64,000 bases of DNA from Fusarium oxysporum f. sp. lycopersici 4287 (Eukaryota > Ascomycota > Sordariomycetes > Hypocreales > Nectriaceae). The stretch spans positions 715,136-779,135 of the forward strand of contig NC_030999.1 of NCBI RefSeq assembly GCF_000149955.1. The letters are read 5' to 3'. Of this stretch, positions 1-64,000 are shown in pieces; positions within the stretch are counted from its first letter, which is position 1; every line of letters begins with the position of its first letter. The translations under genes and the position numbers were made by a program. Below the pieces are notes generated by a model. That model had not been told where the DNA came from, did not search any database, and saw only the letters and a list, made by a program, of their open reading frames with translations.

Positions 1-1902
1 TTCATGTGTCGTTTCGAGACTGTCTTATTGATAGAGACACAGAAAGAGACGATTGAGTTCGGGATGGATGAGCAGTTTGCTCATCTTGATGATACTTGAA
101 TACCTGGGGCTATTCCTATACCACTATCGACTTCATGATGGGATTTCCGCTGTTGTAAATGACACCCATCTACCTTGGTATCTTCCTTTCCACTGCCATT
201 TTCATATTAGCGTGGGTTTGCTGCGCGACGTTTTCTTTATCTGGTGCATAAAAACATTTTCGTGCATTGGAGGTCCAACCCGACAGTGTAGCCCTCCAAG
301 AGCATATGCAGCGATCGAGACACTGATGTGATGTATGACCGTCATGAGACCCTGGGGGTTCAAATTCTATCGTGAAACCATGAGTACTGGCAAATGCTTC
401 GATCTCCCGAATTGATGCAACTATCATTAGTTAGACAATTGGTACAAAGATAAGTGCCAAAGGAATTAATACAACCCTTCGGAGAACGGTTCCAAAAGCC
501 GGTAAGACACGGGAAAAAATATTTTGACATGATCACTAGAGGTTTGGTCAGATTATGATGCGGCTGATGTGTGGTAGATCAGGAGGTTGGGTAGGACTAG
601 AGCCGATAGATATAACTATGGAAGCGGCGAACCACGGCCGAAATGATGACACCCCCTTTCAACTGAACAAACCTCTTACATACCCCTACTCGTTGGCTAG
701 CTGGGAGGGGGTGTCAACTAAGCAAGCTCGAGTAAAGCCCAGTGGTGGCGGTGCATGCTATTCAAAACCGCCATATGGAATTACTGTCAATGGAGATATG
801 CCAAGATTATTCCACTGCAGAAGCAGCCAAATATGGAAAATTATTCACAAGAATGTTGAGTTTGGGAAAGGTGATGAACAATGGTTCAATTCAATAGAAT
901 TGATCCTAGACAAGGTTCAATATGAATACAACATGATGATGGGGACCGGGCTGTGCCAGGGATGAATTGTGGCCGTTTGTATTTTGGGATTTGGGCAGTG
1001 TCGGTATGCCTGAACAGGCTGTCCACAAATTAAAACGCGAATTAGCATGGGTAGAGGAGGGAGTACAAGTCAGTGAGAAGATTCAGGACCAACACCTGCG
1101 GGGAACGTGGACCTGACACCCTCAGTCACCTACTTTACTATTACCAGGCTGATATTTGACCCCAACGAGCTTCCCCCGATAAATCCAGTAGGCAAATTCG
1201 ACCTGCGGTTCAAAGCCACCAGCACATTTTTCGGCCAAATTAAATTACGTTATATACTTACGATTGCAGTGGTTACATCACTTGGTCTTTGGTACATATC
1301 TCTCATGATCGCCTCAGACATTGGCACTGCGGTCATTAGGGAGCTGCCACTCGGCTGAAAGCTTATCGACAATCTGGAGAGAAGAGTCGTGGTTAGAAGG
1401 AATTCCGCGACGGTGGTAGGGCTCGACTATATCGATGATAGTGGCTTTTGTGTGTATCAGTCCAAGACAATTGAAGCCCAGCAATTCAAAATAATGTTGG
1501 TGAGAGACCAGGCTGCGGGGTAGAATGTTGGGAGGAACATGTGTGAATTGCAGCGTCAACATGAAGAATGCCTTGTAAGGCGCATCTGCTCGGCATGGCC
1601 TCAAGCCCCTCCTCTCCTCGTTGAACCTCACGAATCCAGACACCTACTCTTCTATTATTAATCTTCGTGTACCCCGCATCTTTGCCTATCCCCCCTGTTC
1701 GCCCTCACATGTGTTTCTATCTATGGCCTATTTCCATGCGTCTCTATTTCATAGCGATTAACCTTCCCTTTTTCCTGAACGCGTGTCCTGGGCTGCTTTT
1801 ATTATCGAGACCCTTTATCGTAGCTTGATCTGAAACTTTTATCCAACACTACTTTCTAATTGATTTCATCCAACGGCCGGTCGAAATCAACCGCATTTCG
1901 CT
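1..1902. other. no recognisable gene
   Basis: Short open frames occur on both strands, the longest being 555-965 on the plus strand, but none has a recognisable motif, a plausible start context or convincing introns. A short inverted repeat, GACACCCCC near 649 and GGGGGTGTC near 712, is the only local structure seen. The stretch may be decayed intergenic or transposon sequence. Confidence 0.5.
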
Positions 1903-2103
1903 ATGGAACTCCAGGATCTCTTTCACTACGGCCATTCTTGGCGTATCATTGTTTGCAAATGGTGTGACGTATCGCAAACTAACATCCCCGGCACGTCCAA
2001 CAACAGCATAACCCAATACGTGCATATTAGACCGCAGCTATCAAGCTATTTGAGCGAAGCCTTGACCATCTGCCTCTTGTACGAGACCCCGATGGGATCT
2101 CCA
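1903..2103 (+). pseudogene. 5' relic of an orphan fungal CxxC protein
   Basis: A short frame starts with ATG and begins MELQDLFHYGHSWRI, followed by VCKWC. This looks like the N-terminus of a dispersed fungal orphan family whose members start with an aromatic-rich segment and a CxxC half-finger. That family assignment is from memory of the pattern and is weak. The frame runs to the first base of a degenerate LTR at 2104 and has no continuation beyond it, so the gene appears truncated there. No second zinc-ligand pair is visible. Confidence 0.3.
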
Positions 2104-2229
2104 TGTTAAAACAAAAATGGGTTGGTTGTGTTGTTCTTAGTTCTACGCTACATATACCTGAGAGGACCACCGCTCCTTACATAGTATCCACATCGCAGCC
2201 ACCAGCACCTTAGTCACATGGTCTCAACA
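2104..2229 (-). repeat. degenerate solo LTR, Copia-2 family
   Basis: The stretch starts TGTTAAAACAAAAATGGGTT and ends GGTCTCAACA. It aligns along its length with the 135-bp LTRs at 16726 and 22609, with many substitutions and a short deletion. The flanks CTCCA and GTGGG do not match, so either the target duplication has decayed or the LTR marks a rearrangement. Orientation follows Copia-2, which is on the minus strand. Confidence 0.7.
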
Positions 2230-2300
2230 GTGGGGTCGCGCAGGCCCTACGAAGGCCAGGGGATGATCGATTCTGAGACCCCCAGATCGATAGATGTAGC

Positions 2301-2756
2301 TCAGGTGGTCTTGTCGCGAAAAACAAAAAGTTCCCGCCTCCACCCAAACCACCTTGACATTCTCTTGCCCATGATCCGTAACAGAACTGGATCGATCTTG
2401 TCAACAGGATGTGGCTTGTGAAAGACGATCCTGCCTCCCTCCCTGGACAACTGCTTAAACGCCACTGCCGAGCCGCTGTTGTTCCTCGCAGTAAATCCCG
2501 CATCAATCATGGCATGAACAAATCGATCCCACAACACGTCCTTCACAACCTCATCTCTGTCGGGAAACATAAGTTGAAAGACCCCCAACGATTGCCTCGT
2601 TACTTCAATGGCGGTACCTTTGGTCAACTCGGTGGGTTCTCCGTGAGCACTTGGAGCATTGTCCCGTAGCTCTATTATATCACCGGGAGAAGCACCTTGC
2701 TCTCCCCATGTTTTAGCTTTTTCGCGGCGTGTAACTATCTTGGACGACCGAGACAT
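2301..2756 (-). pseudogene. C-terminal fragment of a conserved fungal protein of unknown function
   Basis: A 151-codon open frame. It contains the segments DRFVHAMIDAGFTAR, GGRIVFHKPHP and RMSRWFGWRREL. I recognise this pattern as the C-terminal region of a widespread fungal hypothetical protein with no assigned function. The N-terminal part is missing: upstream the frame runs directly into a NACHT fragment in another frame. The ATG at its start is probably internal to the ancestral protein, so this is read as a relic rather than a small gene. Confidence 0.4.
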
Positions 2757-3300
2757 GAGTCGTTAACAAATTGGCAGAGAGTCGCGGCGAAAATAAATAC
2801 AGGTACCGCCGCCTTTGTAATTTTCTCGAGGTTGGCTTCCCCCGGCCAGTCCACTGGTAGTCTCAGCTCTTCTACTACCTCTTTGTTGAATCGGTTGCGA
2901 ATATTGGTGAACTCATAGTGGAGAAAGACAGATATGTCGTGCTCAATGATCGATTGTGGAATTTTGTGCAATATCAGGTCTTGATGGGTATCGCCGATGG
3001 CGGAAAAGCCAAGACGTACAGGAAGTTCGGGTCTGCTATTAACAAGCACTCGAACACGTAAAGAACCCGCGGACAGTAGGGTGGAGAAGAGTTTGAGAAG
3101 GGGCTTAATGTCAGCATCCTTCTCGCACTCATCTAACGCATCAATGACAACAAACAACGCCCGAGAGGATGGCGTTGTCGCTGCTTTCATCAGTGGCTCA
3201 CTTCCACTTGGTCTTTGAACAGTGAAGAGGACCGCCCCCAGGACTCTGCGATCTATGCTCCATTGCGCTTTTGTTATTTTTCTGTCATCGAAGATATTGC
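2735..3300 (-). pseudogene. NACHT NTPase fragment (NLR-like relic)
   Basis: The frame encodes a NACHT core. The Walker B motif is ALFVVIDALDECE, followed by a sensor-like RVRVLVNSRPE and a helical segment. Upstream the same frame stays open through VLGAVLF, the strand that normally follows the P-loop in fungal NLRs, but no Walker A lysine motif is found. The 3' side ends at CLGRPR and stop, where an unrelated fragment begins. Fungal NLRs act as STAND-type switches in heterokaryon incompatibility and innate responses. With no P-loop and no effector or repeat domain, this copy cannot be functional. Confidence 0.65.
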
Positions 3301-3783
3301 GGGCGGTATCGCGAGCTCGGTGATGCTGGTGTACTTCAGTGCCATGCGAAGGCTCTCGACCTCACGCGAAGAGGAATACCTCAAGCCTTGCTGGTTCAGC
3401 CCCATCTTAGCGAGGGTTATCTATTGTTCCCGATTTGCTCATCTTTACGTTGTAGCAATTGGCCAAACATTGTGGTATAATGTCTAAGTTGTGAGCTATA
3501 TGTGTTATTTGCAGTTGAGACCTGTGCTTGAGAACTTCAATCAGCACAGAGAGCTTAGTAGAAAAAACAATTTACCGCCTCCTAGATCTTCTGTAAAATC
3601 GGTTCAGATCCAATCGGGGGCATAGAAATTATATCTTTATTACTAAAACAGGCGTTATTGTGTTATGTCGCCTCCGTAGCTGATGAAGTTACTCCGTATG
3701 CCACATGTAAGCTCTCACACTGCTCAAATTCAACAATCAGGACTTGCTAGTTGGTCTACCTACTGTTCAAAGGATCGTCCGAA
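3301..3783. other. no recognisable gene
   Basis: Small frames only, AT-rich towards the right, ending at a solo LTR. Sequence on both sides of that LTR (to 4208) can be joined into a frame containing LPTVQRIVR, faintly like the helix-turn-helix of a Tc1-type transposase, but it stops soon after. This is not enough for a call. Confidence 0.4.
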
Positions 3784-3966
3784 TGTTGTAGTGCTAGGTG
3801 AAAATATATATTTTATGAAACTTGATTGTTCATTTATTGAGATGAGAGCTCTTCTCGGGTTTATATCTCTAGATAGTTTCATCTAGGACTTTGAACTTTA
3901 AATCTAGGACTTTCAGACTAGTAGTCTGAATCCTGAAGGGAAGGGGGATCCCCGGATTTTCCAACA
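3784..3966 (-). repeat. solo LTR, Copia-3 family
   Basis: A 183-bp sequence beginning TGTTGTAGTGCTAGG and ending GGATTTTCCAACA. It matches the 194-bp LTRs of Copia-3 with scattered differences. It is flanked by a perfect 5-bp duplication, CCGAA, at 3779-3783 and 3967-3971. That is the expected product of LTR-LTR recombination after a normal insertion. Confidence 0.9.
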
Positions 3967-4213
3967 CCGAATCCTGCCGCATCATGCACTTTTCGTCCGT
4001 GCCAAACGTGGTCAGCCAGATTTCCCCGGCATTTTGCCGCTCCAAGCGCCATCGGTCGTCAAAACATGGTCCGTGCTGCACTATTGGTTTTGTTGACGCC
4101 ATCGCTGAGTGAACTTTTCTTCTCGGAAGTAGCACCACGCTTGTATTTATCGCGATACCCTTCCTCTTAAACTTTTATTGTGTCCTTGCGTTCAAAGATA
4201 TTGGATCACTTTC

Positions 4214-4365
4214 TGTTGGAGATCACAAATGTGAGACGACCAAGTCGGTGGCAAGGTGTGGAACAAGGTGGAACATTCCACGGAGGTGGTGCCTGTACAT
4301 AAACAGTAGCTCTCCTACTGCATCTTTTGAATGAATTAAGAAACATGGATCTTCCCATTTCAACA
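4214..4365 (+). repeat. Copia-1 5' LTR
   Basis: 152 bp, TGTTGGAGATC...CATTTCAACA, preceded by the CTTTC target duplication. It should hold the promoter for the genomic RNA. No clear TATA element was identified. Confidence 0.95.
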
Positions 4366-4380
4366 GGTTATGAGCCCGGG
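4366..4380 (+). other. Copia-1 primer-binding site (initiator tRNA-Met anticodon arm)
   Basis: GGTTATGAGCCCGGG abuts the 5' LTR. Its complement CCCGGGCTCATAACC contains GGGCTCATAACC, the anticodon stem-loop sequence (anticodon CAU) of eukaryotic initiator tRNA-Met. This is the priming mode known from Drosophila copia, which uses a half-tRNA rather than the tRNA 3' end. The same site follows the 5' LTRs of Copia-2 and Copia-3. Confidence 0.85.
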
Positions 4381-4931
4381 AGGCTAAACTAAATCTAAAG
4401 CTGAGTCTCCTACCTAATCATCCATCCCTTACTCACAAGGACCTTACAGTCCCTTCCACTGCAGCGGAGACTCAACAGCGGTCTTGGACCCTGCCAGAAT
4501 TATGGCCCTTCATCCTGCTGTCTCTTGAACGAAGAACCCGGTACTTGATCATTTTCCAATCTCGATGCTTTCTTCCCTTTATCACACAGTCAGATGGAAA
4601 TGACCTGCAGAAAAGCTCTTGATTTTTCTATCTAGGCTGTTGTGTTGAACTTGCTTTTTGGGAAACACAGATCACACCAACCTCTGACTGGAAGTCCGGA
4701 CTTCCGGGCTGCCGGTCTAAACAGCCTGTCTGAACAGCTGGAAGACCTTCCTTCCGGTTTCATCAAATGTATGACCTTTTGCTCTGTTGGATGTGGCACG
4801 CCTCTGCAAGGTTTCCACCACCTAGCGTGTCTGCGGGTGCTATCTATAAGAAGCACGTCCTAGACTTCCTGGCTTACCTCTACCTTCATCGAAAACAAGC
4901 CAACAACATCAACACATTACATTACTTCAAT

Positions 4932-7900
4932 ATGTCAGACGGCAAAGACTCGAATCTGAGCGGAAATCTTTCCGGAGTTGCCAAGCTTGAATCCTCTGAA
5001 GGCTGGATCAACTGGAACGAGGAAATCCGAGACCTACTGGCCCTGTCTGGTTATGACGATCTCCTGGTGAGAAAACGAGACCCACCGGTGCAAGGCAATC
5101 TCTCGGACGTCGACTTCGAAGAAAAGCTAGATGCTTGGCACCAGAGACAAGCACGGGCGTGCGGAGCAGTTCGATATCGGCTTGGTTTCCGTCCCAGACA
5201 GGAAGTCCAAGGTCTCAATAACTTAGCGAACATCCTTAAAACGCTGGAGCAGCACTTCAAACCAAAGGGTAGCAGCGTATTCCACGACCTCCAGCAAAAC
5301 TTCGATCGGCTCACTCTGGGCAACTGCGAAAGTGTATCCGACTTCTCTCGGCAATTACGAAAGACCCGAGACCAAGTCCTTCAACTAGACGAAACTAGTC
5401 AGATTGGACAGCCACAACTAATAGACAAGTTTCTCAATGGACTTGGACCCAAGTATCAAGTATTCCTCACTGTATTTCTTCAGAGCCACAGCCTGCTACC
5501 CGAACGGAACCTCGAAGGCATCGTCACCAAGGCAGCTACTACTATCGAAGAAGCTACTAGAGCTGCTGAGCAGGAGGAACATAGTCAGCGGATGCAACAA
5601 CAGGACCAAGACCAAGAGACAATCAAGCACGCTGCTATGGTCGCTGCCTTCAAGGAGCAAAATTTCACGAGCTGTAGCTACTGCAAGAAGCTTGGGCATA
5701 CCTCAGATGCCTGCTGGTTACTTCACCCAGAGCTTAAGAAACGCCTGAACGATAAGCGATTCAGGAGAAAGCAGCGCCAAGATCATCCAAGAACCAACAA
5801 CCGAACCAGAAACGCGGACGAGGACGAAGTTACAAATGCTCTTGCCATCCATGCCGAACCCGTCATACAGCTGATGGCATACCAGGGTCAAAGGTTGAGC
5901 GATTTACTCGAGAAAGTACACGTGTTGGATAGCGGAGCTTCGATGCACACCTTTTGCAAAAGGGAAAACTTCAGCACCCTTCACCCCTGGAGCGGCGGAC
6001 AGACAGTTGGAATCGGCGAGACACAAATCACCCCTCAGGGTCTGGGAAACTATATCCTGCGGCTGAAAGGGCTTGACGGTCCGCGACACCTGGCGCTCGA
6101 CAACTCAGTATACTCCCCAGAAGGGCGTGTCAACCTTGTTTCGATATCTGCCTTAACAAGGAAGGGGGCAAAAATCTCTTTCGGCGACAACCAAGCCAGG
6201 GTGGCATACGACAATCAAGTAATCCTGACAGCCACTGTACGATCAGGGATCTATGTTGTGGACCAACCAGACGAAGCGATCAACGCAGCCTTGGCGTCAC
6301 TTGTTATTAGCGACCCCGAACTTCAAATATGGCACGAAAGACTCGGACATCTAAGCGAGAACGGAATCAAGGCCCTGAGGGGAATGGCGCACGGTATTCA
6401 TCCGATTCTACGCGGAGAAAATTGCGAACCTTGCATAGTTGGAAAACAGAAAGAGCGCCCACACCAAAAGTCAATCCGGAAAGGGACGTGCCCGCTAGAA
6501 TGCGTCCATGCAGACATTGCAGGGCCGTTTCCAGACACTGCCTATGACGGCTCGCGATATTGGGTTGTCTTCGTCGACGACTTTACCCGCATGGGCTGGG
6601 CATACGCGGTCAGGGAAAAGTCTGAGTTCACAAGGTGCTTCAAATATTTCCTCGACACGTATGAGAGGCCGGAACGTCGGTGCCATTACCTTCACGTTGA
6701 CCAGGGTGGCGAAAACCGCAGTGACCAGCTATGCATCTTCTGCGACAACAAGGGCATCAGCATCTACTATACTGCGACCGATCAGCATGAGCAGAATGGG
6801 ATTGCGGAGGCCTTTAATCGTGTGCTTCAAGAAAAGGTTACACCCACACTCGAGCGATCGAACCTGCCGCGAAAGCTCTGGCCCTATATCCTCTACGCGG
6901 CCGTGTATATACGGAATAGAAGCCCTAGCAAGGCCCTGAACAAGACGCCCTATGAGGCGTGGTTCGGAGACAAGCCAGACCTCTCTCATCTCCGCGTTAT
7001 TGGTGCAAATGGATGGGCCATATTGCCATCCGCCAAGAGACAAAAGCTACGTGCAAAGACGATTCAGTGTCGACTTCTTGGATATCAAGGCTCCAGTAAC
7101 TACATTGTTGTAGACAACAATAGCCGAGTCTTCATCGCCAACAATGTCATCTTCGACGAATCCAGCTTTCACGAGGCAACAGGAACACCTACTGGATCAA
7201 AGAGAACGAGAAGCGAGGGACCTACCTTGTATCCAGAGCCAGAACCTTCACCCAAGAAAGCAGCTCCGCCACGACACGATGCCATCCCACAGGTTGAAGA
7301 GATCATGTCGGAGGATGAAACAGGCACTATTCACGTACGAACATCCGAGCCTCATCATGACTCGACCGGGCCGACAGACTGGGACGAAGAGCTCCGAGTC
7401 TCGCAGAGATCGACCAAGGCAAAGCTTCCTTCAAGATACCTGCTCTTAGGAACCAATACTCTCACAAACCTCGTGTGCGCCCACGTCAATCTTGCGGCTT
7501 CCTTGGAAGACGAGGCGGAGCCCCGAACGATAAAGGAAGCCCAAGATTCACTTCAGTGGGAGAACTGGCTCAAGGGAATGACAGCCGAGATGGACTCCAT
7601 TAAGGAGAACGGAGTCTACACCTTGGCAAAGCTGCCACCAGACCGGAAGGCACTAAGGGGGAAGTGGGTATTCAAACTCAAGAGGGGAGCTAATGGAGAA
7701 ATCCTGCGGTTCAAAGCACGCTACGTGGCCCGAGGCTTCGAGCAACAAGAAGGAATCGACTACAACGAGACGTTTGCCTCGGTCGTCAAGCCTATGACTT
7801 ACAAGGCAATTTTTGCTATAGCCGCAGCGCTTGACCTCGAGCTCGAACAAATGGATGTCAAAACTGCCTTTCTCTACGGGAATATCGACGAAGAGATCTA

Positions 7901-9068
7901 CGTTGGGCAACCAGAGGGCTTCGATGACGGAACCGGAAGAGTCTGGAAACTACGAAAAGCCTTATACGGGCTGAAGCAATCACCTAGAATATGGTACCAG
8001 ACTCTCTCTTTATTCCTCCAAGAGCAGGGATTCCAGCCTCTCGTTTCCGACATGGGTGTCTTCGTCAATGGCCAAACCTACATTGCCGTTTACGTGGACG
8101 ACTTGCTCATCGCAGGACCATCAAAAAGGGACATCAAGATGATCAAACAAAGCCTCAACCAGCGGTTCAGCATGACAGACCTGGGGCCTTGTCACTTCTA
8201 CCTAGGGATGTCCATTACTCGGAACCGCAGACAGCGGAGACTGAGCCTCTCGCAAAAGGGGTACATTGAGAAAGTCCTGAAGGAATTCGGACTATGGGAC
8301 TCCAAACCGACTGCGACCCCAGTGGCAACAGCGAAGCTAGAACCCGCCCTTGACGATGAAGACACTCACTCAGATCGCAAGCACTGGTACGCTAAAGCAA
8401 TCGGATGTCTGATGTACGCAATGCTAGGGACCAGACCAGACATTGCATTCGGCGTCTCCCTATGCAGCCGCTATCTCGCAAATCCAACTAAGGCCCAGGA
8501 AGCCGCAGTGAAGCGCATAATGAGGTACCTACGAGGAACCTTCGACTTCAAGCTCGAGTTCCGAGGGGATATTCGCCCGTTGACGGGCTACACGGACTCG
8601 GACTGGGCCGGAGACACTGAGACTAGAAGGTCCACTGCGGGATACATCTTCAACGTTGGCAGCGGTGCGATAAGCTGGGCCGCAAAGCGACAGCAATCAG
8701 TGGCGCTGTCTACCTGTGAAGCTGAATACATGGGGCAGACACAAGCAACCAAGGAAGCCATCTGGTTGCGAACCTTGCTAAAAGAACTACTGGGAGGTCT
8801 AAACGCCACAGACCAAATCGCTGCCACAATTATCTACGGAGACAACCAAGGGGCAATTGCAATGACTAAGAACCCCCAATACCACTCCCGCACAAAGCAC
8901 ATTGCGATTCAGGAGCACTTTGTGCGAGAAAAGACGGCCAGCGGAGAAGTTGAGATGAACTATATCCCGACCGACAAACAAGTGGCTGATGGACTCACAA
9001 AAGCACTTCCCAAGGATCGTTTTCAGTTGTTCCGGAAGGCTCTGGGAGTTGTCGGATCGGACGAGTAA
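4932..9068 (+). CDS. Copia-1 gag-pol polyprotein
   Basis: A 1378-aa polyprotein. The start is taken at the ATG of MSDGKDSNLSG. The frame stays open about 55 codons upstream, but that part lies in the leader. In order: gag with zinc knuckle CSYCKKLGHTSDACW near residue 246; aspartic protease HVLDSGASMHTF near 329; integrase zinc motif from LWHERLGHL (about 466) to CEPC (about 498), then catalytic HADIAG (about 526), HVDQGGENR (about 588) and EQNGIAEAFNR (about 620); reverse transcriptase ending in YVDDLLIAG near 1053; RNase H GYTDSDWAGD near 1218; C-terminal KQVADGLTKAL. All catalytic residues are present and there are no stops. Gag and Pol share one frame, so their ratio must be set another way, for example by processing. 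Confidence 0.95.
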   Translation: MSDGKDSNLSGNLSGVAKLESSEGWINWNEEIRDLLALSGYDDLLVRKRDPPVQGNLSDVDFEEKLDAWHQRQARACGAVRYRLGFRPRQEVQGLNNLANILKTLEQHFKPKGSSVFHDLQQNFDRLTLGNCESVSDFSRQLRKTRDQVLQLDETSQIGQPQLIDKFLNGLGPKYQVFLTVFLQSHSLLPERNLEGIVTKAATTIEEATRAAEQEEHSQRMQQQDQDQETIKHAAMVAAFKEQNFTSCSYCKKLGHTSDACWLLHPELKKRLNDKRFRRKQRQDHPRTNNRTRNADEDEVTNALAIHAEPVIQLMAYQGQRLSDLLEKVHVLDSGASMHTFCKRENFSTLHPWSGGQTVGIGETQITPQGLGNYILRLKGLDGPRHLALDNSVYSPEGRVNLVSISALTRKGAKISFGDNQARVAYDNQVILTATVRSGIYVVDQPDEAINAALASLVISDPELQIWHERLGHLSENGIKALRGMAHGIHPILRGENCEPCIVGKQKERPHQKSIRKGTCPLECVHADIAGPFPDTAYDGSRYWVVFVDDFTRMGWAYAVREKSEFTRCFKYFLDTYERPERRCHYLHVDQGGENRSDQLCIFCDNKGISIYYTATDQHEQNGIAEAFNRVLQEKVTPTLERSNLPRKLWPYILYAAVYIRNRSPSKALNKTPYEAWFGDKPDLSHLRVIGANGWAILPSAKRQKLRAKTIQCRLLGYQGSSNYIVVDNNSRVFIANNVIFDESSFHEATGTPTGSKRTRSEGPTLYPEPEPSPKKAAPPRHDAIPQVEEIMSEDETGTIHVRTSEPHHDSTGPTDWDEELRVSQRSTKAKLPSRYLLLGTNTLTNLVCAHVNLAASLEDEAEPRTIKEAQDSLQWENWLKGMTAEMDSIKENGVYTLAKLPPDRKALRGKWVFKLKRGANGEILRFKARYVARGFEQQEGIDYNETFASVVKPMTYKAIFAIAAALDLELEQMDVKTAFLYGNIDEEIYVGQPEGFDDGTGRVWKLRKALYGLKQSPRIWYQTLSLFLQEQGFQPLVSDMGVFVNGQTYIAVYVDDLLIAGPSKRDIKMIKQSLNQRFSMTDLGPCHFYLGMSITRNRRQRRLSLSQKGYIEKVLKEFGLWDSKPTATPVATAKLEPALDDEDTHSDRKHWYAKAIGCLMYAMLGTRPDIAFGVSLCSRYLANPTKAQEAAVKRIMRYLRGTFDFKLEFRGDIRPLTGYTDSDWAGDTETRRSTAGYIFNVGSGAISWAAKRQQSVALSTCEAEYMGQTQATKEAIWLRTLLKELLGGLNATDQIAATIIYGDNQGAIAMTKNPQYHSRTKHIAIQEHFVREKTASGEVEMNYIPTDKQVADGLTKALPKDRFQLFRKALGVVGSDE

Positions 9069-9300
9069 AACTATTCGGGCCCGAAAGGGGATCCACGCTA
9101 CGAAGCTGTGCGATCTCTGGAATACATTCAACAGATGTTACCCTTAGCCCACTGCGCGAGGATCCAGTGGGAGTCTACCGCCCGATTATCACAAACAATG
9201 GCAGCTCGTCCAACCCTCACTACAACTACCGCTAGAAGGTCAACAGTGACCTGGCCGCATGGGTTGCAATTCCTGACCGGACCAAGACTCCTAAAGGTCT

Positions 9301-9553
9301 GGCAAAAGACGACTCGAAGGCTATGGGGGCTGTATACAGCGGACCAAAGCCGGGAAGGAAAGCTGCATGGGTTGCAAGTCCCGAACTGGATCATGGACCT
9401 TGGTACTGCTAGCAGCCGCAGTATTGCCAACGAGCACCAAGGACAGGAGGCTGCTAACACGGCCGAGAGCGCTGCTAACACGGCGTAATGGATCCGGCAA
9501 AAGATGAACTCAAAGGCCCGGGGGCTGTATTCAGTGGACTGAGGCCGGGAAGT
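9301..9553 (+). repeat. direct repeats in the Copia-1 3' untranslated region
   Basis: A 57-bp segment at 9301-9357 recurs, diverged, at about 9496-9553; both end with GGCCGGGAAG or AGCCGGGAAG. A shorter GCATGGGTTGCAA repeat occurs near 9258 and 9364. These lie between the pol stop and the 3' LTR. An antisense frame across this region has no features of a gene. Confidence 0.7.
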
Positions 9554-9778
9554 ATGAGAAGCGCATACAGCGCTCATCGAGGATGGCACAGATATGGGCT
9601 GCAGTGGGAGCCTTGTCATATCTAAGACAATATTCCCTACGCGCCCAGGACTGCGTCGAGCCTTGACGCGTTCAGCAACACTCTTTCCTCTTTCACCCAC
9701 GAAGGTGTTTTAAGGTTTTAATGAGGTTGCTGAGATCTTAGATAAGTCCAGGTACCCACAGTCTTGCTCGAGTGGGAG

Positions 9779-9930
9779 TGTTGGAGATCACAAATGTGAG
9801 ACGACCAAGTCGGTGGCAAGGTGTGGAACAAGGTGGAACATTCCACGGAGGTGGTGCCTGTACATAAACAGTAGCTCTCCTACTGCATCTTTTGAATGAA
9901 TTAAGAAACATGGATCTTCCCATTTCAACA
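9779..9930 (+). repeat. Copia-1 3' LTR
   Basis: 152 bp, apparently identical to the 5' LTR, preceded by the purine tract AGTGGGAG (9771-9778) and followed by the target duplication CTTTC (9931-9935). Confidence 0.95.
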
Positions 9931-10122
9931 CTTTCGTGCAGCAGCCCATGTGTGCGTCAGAAATCATAAACGTAGTGATGGCAGTGCATGACCAAGATCG
10001 TGCTCACAACGTGGAAAGGAGTGTAGCCAACGACAACCGGGGTTATGGGAGCGAAAGGCAAAAGCTGGGGGACACAAAAAATATATGGCTTCAAGACACA
10101 GCACGGAAGAACGTTCAGGATA
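9931..10122 (+). repeat. right flank of Copia-1, duplicated at 12909-13100
   Basis: This 192-bp non-transposon flank recurs after the second Copia-1 copy with about two differences (for example CAGCAGCCCATG against CAGCAGCGCATG). The two copies diverge sharply after GTTCAGGATA, at 10122 and 13100. A shared flank means one insertion was later duplicated, or one locus was assembled twice. Confidence 0.85.
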
Positions 10123-10219
10123 AGCATAATCTTGACGGCCTCAGGAGACAACTGCGTTAGTAATTAATCTAGTTGTATGCTTTAAGTAACGAAAAAAATA
10201 AAAATAAAAATAAGAATGT

Positions 10220-10402
10220 TCAATCAACACATTTGCTGCTGCTCTTCACATTCACTATAACCTTTGAGCACGCTTAGTGCGATGCCATCACTCTTGATAA
10301 ACATTCACGTAAGAGTGGACAGGGTCAAACGACAGTTTAGGGTACAGGACGATTTATAAATAGAAGTGTAGGGTGATTGACTGTAGATCTGCTAGCAAGG
10401 CG
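10220..10402 (-). repeat. SINE-like dispersed repeat, copy A
   Basis: About 180 bp, the reverse complement of the repeat at 33421-33602 with scattered mismatches. Read on the minus strand it starts GCCTTGCTAGCAGATC, ends with CAAATGTGTTGATTG, and is followed by a simple-sequence tail built from TATTTT units (10189-10214 on the plus strand). The variable tails in the three copies suggest retroposition. No clear pol III A or B box was found. Confidence 0.7.
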
Positions 10403-10412
10403 CTCTCGCGAC

Positions 10413-10889
10413 TCATGTCCATCGGTCAGCATTCCACTCTGAGAACACCGTCTTTGCCAACCAAATATCCTCTGAAAAGCTTTGACTTGGCCGATTCCGC
10501 TTGCTTGAATCGCCAGTCACCTTCTTGGCATCCATCATCGTCTCCGACTTCCACGCTCGCTTGTTCGGCACCAGCTGCGCCAACGGACGCCGAGGCGGCT
10601 TGAGGAGCAAAGCCCGTTCAAAGTCGATCACCATAACCCTGTTGGTCTCAGGATTGAATAACATGTTTGCAAGTCGCACATCTTTGTGGACCACGCCCTC
10701 TCGATGCATGGCTCTCAACGACCGAATGGCCTCGTCTTCGAGCGGCCTGTCCGTGTCGCCAATTCTCTGTGCTCTGTCGATGCTGCAGCCTCCCCCAGGA
10801 CAGAAATGTCATGTGCACCACGTAGACCCGGTGGTCATAGTAGTACGTCTTGTTCATCGATCCAAGGTCAATGGCACCCAGGAGAACAG
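10413..10889 (-). pseudogene. protein-kinase-like C-terminal fragment
   Basis: The minus strand encodes a kinase-like catalytic loop, VVHKDVRLANMLF, and a DFE variant of the DFG motif (MVIDFERALLLK). This is a pattern I associate with fungal orphan kinase-like proteins. Upstream residues (LLGAIDLGSMNKTYYYDHRV) fit the lobe before the catalytic loop but lie in another frame; the shift falls near 10790 in a run of Gs. The N-terminal lobe should lie in the assembly gap that begins at 10890. It could be a real gene with a sequencing error or a frameshifted relic. Confidence 0.6.
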
Positions 10890-10989
10890 NNNNNNNNNNN
10901 NNNNNNNNNNNNNNNNNNNNNNNNNNNNNNNNNNNNNNNNNNNNNNNNNNNNNNNNNNNNNNNNNNNNNNNNNNNNNNNNNNNNNNNNN
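10890..10989. other. assembly gap (100 N)
   Basis: Exactly 100 Ns, the usual placeholder for a gap of unknown size. It joins a kinase-like gene to the middle of a Copia-1 copy, so adjacency across it is not established. Any open frame running through it is artificial. Confidence 0.98.
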
Positions 10990-10990
10990 A

Positions 10991-12046
10991 TTCCTCCAAG
11001 AGCAGGGATTCCAGCCTCTCGTTTCCGACATGGGTGTCTTCGTCAATGGCCAAACCTACATTGCCGTTTACGTGGACGACTTGCTCATCGCAGGACCATC
11101 AAAAAGGGACATCAAGATGATCAAACAAAGCCTCAACCAGCGGTTCAGCATGACAGACCTGGGGCCTTGTCACTTCTACCTAGGGATGTCCATTACTCGG
11201 AACCGCAGACAGCGGAGACTGAGCCTCTCGCAAAAGGGGTACATTGAGAAAGTCCTGAAGGAATTCGGACTATGGGACTCCAAACCGACTGCGACCCCAG
11301 TGGCAACAGCGAAGCTAGAACCCGCCCTTGACGATGAAGACACTCACTCAGATCGCAAGCACTGGTACGCTAAAGCAATCGGATGTCTGATGTACGCAAT
11401 GCTAGGGACCAGACCAGACATTGCATTCGGCGTCTCCCTATGCAGCCGCTATCTCGCAAATCCAACTAAGGCCCAGGAAGCCGCAGTGAAGCGCATAATG
11501 AGGTACCTACGAGGAACCTTCGACTTCAAGCTCGAGTTCCGAGGGGATATTCGCCCGTTGACGGGCTACACGGACTCGGACTGGGCCGGAGACACTGAGA
11601 CTAGAAGGTCCACTGCGGGATACATCTTCAACGTTGGCAGCGGTGCGATAAGCTGGGCCGCAAAGCGACAGCAATCAGTGGCGCTGTCTACCTGTGAAGC
11701 TGAATACATGGGGCAGACACAAGCAACCAAGGAAGCCATCTGGTTGCGAACCTTGCTAAAAGAACTACTGGGAGGTCTAAACGCCACAGACCAAATCGCT
11801 GCCACAATTATCTACGGAGACAACCAAGGGGCAATTGCAATGACTAAGAACCCCCAATACCACTCCCGCACAAAGCACATTGCGATTCAGGAGCACTTTG
11901 TGCGAGAAAAGACGGCCAGCGGAGAAGTTGAGATGAACTATATCCCGACCGACAAACAAGTGGCAGATGGACTCACAAAAGCACTTCCCAAGGATCGTTT
12001 TCAGTTGTTCCGGAAGGCTCTGGGAGTTGTCGGACCGGACGAGTAA
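10991..12046 (+). CDS. Copia-1 second copy: partial pol (RT end and RNase H)
   Basis: The 3' part of the polyprotein, from the RT palm segment (YVDDLLIAG present) through RNase H (GYTDSDWAGD, STCEAEYMGQ, GDNQGAIAM) to the normal stop. It is open throughout and starts at the gap edge. It matches the C-terminal third of the complete copy except for a few substitutions, one of which changes S to P near the end (VVGPDE against VVGSDE). Confidence 0.92.
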   Translation, partial: FLQEQGFQPLVSDMGVFVNGQTYIAVYVDDLLIAGPSKRDIKMIKQSLNQRFSMTDLGPCHFYLGMSITRNRRQRRLSLSQKGYIEKVLKEFGLWDSKPTATPVATAKLEPALDDEDTHSDRKHWYAKAIGCLMYAMLGTRPDIAFGVSLCSRYLANPTKAQEAAVKRIMRYLRGTFDFKLEFRGDIRPLTGYTDSDWAGDTETRRSTAGYIFNVGSGAISWAAKRQQSVALSTCEAEYMGQTQATKEAIWLRTLLKELLGGLNATDQIAATIIYGDNQGAIAMTKNPQYHSRTKHIAIQEHFVREKTASGEVEMNYIPTDKQVADGLTKALPKDRFQLFRKALGVVGPDE

Positions 12047-12756
12047 AACTATTCGGGCCCGAAAGGGGATCCACGCTACGAAGCTGTGCGATCTCTGGAA
12101 TACATTCAACAGATGTTACCCTTAGCCCACTGCGCGAGGATCCAGTGGGAGTCTACCGCCCGATTATCACAAACAATGGCAGCTCGTCCAACCCTCACTA
12201 CAACTACCGCTAGAAGGTCAACAGTGACCTGGCCGCATGGGTTGCAATTCCTGACCGGACCAAGACTCCTAAAGGTCTGGCAAAAGACGACTCGAAGGCT
12301 ATGGGGGCTGTATACAGCGGACCAAAGCCGGGAAGGAAAGCTGCATGGGTTGCAAGTCCCGAACTGGATCATGGACCTTGGTACTGCTAGCAGCCGCAGT
12401 ATTGCCAACGAGCACCAAGGACAGGAGGCTGCTAACACGGCCGAGAGCGCTGCTAACACGGCGTAATGGATCCGGCAAAAGATGAACTCAAAGGCCCGGG
12501 GGCTGTATTCAGTGGACTGAGGCCGGGAAGTATGAGAAGCGCATACAGCGCTCATCGAGGATGGCACAGATATGGGCTGCAGTGGGAGCCTTGTCATATC
12601 TAAGACAATATTCCCTACGCGCCCAGGACTGCGTCGAGCCTTGACGCGTTCAGCAACACTCTTTCCTCTTTCACCCACGAAGGTGTTTTAAGGTTTTAAT
12701 GAGGTTGCTGAGATCTTAGATAAGTCCAGGTACCCACAGTCTTGCTCGAGTGGGAG

Positions 12757-12908
12757 TGTTGGAGATCACAAATGTGAGACGACCAAGTCGGTGGCAAGGT
12801 GTGGAACAAGGTGGAACATTCCACGGAGGTGGTGCCTGTACATAAACAGTAGCTCTCCTACTGCATCTTTTGAATGAATTAAGAAACATGGATCTTCCCA
12901 TTTCAACA
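12757..12908 (+). repeat. Copia-1 second copy 3' LTR
   Basis: 152 bp, TGTTGGAG...TTTCAACA, matching both LTRs of the complete copy, followed by CTTTC and the duplicated flank. Confidence 0.95.
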
Positions 12909-12913
12909 CTTTC

Positions 12914-13801
12914 GTGCAGCAGCGCATGTGTGCGTCAGAAATCATAAACGTAGTGATGGCAGTGCATGACCAAGATCGTGCTCACAACGTGGAAAGGAGT
13001 GTAGCCAACGACAACCGGGGTTATGGGAGCGAAAGGCAAAAGCTGGGGGACACAAAAAATATATCGCTTCAAGACACAGCACGGAAGAACGTTCAGGATA
13101 CCCAACGGGGTCTTGAAGTCGTAAATGCAGACGAAAACCTCAGCCGCCCATCAAAGATTCAGCGGCTACAGCCCTTTGAGTTTATCTCCAGCCCAGACAT
13201 TAGGGTTGCATCGGTCAGGAAATGTGACCCCCCCACAAACTCTCCCTCGCCTCTACCTCATTTGTTGCCTGAAGCCATGTTCATTGCTCCATTTGCTTCT
13301 GGTGAAGCACATTGGCGTGACAACCTGGATGATGACTCCGATGCATCAGTGGATCTTGATGTTGAAAGCACAAGGAGAGCAAATGTGGAAGAGGGTGACG
13401 AAGGGAAGGAAGAGGCAATTCCAGCATCCTGTCATACAGAATTGCAATCCCCATCTCCTTCCGAACCCATTTTAACCTCCCGATACCGTTTACAAATGGC
13501 TCTAGCAAAGTTTTACAGCCTCCGTGACAAGCGACGCGAAGAGTTACGGAAAAAATTTGCTCCAGCATATCAACCAGACAATCATGACACTTCGTCGAAT
13601 AACAGCAAACGGAAATTCATCACGCCGACTTCCACTGACGAGAATAAGGACATCCGTCATTCACCCCACTATATTGGGAAGCCCAATAGTCCCAGTGATT
13701 CCCAAGAGTCGCTTGGGGGCGAGTGGTTAAATGGCATCCATCTCGAACTTTTGCCAGATGGCAAAATAACGGTTGATGATACAGGAAACCGCTCTTCATG
13801 A
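12914..13801 (+). CDS. hypothetical acidic/basic protein, 5' end uncertain
   Basis: An open frame ending in TGA, up to 295 codons. The first in-frame ATG is four codons in, directly after the Copia-1 target duplication. The protein is hydrophilic, with an acidic stretch (DNLDDDSDASVDLDVE), a helical charged segment (YSLRDKRREELRKKF) and a basic NSKRKF that could serve nuclear import. I do not recognise a family. Because the LTR lies directly upstream, the ancestral 5' end was probably separated by the insertion; joining the left flank of Copia-1 through one CTTTC keeps the frame open for about 27 more codons. It could be a 3' gene fragment. Confidence 0.4.
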   Translation: MQQRMCASEIINVVMAVHDQDRAHNVERSVANDNRGYGSERQKLGDTKNISLQDTARKNVQDTQRGLEVVNADENLSRPSKIQRLQPFEFISSPDIRVASVRKCDPPTNSPSPLPHLLPEAMFIAPFASGEAHWRDNLDDDSDASVDLDVESTRRANVEEGDEGKEEAIPASCHTELQSPSPSEPILTSRYRLQMALAKFYSLRDKRREELRKKFAPAYQPDNHDTSSNNSKRKFITPTSTDENKDIRHSPHYIGKPNSPSDSQESLGGEWLNGIHLELLPDGKITVDDTGNRSS

Positions 13802-14163
13802 AGCAACCGGCATCTCTGGGAAGAGCCTATCTCAGCCGTAGAACAATACAGGGACACTATGAATGATATGTTGCGATTTGGGGACCGTTAGGAGATATAT
13901 GCCCCCAAGTGCGGGGAGGGCTGGAGGTTGGGTTAGACTTATGTTATGTATACTTACATCGCAACCGTATCTCTCTAAATTTGTCCTCGCATACACTTCT
14001 GAGAAGGCGTAATGGGACTTGGTTATTGCAGCGCAAATTATATACGAGAGAAAGTTCAAATGAGACTCCACTAGTCATATAGGTCTTTTAGAAAGGACGA
14101 CCATGCTCTAGTATACGGTGTATTAATGCTATAACATAGCCTTAGCTTCAATATTCCAAGCGA
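13802..14163. other. intergenic, nothing recognised
   Basis: Between convergent genes. No repeat, RNA gene or convincing reading frame was seen. Confidence 0.5.
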
Positions 14164-16001
14164 TTAAGCTCTTGTAGGTAGACTTCGACGCCCATCTTGC
14201 CAAATTTGGCACTGTCGGTATGAAAACCACCATTCAATTATTCCATTCCAGGACACTTCGAACCACAGGGCCACTGACTTATCCTCGTGTGTAGCAGACA
14301 TCTCCATCCTGGCTATGTAAGGGCGATTTTCATCACTCATTTTAAACCCAAGGCAGAGGCTTGAGGATGATTCAATAGTGAGAGGGGGGTCAAGACAGTC
14401 TAAGCGGACCTGTCCTACACATGCTGTTCTTCTATCCGAGTAATGCAGTAAAAGACCAATATATTTTGGCGATCCGTTTGTCACTTGACGACAGGGACTC
14501 ACTGCAACGACATTCTCAACAGAGGCTTGGGACCAGTGAAAGTCTTCACAGGAATGCAGATCCGGATGTGGAGATAAGGGTTTGGGGACATTCAAGACTC
14601 TGGGTTGTCTCGGCGCTTTGGAGTCGAACATTAGGCTGTTCATAGCAGAGGGATATGAGTCGAAAAAGAAGTGAGCGGGTTCTCCATTCGAAACATCAAC
14701 AAGCTCCCATGGGCAGTTTGATAGAGCCGGTGTTGTCTGGATACCCAGTAAGTGCAAATGACCCTTGTCTGTCCCAAAAGCCAGAGCCAGTGCCTTCCAT
14801 AGGGGATAGGGATGACGTATCCAAATGCTTGTAATATGCTCATCCTTCTCAAGGGGCACATAAATCCAAGACGAATCGCTGGGAGTTGATTGGTAGAAGG
14901 ATAGATCATCTCCTGGCACATGAGCAGAGAGGGCGATGGGAGCTGGGTTACAACAGACTGAGAAGCCGGTTATTTCGGCACGATTATATTGGAATATAGA
15001 CATGCGCCGGTGTGCTTTGTCGTTGGGCTCGGTAAGGTTCACACTCCGCGATTGCTCTAGAGGATGACGCGGAATTGCAAATGAATCTAAGTTGTGGGTG
15101 CTCCACTCCCGAGAACTATCGCGACATGATAAAGAATACAACATGGGTCCCTTTTTTTGTGTTATTTAGCTACTCTCCTCTACTCATGTATTACTGGAGA
15201 GGGGAAAGTGACTTCTTACATTGCTAGAGAACTCCATGAGCCCCTTCGAGTTTTGAATCGGTAATGCTTTCCAGAACACACCAGGTATACAGCGAATACT
15301 TGGAGGGTCTCCAGGGCCAGTCCATATCAGGTTTCTTACCCCACGGTGATCTTCGGCCATATATACGGTTGTAGGTACTGGCCATCTTTCCTTCCTTTCT
15401 GGCTCGTTGATCAGAGAGCTGACGTATTTTTCACCTTCGTAGCTAACATACTTCGGAACGACAGGATTGAGGATGGTGAGAGAAGATTGGAAAGCTTTGT
15501 GGTCCCTCAACAACAATATATTTGTCCTCACGGCGTACTCCTGAAGAAGATATTGAGCGATCTCTTGTCTTAACTCGCGTGACAGTGTTCCTGGTAGTTT
15601 GAGAGTCGTTGCCATGGTTTGTAGAAGCCAGATGCGTCTTTTTCGTTCTTGATTCAAAGTAGGCTCGAAAGAATAGGCAGTGATCTCAAGAAATCTAGCA
15701 AGAGGTACGGGAGCCGGGATTTTCCGGCAAACAAGATGGCACCCGACGGCTTGGTCGCGTTTATGAACGCAGGGATTAGCACACGCATTGCACCAAATGC
15801 GCCCAATTGAATCGCTGATTTTAGCACCAGAGCGATATTCGAATGGCTTAGACTCTTTGCCATCAGGTCTTACTGCTCCAGGTTAATAAGCTTGTTGCAA
15901 TAATTATGAAATTGAGGAAACTTGCCAGCGATAACTTCATCCTTTTCACGGAAGTCGAAATGACAAAGGCCGCATCTACGTGTTAAGCAAAGCCTGTCCA
16001 T
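14164..16001 (-). CDS. orphan fungal protein with N-terminal Cys motifs, one intron, possible frameshift
   Basis: Two frames join through a 69-nt intron (15151-15219, donor GTAAGA, acceptor AAAAAAAG), turning ...MEFSSN into GPMLYSLSC... in phase. The upstream exon has Cys pairs (IWCNACANPC, GCHLVC) and a helical F-box-like segment (LPGTLSRELRQEIAQYLL). The downstream part has the globular pattern of a large fungal family of unknown function. An ATG at 16001 opens MDRLCLTRRCGLCHFDF, but that frame ends in TAA near 15889 while the main frame opens a few bases away. A 1-base indel or an unrecognised junction is therefore likely. The gene may be intact with an error, or a young pseudogene. Confidence 0.55.
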
Positions 16002-16222
16002 ATTCTAGAGTGAGAAATTGGGATCGTGTTGGGCACGTCAAGGAGCGCGAATACAGAACACGGTTGTTGGTTCGAAAAACAAGTTGAGAGCTGTGCGTGC
16101 TTGATTTAAAGCAGTATTTAATCGTATGACGGAACATTGTTAGTCCAGTTCGGAAAGTCCGAGCGCTGGAAGTGGGTCACCCCATTTGCCGCTAAACCTT
16201 TTCTCAACCGGGGGTCTGCACT

Positions 16223-16320
16223 GGGCGTCAATAGGTGCGCACCTGGATGCGCACGTAAGTGTCACGTGTTGCGCACCCGGTGCGTCTGTAAGGGAGTTAT
16301 GTAAGCCCAACACCCTTGTA
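16223..16320 (+). repeat. MULE left terminal inverted repeat
   Basis: 98 bp beginning GGGCGTCAATAGGTGCGCAC and ending CAACACCCTTGTA. Matches the right TIR except T/C at position 6. Contains nested short palindromes (GGTGCGCACC), possible transposase-binding sites. Confidence 0.95.
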
Positions 16321-16391
16321 GCTACCCCTTTCCCGTTGATAAAGAGCCTCACTTCGCCGCGCAACGATCTACTCAAATCATCTCTCCTAGA

Positions 16392-16725
16392 ATGAATCCA
16401 GTTACAGCTACTCGTCAATTTTCTGATGACTGCCTGCCTCCTGAACGCGAGTATGGCTCTCGGGAAGCCCTACACGCCGCGATCAATGCATGGGCAGCTC
16501 CCAGGGGCTATGCGTTTGTCACTGGGAAGTCGAAGAAAACAGAGAGCGGCAGACGAATTGTTTTCTTCAGCTGTGACCGTGGAGGAGCACCTCCAAAGGC
16601 CTCGGGCGTACGGCAACGGTCAACTACAACACGGCGTACAGGGTGTCAATTCTCAGTCCTTGCGAAGGAGGCCTTGGATAAGACAACGTGGCGCCTTACA
16701 CACCGTCCTGGCAGCGAGTTTGCCC
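16392..16725 (+). pseudogene. MULE transposase, 5' part (split by Copia-2)
   Basis: The first 111 codons from ATG (MNPVTATRQ). They encode a FAR1/WRKY-GCM1-type zinc DNA-binding domain: YGSREALHAAINAWA, then FFSC, GCQFSV and WRLTHRPGSEFA. The frame breaks at 16725, where the Copia-2 LTR begins. The missing zinc ligands, HHNHEPS, resume at 22749. Removing Copia-2 and one copy of TGCCC restores the frame exactly (gag-ttt-gcc-cat-cac). Confidence 0.9.
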
Positions 16726-16860
16726 TGTTAAAGCAAAAACGGGTTGATTGTATTGTTGTTAGTTCTAAGTTACATCTGTCTGAGAGGAGCACAGCTCCTT
16801 ACATATATCCACATCCCAGCCACCAGCAGATCGGACCACCTTAGTCACACTGTCTCAACA
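16726..16860 (-). repeat. Copia-2 3' LTR
   Basis: 135 bp; reads TGTTAAAGC...TCTCAACA on the plus strand, so it is the 3' LTR of the minus-strand element. The left target duplication TGCCC precedes it. Confidence 0.95.
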
Positions 16861-17027
16861 CTCCCACTTGAGCTGCTGTTGCGCTTGATGTGCACGCCTG
16901 TCGAGCCTCGTTAAAACCCCAAAACACACCTTCGTGGGTGAAAACTGCAGGGAAAGAGCTATCTCGACATGAGCGCTTAGGATCTCTTAATGGTCTCGTG
17001 CAATCTTAGGGCAGTTGGTCTTCTTCT

Positions 17028-17700
17028 GTCCGCAGAAGATCTCCCTCCAAGTTCATCTTTGCACCTTTCCTTTCAGTCCAGTGCGATCCTGAACTTGCGG
17101 GTCTTCTTCTTTTCCACAGAAGATCTCCTACTGACACCCATCTTTGCACGGTCTTGCAAGCTTTCTTGGGACCGCAGGTCTTCTTCTATGCACAGAAGAT
17201 CTCCTGCCTCTGCCCGTCTCTGCAGGTCTTGCAATCTTTCTTTGGCATCGTAGGTCTTCTTCTATGCACAGAAGATCTCCCACTGAAGCCCATCTCTGCA
17301 GGTTTCGCAAGCTTTCTTGGGACTGCAGGTCTTCTTCTGTCCACAGAAAATCTTCTGCCTATGCCCATCTCTGCAGGTCTTGCGATCTTGGGGTTGCAGG
17401 TCTTCTATCAGGTCTTCTATCCGCAGAAGATCTCCTGCCTACACCCGTCTCTGCAGGTCTTGAAGTCTTTCTTGAAATTGTAGGTCTCTTGTCCATGATG
17501 GGTCTCCCACTTCAGTCCATCTTTGCACGTTCCTCACGCTCGGCACAACCTCGAGACCATGGATTTCCTTCTACTTGTTTAGAAGCTCTCCCATTCTAAT
17601 TCATCTTTGCGCCTTCCTCACGTTTCCGTGCAATCTTAGATCCGTGGGTCTCCTGTATGTTCATGGCAGGTCTCCTGTTTTGGTTCATCTCTGCACCTTC
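17028..17700 (-). repeat. diverged minisatellite in the Copia-2 3' untranslated region
   Basis: Eight to nine imperfect copies of a unit of about 75 bp. Each holds a GTCTTCTTCTNTCCACAGAAGATCT-like core followed by CCCATCTCTGCAGGTCTTG-like sequence. Central units (17100-17480) are most alike and the outer ones decay. They lie between the pol stop and the 3' LTR, as do the repeats in Copia-1. AGAAGATCTNC recurs and forms a partial palindrome around AGATCT. Confidence 0.85.
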
Positions 17701-20700
17701 TCATGGTCGTCGTTCTTTGAGACCTAGTGCGTTTCTAAACAATAGGAAACGATCCTTTGGCAACGCCTTTGTTAGACCGTCGGCCACTTGTTTGCCTGTC
17801 GGAATGTACTGGAACTCAATGGTTCCATCATTGACTTTCTCTCTGCAGTAATGATGCTGAATATCAATGTGCTTGGTTCTTGTATGGAACTGCGGATTCT
17901 TCGACATTGCGATCGCTCCTTGGTTGTCCCCGAAAATTACAGTTGTCTTTAGTTCTGGAACCTCCTTGTATTCTTTCAACAGTTCTTGGAGCAGAGCTCG
18001 CAGCCAGACTGCTTCTTTTGCGGCTGCGGTTTGCCCCATGTATTCTGCTTCGCATGAAGACAGGGCCACTGTTCTTTGTCTCTTCGAGCTCCAGCTGATA
18101 GCGCCCGTACCAAGGTTGAACACATATCCAGACGTTGATCTTCGAGTTTCCAGGTCTCCCGCCCAATCCGAGTCGGTGTAGCCGAGGAGAGGTTGCAGTC
18201 CTCCTTGGTACACTAGTTCCAGATTTTGCGATCCCTTAAGGTATCGAAAGATACGCTTGACAGCTGTCTGATGCTCATTGGTTGGGTTCGCTAGGTGTCG
18301 ACTGCATAAGGAGACAGCAAAAGCAATTTCGGGTCTCGTCCCCAGCATGAGATACATCAGGGACCCGATCGCCTTGGCATACCACTCTTTTAGTTTGTCC
18401 GCTGCCTTGTAGTCAGGGCCTGGTTCTCCGAACTTGCTAGTCGAAACTGGTGTGGCATTGGGAGCACACTGGTCCATTCCAAAGTCTCTAAGTACTTTCT
18501 CGAGGTAGGTCGTCTGCGACAAGAAGATCGATCGGGTGGCTCTGTCTCTTCTTACGGACATGCCCAGGTAGTATTTGCATGGGCCCAGGTCCGTCATCTT
18601 GAACTTATTGCACAGATCTTGCTTGACCGCCACGATCTCGTCCTTGGAGGGCCCGGCAATAAGTAGATCGTCCACATAGACCGCAATGAACGTGTGACCT
18701 TTCACAAAGACTCCCATATCTGAAAGTAAAGGCTTGAACCCGAGGGTCGCGAGGAATGTCGAGAGAGTCTCATACCACACTCTTGGTGCTTGCTTCAGTC
18801 CATACAAGGCTCTCAAGAGCTTGCAGACTCTCCCACTTCCATCGTCGAATCCTTCGGGTTGCTGGACGTATATCTCCTCAGTCACGAGGCCATAGAGGAA
18901 TGCTGTCTTGACGTCCATTTGTTCCAGTTCCAAATCGAGTGCTGCCGCGATGGCAAATATCATCTTGTAGCTCATCGGCTTGACAACAGAGGCGAAGGTT
19001 TCGTTGAAGTCAATTCCTTCCCTTTGCTCGAATCCTCTCACGACAAATCGCGCTTTGTACCGTAGAACTTGCCCATTTTCTCCTCTTTTGAGCTTAAACA
19101 CCCATTTGCCTCGAAGAGCCTTTCGTCCTGGGGGAAGCGTGACTAAGGTCCAGACACCATTCTCGACCAGAGATCCGTGTTCATCCTTCAATCCTCCCCA
19201 CCAGAGTTTTCCATGTACACCCTGCGTGGCTTCCTTGAAGGTTCTTGGCTCGGACTGATCGATATCGCGAGCGACTAGATACAGTTGTTCTGCAACCGTT
19301 GCTAGGAAGGCGAAGTTTGTGCTGGCGAGTATGTATCTCGATGGCAGCTGTCCCCTGGTCGATCTTTCGGGCAGCCGAGACTCTGCATGCTTCTCTGTTT
19401 CTTCCGATGACACTTCGCGCTCGTCTGTGGCAACATGAATACTCGATCTGGTTGACTCTTGGTCTGGATCCCATCCTGTATCTCCCACTGGGGGCTCATC
19501 CGGCGTCGTCTCTCCACGGCCCGTTTCCCCGCTTCTGTTCGCCTCTCTCGACGCGATCGGAAGGGGCGACGGCTCTAGAACGATGGCATTTTCCACATCG
19601 CTATCCTCTTCTCCGACTACTCGTCGTCGTTGTGATGGTCTCTGGTCACTCATTTGATGCGTGAGATTGTCGAGTGTTGGTTCGACATTTTTGATGTTTT
19701 CAGAGAAGACAACATTGTTAGACACAAAGACTCGTCCCCGTTCGTCAAGGAGTATATAGTTTGTACTGCCCTGATAGCCGAGAAGCTGACAGGGAATACT
19801 CTTCGACTGCATCTTCTTTCGCTTAGAGGATGGAAGCAGAGCCCATCCTCGTGAGCCAAGAACTCGCAGATGGCTGAGGTCAGGAACATCTCCATACCAG
19901 GCTTGGTAAGGAGTAGTAGAAATGCTCGCCGTAGGACAGAGATTTCGGATGCGGTTCACTGCCTTGAGGAAGTACGGCCACCATTTCAAAGCGAGTCCGG
20001 ATTTGAGCAGTGTCGGTGTGAGTTTTTCCAGGATGATTCGATTGAGAACTTCAGCCAATCCATTTTGTTCGTGTTGCTCAGTTCCTGTGTAAGAGAGTTT
20101 GATTCCTCTGTCCCGGCATAGTCGGGTCAAACTGTGGCTTCGATTCTCTCCCCCTCGGTCGAGGTGCAGGAAGTGACATCGTCTTTCCGGTCTCTCGAAC
20201 TGTTGCAACAGATGATGGAAGCACTCTTCAAACTCTGACCGTTCTTTGACTGGGTACACCCAGGACATTTGAGTAAAGTCATCAATAAAGCAAACCCAGT
20301 ACCGGCTGCCGTCTACTCCCACTTCTGGGAATGGTCCGGCAATATCTGCATGAATACACTCCAGAGGGTAAATGCCTTTCTTGATCGGTCGGACATGGGG
20401 ACATTCCCTGAGTTTGCCCTGTACGCAGGCTCCACATGGGTTTGATGTAGAATCATCCGGTCGAATTCCAGTAGACATATTCATCAGTCTCTTGATATTC
20501 CTCTCTCCCAAATGTGCGAGTCGCTCGTGCCAAAGGTGCAGTCGAGGATCTCCCACCGAAAAAGATGCCAAAGCGGTTTGAAAGGGACGGTCCTCAACTT
20601 CATCGACTACATATACGCCTGATATTCTTGTCGCAGTGAGGACGACTTTTCCCTTGTTTGTAACCACTGCCTTCCCATTCCGAAAGACAACTTCTGCTCC

Positions 20701-21969
20701 CTTCTTCTCTAGTGCTGACACAGACAAGAGGTTCGAATGTCCTTCTGGAACATAAAGAGCGTTATCGAGAGTAACATTTTGTGATCCCTTAGGCCCTTGA
20801 ACGCGGAGGCAGTACGTTCCGCACCCTCCTGGCATGACCTTTATGTCCGCAATACCATTGATGGGGAGACCGTGGTACCTGTGAAGTGATGTAAAGTTCT
20901 CCTGTCGACAAAAGATATGCGAGGAGGCGCCACTATCCAAGACGTGGATACGTTCGAGGGCCCGAGTTTGAAGAGATGCTTGAAGACCGGAAGGTCCGAG
21001 TGATGAGCCAATCAATCCAAGGTGGCCTTGGAAGTCATTTTGCCAGAGTGCCAGTCGAGCTTGGTCAGGTTGGAGGTGTGCAGGAGTTGTATACGTGGCA
21101 GATTCCAGTTCATTATTCGTCTTCTCCCTTTCCTTCTCCCGAACCTGCATTTTACGTTGTCGTCTCTCGTAACCAGCTTTGATACGATCTCTTCTAAGTT
21201 CTGGGTGGAGCCTCCAACAAGTAGACCTGTCATGCCCTTTTCTTCCACAGTATCCACAGCATGATGTATCCTGGGCCATCATGGCTCTATGTGCCATCTT
21301 GGCCGTGGCGCTTCTTTGTCTGTCCTCCTCCTGAGGTGCGGCAAAGATGGCGGTTTCAAACGTAACGGCCTCTTTGAGAACAACGTTGCGATTGCTCGGA
21401 TTTCGGATAGGAAGGATGTTGTGATTCTGATTGAAGGCAGTGAGAAACAGTTCATAGTCCGGACCAAGTCCACAAAGGAACTTATTGACAAAATGCGGTT
21501 CCCCGATCTGGCAGGTGTCATCCATCTCCAAGAGTTCAGCCCTGACTTGACGTAGCTTATTTGCGTATTCCATGACCGAATCGCAAGATTCAAGCGTGAG
21601 TTCTTGATATCTGCGGTCGAGCTCTTGGAAGATGGCGCTTCCGACGGGCCGATATCGGGTCTCAAGGTGGTTGATCATGCCCTGAGCCGTCGAGATCCCT
21701 GTGGTAAACACTCGGGCGTTATAACCGAGACGACTTCGAATGGCACCGCATGCTCGATCTTGGCGGCTCCTCCAGGCCTCAATCTGGGTTGCAAGGTCGT
21801 TACCTTCTGTTGGTGGTTGAGCATTCCTGGTCAGAAGGTCTCCATATCCACACATGTCCAGAAGGTCGAGCATTTCTCTCTTCCAGGTCAGCCACTGGCT
21901 GGTTTGCTCCAGCTTTGGAATGGTGCCGGAACTGCCTATGAGATTGAGCGATTCTTTGGAAAGGGACAT
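17701..21969 (-). CDS. Copia-2 gag-pol polyprotein
   Basis: A 1422-aa open frame from ATG (MSLSKESLNL). Zinc knuckle CGYCGRKGHDRSTCW near residue 238; protease HVLDSGASSHIF near 342; integrase LWHERLAHL (about 476), CGACVQGK, HADIAGPF (about 540), HLDRGGENR (about 603), EQNGLAEVLNR (about 630); RT with YVDDLLIAG near 1095; RNase H GYTDSDWAGD near 1262, SSCEAEYMGQ, GDNQGAIAM; C-terminal KQVADGLTKAL. Domain order is copia and all catalytic residues are present. It is clearly related to Copia-1 along its length but diverged, and its LTRs are unrelated in sequence. Confidence 0.95.
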   Translation of the reverse strand: MSLSKESLNLIGSSGTIPKLEQTSQWLTWKREMLDLLDMCGYGDLLTRNAQPPTEGNDLATQIEAWRSRQDRACGAIRSRLGYNARVFTTGISTAQGMINHLETRYRPVGSAIFQELDRRYQELTLESCDSVMEYANKLRQVRAELLEMDDTCQIGEPHFVNKFLCGLGPDYELFLTAFNQNHNILPIRNPSNRNVVLKEAVTFETAIFAAPQEEDRQRSATAKMAHRAMMAQDTSCCGYCGRKGHDRSTCWRLHPELRRDRIKAGYERRQRKMQVREKEREKTNNELESATYTTPAHLQPDQARLALWQNDFQGHLGLIGSSLGPSGLQASLQTRALERIHVLDSGASSHIFCRQENFTSLHRYHGLPINGIADIKVMPGGCGTYCLRVQGPKGSQNVTLDNALYVPEGHSNLLSVSALEKKGAEVVFRNGKAVVTNKGKVVLTATRISGVYVVDEVEDRPFQTALASFSVGDPRLHLWHERLAHLGERNIKRLMNMSTGIRPDDSTSNPCGACVQGKLRECPHVRPIKKGIYPLECIHADIAGPFPEVGVDGSRYWVCFIDDFTQMSWVYPVKERSEFEECFHHLLQQFERPERRCHFLHLDRGGENRSHSLTRLCRDRGIKLSYTGTEQHEQNGLAEVLNRIILEKLTPTLLKSGLALKWWPYFLKAVNRIRNLCPTASISTTPYQAWYGDVPDLSHLRVLGSRGWALLPSSKRKKMQSKSIPCQLLGYQGSTNYILLDERGRVFVSNNVVFSENIKNVEPTLDNLTHQMSDQRPSQRRRVVGEEDSDVENAIVLEPSPLPIASREANRSGETGRGETTPDEPPVGDTGWDPDQESTRSSIHVATDEREVSSEETEKHAESRLPERSTRGQLPSRYILASTNFAFLATVAEQLYLVARDIDQSEPRTFKEATQGVHGKLWWGGLKDEHGSLVENGVWTLVTLPPGRKALRGKWVFKLKRGENGQVLRYKARFVVRGFEQREGIDFNETFASVVKPMSYKMIFAIAAALDLELEQMDVKTAFLYGLVTEEIYVQQPEGFDDGSGRVCKLLRALYGLKQAPRVWYETLSTFLATLGFKPLLSDMGVFVKGHTFIAVYVDDLLIAGPSKDEIVAVKQDLCNKFKMTDLGPCKYYLGMSVRRDRATRSIFLSQTTYLEKVLRDFGMDQCAPNATPVSTSKFGEPGPDYKAADKLKEWYAKAIGSLMYLMLGTRPEIAFAVSLCSRHLANPTNEHQTAVKRIFRYLKGSQNLELVYQGGLQPLLGYTDSDWAGDLETRRSTSGYVFNLGTGAISWSSKRQRTVALSSCEAEYMGQTAAAKEAVWLRALLQELLKEYKEVPELKTTVIFGDNQGAIAMSKNPQFHTRTKHIDIQHHYCREKVNDGTIEFQYIPTGKQVADGLTKALPKDRFLLFRNALGLKERRP

Positions 21970-22593
21970 GATAGATTCTCGTAGAAGCTAATGATTAAGA
22001 GACATGAGGGCGAACGGCAATCGACCAGTCTTGGATCGAGTCTTGGGAATGAATCTTGGCTGCGTTCGGCAACATGATAATGCCGTGCAAATAGGGGTTA
22101 TCGGAGTCGGGTAGAGATTGTCCGAAGGGTGAAACGCCTAGTGGTCTCAGATATCCATATCATTCCCTCCGTCTGGAGGAAGGGCAATGATCTGATGTCG
22201 ATCATGTTGCAAACCACGTTTCAGGCATTCTTGGGCTATGTGGGCGTAGGTCGTCCGACCGGAGAACTTCAGCAATCTCAGACTGAAAGGCCGGTCTGGT
22301 CTGGCGAATCCATCTACCAGATTGCAATCTGGGAAAATTTTGGTTATTCAAGATTCGACGATTTAAATTGGATGCAATAAACGGAGGGTCAAAGGATCTT
22401 TCCGTAAACGTTTCTAGACATATCCTGTTAGCGGATCTGCAAGCTCTATCAGAGATCCAAGAGGGAAATAGCTCCAATTAAGCTGAATGCGTATGCGCAG
22501 TGGAAGGAAGCCTTTCGACTTCTTGTGTTATCTTGGAAAGTAGAAAGGAGACAGAAAACACTCAGCTTTTTGGTTGGAGAAAAGGTCGTGCCC

Positions 22594-22608
22594 TCCGGGC
22601 TCATAACC
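22594..22608 (-). other. Copia-2 primer-binding site
   Basis: Plus strand reads TCCGGGCTCATAACC directly before the 5' LTR, so the element RNA carries GGTTATGAGCCCGGA, complementary to the anticodon arm of initiator tRNA-Met. Confidence 0.85.
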
Positions 22609-22743
22609 TGTTAAAGCAAAAACGGGTTGATTGTATTGTTGTTAGTTCTAAGTTACATCTGTCTGAGAGGAGCACAGCTCCTTACATATATCCACATCCC
22701 AGCCACCAGCAGATCGGACCACCTTAGCCACACTGTCTCAACA
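22609..22743 (-). repeat. Copia-2 5' LTR
   Basis: 135 bp, one base different from the partner LTR at 16726. Followed by the target duplication TGCCC at 22744-22748. Confidence 0.95.
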
Positions 22744-22748
22744 TGCCC

Positions 22749-24961
22749 ATCACAACCACGAGCCAAGCACAAGCATGTCTGCACATCCAGTCCATCGTCA
22801 ACTATCCAATGCAGATAGGTCAACTATTAACAACCTTGCAAACGCTGGTGTAGCACCGAAAGAGATCAGGTCCTACCTACGTCAGAACACAGAGTCTCAT
22901 GCCACCCAGCAAGACATCTACAACTGCATTGCACAAGGCAAACGAGACCAGAAGAAGGGCCAGAGCACAATCCAAGCTCTTGCTAATGAGCTTGAGGCTG
23001 AGGGTTTCTGGAGTCGAATACGCTTCGACGAGGATGGTCGGGTTACAGCTGTGTTGTTTGCCCACCCAGAGTCGCTAACATACCTTAAGTCATACCCGGA
23101 TATACTTATATTGGACTGCACATATAAGACAAACAAGTATAGGATGCCTCTTCTCGATATCGTCGGTGTTGATGCCTGTCAACGATCATTCTGCATCGCC
23201 TTCGCCTTCCTCAGCGGCGAGGAGGAGAAGGACTACATCTGGGCGTTAGATCGGCTACGTTCAATGTACGAAGCCTGTAGCGCAAGGCTGCCATCTGTGA
23301 TCCTTACAGACCGCTGTCTGGCCTGCATGAATGCGGTATCTCATTGTTTCCCGGCTGCAGTATCGCTTCTATGCCTTTGGCATGCCAACAAGGCAGTCCT
23401 GCGTTACTGCCAGCCAAGCTTTATGCGTCATAACGATGCGGCTCAAAAGCCTCAAGGCCACCAAGAGTGGAAGGACTTCTACGGAAGATGGCATGAGCTC
23501 GTGGCATCGGCAAATGAGGAGACATTTGAAGACAGGCTTCAGCAGCTCAAAGAGCGCTATGCTTCAGCTCACGCCCGGGAGGTCGCCTACATCATCGAAA
23601 CATGGCTTGACCTCTACAAAACAAAGCTCGTGAAAGCTTGGGTTGATCGGTATCTTCACTTTGAGAATGTGGTTACATCTCGAGGCGAGGGTATTCATCA
23701 GCTCATCAAGGTGTACCTTGATACTTCCCAGCTAGATCTCTTTGAGGCCTGGAGGGCTATCAAGCTGGCGATACTTAACCAAGTAGCTGAGCTCCGAGCA
23801 AACCAGGCGAAGCAGCAAATCCGAACACCCATAGAACTCTCAGGGAGTCTATACAGCATCATACGAGGCTGGGTATCTCACGAGGCATTGCGGAAGGTTG
23901 AGGCGCAGAGAAAGCGGCTCCAACAGGACAGACTCCCTGCCTGCACAGGAGTCTTCTCAGCAACGCTTGGGCTCCCTTGCGCTCACACAATTGAGCCTCT
24001 TCTACAACAAGCCCAGCCGCTTCAACTACACCACTTCCATACGCATTGGCATCTTCAACGAGAAGGAAACCCTCAATTGCTCATAGAGCCCCGCCGTCAG
24101 TTCGATCAGGTGCCAGCTACGTCAACATTGCCGAAGACTAGCACTCAGCGCGAGCCATGTGCATTTGAGATCGTCGAACAAGCATCACAGACGAGAGCCA
24201 ACCCCAAATGTTCAAGATGTCATACACAGGGCCACAGGATGAGCTCAAAGGCATGCCCATTGCGATATGCGCATCTTGTATCTCCCTCAGCTTCTACAGC
24301 GCCCCCAAATACGCTGCCGCCATCGACTACACCAAGTTCGGCTCAACAGCCAGTTCCCGATCCATCCTTATGCTCAATTTTGCCACAGCAGCAGGTAGCG
24401 CCGCCAGCGGCACTATGTGATCAAGAGATGGTGCCGTCCCCGCCAGATATAATAGCACTGCCATCCTCATCAGCGGATGTACCTCCACCACCAGATATGC
24501 CGCCATCGGTACCAGCGTCTGGGCCAGACATACGCTATGATGACCCTCGTGCTATATATGATCGATATATTGCAGCACGGATGGCATGGTATAACAAGCT
24601 GCCTCGAGGTAGCTTAAAGACTAACCAGGAATATCGAAAGGCAATGGGCCTCCCTCAACGCTACGATAAGACAAGTTACAGCTGGTGTTTGGATTATAAG
24701 CAGATGGGTAAGCGATGCACATCAACGATACCTGGACGGGAGTGGACTAAGGAGGAGATGATGGCGTACTTGGATTGGACCAGGGTAGAAGATGAACGTG
24801 TGGAGAGGCAAGTCGCCCAGGAGATGGGCGACAACCCTCTGGCGAACAGGCGAACAGGCATGAAGGAGATTTGGAAGAGGGTTGAGCAGGACATGATCGA
24901 CCAACAAGCTCTGTACTCGAACGATAAACTGGCTGAAGACTGTATCATAGTTACTGCTTAG
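22749..24961 (+). pseudogene. MULE transposase, 3' part (catalytic and zinc-knuckle regions)
   Basis: Continues the split gene to its TAG; the two parts total 848 codons. The first residues HHNHEPS complete the N-terminal zinc domain. The MULE DDE core follows: ILDCTYKTN (first Asp), a YIWALDRL helix, ILTDRCLACMN (second Asp), CLWHANKAVL, and SRGEGIHQLIK (catalytic Glu region). GLPCAHTI looks like a SWIM finger and CSRCHTQGHRMSSKAC like a zinc knuckle. The C-terminal part has WYNKLPRGS and charged helices. No stop or frameshift is seen apart from the Copia-2 insertion, so inactivation is recent. Confidence 0.92.
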
Positions 24962-25087
24962 ATTATTATTAACGCCTACATTACTTATATCCCAATTATG
25001 GCACCGTGAGAAAAAATCTGTATAGCAGAGCAGTTCGTCATCTAGAGATTAGAAGCAATACAATAAAATACAATAGGCTGGCTGGCA

Positions 25088-25185
25088 TACAAGGGTGTTG
25101 GGCTTACATAACTCCCTTACAGACGCACCGGGTGCGCAACACGTGACACTTACGTGCGCATCCAGGTGCGCACCTATTGGCGCCC
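25088..25185 (-). repeat. MULE right terminal inverted repeat
   Basis: 98 bp, the inverse of the left TIR with one mismatch, followed by the 9-bp target duplication GTCTGCACT. Confidence 0.95.
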
Positions 25186-25299
25186 GTCTGCACTGTAGTG
25201 ATGACTCATTTCTCCATCGGAAATAACAGACACGAACGCCACGATAAATGGCGAAGCAACGTGGGACACCACAGAATGCCATATTTTGACTCGCTAGAA

Positions 25300-26367
25300 C
25301 TATTCAAACTTCCTGCAGCGATAGCGGTAGTCCCTGGTTTTGTACTCGAAGTAGGCTCCCTTATCCTTCTCCTTCCATTCATGTCTCAGGGTAGTCTTTT
25401 TGTTATTGTTAACATCCCGGAACACGCACTCGTCCTTCTTATACCCAAATTTCTTCACCAGTTTGACTTTCTTGACCTCGATTATCTGCCTCCCCTTCAT
25501 GGGTTCCTTGCCCTTGGGTTCTTCGATTTGAGAGTATCCATCGTCCTCAACACTTGAGTCCACCTCCTCTTCAACCTCCATTGGAACAGGCGCCTGGTTT
25601 TCTGCTTCTTCTGATGGCGCCTGATAGCTCATACCAGTGCTCGGACCTGCCCGAGGGGCTTGCTGAAAACCTTGTTGCTGATAGTATGCTTGCCAGTAAG
25701 CCATCTCGTTGTCCTGCGCCACCGGAGCCGACTCGGCCTGGCCAGTACTGTATTCTTCTGGGTCACGAGATATTCCAGCTTGAAGCATATGCTGCAGCTC
25801 GATTCGTTGACTTGGAACTACTCCTGCATGCCGCATGGGCTGCTCCCCCTTGATGAGTTGAATCGATACTTCCAGGTTTGTAATGCCATCTTCATGTGTA
25901 ACATATAGATACTCCCATTTTGCCCTTTCCGTGCTGCCGTGTAATGGATTTAATTCTTGGCGTTGCCTGTCCACATACCAGACCCTGTATGTGAGCCCGA
26001 TGGCTGTGAGGACATATATGCCTGTCAAATTAAGGCTATCGATAGCCTTCTCAGCAGCATCCAGACCCTGCTCTTCAACATCCGTCATTGATCCTTTCTT
26101 GCGTTTGACTTCAACCAACAGAATGGGTGACAAGTTGCGATTTTCTTCATTGTGAAATAGCACCTTCATGTCAACACGCCTCCTGCTGTCATCAGGAGCT
26201 TGTTCACAGAGTAATTGCCAGGGTTGGGGAAAGCTTCGGTGGAGGTAAGTCTGCCAGAATGCAGAGGCTGTGCTTTCCAGATGGTGCTTTGCGTTGTCTA
26301 CATTATGTATAAATGTAATTTCCATCGGTGTGAAATGCTGATCAAGTTGGCAAGGTTTGTAATCCAT
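25300..26367 (-). CDS. orphan fungal protein with a PD-(D/E)XK nuclease-like core
   Basis: A 355-aa open frame starting MDYKPCQLDQHF. The N-terminal half reads ASAFWQTYLHRSFPQ, then RRRVDMKVLF and LLVEVKRKKG. The spacing of Asp and Glu-x-Lys across two predicted strands matches the PD-(D/E)XK restriction-endonuclease fold; this is a by-eye inference. The middle is Gln/Pro-rich and low complexity, then an acidic patch (VEEEVDSSVEDDG) and a Lys/Arg-rich C-terminus. I recognise the pattern as a dispersed Pezizomycotina orphan family, function unknown. Upstream minus-strand frame 26368-26698 contains a GTAAGT, so a 5' exon is possible. It lies directly outside the MULE. Confidence 0.6.
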   Translation of the reverse strand: MDYKPCQLDQHFTPMEITFIHNVDNAKHHLESTASAFWQTYLHRSFPQPWQLLCEQAPDDSRRRVDMKVLFHNEENRNLSPILLVEVKRKKGSMTDVEEQGLDAAEKAIDSLNLTGIYVLTAIGLTYRVWYVDRQRQELNPLHGSTERAKWEYLYVTHEDGITNLEVSIQLIKGEQPMRHAGVVPSQRIELQHMLQAGISRDPEEYSTGQAESAPVAQDNEMAYWQAYYQQQGFQQAPRAGPSTGMSYQAPSEEAENQAPVPMEVEEEVDSSVEDDGYSQIEEPKGKEPMKGRQIIEVKKVKLVKKFGYKKDECVFRDVNNNKKTTLRHEWKEKDKGAYFEYKTRDYRYRCRKFE

Positions 26368-26984
26368 GTTGTTTGTAACGGGGGGATTGTATAGACGGCT
26401 GGGGATAAGTCTGAGAATTCGAGTTTGAACTTACACCTGATATCTCCTGCCATCTCGTGCGTTTATATACACGATTGACCAAAGTGGACTGTGATATGTC
26501 GGCATGTAGTCTCGAACAGGGCCACATAGACGGATATTTTCTCTCAAGAACAAATCCGGCCGTCTGCATGCCTTCAGTGGTATCTATCGGCTTTGCGCCC
26601 ATGCATGCATGCATAACGTGATGCTTATCACTAATATGCATTCTATCAGTTTTGGCTACCCTACAGTATACCCCAAATCTACTTGCCCGCACATTCATGC
26701 TGCCAACTCCTTATCGATAGAAGCAATTGGTTGGATTATTAGATCATCGCACTCTCCCCACCACCACCATATGGGAGGGTAACCTTGAGCTGCGGCCTTG
26801 TGCTACGTGTAATACTCTGTCAGGCTAGATTTATCTGTTTACAGGATAGCTGGCTACGCTGGTTCTGTTGACTACAGTAGTAGAGTTGGCTTCATCGATA
26901 TACAGAGATATGACAGGTCACTGATCATCTTGCAGGGCTTGGAAAGTCGTTCAATCAATCGCAAACCTTGGAGGTTAGCGACTA
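26368..26984. other. intergenic, possible 5' exon of the nuclease-like gene
   Basis: The minus strand is open from about 26698 to 26368 and ends in WQEISG near a GTAAGT, but no acceptor at a sensible distance joins it to the downstream ATG. Otherwise nothing recognisable. Confidence 0.35.
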
Positions 26985-27112
26985 GTGGGACAGTGGACGA
27001 TAGTAAAGAATTGGGACAATGGACGATAGCAAATAGTGGGGACAATGGACGATAGCAAATAGTGGGTGATGGACGATAGCAAATAGTGGGGACAATGGAC
27101 GATAGCAGATAC
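26985..27112 (+). repeat. tandem array of 24-28-bp units (GGACGATAGCAAATAGT)
   Basis: Five units of about 26 bp, best preserved as GGGACAATGGACGATAGCAA. It lies about 200 bp upstream of the frame at 27304. The core GGACGATAG recurs in the array at 28971-29059. Regulatory or merely minisatellite; not decidable here. Confidence 0.85.
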
Positions 27113-27303
27113 AGATGACGTGGATGGGCAGAAACTATCCACAATGGCCAGAAAAATTGGTGAGACAGACTGACATGTGACACGGCGACACGTGATGTTA
27201 CCATTTCTTCCCCACCTTTGGCGCCCATGAATTCTTCTCTCCCCAGTACCAAAGAGCCCAACACGCGACATGTGTTGCCAATGCCCAATACTGCCTCAAC
27301 GTC

Positions 27304-27729
27304 GTGAAATATTCAATACCCAACCGTCTCCGATGCCTCGAATCGTACTCCTCAACGCTTCATCAAACAAGATTGTGCTTCTACGTTAAAATCAAACGCG
27401 ACTATCCCTACGATCAAGGCAGCCAGATGGTAAGTGTTCTTCCCTACTACTCAGTCTATCTAACCACGCATCAGAGCTTGAACATCACATCCCTCACGAA
27501 ATCCGCCGACTTTTTCACATCCAATACTGAGAACGTACCGAAAGTCATTGAAGGGCGCGGCCAACATCTATGTTGGATGAATTGTAACCATGTCTTCATC
27601 CGCCAAAATGACCGTGCTGGAACCATAGGTGATTGGTCCCAGTTGCACAGGAGCAGCGGAGAAGCGACTATTAAGGTTGACGTGGACTTGTATTTCTATG
27701 ATGGTCTTGTAAAGACTGATGTAGGCTAA
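27304..27729 (+). CDS. hypothetical protein with one intron, start uncertain
   Basis: A frame of about 140 codons holding a canonical 45-nt intron at 27430-27474 (GTAAGT, CTAAC, TCAG). The intron is in phase and its length is a multiple of three, so spliced and unspliced frames both stay open. The spliced product reads ...DQGSQM then SLNITSLTK, and ends TIKVDVDLYFYDGLVK. No ATG opens the frame at its 5' end, so an upstream exon is likely. No family recognised. Its TAA overlaps the stop of the convergent gene at 27726. Confidence 0.45.
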   Translation: MKYSIPNRLRCLESYSSTLHQTRLCFYVKIKRDYPYDQGSQMVSVLPYYSVYLTTHQSLNITSLTKSADFFTSNTENVPKVIEGRGQHLCWMNCNHVFIRQNDRAGTIGDWSQLHRSSGEATIKVDVDLYFYDGLVKTDVG

Positions 27730-28921
27730 GCATAACGTATTGCATAGAGGAATTCTTTAATCGAAGAGGCGCGCCCCAATTCAAGATTAAGCGTCAGCGT
27801 TGCACAGTCATCTGGACAGCCTGAAATGCTCAGAGACACGCAGCCTGTAACGACGAGCTTGCCCTTTCTCATTTCCTCTTTTCGATATGCACTAGATATG
27901 AGTGCGGTTGAGAAGGGTATGGCTGGTGGTTCTTTATCAAACATCGTAATGGCATCCGTTTGACAATCAAGAAGAGTAAATGGCGCTAAGTTAGGGCAAA
28001 TCCGGGTGCCATTCGGGTTTATGATGTACCTCATTGAACCTTCTGTCTCCACTTCCACGCCGAATAGTTTCTGGGCGAAGCGACTGACCCTGTTTGGGAC
28101 GATTGCCACCTGCATAACACAGTCAATATTAAATGGCCTTTGTGGGAAGTCCATCGTAATGGCAAGAGTTTCCTTTGAGCTTGGGTCACCATTCTCCGAA
28201 ATTCTCCTGTTCGTATGTAAAAGAATTGAACTAGTGACGCCATGTGGAAAACATTCGCCCGCTCCAGAGGGCGATGCATGATCATAATGAGTCCGATGCG
28301 AGCTGCTGGCAGACAACATTGATCCAACAGGTAGCCCCCCCACCAGCATCTCATCATCAGACTCGAATGAGGGGCTCGGCGAAGGTGAGTCTGGCTGAGT
28401 CTGCCGCTGACGTGGTACTGGATGGCTGGATTAGAAATACAATCGTCGGCAACTGGTTAAGGACAATCACCTGGATATCTCGCCTGGAGGTTACGCATCG
28501 CCTTCTCGACGGTTGGGTCAGGCTGGGTCCTGGTTAATTCCAGGGCAATCCATCTCTTTACTTCTACTGGAAACCCTTCCAAATCGGCCAATTTTTTCGT
28601 CCTGAAGGATCTCGATTCGCGGCTTGAGTATACAGCTAAGAAAAGGCCGAGCCATGCTTGATATCCAGCCGTAGTGTAGAAGGTTGTTGCGGTTGAAGTG
28701 GTGGAAGATTGCCCCCACAGTTCCTTCCAAGCTGCAGAATAACCTTTGGGAGTCCGTGAATGTTTCCATTCCCTTGTGAGGTATCTTTTGCAGTGTTCAG
28801 CAACCGCCTCAGCCGCGCCAACATATTGCTGTTGGACTCCAGCATAAGTAACGTCGCTCTGCACTACTGGCAACTCATCACGAAGAGGTGGTACGTTGTT
28901 GGCCGATTCGTCTGTTTCCAT
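27726..28921 (-). CDS. hypothetical protein, two exons, 380 aa
   Basis: Exon 1 is 28471-28921 (ATG, METDESANNV), intron 28418-28470 (53 nt, GTGATT donor, CTAAT branch, CCAG acceptor), exon 2 is 27726-28417. The join gives ...LQARYP-V-PRQRQTQPDSP and keeps phase. The N-terminal half is helical (YVGAAEAVAEHCKRYL; WKELWGQ) and the C-terminal half is beta-rich and globular (CVMQVAIVPNRV; KGKLVVTGCVSL). A Ser/Pro-rich linker lies between them. No domain recognised. A tandem array lies 50 bp upstream of the ATG, and the gene converges on the frame at 27304 with overlapping stops. Confidence 0.55.
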
Positions 28922-28970
28922 AGTGGCTCGATAATCAACAGGGGAGGGGAACGACAACGAGTAAAAATAA

Positions 28971-29059
28971 GAAGGGACGATGGCGAAAGCTGAAAGGGAC
29001 GATAGTAAAATCAGAAGGGACGATAGCGGAAGCTGAAAGGGACGATAGAAAAAGCTGGG
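28971..29059 (+). repeat. tandem array of about 22-bp units (AGGGACGATAG)
   Basis: Four imperfect units, GAAGGGACGATAGCGGAAGCTG-like, directly upstream of the minus-strand gene. The core GGACGATAG is shared in the same strand orientation with the array at 26985-27112. Confidence 0.8.
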
Positions 29060-29214
29060 AGAGTGCAATACCTGGCATGCCTTGATTGGTCGTAAAGAAA
29101 AATTGAAATATCACCGCATACTCCGTACTACTACTAATTAATACTACTACTACTGGACGCAGTCGTGGTGGTAATTCGACGAATTACAACAAATCTGGCC
29201 CGTGCACGTTGCTG

Positions 29215-29490
29215 GGTTATCCAAGGAGGGGTTGGTTCAATTCCCCCTCCTTTTCTGGATACAAGAATAATATTGTGATAAGCGAAAATGGAGCCCATTC
29301 CTGTTGGATTAGTGATAGCGCCTCGATAAAAGAAACATGTATTTTGTGGGCCCCCGGATATATCAATACCAGGTAGCGGGGAAAACACCTGTTAGATTGG
29401 TGGCTGGGAATGGGTTCCACTTCCCTTATTGCAATATTATTCTTGTAACCAAGAGGGGTGAAATCCCTCTTGGCAGACTGATCAAAGAAT
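29215..29490. repeat. degenerate fold-back (inverted repeat) element
   Basis: About 55 bp around 29259-29315 (TACAAGAATAATATTGTGAT...GAGCCCATTCC) is inverted at 29383-29440. Outside each arm sits a small hairpin: GGAGGGG...CCCCCTCC at 29224-29250 and AAGAGGG...CCCTCTT at 29450-29472. It carries no coding capacity. It resembles a decayed MITE; no target duplication was found. Confidence 0.6.
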
Positions 29491-29906
29491 CATCAAGCCA
29501 ACCATTAATAACATCACCACATTCTGGTTCACATTTGAATACACTCACCCCATCGTATTCGTGCGTATCTAACAACACCTAAAAGGACAGAACAGAGACA
29601 GAAGCTCCTGGGGACTAGATTGATCCTCAAGTGTGAAAATTAACCCTATTTTAATTGGATATTAACCCTACCCGGGAGCTTTCTAGTCAAACATCTAATG
29701 ACAATTAAACCTCCCTTTCACTTCTGACCACGCGCGACGTTCGTTTCGCGTAGGCATCAGACGATATTCCATTGTGCCAAGGAACTGCTACAGCGCGCGA
29801 TCGGAGAACTGTAGCTAGTCAGCCAGTCATCGCCTCCAACTATTGTTACATTCCTTCGGACTCAGTCGCCGCGATTACTCACTTACATACCCGAACACTT
29901 TTTAGA

Positions 29907-32643
29907 ATGGCACCTGAAGAAATTCTGCATCGGTTTAAAAAGATCGAAGAGATAGTTGTCCGATGTAGTTCTAGGCTGTCAATTGCCAAATCTCCGGCTG
30001 AAATATACGAAGAGAGGACGGCAGATATCCGAGGGCGCATCACCCAGTCATGGACAAGCTTGGATTTAGCTCCGGCTTCAGAGAAATCAAGACTCCGAGA
30101 CGATATCGTGGAGTTAGGTGGTCAGTTAAAAGAGCTGGAAATCAACTATGAGGCCGGCGCACAGGATGAGGAGAAGGCATATAACCAGGCGTTACAAGAG
30201 AACGTAGACATGCTCTGCTACGAACTACTAGAGATTATTGGACCTACCAAGATAGAGTCATATTTACACAGCACCTCGGGCGAGGATACCACACTCCAAG
30301 GGATCGTCGCCAGAGAAGTGTACGTTTCTAAAGGAATGCCCGAGGACAGGTACTTGAGTTCGACGACAACTCCCGCAGGCGTAGGTGCTCAACGCATCGC
30401 CCACATTCGTGATTGCTTACTGACTATCATAGAACAAACGAAAGAGAACATCGCCAGAATCCATAGGAAGGAAGCGTCGTCAAACCGACAAAGGTGACCA
30501 TCGTACCGACTTTGACAGTTCTATTATCTCTTCTACAGTTACAAGGTCTTCACAAAGACGAACACGGCATAGACACAGGAGATATGGCGATAACAGATCA
30601 ACTAATGGCGAAGACTTTGAGGGTATCACGAACCCGGATGCCGGCAGCGTCTATCTTGCATTTTGGGGAAAGTCCAAAGACTGGTTAGCTGTGCTCCTGC
30701 TTCCGATGCAGAATCTTCCAAGTGTCGGCATTTCAGGCTCGATGGAAAGCCTCGGCCTAGCAGAGGTCCTCCCTAAGTGCTACTGCAACGAGCAAGGTAA
30801 CTTTTCCTGGGCGGAGGGATATAACGATGGCGAATCTCTAGTCACGGAGCGTGAGTTCCCCGTGATGTACTTTGATGGTCAAAACTTTCCCGCCAAAAGC
30901 GCCGTCGGCTGGGTCTCTGCAAGAGATTTGAGACATTTCGACGCGACCAATAAGAACTCGCTTGTTCCTCACATACAATCGGTTCGCAAATTTCTCAAAG
31001 CTCGGGCAGAAAAACGTTCGCCAGAACAGGGAGTAGACGGGCCAAAGTCTGAAGCACCTGACACGACAGAACGGTCATCAAGAGTGGCCAACAACAACCC
31101 ACTTACGCCTCTGAAAGGTGAGTCGGATATATATTCACTCGATAGACTGGTGCGCTTACCATATTCAGTTCCTCGTCAGCTTCACAGAACTCAGATGCCG
31201 GTTCCTGATCAGGATCAAGAGGAATCCAGCCCTTTGCCCGCAACTCAACCAGTTTCGCCCTCAGACCACGTCACCCCGCATGGTTCCCCCACTCAGCGAC
31301 ACTCATTATCCGATCTTCGAAGCGAAGAGGAACAACAGCCTCGACTGGATCTAGGAGACGTCGCGATAGTTTGTCATGAGCTGAGACGACAGCTTGATGA
31401 GCCTTGTAATCTCTCTGAGCCCGCAAGCACTAACGCACTTTCGAATGCGACACAAGAAATTCGCCACGATGCCGACTTAGTAGTAATACATTGCAACGAA
31501 AGAGCAAATGGGGCCACTGCCCCTGGGGAAAACATGAGAGCTGGGGTATTTGGATTATCTGGTTCAGAGCAAGCCCTTGGCGACGCTGTATGCCCATCGC
31601 ATCCACCACCAAAAGAGTCTTTCCCGGTGGAACCGATGTCAGAACCACTCAAAACGCCGGAATTCCAAGCAACAGAGACTTCCCTATCAAGCCCATCCAT
31701 CCCAAATACTTCATCAGCAGCCCCAACGCAACCAGCCCCACTCCGCGTTCCACAGCAGCATGCCCAACTTGAGATGGGTGGTCCTCACAGTAACCAACCC
31801 ACCACCAATGCTACATGTCCGACAATAGAGGAGGGGCAGCAAGCACACCAAGCTCCAAATGTGGTTAAGAGCAGCAATGAGACATCAGACGTCGTTGTCG
31901 GCATGCCACACCTGCGCCCTGTGCCGTGTGATGCGGGTCATCCATATATAAGTCACACAGGAGCTCTGTATAACTTCGAAGCCTCCAAATCTGTGCTTGT
32001 GTTGCCACCGATCAGCTCTATGCTTGAGCGGGGAGTAAACAGCCATCTATCACAGGAGCCCTTCAATCAGGCGCCACCTCTAACCGATCAGCCAACATTT
32101 TTTCCAGCTCCATCGGTCCGGGTAACCACCAGTGCACCATCGCCGTCATTACCACCACCATTACTACGAGCTCAGCCATTGTCGACCAAACTTACCACCC
32201 AATCGTCAGCTATTCAAGCATCGTCCAGTCAAGGATCAACTACCCAACATGTGCCTGCTCTTCCCCCTCAGGGCCAGAGCTGCGACTCGTTCCATACTCG
32301 AGTAGCGTCTTCGAGCACAACACCTGATCAGCATCACTTGACCAGTTCTGCAGGACCGACATCTGACTCGCTTGACGGATGTAATACACAGGTTTCCTAC
32401 GGGCTCGACGTGACTCTCCCAAAGGGTGATTGGTACAAAAATCTTCCTCGGGATCTGACCGAGTATCTAGAAAAGTATCAGCAGGATCACAACCTTAGCC
32501 TTGGGATCAATGGTCTGCGAATACAATCGGGTCATTACACATGTCCTTTCTGTAGCCAGCCAAAGAGGAAGCATTACGTACGCCCTGCCTCTTTCTCGAG
32601 CCACTTAGCACGCCACTGGGCTTCTCTCATGGAGAAGCATTGA
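29907..32643 (+). CDS. nuclear-type protein with NLS and C-terminal zinc finger, three exons
   Basis: Exon 1 is 29907-30380 (ATG, MAPEEILHRFKKIEE). Intron 1 is 30381-30432 (52 nt, GTAGGT, TTACTGAC branch, CATAG). Exon 2 starts at 30433. A probable intron 2, 31118-31168 (51 nt, GTGAGT...TTCAG), is in phase. The product is about 877 aa (894 if intron 2 is retained). It has helical charged residues 1-130; then, created only by splicing, a bipartite-like NLS (NKRKR...GRKRRQ); a small beta-rich region (VYLAFWGKSKDWLAVLLLP ... VGWVSARDL), PWWP- or Tudor-like by weak impression; a long Ser/Pro/Gln-rich disordered stretch; and a C-terminal YTCPFC...HLARHW zinc finger. No family recognised. A chromatin or transcription role is inference. 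Confidence 0.65.
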
Positions 32644-33097
32644 GGATATTGTCGATGTTTCGTATTGATTTCTGTTGCGGGGTTATAGCGTTGTGTTTCT
32701 CAGCGACAAAAGATCGGTGACGGATGCGGAATGGTGACTATAGGGGTTCTATTTCTTGATTCAAGCGTGCTACAGTTGGCACATAATAGATTTTTATGAA
32801 GGTTGATCGAGTTACGCCTCACTTATCGTTTATGTAGATGTGAAAAAAAAAGAGATAGACGCGTCCCTGAGAGCGACGAGATCCTACAGGTTTAAAACTG
32901 ACAAAGCATCAGGGATGCTTCCTTAATTATCATCCTCCGAATCGAGTTCATTGTGAGTTTGATGATAAGAGTCGCAATCCTAGGACACGCAAAAAGGATG
33001 TAATTCGCCATGCTAAAACGTGCAAACCATGTCCTTCTGTTTTTAATCTCTGATTGCCTTTCACCCGCTTGAGAACCCTACTCAAGAATGTAGACCA
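32644..33097. other. intergenic, nothing recognised
   Basis: 3' flank of the zinc-finger gene. No repeat or frame of note. Confidence 0.5.
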
Positions 33098-33226
33098 GAA
33101 ATGCGCCGCATTTCCACTTCTGCACCAATCAGAATCTCCATTTTCTTACCCCGAATTTCCCCTCTGGAAATGCGCCGCATTTCCATTTAGGCCTGTAAAC
33201 CGAGAACACGAAATGCGCCGCGTTTC
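33098..33226. repeat. three copies of a near-perfect palindrome, GGAAATGCGCCGCATTTCC
   Basis: Copies at 33098-33115, 33166-33184 and 33210-33226 (the last with one change, GCGTTTC). Each is an inverted repeat about a C-C centre. They are spaced about 68 and 44 bp apart and recur nowhere else seen in the window. They could be protein-binding sites or remnants of a small repeat. Confidence 0.75.
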
Positions 33227-33420
33227 TTCCACGAAGGCCTGTGCCAACCATGTAGACGACCGCGCTCTTAGACTTCACAGCGTGTAGTAATTTCGGTTGT
33301 GTCGATTAGGAGGAAGGGAGCAGCAATCAAGCTCTCCCTTGATTCTTGGCTAAATGTGGCTTCATAGAGGGTATCCGATCCTCTTGGTGCCTTCTCAACT
33401 TTATCAATATGACAGGCCTC

Positions 33421-33602
33421 GCCTTGCTAGTAAATCTACAGCCAATCACCCTGCACTTCTATTTATAAAATCGTCATGTATCCTAGACTGTCGTTTACCC
33501 CTGCCTCTTACGTGAATGTTTATTAAGAGAGATGGTATCGCATTGAGCTTGCTTAAAGACTTAAAGTGAATGTGATGAGCAGTAGCAAATGTGTTGATTG
33601 AT
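33421..33602 (+). repeat. SINE-like dispersed repeat, copy B
   Basis: About 182 bp, GCCTTGCTAGTAAATC...CAAATGTGTTGATTG, followed by a GTT-rich tail (33611-33624). Inverse of copy A at 10220-10402 and related to the 5'-truncated copy C at 48993. Confidence 0.75.
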
Positions 33603-33624
33603 TGCTATTGGTTGTTGTTGTTGT

Positions 33625-35466
33625 GTTTCGTGAAAGGTATTTCCATTCCGCAGAGTTACTTACAGCATACAGCTAGATTACTAAAGCAGGTGTTTCCGAA
33701 GGCGGCAGATGGTCTGTGCGACGCGTCGCGGGCCGTTTGGGAAACCCCGCATCGCACCACCATGTTTACGACAGCTGCTTGAGTCTGACCTTGATGACAC
33801 GTCTTTCGAATGTATGTATGTCTGGAACCGCAACTAAGTACCCTACGAAGATGGCTCGCTATCGAACCAGTGAGTTTCCAAAATCATAACCTGAAAATGG
33901 ACATCTAAACTTACGTTATAAAAGCACAACGGGCTCGCTCACGACGCTCAGAGCATAGAATAACCAAACAGCGCAGTCGTTGACTGCAATTGAAGAACGA
34001 GCGATGTGTAGTTGGAACTCTGAAGAATTCAAGCCAATCAATATCTGCAGGCGATCCCGGCGGACGTGTGTACCTGCATTGAACAACCTATAGCTCGATA
34101 GATGAAACTCTACTGTATTCGCTCAACAAGACATCATATCGGCATCTTCAGCGTTGCCTCTGGGCTCGTTACAATTCCCCAGTCTCCTCCTCTCCATGAA
34201 CTTGGGAGAGTAGCCAGTACTAGCGGCTGCATTGAGCCAATCATTGACTGACAGGGAAGTTTAAGTCAAAGTTTTCCCATGCTTTTTGACTCCAGCTGAG
34301 GTTTTTGAGAGACGTAATAGATGATTTTTGTTGTCTTTAGGTCGCGTCTGACGCCTGGCTGCATAGATTTCGAAGAGCATTTTTGATGATATGTCATCTT
34401 GCCTTTTAGTAAGGCCGACAGGAATCGCCGGGCAAGAGAATGGACCTCCAAGGCTGGTATGGAGCTCGAATGGACTTTCGGACTCGGAACGGAAGGCAGC
34501 TCCTCCAGACATGTTTGCGCTGTGTTGCTCGTGCAGTCTCAGAATTTCACCCTTCAGGGAGGCCACCTCTTCTTCACATCTTTCAAGGCTGGCCAAATGC
34601 TCCCATTCACGAAGCCGAATCTATCTGAATCTGAAGAATGGGAAGACTACAAGACTATCGGACAATCTGGACTGGCTACATGCCAAATGCCATGTTATCT
34701 GGGAAGTTACCTCTCACTCCTATTGGCTGAATGTACCTGGAAGGACCCAACAGGTCTTCTATGTCGACCTATCGCGCCCAGCACCGACTGACTACCAATC
34801 ATTACAGAGACCAGATTGCATACAACCGGCACCTATTCTAATAGGTTGTGAGGAGTAGTGGCAGGTAGAATGCATATTCGATGAGCAGTGAAAGACTGAG
34901 GAAGGCATGAGGCATAAGGCACGTTAATGAAATGGGTTGGCTACTCTAAGGCTACGTGGGAACTCATTGGTAACCTGCAAGCTACTATTCAGTGGACACT
35001 CTGGCGTAAGAATCATAAGAGAAGCCGCAGATAACCATTAACTCTTTTCCGTCAGGGAAGGGATGGGCTAGTCGTAATGGTATCGCAAGTTGCAAGCATG
35101 ATCGTATGATACAATTTGTTCGTTATGGGCTGCTGGAGCAATTCATCTTCGAGATGTTACATATATATCACAAACTAACATTGCAATAAGGAATCAAGGA
35201 GCAAGCACCATCCATATTAATGAATAGCATATACTCCCAAAACCTTCTGGACATGATAATAAATATACTCCCTTAAGTGGAAGCAGAAGGGTCCAGATTC
35301 TGAGTTACTTTAATTTTTGGAACGACTCTAAATATTCGGTTACTTTGGTCCTAAATCTGTCTTTCATTAGCATGCTTCCTAAAATTTCAGCTTTAAGATG
35401 ACTTACTGCGTAAACCGGCTTTAGAAAAGCATCACCAAAAATATCCAAGGCCAATTTGCCCCTCGA
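33625..35466. other. decayed region without a convincing gene
   Basis: A minus-strand frame near 34261-34596 has a coiled-coil look (LERCEEEVASLKGEILRL) and may be a gene fragment, but it lacks flanking exons and is followed by stops. The plus strand is open over 34391-34858 without recognisable motifs. The rest is AT-rich and empty. Confidence 0.4.
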
Positions 35467-35820
35467 CTAAACTCCGCCATACCAGTTGTCATTATCTATA
35501 GGTGCAAAAGCCAAGTCCTCGGGCTGGATTACAAATTGCCTATCCCTGATGACTACCTTAAATTCTGGAAGGTCTTCTACCCTTATGCTTGTAGGGAAGA
35601 TATAGCCCTGTTGGGTCGAGTCATAGGTTGCCCTAGGGATTGCATTGTAAAGCGCCTTACAGACCTCGTCAGGAACAAAGATTAGGGTGGTTCTGGTATC
35701 CGCAACGGCCTCATTACCGGATAGTTTGATGATACTGCCATTTACAGAGATACTGGTAGATGGGACACCAGTACCGACAATGATGATGAGATAAACATCA
35801 GCCATACAAGGAGACTCACT
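35467..35820 (-). pseudogene. pepsin-like aspartic protease, C-lobe relic
   Basis: The minus strand encodes the second lobe of an A1-family protease: GNEAVADTRTTLIF, VCKALYNAIP, QQGYIFPTSI, FAPIDNDNWYGG. The catalytic triplet DTG reads DTR here (glycine lost), which should inactivate the enzyme. No first lobe or signal peptide is found upstream. Secreted acid proteases of this kind are common in saprotrophic and pathogenic fungi; this one is a fragment in AT-rich, mutated sequence. Confidence 0.75.
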
Positions 35821-36064
35821 CGCATGAAATCCGAACAGAAATAAGGATTAAATTTAAAACCGGTATATTGTTTGTATCCTTGAGGTATTAACTTAGTGAA
35901 GTAACTTCCTTGCCTAGTGTCCATAAGAGGCACTTATCTAATCTATCCACTACTAATGTCAGCGTTTTATAACCCTTTAAGTCTGAAATCCTTAATACTT
36001 TGATGAGGTATCTCTTTGCTGAGTATTTAACCTAGGCTGGAGAATTAACCTAGATTCTGGAAAT

Positions 36065-36299
36065 CTAACAGTAATTTCTATCGAGTTGGTCGATACTATT
36101 TTGATCTGGTTCACCAGAGTAGTAGCAATTAATAAAGCACCCAGCAAAACTACTACTTTGAACGCAGCTGTCGGCTCCAGTCTTCTCTTGCGCCTCATTA
36201 GCCAACCTCTGGCAGTCGCTTGTAGTGAAGTCACTTAGATCAAGATAATAGTAGCCATAAATATCGTGAAGAGCCCGTTTAAGTCTCCAACAAGTGTAG
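36065..36299 (-). pseudogene. Cys-rich coding fragment, family unknown
   Basis: The frame YYYLDLSDFTTSDC...GADSC...GCFINCYYSG reads like part of a small secreted Cys-rich protein. It has no start of its own and overlaps the tail of the RNase H relic in another frame. It may be an exon of a lost gene. Confidence 0.25.
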
Positions 36300-36668
36300 G
36301 TAACTCCTGAAACAGTGTCGCGTTTTCGCCCAGTCTCCGTTTGGCAGCCTTCTAACCATTGGTCTCCCATTTCAATGCCCATTCAGTCATCCCCTTAACA
36401 AGATAGTCCGAGTCTGCCTTGATGACAATTGTATGGAACGGCTCATCTCCAAACGCCTTGGTTCATACAAACTCTTTTCCTTGTTTCAGTGCAAGGATGC
36501 CGGCTTTTAATTCTGTGATCTGATTCGTCACATGCGGCTTGGTCAACAGGACGCTCTGGTTATATATAGATCTTCGCCCAAAGAACACCTTGACAACAGC
36601 TTTGGCGCTTACCTGGCCATTACCCTTGCAGACACCGTCAACTAAGATGAATATGCTGTCGACACGTG
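36236..36668 (-). pseudogene. RNase H-like domain gene with in-frame stops
   Basis: One minus-strand frame reads through the RNase HI core: LVDGVCKGNG (first Asp), ITELKAGILALK (Glu) and IKADSDYLVKGMTEW (second Asp), then WETNG-stop-KAAKR. The TAG replaces the Trp of the conserved NGW, and an earlier TGA follows KEFV. The fold resembles cellular RNase H domains in fungal genes, not the copia type. TGG to TAG is the change expected from RIP on the opposite strand (CCA to CTA). Confidence 0.7.
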
Positions 36669-36806
36669 ATACGCATATCGTGGTAGTTACCAGCCGTCAA
36701 AGATTTCCATTTGAGAACAAGGAAGATTCGAGGTACCTTCCCTACAAATACAGCAGCTGCTGTCTGAGTTAGGCTTGTCATTAGATAAGCCTGGAAAAGC
36801 TAGTAC

Positions 36807-38190
36807 AATCACGTGCCAAAAGTCTGGAATCACCCCGCTCGACCCTCGCTTTCTCACCAAGGTAGCTCAACCATCTCATCAACTTTAACACGCAGTATCT
36901 CGATGAAAGATGGCTTCTGAAGAGCGCTCTTTTGGCTCAGAAATAAGCGGAAATCGCCAATTCAATCATGAATTTACTCCGGTCCAAAGAGCTGCAATAA
37001 TGGCGGAGTTACGGGCCAGCAAATCTCACCGTATAGTTGCGGCTAACTTGAACACCACGCAAGGTACAATATCGAAGACCAAAAAACGCTGGGAAGAAGA
37101 GGAAATACTGCAATCTAGGGCACGAAAAGGGCGTCCTAAGAAACTTACGGCGCTGCAGATTGTAAGAATTAATTCATTTATTAATCGGCATCGTAAGATC
37201 ACTTGGAATGACGTTCTTCTTGAGCTTGGTTTAGATGTCTCAATCCGTACCTTAAAACGACGTCTACAGAGCCATTGGCGCCGTAAATGGCGGTCAAAAA
37301 GACGGATTAAACTGTCAGAAGAAGATGCAAAAGCCAGGCTTAAATACTGTGAATTTTGGCTCCGTCATCTAGACGATTACATACAGGTAAGTCAGTTAAA
37401 AGTGAAGCTATCACCACTGACTTTGCCGTACAGATTTGCTTCAGTGACGAAGTTACTGTACAGAATGCACCGAACAATCCCGACGGCTGGGTCTTTCGCC
37501 GACCTGATGAGAGATATAGGACGGACCTAGTTAACATTCAGTCACACGGAAAGGCTTATCAGTCGGTCATGTTCTGGGGAGCCATTGCTGGAACTTATAG
37601 GTCATATATTATCCCTATGATAAGGGACCCGGCGGCCAAAAAAGGAGGTTATTCCAGCTCGTCATATAGGAAAGCTCTTACAGAAGGTCTCCTCCCTTTC
37701 CTCGATAAATTTGATCTATTTCAGCAACACAACGCCCGTGTGCACATCGCCAAAGCTACAATAGATTGGTTGCTTTTACACAGCATTATTCCAATTAATT
37801 GGCCGGCACATTCCCCTGATTTAAACCCAATTGAACATATCTGGAAGGCTTTAAAAGCTAAATTACGAAGGATTCATCCAGAATATATCAAATTAGGCAA
37901 AAGCGAGGCTCACAGGAAATTGCTGATTAAATGGATCCAAGAAGCGTGGGAGGCCTTGCCGGACCACCTGATTTTGAAGCTCACGAAGTCTGCCGAAAAC
38001 AGGCTTCGCGCTTGCTTGCGCGCGCGTGGTTGGTATACAAAATATTGATCTCCTGATTCAGGGCTTTAAAATGATATATAACTGAAGCTATCACGATAAT
38101 TCCCTCTATTTCAATTGCAATGTGAAGTCAGGCGGTGAGATCGAGGGTGCTGTTGGGGGTGGTGATTCCAGAATTTTGGCCTGACATTTT
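36807..38190 (+). mobile_element. Tc1/mariner-like element
   Basis: About 1.38 kb with imperfect inverted ends. The left end holds GCCAAAAGTCTGGAATCACC (from 36816). The right end holds its inverse GGTGATTCCAGAATTTTGGC (to about 38180). Further in, GACCCTCG pairs with CGAGGGTG and TCTCACC with GGTGAGA. TA dinucleotides at 36805-36806 and 38191-38192 fit the expected target duplication. The outermost bases match poorly, so the ends are approximate. Confidence 0.75.
36910..38048 (+). CDS. Tc1-like transposase, one intron, 363 aa
   Basis: Exon 1 is 36910-37386 (ATG, MASEERSFG), intron 37387-37433 (47 nt, GTAAGT, CACTGAC, TACAG), exon 2 is 37434-38048. The join YIQ-ICFSDEV is in phase. N-terminal helix-turn-helix: FTPVQRAAIMAEL and IVAANLNTTQGTISKTKKRW. 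DDE core: CFSDEVTVQN (first Asp), then FQQHNARVHIAK, where the family normally has QDNAP-H so the second Asp is His here, then HSPDLNPIEHIWKALK (Asp and Glu). With the second catalytic Asp lost the enzyme should be inactive, although the frame is intact. Confidence 0.9.
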
Positions 38191-38192
38191 TA

Positions 38193-38787
38193 CATTTTGA
38201 GGTTTCTTATCAGCTGGTATTTTCGCTCCAATAAGAACGATAAGCCCAAGACGGCTTATCAGTGGGCTTGATTACCGATAAGGCGGACCGGACTAGCTAT
38301 ATTCCTAGCGCCGTTTATTCAGAATCTCATTCCGACCCAATCTCGCCTAGTCTAGTATGACTCTTTTCTCCTCTCCTCTCCACCTGCACCTCCTCACAAT
38401 GCTGACATCGTCAAAAACTACGAATACAGCCCTTTGGCAAAGGCATCCCATCCCTCAATATCGACGTCCCAATTCCTAGAAGAAGCCCGTTCATTGCGCT
38501 ACACCCATATAAAATTCCGGATTATACCCACGCGAACGAGTCCGCCTCCTTCGCTGGAATAACCGGGGCGTGTAGAAGGGACCTGCTCGGATTCACAGTT
38601 CACCTGGAGTTCGGGGCGACCTTACAGTTCACCTGGAGGTCACAGGTCACCTGGCAGCGTGGCCGGCTTCCCTTGGAACTTTGGCGTCGATTGAGGGTTT
38701 GGTTGGGACTGGAACTCTACAGCTAAGTCCAGCCTTTAGTCTTGTCATGCTGATCAATCGGTAGCGCATTCCCTTTCTTTATTTATT
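38193..38787. other. intergenic, nothing recognised
   Basis: Contains a short direct repeat, TTCACCTGGAG(TT/GT), near 38600-38640, and a T-rich leader (TTTCTTTATTTATT) just before the next ATG. Confidence 0.4.
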
Positions 38788-39693
38788 ATGGCGACGACTT
38801 CAATTAATCTTCACGGTGTGACGGCTACTCTCGGGTACCAATACGACGGCACGACGCGGTTCTTGACGAGGCCTGACCCAGATAATGCTCCGATTCGATT
38901 CACGTTACATGCTGCAGCGAAATCCGCCCTATTCGACATCGTGGTTCCCATCAGATACAAGGCCAAGACCTCATCAAAGTCCATCAATATTCGTATCAGC
39001 CCTCTATCGATTACTTCCCTCAAGTACTCCACCAAAACAGATCTTCCCGATCAAGTCAAGCCGATATTCCCTTCTGCGATATGTCTCGAAATGCAACTGA
39101 GAGAGACCGCTACCATTCTTATACCCAGTTTCATCAAGGAGCCGGTTGAGGTAGCCAGGCGTCGGTCGGGGATGGTCCTCAACTCGTTATACGAACTGTC
39201 ACATGCCACGAATTTATCCATCTATATCTTGGACTCATCACTGTCTTCAGATCAGCTGCAGGCTATCAGTACAGCAATTGCAGAACGACAGCTGCGACCA
39301 GTCGCTGGCCCGGACCACGATGTTTCTCGAATGTTTAGTGGCAGTGGTGCGAAGCCTACGACACTTCCTGCACCGTTGCCGCCATCTTATGACAAAGTCG
39401 TGACGGTCGAAACGAATCCCCCTTTGTACAACGAATCCTCAACCTTTGATCCGCCCGATGCTCGCTCACGCAAGCGTAAGCCAAGCCAAGAAGCGGTCGC
39501 CGACTCTGATACAGTCTGGAACAAGTTGGAGCAACTTGAGGCCATGTTCAACCGCCAGAGAGAGCAGGATGTCCATGCTGCTAACCAGTCACTTGTTATC
39601 CAAGAGTTGCGTGTCGAGGTGGCTGAGCTGCGAGAACAGCTTGCGACGTGCGAGAAGAAATACGAGGACTTGGATGTTGTGGGCTTTCTGTAA
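38788..39693 (+). CDS. hypothetical protein with basic patch and C-terminal coiled coil
   Basis: An intronless 301-aa frame from ATG (MATTSINLHGV). Residues 1-160 look globular and beta-rich (IRFTLHAAAKSALFDIVVP; SINIRISPLSITS). A linker with PAPLPPSY follows, then a basic RSRKRKPS that could act as a nuclear signal, and a heptad-patterned coiled coil (WNKLEQLEAMFNRQ ... LRVEVAELREQL). I do not recognise a named family. The frame is clean, the start context is reasonable and codon usage looks normal, so it is probably a real gene. It lies about 0.6 kb upstream of the Helitron coding region and could be Helitron cargo. Confidence 0.6.
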   Translation: MATTSINLHGVTATLGYQYDGTTRFLTRPDPDNAPIRFTLHAAAKSALFDIVVPIRYKAKTSSKSINIRISPLSITSLKYSTKTDLPDQVKPIFPSAICLEMQLRETATILIPSFIKEPVEVARRRSGMVLNSLYELSHATNLSIYILDSSLSSDQLQAISTAIAERQLRPVAGPDHDVSRMFSGSGAKPTTLPAPLPPSYDKVVTVETNPPLYNESSTFDPPDARSRKRKPSQEAVADSDTVWNKLEQLEAMFNRQREQDVHAANQSLVIQELRVEVAELREQLATCEKKYEDLDVVGFL

Positions 39694-40274
39694 GGATTAG
39701 AAGCCAGCTCACAGTGTAAGAAAAGGCTAGTTCACCGGTACCAGTACATCGAAGGGTATTCAAACTTATTGCATCCCACTGTATCTCATTCTAGAGGAAG
39801 GATGCTTTGTCGGGATTTTTAGTCTCGAAACTAAGGAACTCGGGAAGTTGGAACAGCACGAGACTGCGGTGAAAAGTGTTCTCCCTAAAATTAGGCGCTA
39901 ATATAAAAGGTATAAAACCTCGTCCATCTACTAAATATTATACCATTCCTATGCCATAATTCAGCCGAAGGCTGACTCTACATTAATTCATAAGTTTTCC
40001 CGAGTAATGAGGGTTTGGTGCAGACAGGGATAAATAAGTTTCTCGGAATCTGATTGGTCCAGATTTTGTATGGCCAGCCGCGAAAGAACGCGCAACTGGC
40101 TGATGGCACCAAAAGAGTGGGGCCAATCGGTGCTGGCCCCTGAAAGGCTCACGCGGAGTGCCGGCAGCTTGCGTCCATTTGGAATTGTTTGTTTACTCAG
40201 TACTGTGCCAGTACCACGCGTTCAATTCATCTCCCCAATTCGACAGGTCTCGATATGGCCTCGTTGATTGAGTA
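39694..40274. other. intergenic; holds one orphan transposon end
   Basis: TTGCATCCCACTGTA at 39769-39783 matches the inverse of the first 15 bases (with TA) of the MITE at 47659-47874, but no partner end was found to its left. The Helitron 5' terminus probably lies in or near this stretch and could not be fixed. Confidence 0.45.
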
Positions 40275-41490
40275 ATGGATATCGGTCTCAACCCCGAAGA
40301 GCTCTCTACTGATTTACTCTTCGTTGTTTGTGCTCGTTGTGGGGAGGAGAGACCGGAGAGTGCCTTCAGAGCAAAGAGGCAGTCTGCTGGGCAAACTAAG
40401 CAATGCATAGACTGCCGTAACCAGCGCGTTTCTCATGTAAGTTCTGCCTTCCTCGTCTATAAGTCTCTTAACCCTCATCAAATGAAGCATTCTAGATCCA
40501 AAGTCGTGCTCCAGACGCTGCGGAACATTGCACTTCGTCCATCCTCACCTGGCAGACCTGCCACGAAGAGAACCGAAGGAGATGCTGGCCTATCGCCTCC
40601 CAACGAGAGATCCGGAACCCAGCCTACATCGCCAGAGAAGCTACGGCAACTTCATACAGCTAGGAGTTTATTCGGAGAGTCAATTAGCCAGCCGCACGTA
40701 GTGCTAGGGACGCCAATTCCACCAACCCAACAAAGCTCGCGGCTCTTCCGGGCTCTAGCTCCGTCACCGCCTGTGCAGCCAACGACCCATCCACTCGTCT
40801 CACATTCTGATCCATCTACTCTTCGAAGCAGCACACCTGGTGTGGATTACCCTTACTTGGCCACCAGGTTCCACAAGGGGGGGAAGGACTCGCAAGATGA
40901 TTCCTTGAAGGCTGGGGCGAGGGCCAAGCTGGCTGTTATCCAGCGCGACCATCGTTCACGACGCCGTGCAGGGGAGACTGTGTCACTGACTCCCACAATA
41001 TCTCAACTTGGCTTCTTGGAAGATTTTGAGGGTCCTGGAGAAGGTATCCTTGTTCTGTGGCCCCAGTAGTTTGTTCAGGCTAACCACGGAACGTAGATGG
41101 GAGTCAAGATCAACTACGACCGAGTGGGTTTCTAGATGGGGATGGGATAATCAAGGAAGGGGATGACAGGGGACAGTTCTCTGAATCTGATATTGACGCC
41201 GATGACTATTTCAACTTGCTGCTTTCACCTGATCGACCACGGAGGTACCTCAAACAATTAGGGGTAGAGTCTGATTCCGATCTAGGGGACGAAGACGAGA
41301 ACGACGATAATGATTGCGTGGATGGAAGCCCTCTTCGCCATCGCTTGCGGCAGCCTTCCGCACAGCTAAGGCGTGGTCGCCGTGGTTCCTGCCCCTGGTA
41401 CAGGAGGGCGGCCAAGAAAATCTCGAAGGCAAACTCGATCGTCGATGCCGCCACGGCGTATTCGGAGTCCAGTGATAATTCCACCTGAAG
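40275..41490 (+). pseudogene. Helitron protein, N-terminal exons
   Basis: ATG (MDIGLNPEEL) opens a short zinc-finger region: VVCARCGEERPESAF ... CIDCRNQ. A GTAAGT at 40437 with acceptor at 40514 (78 nt) keeps phase into a Ser/Pro-rich linker. A second intron, 41044-41096 (53 nt, GTATCC...CTAAC...GTAG), joins FEGPGE to an acidic segment (SDSDLGDEDENDDND). That frame runs to 41488, overlapping the start of the main frame at 41373. The two must be joined by an indel near 41380-41400 or a junction I could not place. Typical of the N-terminus of fungal Helitron proteins. Confidence 0.55.
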
Positions 41491-44400
41491 AATCGGCGGT
41501 CTTTCATGCGCAAGATCCGGTGTGGAATGGCGACCTTGAGGCGTGCGCCTTGACTGGTCGCGATAAGGCAATCCTCCGCGAGTTCTGGACAAAGCTGGAC
41601 AATGACCAAATGCAGTTTTGCGGTCGATGCCGGGAGTGTTGGTTCCAGATGAAGATCGATTGCGATGGCATTTGTGCGCGTTGTTATCGAAAAGATGAGA
41701 AACGCCACCCCGACGAGCCGTACTTCTTCTCTGCGGATAATCAGCTCGACTTTGGCCCTGTACCGGCCCGGTTGCCCCAGCTTACGCCTACCGAAGAGTC
41801 TTTGATTGCTCGTGTTCACGTCCACGTGAACATTATGCTTGTGCGAGGGCAGCAGTACAAGTATCGGGGGCACGTAGTTCACTTTCTCCGTGAGGTTGGC
41901 TTAGTGTACAACCAGCTCCCGCTTCTGCCGCAGGAGTTGAACATTGTATTACTACGTCCTGCCAATACGTCGTCCCACGCAATTCTTAGTCGGCAATTCA
42001 CCCGCCAGTTCCGTGTCCGCCGCCAGCCGGTTGTCATATGGCTAGACTACCTCCGGCGCCATCATCCTGGGTATCGATGCGTCGTCATCGACGAAGAGAG
42101 GCTAAATCAATTGCCCCAAGATGGCAATGTCCTGGATGCCATCCCCCAGAGTCAGGTGGAGGCTGCGGATGTTGGACCCGAGGAAGATCAGGAGGCAGAG
42201 CCTGACCTGGAGGACGAGGCTGCAGTGCCAGACATGTTGGCAAAGGACACGGAGCTCGATGCTCTGCGGTCTATTCTCGCCGGAGAGTCGGAAGCTGATT
42301 CAGAGCTTTCCACAAGCTTCCAGGCGCAGGCGCAACACGAGCTGCAGCTCCCGAATATACGACACACACCCATTAATGAGTTCAATCGCTCTCATGCCCT
42401 ACTCTCCTTGGCGTTTCCCTGCCTCTTTCCTGACGGTAGAGCCGACTTTGTTGAACCTCGATTGCGCTCCATTGATTACAAGGATTACGTCGAGCACGCG
42501 ATGCGCTGGCACGACGGGCGTTTTGCACGCCACCCGACCTTCCGCTTCGTCGCCTTCAACACGCTAATGCGGTCACAAGCACGTTCGCGGTCCAGATTCT
42601 TCGTGAAGCAACATGATGGGAGACAGCAGCCGCTGACGCGAGAGCAACTTATTCAGGCGCTGGAACACAGCGAGGACCCCGAGGCGCAGGCGCTGATCAA
42701 CTCGATCACAAGGCATGCGGTGTCTATTCGCGGTACGCGTCCATTCTGGAACAAAAAGAGGCAGGACCTCGAGGCCTATGCCTATAACCTTGGTTGTCCT
42801 GGTGCATTCATCACGTTTAGCCCGGCAGATTTACACTGGCGGAGTCTCTACCAGCACATGCCCCAGTATGACGACTGGCTAGCCGCCACCGAGCCGGAGA
42901 GGATGGCTCTATCGCGCCGCCTATTGCGGCAGAACCCTCACATTGCTGCTTTCCACTTCTACCGCCGATACACCCTCTTTCGGGATATCGTGCTAAGTAA
43001 GAAGTTCAGCATCACAGATTACTGGGATCGGTACGAATGGCAAGGCCGTGGTAGCCCACACAACCACGGCCTGTACTGGATGGATAATTGTCCAGGGGCC
43101 GACATGGAGGACGAAGCGGCTCGTGATGTATTTGCACGCACATGGGGATTCCACGTCACTGCCATTAACCCTGAGCCGAGTAGGACTATGCCTCAGGGTG
43201 AGGGTAATCCCCTGAGCGTGGATCCCCTGAGCATAGAGATGACATTCCTGCGGCTCTCACAAATCGTCAACCGCTGCCAGCGCCACAAGTGCAATACCAC
43301 GTACTGCTTGCGCGTGAGGAAGAGAACCGGTGATCTGGCGAGGGACATGGAAGGTGCCGCTGCGGATATCGAGGCGGCAAACGTTGCCAATCCAGAGAGG
43401 GAGTGTCGTTTTGACTTCCCTCGTGCCTTGCGGGAGCTGGCCGCAGTGATCAGGAAGGAAGGCAGGTCGTACTATGTCTTTGAGGCGGCCCGGAATGACA
43501 GCCTCATGAATAACTTCAATCCTGCGATTATCCTAGGCTGGCTAGCCAATATCGACATATCTCCTTGCACCAGCTTACAGGCGGTTATTACGTACGCTGC
43601 GAAGTATTGCAGTAAATCTGAGAAGAAGACCGAGTCTTTCGCCAGGCTTGCAGACCAGGTCTTGCCTCACACATCGCACGTTCAGCCCCTGTTGTCCTTC
43701 TCCTCTCGCCTGATGAACAAGCTGATTGCCGAGAGAGATTACTCGGCGCAGGAGATTTCCCATCTGCTGCTTAACATTCCGCTGCAAGAAGGCACCCGTA
43801 TGGTTGTCACCGTGGACTGCCGTCCGTTGGAGCGACAGGCACGTTCGTATCGTGTGGACGGAGATGTCAACGAGGCCATCGGCAGCTACAGGAAATATCT
43901 AGAGAGAAAGGACCAGCATGAGGATATAACCTATCTCGAATACCTGCAATCGTACAATCTCAACACGTGGAGGAGACTCGCTGCTCACGCGAAGAAGAGA
44001 GTCCTGTCTTACTTCCCTCGATACAAGTCTATGGAGGCCTCTTCCCAGTTTAACGACTTCTGCCGTGTTAAATTGATGATGGTTCATCCACATCGCTCTC
44101 CAGAAGAGTTGCTCGTTGTGGGCGGGCAGCGGTTCGATTCCTTCACGGCTGCGTACATGCACTGCAGACAGCACCATGATACCCATGCGGACGATCATTA
44201 TGGGGAACCAGATACAGATGAATTGACGGCAGAGGAGGATGAATTTGAGCTTGAGATCCATGAGGAGCCCATCGCGGAGGAGGACTGGCATGAACTCGCC
44301 CGCATGCTACCTGACCGCCCACTGGAGGAAGAGGACATCGACATCCTCGGCCGCCGAGACATTGACATCAATTACGATTGGACCCCTCGTGTTGGGCGGT

Positions 44401-46013
44401 ATGCCGATGATGGCATTCTCAACAGCGACTACTGGAAGCAACGCAAAGCGGAAAACACCCTTGACCTTGATGTGGATGATCAGCCCTTGGAGGCTCGCGA
44501 TTCCCTAAATCCAGAGCAGCGCATAGTATACGATACGGTGATGGGCCACTTCCTGACCCAGGATCCCTCTCAGTTGCTACTCCATGTGGATGGCGGAGGC
44601 GGCACTGGCAAGTCATACCTCATTAACCTGCTCTCCGCGCACCTCCAATCCGCGACAGGGGGGAGGGGGACACCTGTTTGGCGTGCTGCGCCAACGGGCG
44701 TCGCAGGAAACCAGATATCGGGCACTACCTTGCACTCCCTGTTACACCTCCCAATCAATAAGGACTTCAAGCCTCTATCTCCCGTTGATAAGACCCAGCT
44801 CCAGAAGAAGCTGAAGGATATCAAGTACCTCATCATCGATGAGAAGAGCATGCTAAGACTGCGTCAGCTATCGTGGATCGATGACCGTCTCCGCGAGGCG
44901 TTCCCGAACAGGAATGAGGAGTTCTTTGGCGGCCTGAACATCCTCTTGGTTGGTGACTTCTTCCAGCTTCCCTCTGTGCTACAGAAGCCGCTTTGTTACG
45001 ACAAAGAGGTGCAGGGAGTAGAGATCAAGGGCAGGAACGCATATAGGCGCTTCGATAAATCAGTATTCTTGAAGGTTGTTCAGAGGCAGCGCGGCGACGA
45101 CCAGGAGGCGTTTCGCACAGCTCTCGGGGAACTGCGGCTGCTCCAACTATCTATGGAGTCTTAGAAGCTCCTGTCCACCCGCGTGCAGGCAAAACTAGAC
45201 GATCGAGAGGTCGCGAGGTTTTCCAGCGCCCTGCGAGTATACGCTACCAAAGATAGGGTGAACGAGTATAACCACTATCACCTCGACCGCCTCGGCCGGC
45301 CAGTCGTCCAGGTCAAAGCTAAGAACGTCGGCCCTGGTGCGGCTGCTGCCCCTGATGACAAGGCGGGCAACCTTGCGAAGCAGATCCCTATATGCATTGG
45401 CGCTCGTCTGATGCTGACGTCTAACCTTTGGCAGCCCGTTGGCCTCTGCAACGGCGCTCGCGGTACGGTTTACGACATCGGCTGGGCACCCGGGGCTGAC
45501 CCCATCCAAGATCCTCCTTGTGTTATCATGATGGAGTTTGACAAGTACAACGGACCGGTGTTCCTGACCACCCCCGATGGCAAAAAGATTGTCCCAATTC
45601 TCCCAGTTGAGAGAGACTTTCTCATCGGAGCCACTCTCTGCGCTCGCACGCAGTTTCCCCTGATCGTATGCTACGCTATTACCGTGCACAAGTCACAAAG
45701 CATCACAGAAGATATGATCGTGACGGATCTCTCCTGCCGGGACTTTCAGACCGGTTTAAGCTACGTGGCTGTCTCTCGTGTAAAAACGCTTGAGGGTTTG
45801 ATGTTAGATGCGCCATTTGATCGTAATCACCTGGTCTACGGGTCTCCCCCGGATGGCATGAAGATGAAGATGAGGGATCAGGAGCTTAGGAAACGACAGG
45901 TTCTTACACGGAGTCCTTACATGATATATAATACCAAGAATGGCCATGGCACTGGATCAGTACGTAGTAGTAGTAATAGCTTCCCGGCCCGCGGACACAC
46001 GGCCTTCGGCTGA
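41373..46013 (+). pseudogene. Helitron Rep-helicase with one in-frame stop
   Basis: Codon numbers count from 41373. A Cys-rich finger (FCGRCRECWF, DGICARCYRK) is followed by the Rep domain: ITFSPADLHW, the HUH motif GRGSPHNHGLYW near codon 557, and the tyrosine motif ITYAAKYCSKSEKK. The helicase has Walker A VDGGGGTGKSYL near codon 1071, Walker B YLIIDEKSML, then LLVGDFFQLPSV. TAG at 45162-45164 sits in ...SMES-stop-KLLSTRVQ, where Trp is expected, and the same frame continues to 46013 through later helicase motifs (AITVHKSQ, LSYVAVSRV). TGG to TAG on this strand is CCA to CTA on the other, a RIP-type change. One substitution separates it from an open 1546-codon frame. Confidence 0.9.
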
Positions 46014-46263
46014 GGCTACCCCATGCGCCCCATCGCCGCTCCAATGTGCATGGGGTGGCGTAGTATTTTACGATGTCAATTGTCAGAGGGCTTTAGAAGT
46101 TTATCTTGCAGAACTCAAGTCCACGCTGTTTAAAATTCCGAGTATCCTCCCTGCCGAGGACTTATTCATGACCACGCTTTTGTGGCTAGGCGCGCGCTCA
46201 CTTCTCGGGGCTGAAGCAGTATGATCTAACTCGGCTCGTATTCATCCTTTAGAGGGCTTGAGA

Positions 46264-46990
46264 TTACTCCCAAGACCAGGTGTAGGCATTCAAGTTCCCA
46301 TAGCCACCGCTGAAGATACAGGCTGTTCTCATTAGCTTGATCTCATGTCATGAATGTACGCATGTCCCTACTTTTCATATATCGGCTTTTCGAGAACTGG
46401 AAATTGTCGCTGCTGAAGTACGATGTCGATCCACCAATACCTTCATTCACGTTGCCAGGCTCGCCGAAGTAGCTGATCTTATCAACTTCAATAGGATTCT
46501 TGTTAATGTCATACACAATGGTACCCAGATGATGATAACCTGCAGGGTTGACTGAGGTCGTGGTGCAGCCTTCCTTGTTCCCATTTGCGCTCGTCTTCCA
46601 CTCTACAAGGTCAACGATAGGAATGCACTTGGCAAAGCTTTTCCCGTTGCTGAGATTGCGCTGTACACAAATCTCCCGCGGCTGGCAAGGGGTGTCGGTA
46701 ATCTTTTCCCGGTTGCTGCGAGGGTTCGCCACGCAAAAGCTCCGAATCTTGTCGGCTTTATAGCAGACGGAGCGGTCATATTTCTGTCCGGCTGGACAGG
46801 TCGAGACGGGAAGCGTGTCTCGAGAGACCAAAGATGATAAATTCGCCTTCGGTGGTTCAAACTCTTCTGGAGCGATGTCAATATAATTGATGGTGTGCTC
46901 AGCCACATCAGCAGATTCGGATTCGGTTTGAGCAAGGGGACCAGCTACGCAGCCGGCAGCCAAGATTGATGCGATAAGAGCGAGCTTCAT
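46264..46990 (-). CDS. small secreted cysteine-rich protein (effector candidate)
   Basis: Exon 1 is 46372-46990 (ATG, MKLALIASILAAGCVAG), intron 46323-46371 (49 nt, GTAGGG, GCTAATG branch, ACAG), exon 2 is 46264-46322. The join gives SRYMK-T-CIFSGGYGNLN...WSWE and stop, 225 aa. Residues 1-17 form a signal peptide. A short acidic, Kex2-like region (ends SRDTLP) leads to a mature domain with eight cysteines, the last supplied only by exon 2, enough for four disulfides. An unspliced reading would end early and leave an odd cysteine. TATAAAGG lies about 96 bp upstream. No family recognised; secretion is well supported and a role in host or microbe interaction is inference. Confidence 0.8.
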
Positions 46991-47085
46991 CTTGAAGGTG
47001 AGTAAATTTTGTAAATTGAAGTTTTCATGGGATGTGACAGGACAAGTTGATGGTTCAGGAGAGATGTGGCAAGGGATAAGTCTTG

Positions 47086-47093
47086 CCTTTATA
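47086..47093 (-). promoter_or_regulatory. TATA box of the secreted Cys-rich gene
   Basis: TATAAAGG on the minus strand, about 96 bp upstream of the ATG at 46990, a normal fungal spacing for a highly regulated gene. Confidence 0.55.
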
Positions 47094-47146
47094 TGTGTCT
47101 TGTGAGGAGATAGAACTTCACTCTCTGCTTCGGGGAGCTTCAACAC

Positions 47147-47656
47147 AGAGTTTCACTATTTCGGCAATTCCAACTAGCTCTTCTACCTAGTTGGCACTGG
47201 TTTTAGGAGAATTGTACTATGTATGTATCGTATTACCGAGAAGTCGGTGAATGGTATGTTGCTTGACCTGTACATAGTGCCAGTACAATATGCAATGGTA
47301 CATATGACACCGACCTCCCAGCCTAGGCTATGGACAAGAACTCACGATACAACAGAACAATTAAAATTAATGGCTCGGGCCAACGTTCGGCAGATGCGGA
47401 AATGACAGGGAGATTCTAGAAGCGGGGAGTATTGAATAAGCTTTGTACTAATACTGTATTTGGAACTATTATGAGATGATCTTCTAACTGCCGCACAATT
47501 GTATCAAAGTTAAATTTGTCAACGTCTTCAGCGACGGGCGCAGAGTGCTCGGGCTGGCGGCTTGAGCCTTAATAGATGGCAATTCATATTCGGCTTCCGT
47601 GCGTACCGCCCACTGGTGCTTTGATTGCGACCGACTGATGGCTTCAAAGCCTAATA
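47147..47656. other. intergenic, nothing recognised
   Basis: AT-rich spacer between the secreted-protein gene and a MITE. Only short frames. Confidence 0.45.
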
Positions 47657-47658
47657 TA

Positions 47659-47874
47659 CAGTGGGATGCAAAAAGTATTCGCAGGTGTGCAGGTAGGTCG
47701 GATGCTCGGAAGCTAGTCAGGGGTAGCTTGTCAGGTCCTCAATACCTTTTATTACACCGAAATCAGCGCGATAAGCTAGTGTCAAGTACATAAGCTAAGT
47801 TAAACTACTAACTAGAGAAGCTAGGGTCTATCAACGCGACTTACACACCTGCGAATACCTTTTGCCTCCCACTG
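47659..47874. mobile_element. Tc1/mariner-type MITE, 216 bp
   Basis: Terminal inverted repeats of 30 bp with two mismatches: CAGTGGGATGCAAAAAGTAT on the left and the inverse of CAGTGGGAGGCAAAAGGTAT on the right, both running on into TCGCAGGTGT. Flanked by TA at 47657-47658 and 47875-47876. No coding capacity. Its TIR differs from that of the Tc1 element at 36.8 kb, so it must be moved by another transposase. Confidence 0.9.
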
Positions 47875-48386
47875 TATGCAAGGAGTTGAATGAGACTAGC
47901 TATATTTTCTCAACTGTTGAATAATCACGCTGCCGGCAATTCCGTAGTGACTAATACTTGTCGGACCGAAGACAAGCTCGGGATGCTATTGTAGTATTGT
48001 CGTCATCCGCAACTATCTCCCGATTGAGGGTATTCGGAGTATGTTGATTCTCTTCGAAGCATCTTAACTCAACGGTTAATGGTAAAGTTCATCATACGAC
48101 TGCAACGCGTCCTGGCTCCTTGTCGAGCTGCATGCTTGCCGCTATCCGTACTCAAGTCAAAACTATCGTGAGACGACGAATAACAGCAAAGACCATTGAC
48201 GAAAACTGTAAAGTACGAAGACATTCAAAACGCTTCTAAAAGCTGGATCAAGTTTAGTACGTAAAATTCAATGGTCAACAGTTGTTGTTGGATTACGCAG
48301 GAATGCTGAGTGCAGTTACAATGGATTGCTATTATTAGCTCCTTGCAGTCGGAGGGCATTTGAGGCCTTATATCTTCGACTGTTTC

Positions 48387-48526
48387 GTTCTAGGACTTGA
48401 GTCCTAGAGTCCTAGATGACAGTCCTACGATTTGAGGTTTTAGGACATCAAACTTTAACTTTAATCTTGAACCTTAATCCTGAAGTTGAGGGGGAACCAT
48501 CAATTCTTCCACCTCCAACAGTGGAA
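48387..48526 (+). repeat. possible decayed LTR related to Copia-3
   Basis: Repeated TAGGACTT/GAGTCCTA motifs, AACCTTAATCCTGAAG and a terminal CCAACA echo the 3' half of the Copia-3 LTR (CTAGGACTTTGAACTT ... AATCCTGAAGGGAAGG), but with heavy divergence. Speculative. Confidence 0.3.
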
Positions 48527-48670
48527 GCCGTACTCAGGATCTAGATACAGTACTAGGAGGATTCCAAAGAGATGCTTTCAGCCGTCTGATCTGATCATGC
48601 ATGTAGTAGTTGTGACTCAGCCGAGCCATGAAACGGCCAAGCACATTCTTCGCTATTTCTATCTCCTTCT

Positions 48671-48871
48671 TGTTGGAAAAATCCGGGAATCCCCCTTATC
48701 TTCAGGATTCAGACTGTTAGTCTGAAAGTCCTAGATTTAAAGTTCAAAGTCCTAGATGAAACTATCTAGAGATATAAACCCGAGAAGAGCTCTCATCTCA
48801 ATAATGAAAAACCAAGTTCCATAAAAAAATATATACTTTCACCCAGCACACACTGCGCAATATAAACAACA
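48671..48871 (+). repeat. solo LTR, Copia-3 family, opposite orientation
   Basis: 201 bp, TGTTGGAAAAATCCGGG ... ATATAAACAACA, the reverse complement of the Copia-3 LTR sequence at 50166 with moderate divergence. Flanked by the 5-bp duplication CTTCT at 48666-48670 and 48872-48876. Confidence 0.92.
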
Positions 48872-48992
48872 CTTCTGGGCAAACAGGCTCATCTCCAATG
48901 CAATTGGCCTTCCGAGATCTGCATCATTTACATCTCGGATAGGTAATACCATACCTGAAAACTTTTGGAGACGTGATTGTCGAACCTGATGC

Positions 48993-49099
48993 CGATGGAG
49001 TAGTGTCGCACTGAGCGTGCTTAAAGGGTTAGAGTGAATATGATGAGCAGCAGCAAATGTGTTGATTGATATGTTATGTTATGTTATGTTATGTTATGT
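48993..49099 (+). repeat. SINE-like dispersed repeat, copy C, 5'-truncated, with (ATGTT)n tail
   Basis: About 78 bp matching the 3' half of copies A and B, ending CAAATGTGTTGATTGAT, followed by about five ATGTT units (49071-49099). Truncation at the 5' end and a 3' simple tail fit target-primed reverse transcription. Confidence 0.7.
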
Positions 49100-50165
49100 A
49101 TATTTTTCGTCCGGGGGCCATTGGCCCCGAAAAGTCCCCTACTGGGCACAGGACGTGCTGGGCTAGAGGAATCGAATCTATCTACACGCTAGTTACAGAA
49201 ATGCTATTGGCCATAAAGGATTAGTCAATCGCGACGCGAAATTAGTCTTCCCCATGGCATCCAATTTCTGCAAACGGGTCAGTAGACCGCACTCTATCCA
49301 GCATATCATCGGCACAAATGGCGCATCCTATCGAGCCTGTTACCCGTCAGCGGGATGACAAGGCGCAGCTGGCATATGGCAGCCGCTTTTGGAGCCTGAT
49401 GTCAGAAGAGCTGAGATCAGTCTGTATGCGGCAGCCCGAGACTGCCTCAAGGTGGTCACGACCAGATGGAGAGCGTGGTGACACCCTTCATCTGGTCGAG
49501 AACAGGTAAGAGAAAGATAAAGAGAGAAAGAAAAGGTCTACAAAAGAGATGTGAGAAGAGAAGGAATGAGAGTCGCAAGTGCTTCTCTGGTCGTCGTCGC
49601 CTAATGACGAAGGCAGATCTTTCCAAAGAACGCGCTGTTCTTGGACAGGTCGATGAATTTGGCGAAGTCTTTTCCTACTGCTAGATTGACTGCTGCGTTC
49701 GGTGAGGGTGTCAGCCTCATCCGATGACGTGGCGGTACCTTTCTGCAGTAGAAGATGTGATCCGGTGCTTTGCGTCGGCCACATGAGCAGACCAGGCGTG
49801 CGTCGTTGTGGTCGAATCTCTCGTGATACGCAGCGAAGTCCCCATGGAGGGATCTCGCTGCCAGCAGATGGTGCAAGGCTGCGCGCGGGAGCGAGAGCTC
49901 CGGCGGGCAGCCTGTGGTCGCCTTGAGATTGAGTCTTTTGTACTGCTCAGGAGCGGAGATGGACCACCACGCCTGGAACGCTTCTTTGGGCTTCTGTCTT
50001 GCGATTCTTCGTAGGTAAGCCAGTGTCGGTTGAGCGCCTTCGGGCTCGGGGAGCGATGACGCTGCCTTTGCCAGCTTGTCGGCCTGTTCGTTGCCGGGGA
50101 TGTTGGAGTGCCCTGGCACCCAGCGAACTTGGATGGCTCCATGCGATGTCGCCAGAGCTTGGAAC
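49100..50165 (-). pseudogene. 3' end of a Tad1/I-type LINE (RNase H and CCHC)
   Basis: A minus-strand frame to the stop at 49601 encodes the C-terminal part of ORF2: VRWVPGHSNIPGNEQADKLAK (RNase H His and last Asp region), a long helical linker, then CSCGRRKAPDHIFYC, the C-terminal zinc motif. It is cut at 50165 by the LTR of Copia-3, and the rest of ORF2 is not found beyond Copia-3 at 55128. About 450 bp of 3' untranslated sequence follows, down to the simple-sequence tail near 49100. Confidence 0.8.
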
Positions 50166-50359
50166 TGTTGTTTATATTGCGCAGTAGTGCTGGGTGAAAA
50201 TGTATTTTTATGAAACTTGGTTGTTCATTATTGAGCTGAGAGTTATTCTCGGGTTTATATCTCTAGATGATTGTATCTAGGACTTTGAACTTTAAATCTA
50301 GGACTTTCAGACTAACAGTCTGAATCCTGAAGGGAAGGGGATTCCCGGATTTTCCAACA
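50166..50359 (-). repeat. Copia-3 3' LTR
   Basis: 194 bp; plus strand TGTTGTTTATATTGCGC ... CGGATTTTCCAACA. Apparently identical to the partner at 54934. Confidence 0.93.
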
Positions 50360-50379
50360 CGCCCCCATCCACCTTGTCT

Positions 50380-53300
50380 TCAGGGCACAGAGTCATCGTG
50401 GACTTCAGTACTCCAAATAATACGACCTGCTTCCTCGATCGGACATGCACTGACTCGAATTGCTTCTAGAAAGTGACCGTGGCTGACGGCGTTCAATGGT
50501 TTAGTGAGTCCGTCTGCTACCTGCTCATGTGTGCTGACGTATTGCACATCAATATTCCCGGCTTCAACTTCTTCTCGGATATGGTGCTTGGTTAACGGAA
50601 TGTGCTTTGTCCGTTGGTGAAGCTCAGGGTTTCTGCATAGCTTTAGGGAACCCTGGTTGTCGCCGTTCAGTGGGATAGGCATATGTAGCGGAAGGAGCAG
50701 TTCAGAGAAGAGGTTCCTAGTCCAGGCCAATTCTCTGGCACACTGGGAGAGTGCTGTATATTCAGCCTCGGTAGTCGATAGTGCCACTGTTTCGTGCCGT
50801 TTGGCCCTCCATGAGACTGTAGATCCTTCAAGTTGAACAAGCCATCCAAACGTCGATCTTCCCGTAACAGTGTCGCCTTTCCAATCCGAGTCGGCCCAAG
50901 CTGTGATGCTCCAAGCGGATTCAGGATCTTTCTTGACGCCCCCAAGCACCAGGCCGTGGTCTCTTGTCTGCTGTAGATAGCGGAGACCTCTTTTGATCAT
51001 TCGTGAATGTGTTGGTGATGGATTCGACATGTATCTTGAGAGTACCGAGAGTAGGAAAGCTAAATCGGGTCTGGTTTGGGTCATTCCATACATCAGCGAG
51101 CCGGTTTTCGAGCTATAGTCTTCTCGTTCTTCTGGAGAAGCCGAGTCGCCATTGTCTCTTGGTTGCAGTGTCGAGAGTGAATTTCGCTCCATCGGGGTCT
51201 TGACCGGTCGACAATCCTCTAAGCCGAATTTCTTCAGTATTCTGGTAAAATATGCATCCTGGGAAAGGTAGATCAGCCTTGAGTTCCTGTCTCGGGTTAT
51301 TCTTACTCCAAGAAAATGGCTGGCGGGACCGAGATCAGTCATTGTGAAGATCTCTCCCAGGCGGGCTTTGTACCCTTGGATTGCTTCCTTGTTGCTGCCC
51401 ATGATGAGGAAGTCATCCACATATGTGATGATGATCACTCCCGTTGTGGGATTGTGATATACGGCCGTGTCAGACGTTACTTGTCGAAAGTCAAGGGATT
51501 CCAAGGCCTCCTTCAGCTTCTTTTGCCATTGCCGAGGCGCCTGTTTGAGTCCATAGAGGGATTTGATCAGTTTGCAGATCTTCTCGGTTGAGANNNNNNN
51601 NNNNNNNNNNNNNNNNNNNNNNNNNNNNNNNNNNNNNNNNNNNNNNNNNNNNNNNNNNNNNNNNNNNNNNNNNNNNNNNNNNNNNNNNNNNNNAGCCCTT
51701 CCGGCATTTCGATGAAGACTTCTTCCTCGAGGTCCCCTTCCAGGAACGCCGTCGACACGTCCATCTGCTCAATCTCCCAGTCAAGACAGGCAGCAACGGT
51801 GAGGAGGATTCTCCAAGTCGCCGCTTTGGCAACAGAGGCAAAGGTCTGGTTGTAGTCAAAGCCGAACTGTTGTTCAAAGCCTCTGACCACCAGCCGCGCC
51901 TTGAACTTGTCGAGGTTGCCGTCCTCGTTTTTCTTGACCTTGAATACCCATTTGACGGTAAGTGGCCTATTGTGAGCTTGGTTGCGGTCCAGCATGCGCC
52001 AAGTTCCTTTCGTGAGGAGACTGCGCAGCTCACTGTGTATTGCTCTGAGCCAATGCTCCCTTTGCGGACCTTGAAGCGCTTCAGTCATTGTTTTGGGCTC
52101 AGTGATCACCTCTTTTCGGAGATCGGGCAGCTTAGCTGATGTCATGGATGTTGTCGTCTGTCCATGCTGAGGATTATGCACCTCAGCATGCTGAAGATTG
52201 TTCACTTCAGACCTTTGTGGCCTTGGAGTCTTTGTCTGCTCCGTGACGGACTGTGGCCGGCTTGAGATGGGAGCTCCGTTCTTGCGGATTTCCGGCTCAA
52301 CATCATGCTCAGTTTCGGTCAGGAGTTCTGTCTCCCCAACCTTTTCGTAGAATTGTACATTTGCAGAACGGACGATCTGATGTCCCTTCCTGCGAGAGGG
52401 CACCCAGCAGGTGTAGATCTGTGAACCTTCCATGCATAGGTAGATTCCAGCCTCTCCTCTTGGGCCAAACTTGTGTGATCTCAATCTTCGTTCCTGCGGT
52501 ATGTGTATCGTGACTTGTGAGCCGCAGATTCGTTCTCCGGACAGATCCGGCTTGTTGTCTTGTCCGGGGAAGGCCTCGTTGAGAAAGCTTTCCATGGGAG
52601 TGAGGCCATCAATTGCCCTGGTGGCTGTCACGTTTGTCTTGCGCACCATATCTTCCAGGACCAATGGCCAGAGCTCTATCGGGATTCTTTCCGATTCCAT
52701 GGTTGCTCTGACTTTGTCAAAGATGATGCGGTTAGAGCGCTCAGCAACTCCGTTAAATTCAGGAGTATATGGTGTCGTCTTGATGATCTTGACGCCGTGA
52801 GTGTACTCGAGGTTTTTGAGAGACGCACCATAGAGCTCAGAGCCGCCATCCATTTGGATTGCGTACACTCGGATGCCATACTGAGTTCGTATCTTGGAGA
52901 TGAGCTGGCCTAGAAGTTCCGAAGCCATCCCCTTCCTCGTGAACGTGTAGGCCCATCTCATTCTATGCCTGTCATCTGTGGCAATCATTCCCCATCGTTC
53001 GCCTCTAATGCCCGGTGGATTGACTTTGAAGGTGTCAACATGAATGAACCCGGCCCTGGAGGCTCGTTTCCGTTTATTTCGCGGAGTCCATCGTAGGGCC
53101 TTTGCGATGTCGCAGGCGAGGCAGTAATTGAAAGGCTGATGGTCGTGGTGGCCGTCACAGTACATTCCTCTGGTCATTTTGGCAGTCTGTGACACCTGAT
53201 ATGCGTTAACATGGCCGAGTCTTCGGTGCCAAAGGTCGACATTCAGGCATTGGTTTGATGAAGCAGTGTGATGATTGCATGGTTCTGGCTGGAGTTCCGA

Positions 53301-53600
53301 GACGGCCTGGTTTGAAACAGTAGTCTTTCCGACCTCAGTGTTCACGTACAGACCGTCCCTTCCTATGCGGAGGAGACCAAAGACATCTCCTGTTGGGTCG
53401 TACATGTCGTTCCCGTCTATCCAGCCGCCGTTCTTGTATAGCCTGAGTCCTGACATGACATTTACCGGAAACTCAGGGATGAACAGCGTGTCTTTGAGGT
53501 TAATTGTGACCTGCTCACCCCATTTGTTTATGAAGCAAATTTTGACTGTCCCCTTAACCTCTTCTTTCTTGAACTATCCCATTCGCTTCTACCGAAATCT
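50380..53600 (-). pseudogene. Copia-3 pol (integrase, RT, RNase H), split by gap and frameshifts
   Basis: Open from about 53590 down to the stop at 50380 except for the N gap. Integrase: DLWHRRLGHVN ... CLACDIAK, FIHVDTF, QMDGGSELYG, FNGVAERSNR. RT: KWVFKVKKNEDG, EQMDVSTAFLEG, then the gap right after EMPEG. It resumes at KICKLIKSLYGLKQAPRQW with YVDDFLIMG. RNase H: AWADSDWKGD, STTEAEYTAL, GDNQGSLKL. In related copia proteins only some 10-15 residues separate the two gap edges, so the true missing length may be far below 100 bp. Upstream, the protease region is frameshifted: FCWRLNCCPMTFKR stands where a DSG-containing motif followed by HMTFKR is expected, then a TAA. Confidence 0.85.
51594..51693. 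other. assembly gap (100 N)
   Basis: A second placeholder gap of exactly 100 Ns, inside the Copia-3 reverse transcriptase. Linkage of left and right halves is inferred by the assembler only. Confidence 0.98.
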
Positions 53601-53617
53601 CTTACAGCATGGGTCGT

Positions 53618-54859
53618 TTAAAGGTCATAGGACAACAATTCAGCCGCCAGCAGAAGGATTTGGCGAACGCTAAAGATCATACGTTCTGCGGTTGAAGAGA
53701 TGTTATCAAGGGAGACTTTACACGTCTCTGTATTGTCCATAGGTAGCTCGTCTGAGACGCTGTCTTCAAGAATCAGAAAAGATCGCTCAACTGTCATGTG
53801 ATTTGATTCCTTGATATGGAGATTCTTGGTGCTGTCGCGTTGAAGATCATGCTCCATGAGTTCCTTGGCGAGACGGACTGCCCAGTCGGGTCGCTTATCC
53901 TTATGGGCGAACCAACAATCATTTTCATGATGTCCTCTCTTCTTGCAGTTCGTGCAGGTATGTTCCTTGTTCTTGCCGACTCGATGATTGGTTTCCTGGC
54001 TAGACTTGTTCGCGGCTCGCTGGTTCTTTGAAGATCCTCTCCTCCGGCCACTTGCCTCTTGCTTTCTTGCGGCCGGGCCCTTCCTTCCAGTCTTTTTACT
54101 GTGAGCCCAGTACGTGGAGGCAGTACCATGACTGTCATCATCATCTGATGACCTGTTTTCATCAATGAGATCTTGCTGCATTGATCGTAGTGTTGGCGGA
54201 TGCTCCGAGCGTAGGAGAGCGCGCTGTCTGGCAGTCCAGTCAGGGTACTCGTTCTCGCAGGCAGTCAGATAAACAACCTTTTTGAGGGTATCTGAGATTG
54301 GTTCTTTCTGCTCGAGGAGAAGTTTGACGAGTCGTTCAAAGTCGACATTAAATTGTGGAATTGTCTCGTAAGAGCTTGTTTTGATCCGGATGAACTGGTA
54401 AAGTGTTGTCTGCAGAAGAACTGGGCCCGTGCCAATACAATAGGCCTGGAGAAGGTTGAACATCTCCTGGGGATTCTCAATCCCGACTAGTTGACTGAGT
54501 GCTTCTCCAGTGCAGTTACCTCGGATGGAGACGGCAGCTTTTGCCGCCCTGATCTTTTGATCCATAGTCTGCTGTTCCTCGGGAGGGTAATCACCAAAGA
54601 CAGCATCTTCGAGGCCATTGATCCGAAGAATGGCCTTCTGAGCTGGGCAATATTGCTCCCAATTGGAGGGGCCGCCTAGCTTGAGCTCTTGCGGAAGGAA
54701 AAGAGTATTCTTTTCAGAGATGACCGTGGTACTGTCATACATTGAGGATGGTGTGTGGTCTTGACCTGAAGCACCAGGTTGCGACGATTCGGATGCAGGC
54801 GATACTCTGATTGTGTTGCGAGTTCGCATGGTGGAAGGTGGGGCTCGTCGTGACGTCAT
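53618..54859 (-). CDS. Copia-3 gag
   Basis: A 413-aa frame from ATG (MTSRRAPPSTMRTRN). A Ser/Thr-rich start leads to a gag core (LKLGGPSNWEQYCPAQKAIL; LLQAYCIGTGPVLLQTTLYQ), then an acidic and basic linker and a zinc knuckle, CTNCKKRGHHENDCW. The last residues (after SSTAERMIFS) are out of frame with the protease that should follow and probably result from a frameshift. In the intact family Gag and Pol are likely one frame, as in Copia-1 and Copia-2. Confidence 0.85.
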   Translation of the reverse strand: MTSRRAPPSTMRTRNTIRVSPASESSQPGASGQDHTPSSMYDSTTVISEKNTLFLPQELKLGGPSNWEQYCPAQKAILRINGLEDAVFGDYPPEEQQTMDQKIRAAKAAVSIRGNCTGEALSQLVGIENPQEMFNLLQAYCIGTGPVLLQTTLYQFIRIKTSSYETIPQFNVDFERLVKLLLEQKEPISDTLKKVVYLTACENEYPDWTARQRALLRSEHPPTLRSMQQDLIDENRSSDDDDSHGTASTYWAHSKKTGRKGPAARKQEASGRRRGSSKNQRAANKSSQETNHRVGKNKEHTCTNCKKRGHHENDCWFAHKDKRPDWAVRLAKELMEHDLQRDSTKNLHIKESNHMTVERSFLILEDSVSDELPMDNTETCKVSLDNISSTAERMIFSVRQILLLAAELLSYDL

Positions 54860-54918
54860 CTTGAGTTGAAGTTAAAGTTTGGTTCTTTGATTCAGAAGAG
54901 AAACCCGGTGTTTGCTAA

Positions 54919-54933
54919 CCCGGGCTCATAACC
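54919..54933 (-). other. Copia-3 primer-binding site
   Basis: Plus strand ACCCGGGCTCATAACC ends directly before the 5' LTR; the element RNA reads GGTTATGAGCCCGGG, the same site as Copia-1. Confidence 0.85.
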
Positions 54934-55127
54934 TGTTGTTTATATTGCGCAGTAGTGCTGGGTGAAAATGTATTTTTATGAAACTTGGTTGTTCATTATT
55001 GAGCTGAGAGTTATTCTCGGGTTTATATCTCTAGATGATTGTATCTAGGACTTTGAACTTTAAATCTAGGACTTTCAGACTAACAGTCTGAATCCTGAAG
55101 GGAAGGGGATTCCCGGATTTTCCAACA
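54934..55127 (-). repeat. Copia-3 5' LTR
   Basis: 194 bp, apparently identical to the 3' LTR at 50166. Confidence 0.93.
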
Positions 55128-55591
55128 TCAGATCCCCAAGTACAGATCTGAAGATGCCGGTACAAGTTGGAGGCAAGAGCAAACCAGACTACCACGATCT
55201 CTCGGTCGAGGAAATCTCTCAGAGGGCAGGTAGTCTTGCTGTAGAATCCTGTTGTTTTCAGAAATCCAAAACTTGCTGTTTGCAGTACGCATCGTCCAGA
55301 ACGGACCAACCTGTATCTTTCACATGGATGGAGCCCGCCCCACGTCTAAGACTTCGCTACATGTATCGTCCAAAATACACCTCTACGGTTCTGTGTCCCA
55401 TAGGTATCGTATTAGAGTCAAATATATACAGCTGCGCATATAGATAGAATAGGCTATACTGCAAGATAACTTCGCCATTCAATAGCACCACAAAGAAACT
55501 GTATCGACTGTCATACTCCTATGCTTGCGTATTCCGTACATACTGTCAACAATTCTATTGCCTCCAAGATAAAGCTGAAAGACTCTATACA
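55128..55591. other. unassigned flank of Copia-3
   Basis: Should continue the LINE if Copia-3 were a simple insertion, but no LINE coding is present. Short frames only; a plus-strand FHMDGARPTSK could be a transposase scrap, not supported further. Confidence 0.4.
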
Positions 55592-56356
55592 ATGACAGCA
55601 CCCCATTTTCCCATACAAGCCGGAACTCATCAGCCTGACCCTCTGAGCATTCAAAGCATGGCTCAACCTGTGGGAAACCAGGGGCTCTCTTCTTATAGCA
55701 ACACTGTGCCGCAGCAGTACGGGTTGATTCCTGCCGCGAGCATGTATTTCAATCCCGCTATCTTGCAATCCATGGATGTCTCTTCAGAGAAGAATCTGCA
55801 TCCAAAACCAGAAATGTGTCAAAGGGTCATGACAGGCCTGGGACAACACAATCAAGCATACCAAGAGCCAGGACCATTCATGCCCGCTCCTATTCGCGAA
55901 CCAGAGGTACCAGTGTTGGCTCCAGCCTGGACCAGAAGCACCAAACATCGGCGGCTGAAGCCAGGAGATGCGCCTGCGGCACTCGACCACCGGGGATCAA
56001 GAACATACAACGGTCAATTACAAATGGTGTCCACATGGCGATTTCAGGATCATCAGGGAAACCAGCCGCGGAGAGGCTTATCACACCATTTTATCAAGCA
56101 TCGCATTACTCGAGCCATGGTCTCGCACCGCAGCGGTGTACCAAGAAGTCCGGGGGCCCAGGCAAGAAATGTCGAAACGGATCGGCATGTAGAATGGCGT
56201 CAACGCCCACTAGTACGACGCGTACCTTTAGCTCTTCAACCTCCACTACCCTCTATTCGATCGCTTATTCCCGAACTCCCCAAAACCTTTGCAAATCACA
56301 CAAATGTGTCAACGGCACATCAAAGCTTGTATGGTGCAGCGAAACGGCAAGAGTAG
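55592..56356 (+). CDS. hypothetical Pro/Gln-rich protein
   Basis: An ATG (MTAPHFPIQAG) opens a 254-codon frame. It is low complexity, rich in Pro, Gln and Ser, with basic residues towards the end (WTRSTKHRRLK). An overlapping plus-strand frame (55816-56421) is also open and has a Lys/Cys cluster near 56160 (KKSGGPGKKCRNG). The real coding frame may switch through an intron or an indel between them. No domain recognised; it could be a regulator relic or a chance frame. Confidence 0.3.
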   Translation: MTAPHFPIQAGTHQPDPLSIQSMAQPVGNQGLSSYSNTVPQQYGLIPAASMYFNPAILQSMDVSSEKNLHPKPEMCQRVMTGLGQHNQAYQEPGPFMPAPIREPEVPVLAPAWTRSTKHRRLKPGDAPAALDHRGSRTYNGQLQMVSTWRFQDHQGNQPRRGLSHHFIKHRITRAMVSHRSGVPRSPGAQARNVETDRHVEWRQRPLVRRVPLALQPPLPSIRSLIPELPKTFANHTNVSTAHQSLYGAAKRQE

Positions 56357-56421
56357 ATAAGTTGCAGCAGCTAAGCTGGCATTCGGTTGCAGAAGCGACC
56401 CATCTGCAGTTATCTTGTTGA

Positions 56422-57264
56422 TACGCCGCCTGTATCCTCCACAATGGGGCTACCTGTACAATCTGCTCTATACTATAGACTCTAAGTCGCTATGGAAGTA
56501 ATTAATTAGAGAGATAAAACTCAGACGAGGTCGTCATCTTGCCATTTACTTACTGAAAGGTTGAAAGATATTTTGTGTCTAAAGTGGGCGAACCACTGTT
56601 TGATTTTGTCTATAAACTATCGTGGACAAAACCTGTCTCGAGTGATAAACGCACATGGAGAAGCACCTGCAGGACTTCCTCAGCGAAGGAGATGAGGACT
56701 TTCAGTCCTGCTGCTGGTGTGGCCCAGTAGATTAAGGAGGACGGGCCTGAAGACATCTGCCACGAATGGCGTAATCTCGTTCAATTGAGCCATAGGCAAT
56801 ATGGAATGCATTCGATCGCCAGAGTATCTCTTGGCTGGCACTAAGACGAATTTATTATGCTTCCAGATTCTGAGATAACTGAAGAATAACAATTCCCTCG
56901 AAACAGTACTGTAGCATTCGGTCTAGCGTTGGGAGACCAGCATCTGGAGGTGGTAAAGTAGGGGTTGTTGACAATCTGCGATGAAGCCGCATTGCATTTT
57001 TTGAACATGCACGTACGCCATCAGCAGGTGAGTATGTAGATACCGTGCCACTAGGTATGAAATACTTGGAGGCAATAAAACACGGTCCAAAACGTCTATA
57101 CGCTATAAACCAATGACTGTCAAGGAGGGACATTCGATTTTAATCTTTACTGTACAGTATAGCATAACTGGTCACTACCGACTCAGCTGGCCAAACACTT
57201 CTTCTATATACGTGGCTTCCAGATACATACCAGCGACATAGAAACCTATCGAACTAGCCGCCCA
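56422..57264. other. intergenic, nothing recognised
   Basis: AT-rich, short frames only. Confidence 0.45.
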
Positions 57265-57803
57265 CTAGTACTGCCAGGAATGCTCGCTCCCGCCCGGACA
57301 CCCAGGCGTGCCATACACGCCACCTACTATCCAGAGAACAATGTCGACAAACCACCAAATCCCACCGGCACCGAGAGTTAACAGCTTGAACACAGCTAGA
57401 GGCCAGTGGTGGGCGTAGAACTGATCGATACCGAAGGATCCTAGAAAAAAAGCAAGAAGCATTGCCGTTCGTTCCTGTCGATAACACTTGGCGGTCGTTG
57501 GACGCTCGTCAAATCCTCCCCAAGACCTCTTTGCCAAGTCGAAAGGCCTCTCGATGGCAACTGTCCATTCCATGATTAGTCACAAGATGGGCGCGCTTAT
57601 TGAAGTCAGTCAGATCAAAACAACGTACTGGTTATCCCACATGAGACAATGACACCCAAGACAATCACCGAGTAGACTGTTGCAAGCAGTTTCCAGTGTC
57701 TCTCGACGAGAGATATGTCTTTTCCGATCCAAGGAGCGGTTCCGGAATGTACCGAGGTTCGTCGAGTAGCCCGGAAATGATTCATGATCGAACTGAGCGT
57801 CAT
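57265..57803 (-). CDS. TM2-domain membrane protein, two exons, 156 aa
   Basis: Exon 1 is 57629-57803 (ATG, MTLSSIMNHFRAT, with an in-frame stop directly upstream), intron 57561-57628 (68 nt, GTACGT, GACTAATC branch, GGACAG), exon 2 is 57265-57560. The join CGIT-IAIERPFDL is in phase. Membrane segments: one in exon 1 (LLATVYSVIVLGVIVSC) and the TM2 pair in exon 2 (TAMLLAFFLGSFGIDQFYA; FKLLTLGAGGIWWFVDIVLW). The DQFYA turn and the GGIWWFVD signature are typical of TM2 proteins. Fungal members are small membrane proteins of unclear function; the family name comes from its two linked helices. Confidence 0.85.
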
Positions 57804-58782
57804 TTACATGAGGTAGCAGCAGCAGCGACAACAGTAACAACAGAAACAGCAGTGATAGGTTTGAGCAGACGTAGACCTAGGTGGCAGGAATTCAATCAAC
57901 TTGTCACCTTTCAAGCCAACCCAGGCAAGGAATTATAGAGAGGGCTGTCTGGTTAATAGAGGACGCTCTGTGGACTGAACCTAAATCATCCTTTAAGATA
58001 ATCCCGCTTCGACTGTCCGAAGGAGCTGTTCGCTCCCGGTACACTTGCTGCGATTTTTAGCCTTTTTCATTCGAACACCCCGTCTGTATTCTACCCCGCG
58101 ATGCGATAGAGTAAATTCTGTGTCCGATTTCAACCTCTCGGCCCGTAATTCTCCTTCCACCGGTCATTCTTGACCAGCAGCGACTGGCGCGCATCCGCAA
58201 CCTTTGGCCTACAAGCCTGGCCTTATCTTGGGATTGAAGCTTATGGCAGAGGAGTGCAAGCCCATTGTCATCTGGTATTGTAACCAGATTCAAGGCTTGT
58301 ACTCTGATTACATTTGTGCTGTAGTACAGGTCGGGTCGTAGCATCGTTGTTGAACTTGAAGGCTTGTCGCTCAACCGCATGCTGGGCTTCAGCAAGGGCT
58401 ACTCCGATAGAGAGAGATATTTATGTTACAACTTACCATTTCGTTCATATGAGATACGTTTGCAGGATATATTTATAATCTATACCATGTGCTGTAGGCT
58501 CCTGTGTTATTCGGGGATTACTGTAAAGTAGCGTTTGTCGCACAGCCATTCACACACTTGTCCTTTGAAAAGAGATAGTGAGAGAGCTTGTATTGAAGCC
58601 GAGTATACTGTACCTCTATTCTACATGTCTCCCGAGGTCAGTTGCCTATTCAAACGTCTAAGATCTGGCCATTTACAACTCCGTTCGTGCTCTTCGCATC
58701 TGAGAATCCGCGATCCACGTTCGAACCAGCGAGTTCAGTCTGTTTCTTTCCGGTGTGACTAGCATTTGCACTCACTCCTTAC
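57804..58782. other. intergenic, nothing recognised
   Basis: Between two minus-strand genes. Includes a CAG/CAR-rich stretch (AGCAGCAGCAGCGACAACAG) near 57813. No convincing gene. Confidence 0.45.
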
Positions 58783-59361
58783 CTAAGGCTGATAAGGGGA
58801 GCATGAGCATTCATCTTGGTATGGAGTACGAGGTCCATCGTTCCAGTCCAGCCCTTCGATATCATCAGTGTTCACGTGGGCCATGCCGACTAGCGTTTTG
58901 ATCTTTCTCCTAGCCCAAATAGAGGCTATGATCATAGCGATGAGCAAGACCAGGGTTTCTGAAGCAAAGAACGCGACGAGTTCGCTTGGGAAGTTGTTGG
59001 TATACCAAAGCAACAGGCCCGCCATGGCTTCCAGTATGACGACATCAAGCAAGAACAAAGGCACCCAAGACATTATAAGATCCAGCCTCTCGTATTGACC
59101 CTTAATCGATCGGAGAGTGAATTGAAGCATGGTGGTGATGGCGACTGCGAAGATCGCTGTGATTGCCGTACTGGTCAGTAGAGCTGCTGCCGTGAACCCG
59201 AGGCCACTCAAGCTGTCCGGTTGAGATAATCCAAAGATTGTCACTGCCAGAGACAAAATCGCCAACCAAGCAGCAAAGAGCAGAAAGCCATTGTAAAAAC
59301 GCACGACTAGTCGAACAATGAATACCCAGCGAGGATTGAGTTCTTCATTTATCGTAGGCAT
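58783..59361 (-). CDS. four-TM membrane protein, unknown function
   Basis: An intronless 192-aa frame from ATG (MPTINEELNPRWV). Four hydrophobic segments at about residues 13-45, 54-79, 93-120 and 128-149, with short loops. A charged stretch (RRKIKTLVG) precedes an acidic, Cys/Pro/Tyr-containing cytosolic-type tail (DDIEGLDW ... CSCSPYQP). The layout recalls fungal four-TM hypothetical proteins and MARVEL-like proteins, but no signature is clear. No signal peptide apart from the first helix. Clean frame and topology make it a likely real gene. Confidence 0.65.
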   Translation of the reverse strand: MPTINEELNPRWVFIVRLVVRFYNGFLLFAAWLAILSLAVTIFGLSQPDSLSGLGFTAAALLTSTAITAIFAVAITTMLQFTLRSIKGQYERLDLIMSWVPLFLLDVVILEAMAGLLLWYTNNFPSELVAFFASETLVLLIAMIIASIWARRKIKTLVGMAHVNTDDIEGLDWNDGPRTPYQDECSCSPYQP

Positions 59362-60217
59362 TGATGCACCTTGAATGATTCAGTAAAGGCGGGAACCAGG
59401 TTTCTTTGAAGACTTACCTTTATACATGTCGGTCAGAATTTAAAGGGCAGTAGTTGAGTATCCAAACGGAAAGCCATGTTAGAAGTGGGAATGCATGCAT
59501 TCGGCAGAGCTTTGTACATATACGATCAGCCAAGAAGCCAAATAAGGAGATAGCATGTGTTTCTTGCTTCCCTTTCTTCCCGCTTCTCTTTCTGTTTTCT
59601 TCCTTTCACCTTACTTTATTTTCAGGCTGTCTGAGTAGGTTCGCCTGTCAGTATATCCCCTGCGGCTGGAGTCCCCACGGAGCACAGTCTACGGGGGAGC
59701 ACAGTCTACGGGACAGCACATATTGGCCGGAATAGCCACAACTAGCCAGTCCCATCCGAGGCGTTTTCATCTATGGATAAGTAAGTTCTTGCTTGGGCAT
59801 GTAATGAACTCGCGACACGCCTCGCTTTTAGCCAAGAACGCTAGGTAAGGAAAACGTCCTCCGAAACTAACGTCGAGGCGGACGTTCACGGCCTCTAGAA
59901 ACACTGGGATAACGAATAATCTAAACCTATCAGATCCCACGACAGGGCTTTAACCAAACCCAGGTTCTAATTAATTACCAAACAGCCCAATAGATCCACT
60001 TAGCATTGAGACCGTCCATCACATCAATGGAAAGTGGCAAGCCGATGTAGGACACCTCAAACAGCACCACTATCACTTCCACCTGGGCCTCCTCCCCACC
60101 ATATAAGAAAATAGTGTGGTTACTTGTTCAAAACCCTTTCCTCTTCCCATTTTGAAGTCAAGAGTGCGGTCCAAAGGTGCTCAACAGACAGCATATCATC
60201 TCGAGGCTCACATCAAA
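59362..60217. other. divergent intergenic region with TATA box of the MFS gene
   Basis: Lies between divergent membrane-protein and transporter genes. A tandem GAGCACAGTCTACGGG pair occurs near 59680-59712. TATAAGAA near 60101-60110 is about 110 bp upstream of the transporter ATG and is a plausible TATA box. Confidence 0.45.
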
Positions 60218-61952
60218 ATGACGAGAATGCCATGTTCCTCCTATTCACAACCACCCGAGCCTCAAGCTGGAATAGGACTAGGAACCATTCTTACCATTTA
60301 CATAACTTGCATCATCAACGGTATGTTACCTAAAGAGTTTAGCCAAGGGAGCTAGCTGATCGGTAATGCTAATCACCGTCATGCCAGGGTTCGACGTAAG
60401 TAACGTTGCCAACATCCAACCACAGCTTTACGAGGCATTCGGTCATATCGAGTTTCTTCCTTGGATTGGGCTCTCTTACTCCCTTGCCAACTTTGCTACA
60501 TTAGCCTTTGCTCGTAACGTCATCGATGTTTTCAATATACGTTACGTGTATATCATCAGCATCGCTATATTTTTTGTTGGAGCGACCCTGGCGGGCGCGA
60601 CGGGCAACATCTCCACGGTCATCGCTGGCCGAGCGATCATGGGGATTGGAGGCTCGATCTGCCAAAACTGGTGAGCAAGATCTCAGTCCTCTCTACTTCG
60701 TTCCGTCGTTTCCAGCCCCGCGTGGCGCATACTGAATGCTCATTGCAGTGCCATATCATACTTTGCCATGTACGCGACCGACAGTCAAAGTCCTCTCCTC
60801 TATGGCATCATGAGTGGGCTGTGGGCCATTGTCCTTGTAGTAGGAGGCCCAGTAGGCAGCGCCTTTGTGCAGAGCTCTGCCACGACCTGGCGTTGGGCTT
60901 TCTTCATCAATCTACCTTTCCTGGGCCTTGCCATCATCTGCGCCCTGATTTTTGTGCCAGGCAGACCCGAAACCAATAATCTTCCTCTGCGAGATTGTCT
61001 TGCTGATATTGACATATTGGGGATCGTCCTTCAAGTAGCTACAACCGTACTCTTCGCCATCGCGGCCACCTTCTCCGGCCCGGTATGGGAATGGAGCTCG
61101 GCGCCCTGTATCGCTATCTGGACTACGTTCGCTGTTGTGCTTGCTGCTTGGGTTGTTCAACAACTTCGCAGTTACCAGAAGCGACCTCGCCATCAGGTGG
61201 TCCCCATCAAAATCATGGCTCGGCGTCATATGATACCTCTATGGGTAGCATCAGGTTGCGCCGGTGCTACCTACGCCATCATGCTCTACTATATGCCACT
61301 GTTCTATGCCTTCTCAAAGGGGCTGAGTGCGCTACAACAAACCGTGCGTCTCTTACCTTTTGTTCTCCCTTTCATCGTCACCGTGGTCATCATCGCTGCT
61401 TGTCTGCCAAGAGTAAAGCACTACGGTTTAATCTACCTTGCTGGCGGTGCCATCACACTCGGATCGGCAACAGCCCTTGCTACTACTCTTGCACCAAATG
61501 TTTCCGAAAGTAAGGTTATGGGCCTCACAGCTCTAGTGGGCGTGGGACTTGGCCTACACTTTCAGCACAGCAATGCCATCTCGAACCGGATTCACAAAGA
61601 CCTCCGAGATCGAATTGAAGGCGCTGCGCTTCTGAACATGAGCCTGATGGGTGGTATCTCTATGGCATTGATCATTGCAGGTGCTGTCTATGAAAACCGC
61701 GGCATGTCGTTGCTAAAGTCGGCTCTTGGGTCATTCGATTATGATGAAGGAGACCTGCGCGAGGCACTTGCAGGCGTCTCGCGGGATACGGGGGGAGGAG
61801 ATGAGGCTCATAGTATGATAGCATATGGCGCTAACGCAACATGTAAAGCCATTGCTCTCTTGTTCTATATTGTCGCCTCCAGCGGCGCTCTCTGCTTAGC
61901 ATGCGGCGTACTCGCCGTATTTGGTCGTTCTCGAGCGAAGAAGTCGCAATAG
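60218..61952 (+). CDS. MFS transporter, DHA2-type drug:H+ antiporter, three exons, 529 aa
   Basis: Exon 1 is 60218-60320 (ATG, MTRMPCSSY), intron 1 60321-60387 (67 nt, GTATGT, GCTAATC, CCAG), exon 2 60388-60670, intron 2 60671-60748 (78 nt, GTGAGC...TGCAG), exon 3 60749-61952. All joins are in phase (CIIN-G-FDVSN; CQN-C-AISYF). Family features: a first-helix FDVSNVANIQP, a substrate-loop IRYVYIISI, GRAIMGIGGS, then motif C-like GLWAIVLVVGGPVGSAF and WRWAFFINLP typical of DHA2/TRI12-like pumps. About 13-14 helices are expected in the plasma membrane, exporting toxic compounds or a siderophore-like substrate. Substrate is unknown and no biosynthetic cluster is nearby. Confidence 0.88.
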
Positions 61953-62777
61953 TGGATGTATGTTGCATAAGCAAGGATCAGTGGATCATGGCAGAACGGT
62001 AAAAAGGCTGGTTGAAGGGTCATAGTGGTAATAAGACAGAAGCTAGTAACTACCCAAAACCTAACGAAGACCTTGTGCCCTCTAGGTTAATATTCCTCAT
62101 GTGGCTATTTGATCAGACTTCACAGGGGTTTTGGTCGGCACCAAGAGTTACAGTCACACATAGAATATCAATCTCGTAGTTATAATCGCCATCACGATCC
62201 GGTATGCCTTTCAAAGTGACCCCTTCAGTCTTTTATTTGTAGAACAAACTTTGTTGTGAACAGGCATTGTTGTTCAGGCTAACTGCTGATAAAACCACCA
62301 GGGGAGTATCGCCTTCTGCTCCTTCTGCCTAATTCGGCCTCGATTCCTGGGCCATACATTAGTGAAGGCTGAGAGGTCTGGTGTTGTGAACGGACATTAT
62401 CACTTACCCTAGACTATTGGAAGCGGGAATGGTTAGTATGATCTTAAGAACGTCTAATCCGAGCTCGATGCATCAGAATATAGCGTAGTTCGTTTACATA
62501 ATCTATCATAGACGTGGATGTTGTATAACTGAAACTCTGGGCTGACTCTATCTCGCTGACCTGGTATATTGCTAAGGTAATTTGAGGTATATAAGGGACT
62601 TGGTTTGAAGAAAAACTTCTGGTTCGCACTTCAGCCCTACTTTCATCCAGAGCCAAGCAACCACTCAATTCATCGCCAAGCTGGCTTGAAATCCTTAACC
62701 AAATACCATCAACTATTCCGATATTTGTCGCCCTTCACAACGTCGTGTCAACTGCCGATTCATATACCAACGCGATA
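61953..62777. other. intergenic, candidate TATA at its right side
   Basis: No gene recognised. GGTATATAAGGGA near 62586-62598 is a plausible TATA about 185 bp before the ATG at 62778. Confidence 0.4.
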
Positions 62778-63344
62778 ATGGCGCAGCAACTCGAGAATCA
62801 TGCTCTCAACTTTCATGAAGAAAACTTTTCATGCAAGAGAATGACAGCAAACTTGCTTCATTTTCACCGAGATGCAATGCGGCGTTCTGATACATATCAT
62901 AGCATGATACAGACAATCCTTGCGTTCGGGCACGTTGATGTTTATATCCGCGAGCACCTCGAACACCATTTGGCGAGAGTGATTTCGACATTCGATCAGA
63001 GGTTCGGCACGCATCGTACGAGGATAGAGATATCTCGCAGCGCTATTGAGGCCCAGGCTTGCATGGTTCCCCAAACTCAGCGTTCAAAGATTATCGAAAT
63101 ATTAGCCATCAGTTACCTTATTCACGGCGTTCGCAAAGCCTTGCGATTCGATACACAGGAGAACCCACTTAGGGTTCCAGGACACCATCAAACAGAAGAC
63201 GACAGACTCTTTGTAGAGAGAGATGAATTTGTGTTGCGGGAGGAGCGAGATAGCACCATGCTCTCACAACCTGATGGAGAAGATGTATTGGGAACATACA
63301 TGGGCAACCCGTTTAAACGGTCGAATATTTCCTCAAACGTTTGA
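62778..63344 (+). CDS. hypothetical helical protein, 3' end probably cut by a hAT element
   Basis: ATG (MAQQLENHALNFHEENF) opens a 188-codon frame. It is largely helical (LLHFHRDAMRRSDTYHSMIQ; DVYIREHLEHHLARVI) with an acidic tail. No family recognised. The last dozen codons (NPFKRSNISSNV) are read from an AAACG-repeat region that looks like the end of the neighbouring hAT element, so the native C-terminus may be lost. Confidence 0.45.
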   Translation: MAQQLENHALNFHEENFSCKRMTANLLHFHRDAMRRSDTYHSMIQTILAFGHVDVYIREHLEHHLARVISTFDQRFGTHRTRIEISRSAIEAQACMVPQTQRSKIIEILAISYLIHGVRKALRFDTQENPLRVPGHHQTEDDRLFVERDEFVLREERDSTMLSQPDGEDVLGTYMGNPFKRSNISSNV

Positions 63345-63420
63345 ACGGTTCAAAAATATTGCAAACGGTTAAACGAACGAATAAACGATTTAAACGAACA
63401 AATGAACGATTTATGACGGT
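63305..63420. repeat. AAACG/CGTTTAAACG repeats, probable hAT subterminal region
   Basis: Dense repeats of AAACG and its inverse: CCGTTTAAACGG, AAACGTTTGAACGG, AAACGGTTAAACG, TAAACGATTTAAACG. Such motifs next to hAT ends bind transposase. The other end and the 8-bp target duplication would lie outside the window. Confidence 0.5.
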
Positions 63421-63443
63421 GAGAAATATCCACCGCGCCTGCT

Positions 63444-64000
63444 CTAATACCAGTCGAAATAATGGCCACTATCATCGTCAACGTCCTGAGAGTCACCCTC
63501 CGGCCGTGGGATTCCGATTAAACCCATCCCGTTCTCATGCAGAGGCTGTATGAGTCCTTGACGCAACCAATTGCCCGTACATTCAATCATCTCGATAGTT
63601 TTGCATGTGATTCGTAATCTATCCCATGAATATGTTCTTCTTGCCCCAGAAAACGTCCTCTCCGGCTCCGATGACTCTGCTGGGATAGAAAGAATGCAAA
63701 TAGCCATGCGGCTAAGTTTCGGATACTGCTTTCTCTGCTGTGGTTGACACCACCACTCCAGAGGCGTACAATCCGGAGGGATATCTGTTGCATCAACGTT
63801 GATGAAGCTAGTGAAATCATCCCTAACACTCGCGTTAATACTCCTAACCTCCAGCTTCTTTGATAGTATCGCGAGTTGATTTGGCTTCTTTGCCAGCGGT
63901 GGTGGCATCGACGTCGGGGTGGAGGGATGGTCGCTGGGTTGCTCGTAATTAAATTCCATTTGCCAGAATGCTGTGGCCGAGGCAATAGTATCTTCATGCC
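63444..64000 (-). CDS. hAT transposase, C-terminal part (runs off the window)
   Basis: The minus-strand frame is open from the window edge (about 63990) to the stop at 63444. After a low-complexity linker it contains the hAT dimerisation domain: CTPLEWWCQPQQRKQYPKL, RMAICILSIPAESSEPERTFSG and RLRITCKTIEMIEC. The motif IPAESSEPERTFS is diagnostic. The RNase H-like catalytic core should lie to the right, outside the window. The frame seems undamaged here. Confidence 0.88.
   Translation of the reverse strand, partial: HEDTIASATAFWQMEFNYEQPSDHPSTPTSMPPPLAKKPNQLAILSKKLEVRSINASVRDDFTSFINVDATDIPPDCTPLEWWCQPQQRKQYPKLSRMAICILSIPAESSEPERTFSGARRTYSWDRLRITCKTIEMIECTGNWLRQGLIQPLHENGMGLIGIPRPEGDSQDVDDDSGHYFDWY

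What the first reader, a model, noticed from the sequence alone, without database searches (positions are those of the whole stretch)
16214..25194. Nested insertion readable to the base: Copia-2 splits a Hop-like MULE transposase
The sequence shows both events with perfect footprints. The MULE has 98-bp TIRs (one mismatch) and a 9-bp duplication GTCTGCACT. Copia-2 inside it has 135-bp LTRs (one mismatch) and a 5-bp duplication TGCCC. Removing Copia-2 and one TGCCC restores a single 848-codon transposase with all zinc ligands and DDE residues. So the MULE was coding-competent until a recent insertion, and related intact copies may still be active.
Basis: seen in the sequence. Interest (0 to 1): 0.75.

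Follow-up and report, generated by a model that had tools for sequence, protein, structure and literature searches.

The report
Split jumping gene with precise targeting
A Fusarium jumping gene that was split by a second jumping gene belongs to a young family whose copies mostly land at one exact distance from a short palindromic DNA word, which gives a concrete and testable rule for where such elements insert.

Summary
A Mutator-like element (TIRs 16223-16320 and 25088-25185, TSD GTCTGCACT) is split by a 6,018-bp Copia (LTRs 16726-16860 and 22609-22743, TSD TGCCC). Sister copies are the natural empty site: 16 of 20 fetched complete copies equal the two arms over all 2,940 bp with one TGCCC; 18 of 20 keep the 848-codon frame. 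It is most likely Hop3 of Fusarium oxysporum, already named, so the nest itself is ordinary.

Beyond the finding: these elements follow a target rule. In 20 of 23 insertions with matching TSDs (Hop3 10 of 13, relative A 9 of 9, relative C 1 of 1) a bZIP-site-like palindrome, TKA-N(1-2)-TMA, begins exactly at base 8 outside the TSD on at least one side; without two sites in shared repeats, 18 of 21, against at most 1 of 21 at any other offset 1-35. The window site has TGACTCA at 25202-25208. TIRs of Hop3, A, B and C hold one such word. Relative D shows no such rule, and ends without matching TSDs show it less often. Whether transposase or a host bZIP protein reads the word is open.

The parts
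16214..16222 (.). left copy of the 9-bp target-site duplication GTCTGCACT of the MULE
16223..16320 (+). left TIR of the MULE, 98 bp
16297..16304 (.). word TTATGTAA inside the left TIR (TIR bases 75-82)
16223..16725 (+). 5' arm of the MULE (503 bp) with the first 111 codons of the transposase
16721..16725 (.). left TGCCC duplication of the Copia
16726..22743 (-). Copia retrotransposon, 6,018 bp; LTRs 16726-16860 and 22609-22743, one mismatch
17701..21987 (-). 1,428-codon open frame (stop to stop) of the Copia with gag, integrase and reverse-transcriptase matches
22744..22748 (.). right TGCCC duplication of the Copia
22749..25185 (+). 3' arm of the MULE (2,437 bp) with the rest of the transposase (MULE DDE domain, CCHC knuckle)
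25088..25185 (-). right TIR of the MULE, 98 bp
25104..25111 (.). word TTATGTAA (read on the - strand) inside the right TIR
25186..25194 (.). right copy of GTCTGCACT
25202..25208 (.). host word TGACTCA that begins at base 8 outside the right TSD copy

Best explanation
A Hop3-type Mutator-like element (9-bp TSD, 98-bp TIRs, one 848-codon transposase) inserted beside a TGACTCA word. A Copia retrotransposon then inserted in the opposite orientation inside codon 112 and broke this copy. Both steps are shown by their TSDs and by identical uninterrupted sister copies. The choice of target is not random: in Hop3 and relatives A and C the insertion is placed so that a palindrome TKA-N(1-2)-TMA begins exactly 8 bases outside the TSD, usually on one side (shown as a statistical rule in one genome). 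Most likely mechanism, inferred (about 55%): the transposase, or a domain of it, reads this kind of palindrome in target DNA, and probably in its own TIR, and the bound subunit sets strand transfer 7 bp away. About 30%: a host bZIP factor on the word tethers the transposition complex. About 15%: something else.
For: Nest: exact TSDs, and 16 of 20 complete copies equal both arms with one TGCCC. Rule: word at base 8 in 10 of 13 Hop3, 9 of 9 family A and 1 of 1 family C TSD-paired insertions; 18 of 21 after dropping two in shared repeats; other offsets 1-35 at most 1 of 21 (4 of 714 tests); 2,000 sets of random placements in the window never exceed 3 at any offset; the plain triplet TTA stands at base 8 in 15 of 21. 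The spacing holds with 10-bp TSDs (L077/L078; L112/L113). Two family A insertions, in two copies of one repeat, flank the same TTAGTAA from opposite sides at 7 bases. The TIRs of Hop3, A, B and C hold one such word at base 60-77, that of D none. The centre of the word differs by family: A 1 bp in 10 of 10, C 2 bp in 4 of 4, Hop3 4 and 9, which favours an element-encoded reader.
Against: Three of 13 Hop3 pairs lack the word at base 8 (L019, L021, L027). Ends without a matching TSD have it less often: Hop3 2 of 6, A 0 of 4, C 2 of 4, and 4 of 11 further single ends. Family D lacks it (0 of 1 pair, 0 of 9 single ends). The word in the TIR has a 2-bp centre in A and a 1-bp centre in C, the reverse of their targets, so one simple reader of both is not certain. 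The general form of the word was fixed after I had seen the family A flanks; by the words noted beforehand, or their reverse complements, A has 7 of 9. All data come from one genome.
Confidence: 0.8

Rival explanations
1. A host bZIP protein (Yap1, Gcn4 or Atf type) bound at the word tethers the transposition complex at a fixed distance.
For: The words include TGACTCA, TTAGTAA, TTACTAA, TGACTAA and TTAGTCA; TTAGTAA is given as a YAP1 response element in PMC3236459 (passages). Tolerance of a 1- or 2-bp centre is usual for bZIP sites (recalled). Tf1 and Atf1 in fission yeast are a precedent (recalled).
Against: Centre length differs between element families in one host: A 10 of 10 with 1 bp, C 4 of 4 with 2 bp, Fisher p 0.001. 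Words with a 2-bp centre in Hop3 (CC, GC, CA, TG and others) are not the CG expected of most bZIP sites (expectation recalled).
Confidence: 0.3
2. The enrichment follows from nesting into a few shared repeats or from open, AT-rich promoter DNA, and not from reading of the word.
For: Some sites share repeats: L013 with L079, and L083 with L087; L009/L011 lie in a family A TIR.
Against: After dropping two shared sites it is still 18 of 21, and the peak is at a single base, with at most 1 of 21 elsewhere. A tenfold background still gives p about 2e-24.
Confidence: 0.07
3. The nest is an assembly artefact that joins two Hop3 halves from different loci.
For: The family consists of identical copies, which can mislead an assembler; two of 20 copies (L017, L030) have unmatched ends.
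Against: Both pairs of TSDs match exactly, both arms end at the sister joint to the base, and the target word is in place.
Confidence: 0.02

Closest known systems
Hop3 of Fusarium oxysporum f. sp. lycopersici 4287 (PMC3599309, passages and section 6)
   Same: Mutator element; the table lists 6 copies, 4 full length, on the pathogenicity chromosome; contig C14 here has 6 with 4 uninterrupted.
Hop of Fusarium oxysporum (described in PMC5014426, passages)
   Same: 9-bp TSD, TIR of 99 bp, transposase of 836 aa, against 9 bp, 98 bp and 848 aa here.
   Different: Not compared by sequence; the original paper is not held.
MuTAnT of Medicago truncatula (PMC4486113, abstract)
   Same: A MULE family with a defined target preference.
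   Different: It targets TA microsatellites, not a palindrome at a fixed spacing.
Muta1 of Aedes aegypti (PMC5225508, passages)
   Same: MULE with nearly identical copies and 8-9 bp TSDs.
IS256-type transposase ISCth4 (PDB 6xgx, 6xg8)
   Different: 13% identity over that match; N- and C-terminal parts are not covered.
Tf1 of Schizosaccharomyces pombe (recalled)
   Same: Insertion guided by DNA-bound proteins, among them a bZIP factor.
   Different: LTR retrotransposon led by host factors.

Membership tests
Mutator-like elements (MULE) | TSD of 8-11 bp | tested here: met
   9 bp in the window; 9 or 10 bp in relatives
Mutator-like elements (MULE) | long TIRs | tested here: met
   98 bp, one mismatch
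Mutator-like elements (MULE) | MULE-type DDE transposase | tested here: met
   PF10551 at 5.1e-28 in the window's 3' half and 6.7e-28 in the uninterrupted copy
Mutator-like elements (MULE) | N-terminal zinc DNA-binding domain | tested here: inconclusive
   C61, H113, H115 invariant and C85 near-invariant, but no Pfam match there
Hop3 | sequence identity to the described Hop3 | not testable with these tools
Copia LTR retrotransposon | integrase before reverse transcriptase in one frame | tested here: met
   rve at residues 543-634, RVT_2 at 943-1181
Copia LTR retrotransposon | LTRs with TG...CA ends and a 5-bp TSD | tested here: met
bZIP recognition site (for the target word) | palindrome of TGA/TTA half-sites with 1- or 2-bp centre | tested here: met
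   TTAGTAA named as a YAP1 response element in PMC3236459
bZIP recognition site (for the target word) | bound by a bZIP protein in this host | not testable with these tools
   no binding data

The most novel reading that the evidence does not exclude
Hop3-type transposases carry their own reader of a bZIP-like palindrome. One protein uses the word in the TIR and the same kind of word in target DNA, so that every MULE TIR is itself a landing pad at 7-bp spacing. This would drive the self-nesting of DNA transposons on accessory chromosomes and steer insertions toward regulatory DNA.
Probability: 0.4. Interest if true: 0.75.

Novelty: new variant of a known kind. Interest (0 to 1): 0.6.

Why it matters
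A base-exact spacing between insertion and a DNA word, in related MULE families of one genome, gives a simple handle on how such elements capture their target. It could help to explain the clustering of class II elements reported for the Fol pathogenicity chromosome (PMC3599309, section 6) and predicts which regulatory-type sites they hit. The nest also shows that intact sister copies test a split gene more cleanly than LTR dating does.

Tried and rejected
Dating the Copia by its LTRs: rejected, because one mismatch in 135 bp sits beside zero differences in 2,940 bp of host MULE; one event is too few to tell. Family D as a further case: no word at base 8; its flanks often hold GTGCACGGGCC a few bases out, not followed. 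Family B: one copy, no TSD, not counted; its 3' flank has TTACTTAA at base 9 by the assumed end. L103 and L104, meant as further families, held no convincing long TIR pair. C-terminal piece alone: mean pLDDT 46.8, so no fold search with it; no Pfam match up to E 10. PDB by sequence with the window's 3' half: none at 0.001. In one search the catalytic core (residues 184-549) filled the list, so the N- and C-terminal domains are untested there. Paper searches list titles and abstract starts; in those listings and the passages I opened I saw no such target rule. Most subscription papers, the Hop paper among them, are not held, so the rule may be in print there.

Full report
Host and place. The window lies in a genome of 61.24 Mb and 71 contigs, at C14:715136-779135. 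A neighbouring frame has relatives in Fusarium (best named one 57%, F. oxysporum f. sp. radicis-lycopersici).

The nest. The Copia is 6,018 bp, antisense to the MULE, with an open frame of 1,428 codons that holds integrase and reverse-transcriptase domains. The nearest other LTRs scored are 96% alike (40 of 88 candidates scored).

The empty site exists in nature. Searches with the TIR and the two inner parts give many copies. Twenty fetched copies have both ends. Sixteen of the 20 equal the window's 503-bp and 2,437-bp arms over all 2,940 bp, with one TGCCC where the window has the Copia. Of the other four, L028 has the same length but differs in the 3' arm, L029 and L030 are one base longer, and L026 is one base shorter, in the 5' arm. 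The 848-codon frame is open in 18 of 20, not in L026 and L029. Several copies share flanks and so stem from duplicated segments (L009/L011; L010/L023/L024/L028; L021/L025/L026/L029), so there are fewer insertions than copies. On contig C14 there are six copies, four of them uninterrupted, the numbers given for Hop3 on the Fol4287 pathogenicity chromosome (PMC3599309, section 6). The name Hop3 is therefore likely, not proven.

Protein. The natural 848-residue protein has a MULE domain, a ZSWIM-type RNase H match and a weak zinc-knuckle match just under its cut-off. In 62 aligned sequences C61, H113, H115, D234, D299 and C599/C602/H607/C614 are invariant and C85 and E425 nearly so. The Copia entered codon 112, just before H113. 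The predicted fold (mean pLDDT 78.1) is nearest to ISCth4 transposase.

The target rule. In the flanks printed I saw a recurring word and noted it before looking at the flanks of related families. Reading outward, after the TSD and seven more bases, comes TKA-N(1-2)-TMA. Among TSD-paired insertions it begins at exactly that base on at least one side in 10 of 13 for Hop3 and 9 of 9 for family A (TIRs GGGGCCCC..., 59% protein identity). A family C pair fetched later, with a 10-bp TSD, also has it. Together 20 of 23; two of the 20 (L016, L077) have it on both sides. Without L079 and L087, which share a target repeat with other sites, it is 18 of 21. At the other offsets from 1 to 35 the word occurs in at most 1 of 21 (4 of 714 tests). 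In 2,000 sets of random placements in the window no offset reached more than 3. Without the full word, plain TTA stands at base 8 in 15 of 21. The background in the window is 0.1625% per position; the binomial p is about 2e-42, or 2e-24 with a tenfold background. A caution: the general form of the word was written after I had seen family A. By the words listed or their reverse complements, family A has 7 of 9; the other two are TTAATAA (L034) and TTAATCA (L081).

Details. With a 10-bp TSD (L077/L078; L112/L113) the spacing still counts from the TSD edge. In two copies of one repeat, family A insertions flank the same TTAGTAA from opposite sides, each at seven bases (L083, L087). The centre of the word is 1 bp in family A (10 of 10 words), 2 bp in C (4 of 4) and mixed in Hop3 (4 and 9). 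In the first 160 bases of each end, the TIRs of Hop3, A, B and C hold one such word at base 60-77; the TIR of D holds none (one D end has one at base 142, beyond its TIR of about 92 bp). In L009/L011 Hop3 sits in a family A TIR, seven bases from its word.

Results against. Three Hop3 pairs miss (L019, L021, L027). Ends without a matching TSD have the word less often: Hop3 2 of 6, A 0 of 4, C 2 of 4, and 4 of 11 further single ends, two of which share one flank. Family D has none (0 of 1 pair, 0 of 9 single ends). TIR and target centres are reversed between A and C. All sites are from one genome; the families with the rule were found through one query, and 134 MULE-domain candidates there include further families that I could not test for lack of letters.

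Verdict. The nest is ordinary biology seen with unusual clarity, in a family that most likely already has a name. The target rule is the part worth pursuing: I saw no report of it in the ten paper searches named in Tried and rejected, and it can be tested directly.

Noticed in passing
window 4214-12908: A second Copia with identical 152-nt repeats at 4214-4365, 9779-9930 and 12757-12908 and a 1,444-codon open frame at 4734-9068; part of it is repeated (8012-8311 = 10990-11289).
   Followed up: no
window 41370-45164: A 1,264-codon frame with Helitron-like N and PIF1 helicase domains.
   Followed up: no
window 48679-55127: Identical 195-nt direct repeats at 50165-50359 and 54933-55127 around frames with a split reverse-transcriptase match, plus an inverted, 88% alike copy at 48679-48832.
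   Followed up: no
L089, L091, L097, L099, L100: Family D ends have GTGCACGGGCC a few bases outside the element, perhaps another target word with looser spacing.
   Followed up: no
L013, L079, L101, L031, L094: Insertions of four MULE families lie in copies of one repeat, a possible hot spot.
   Followed up: partly
G000 C3:5048004-5048772 and C1:6803124-6804134: Facing family C ends only 0.77 and 1.0 kb apart, likely non-autonomous forms.
   Followed up: partly
window 17004-17611: The Copia holds diverged direct repeats at a spacing of about 76 bp between its frame and one LTR.
   Followed up: no
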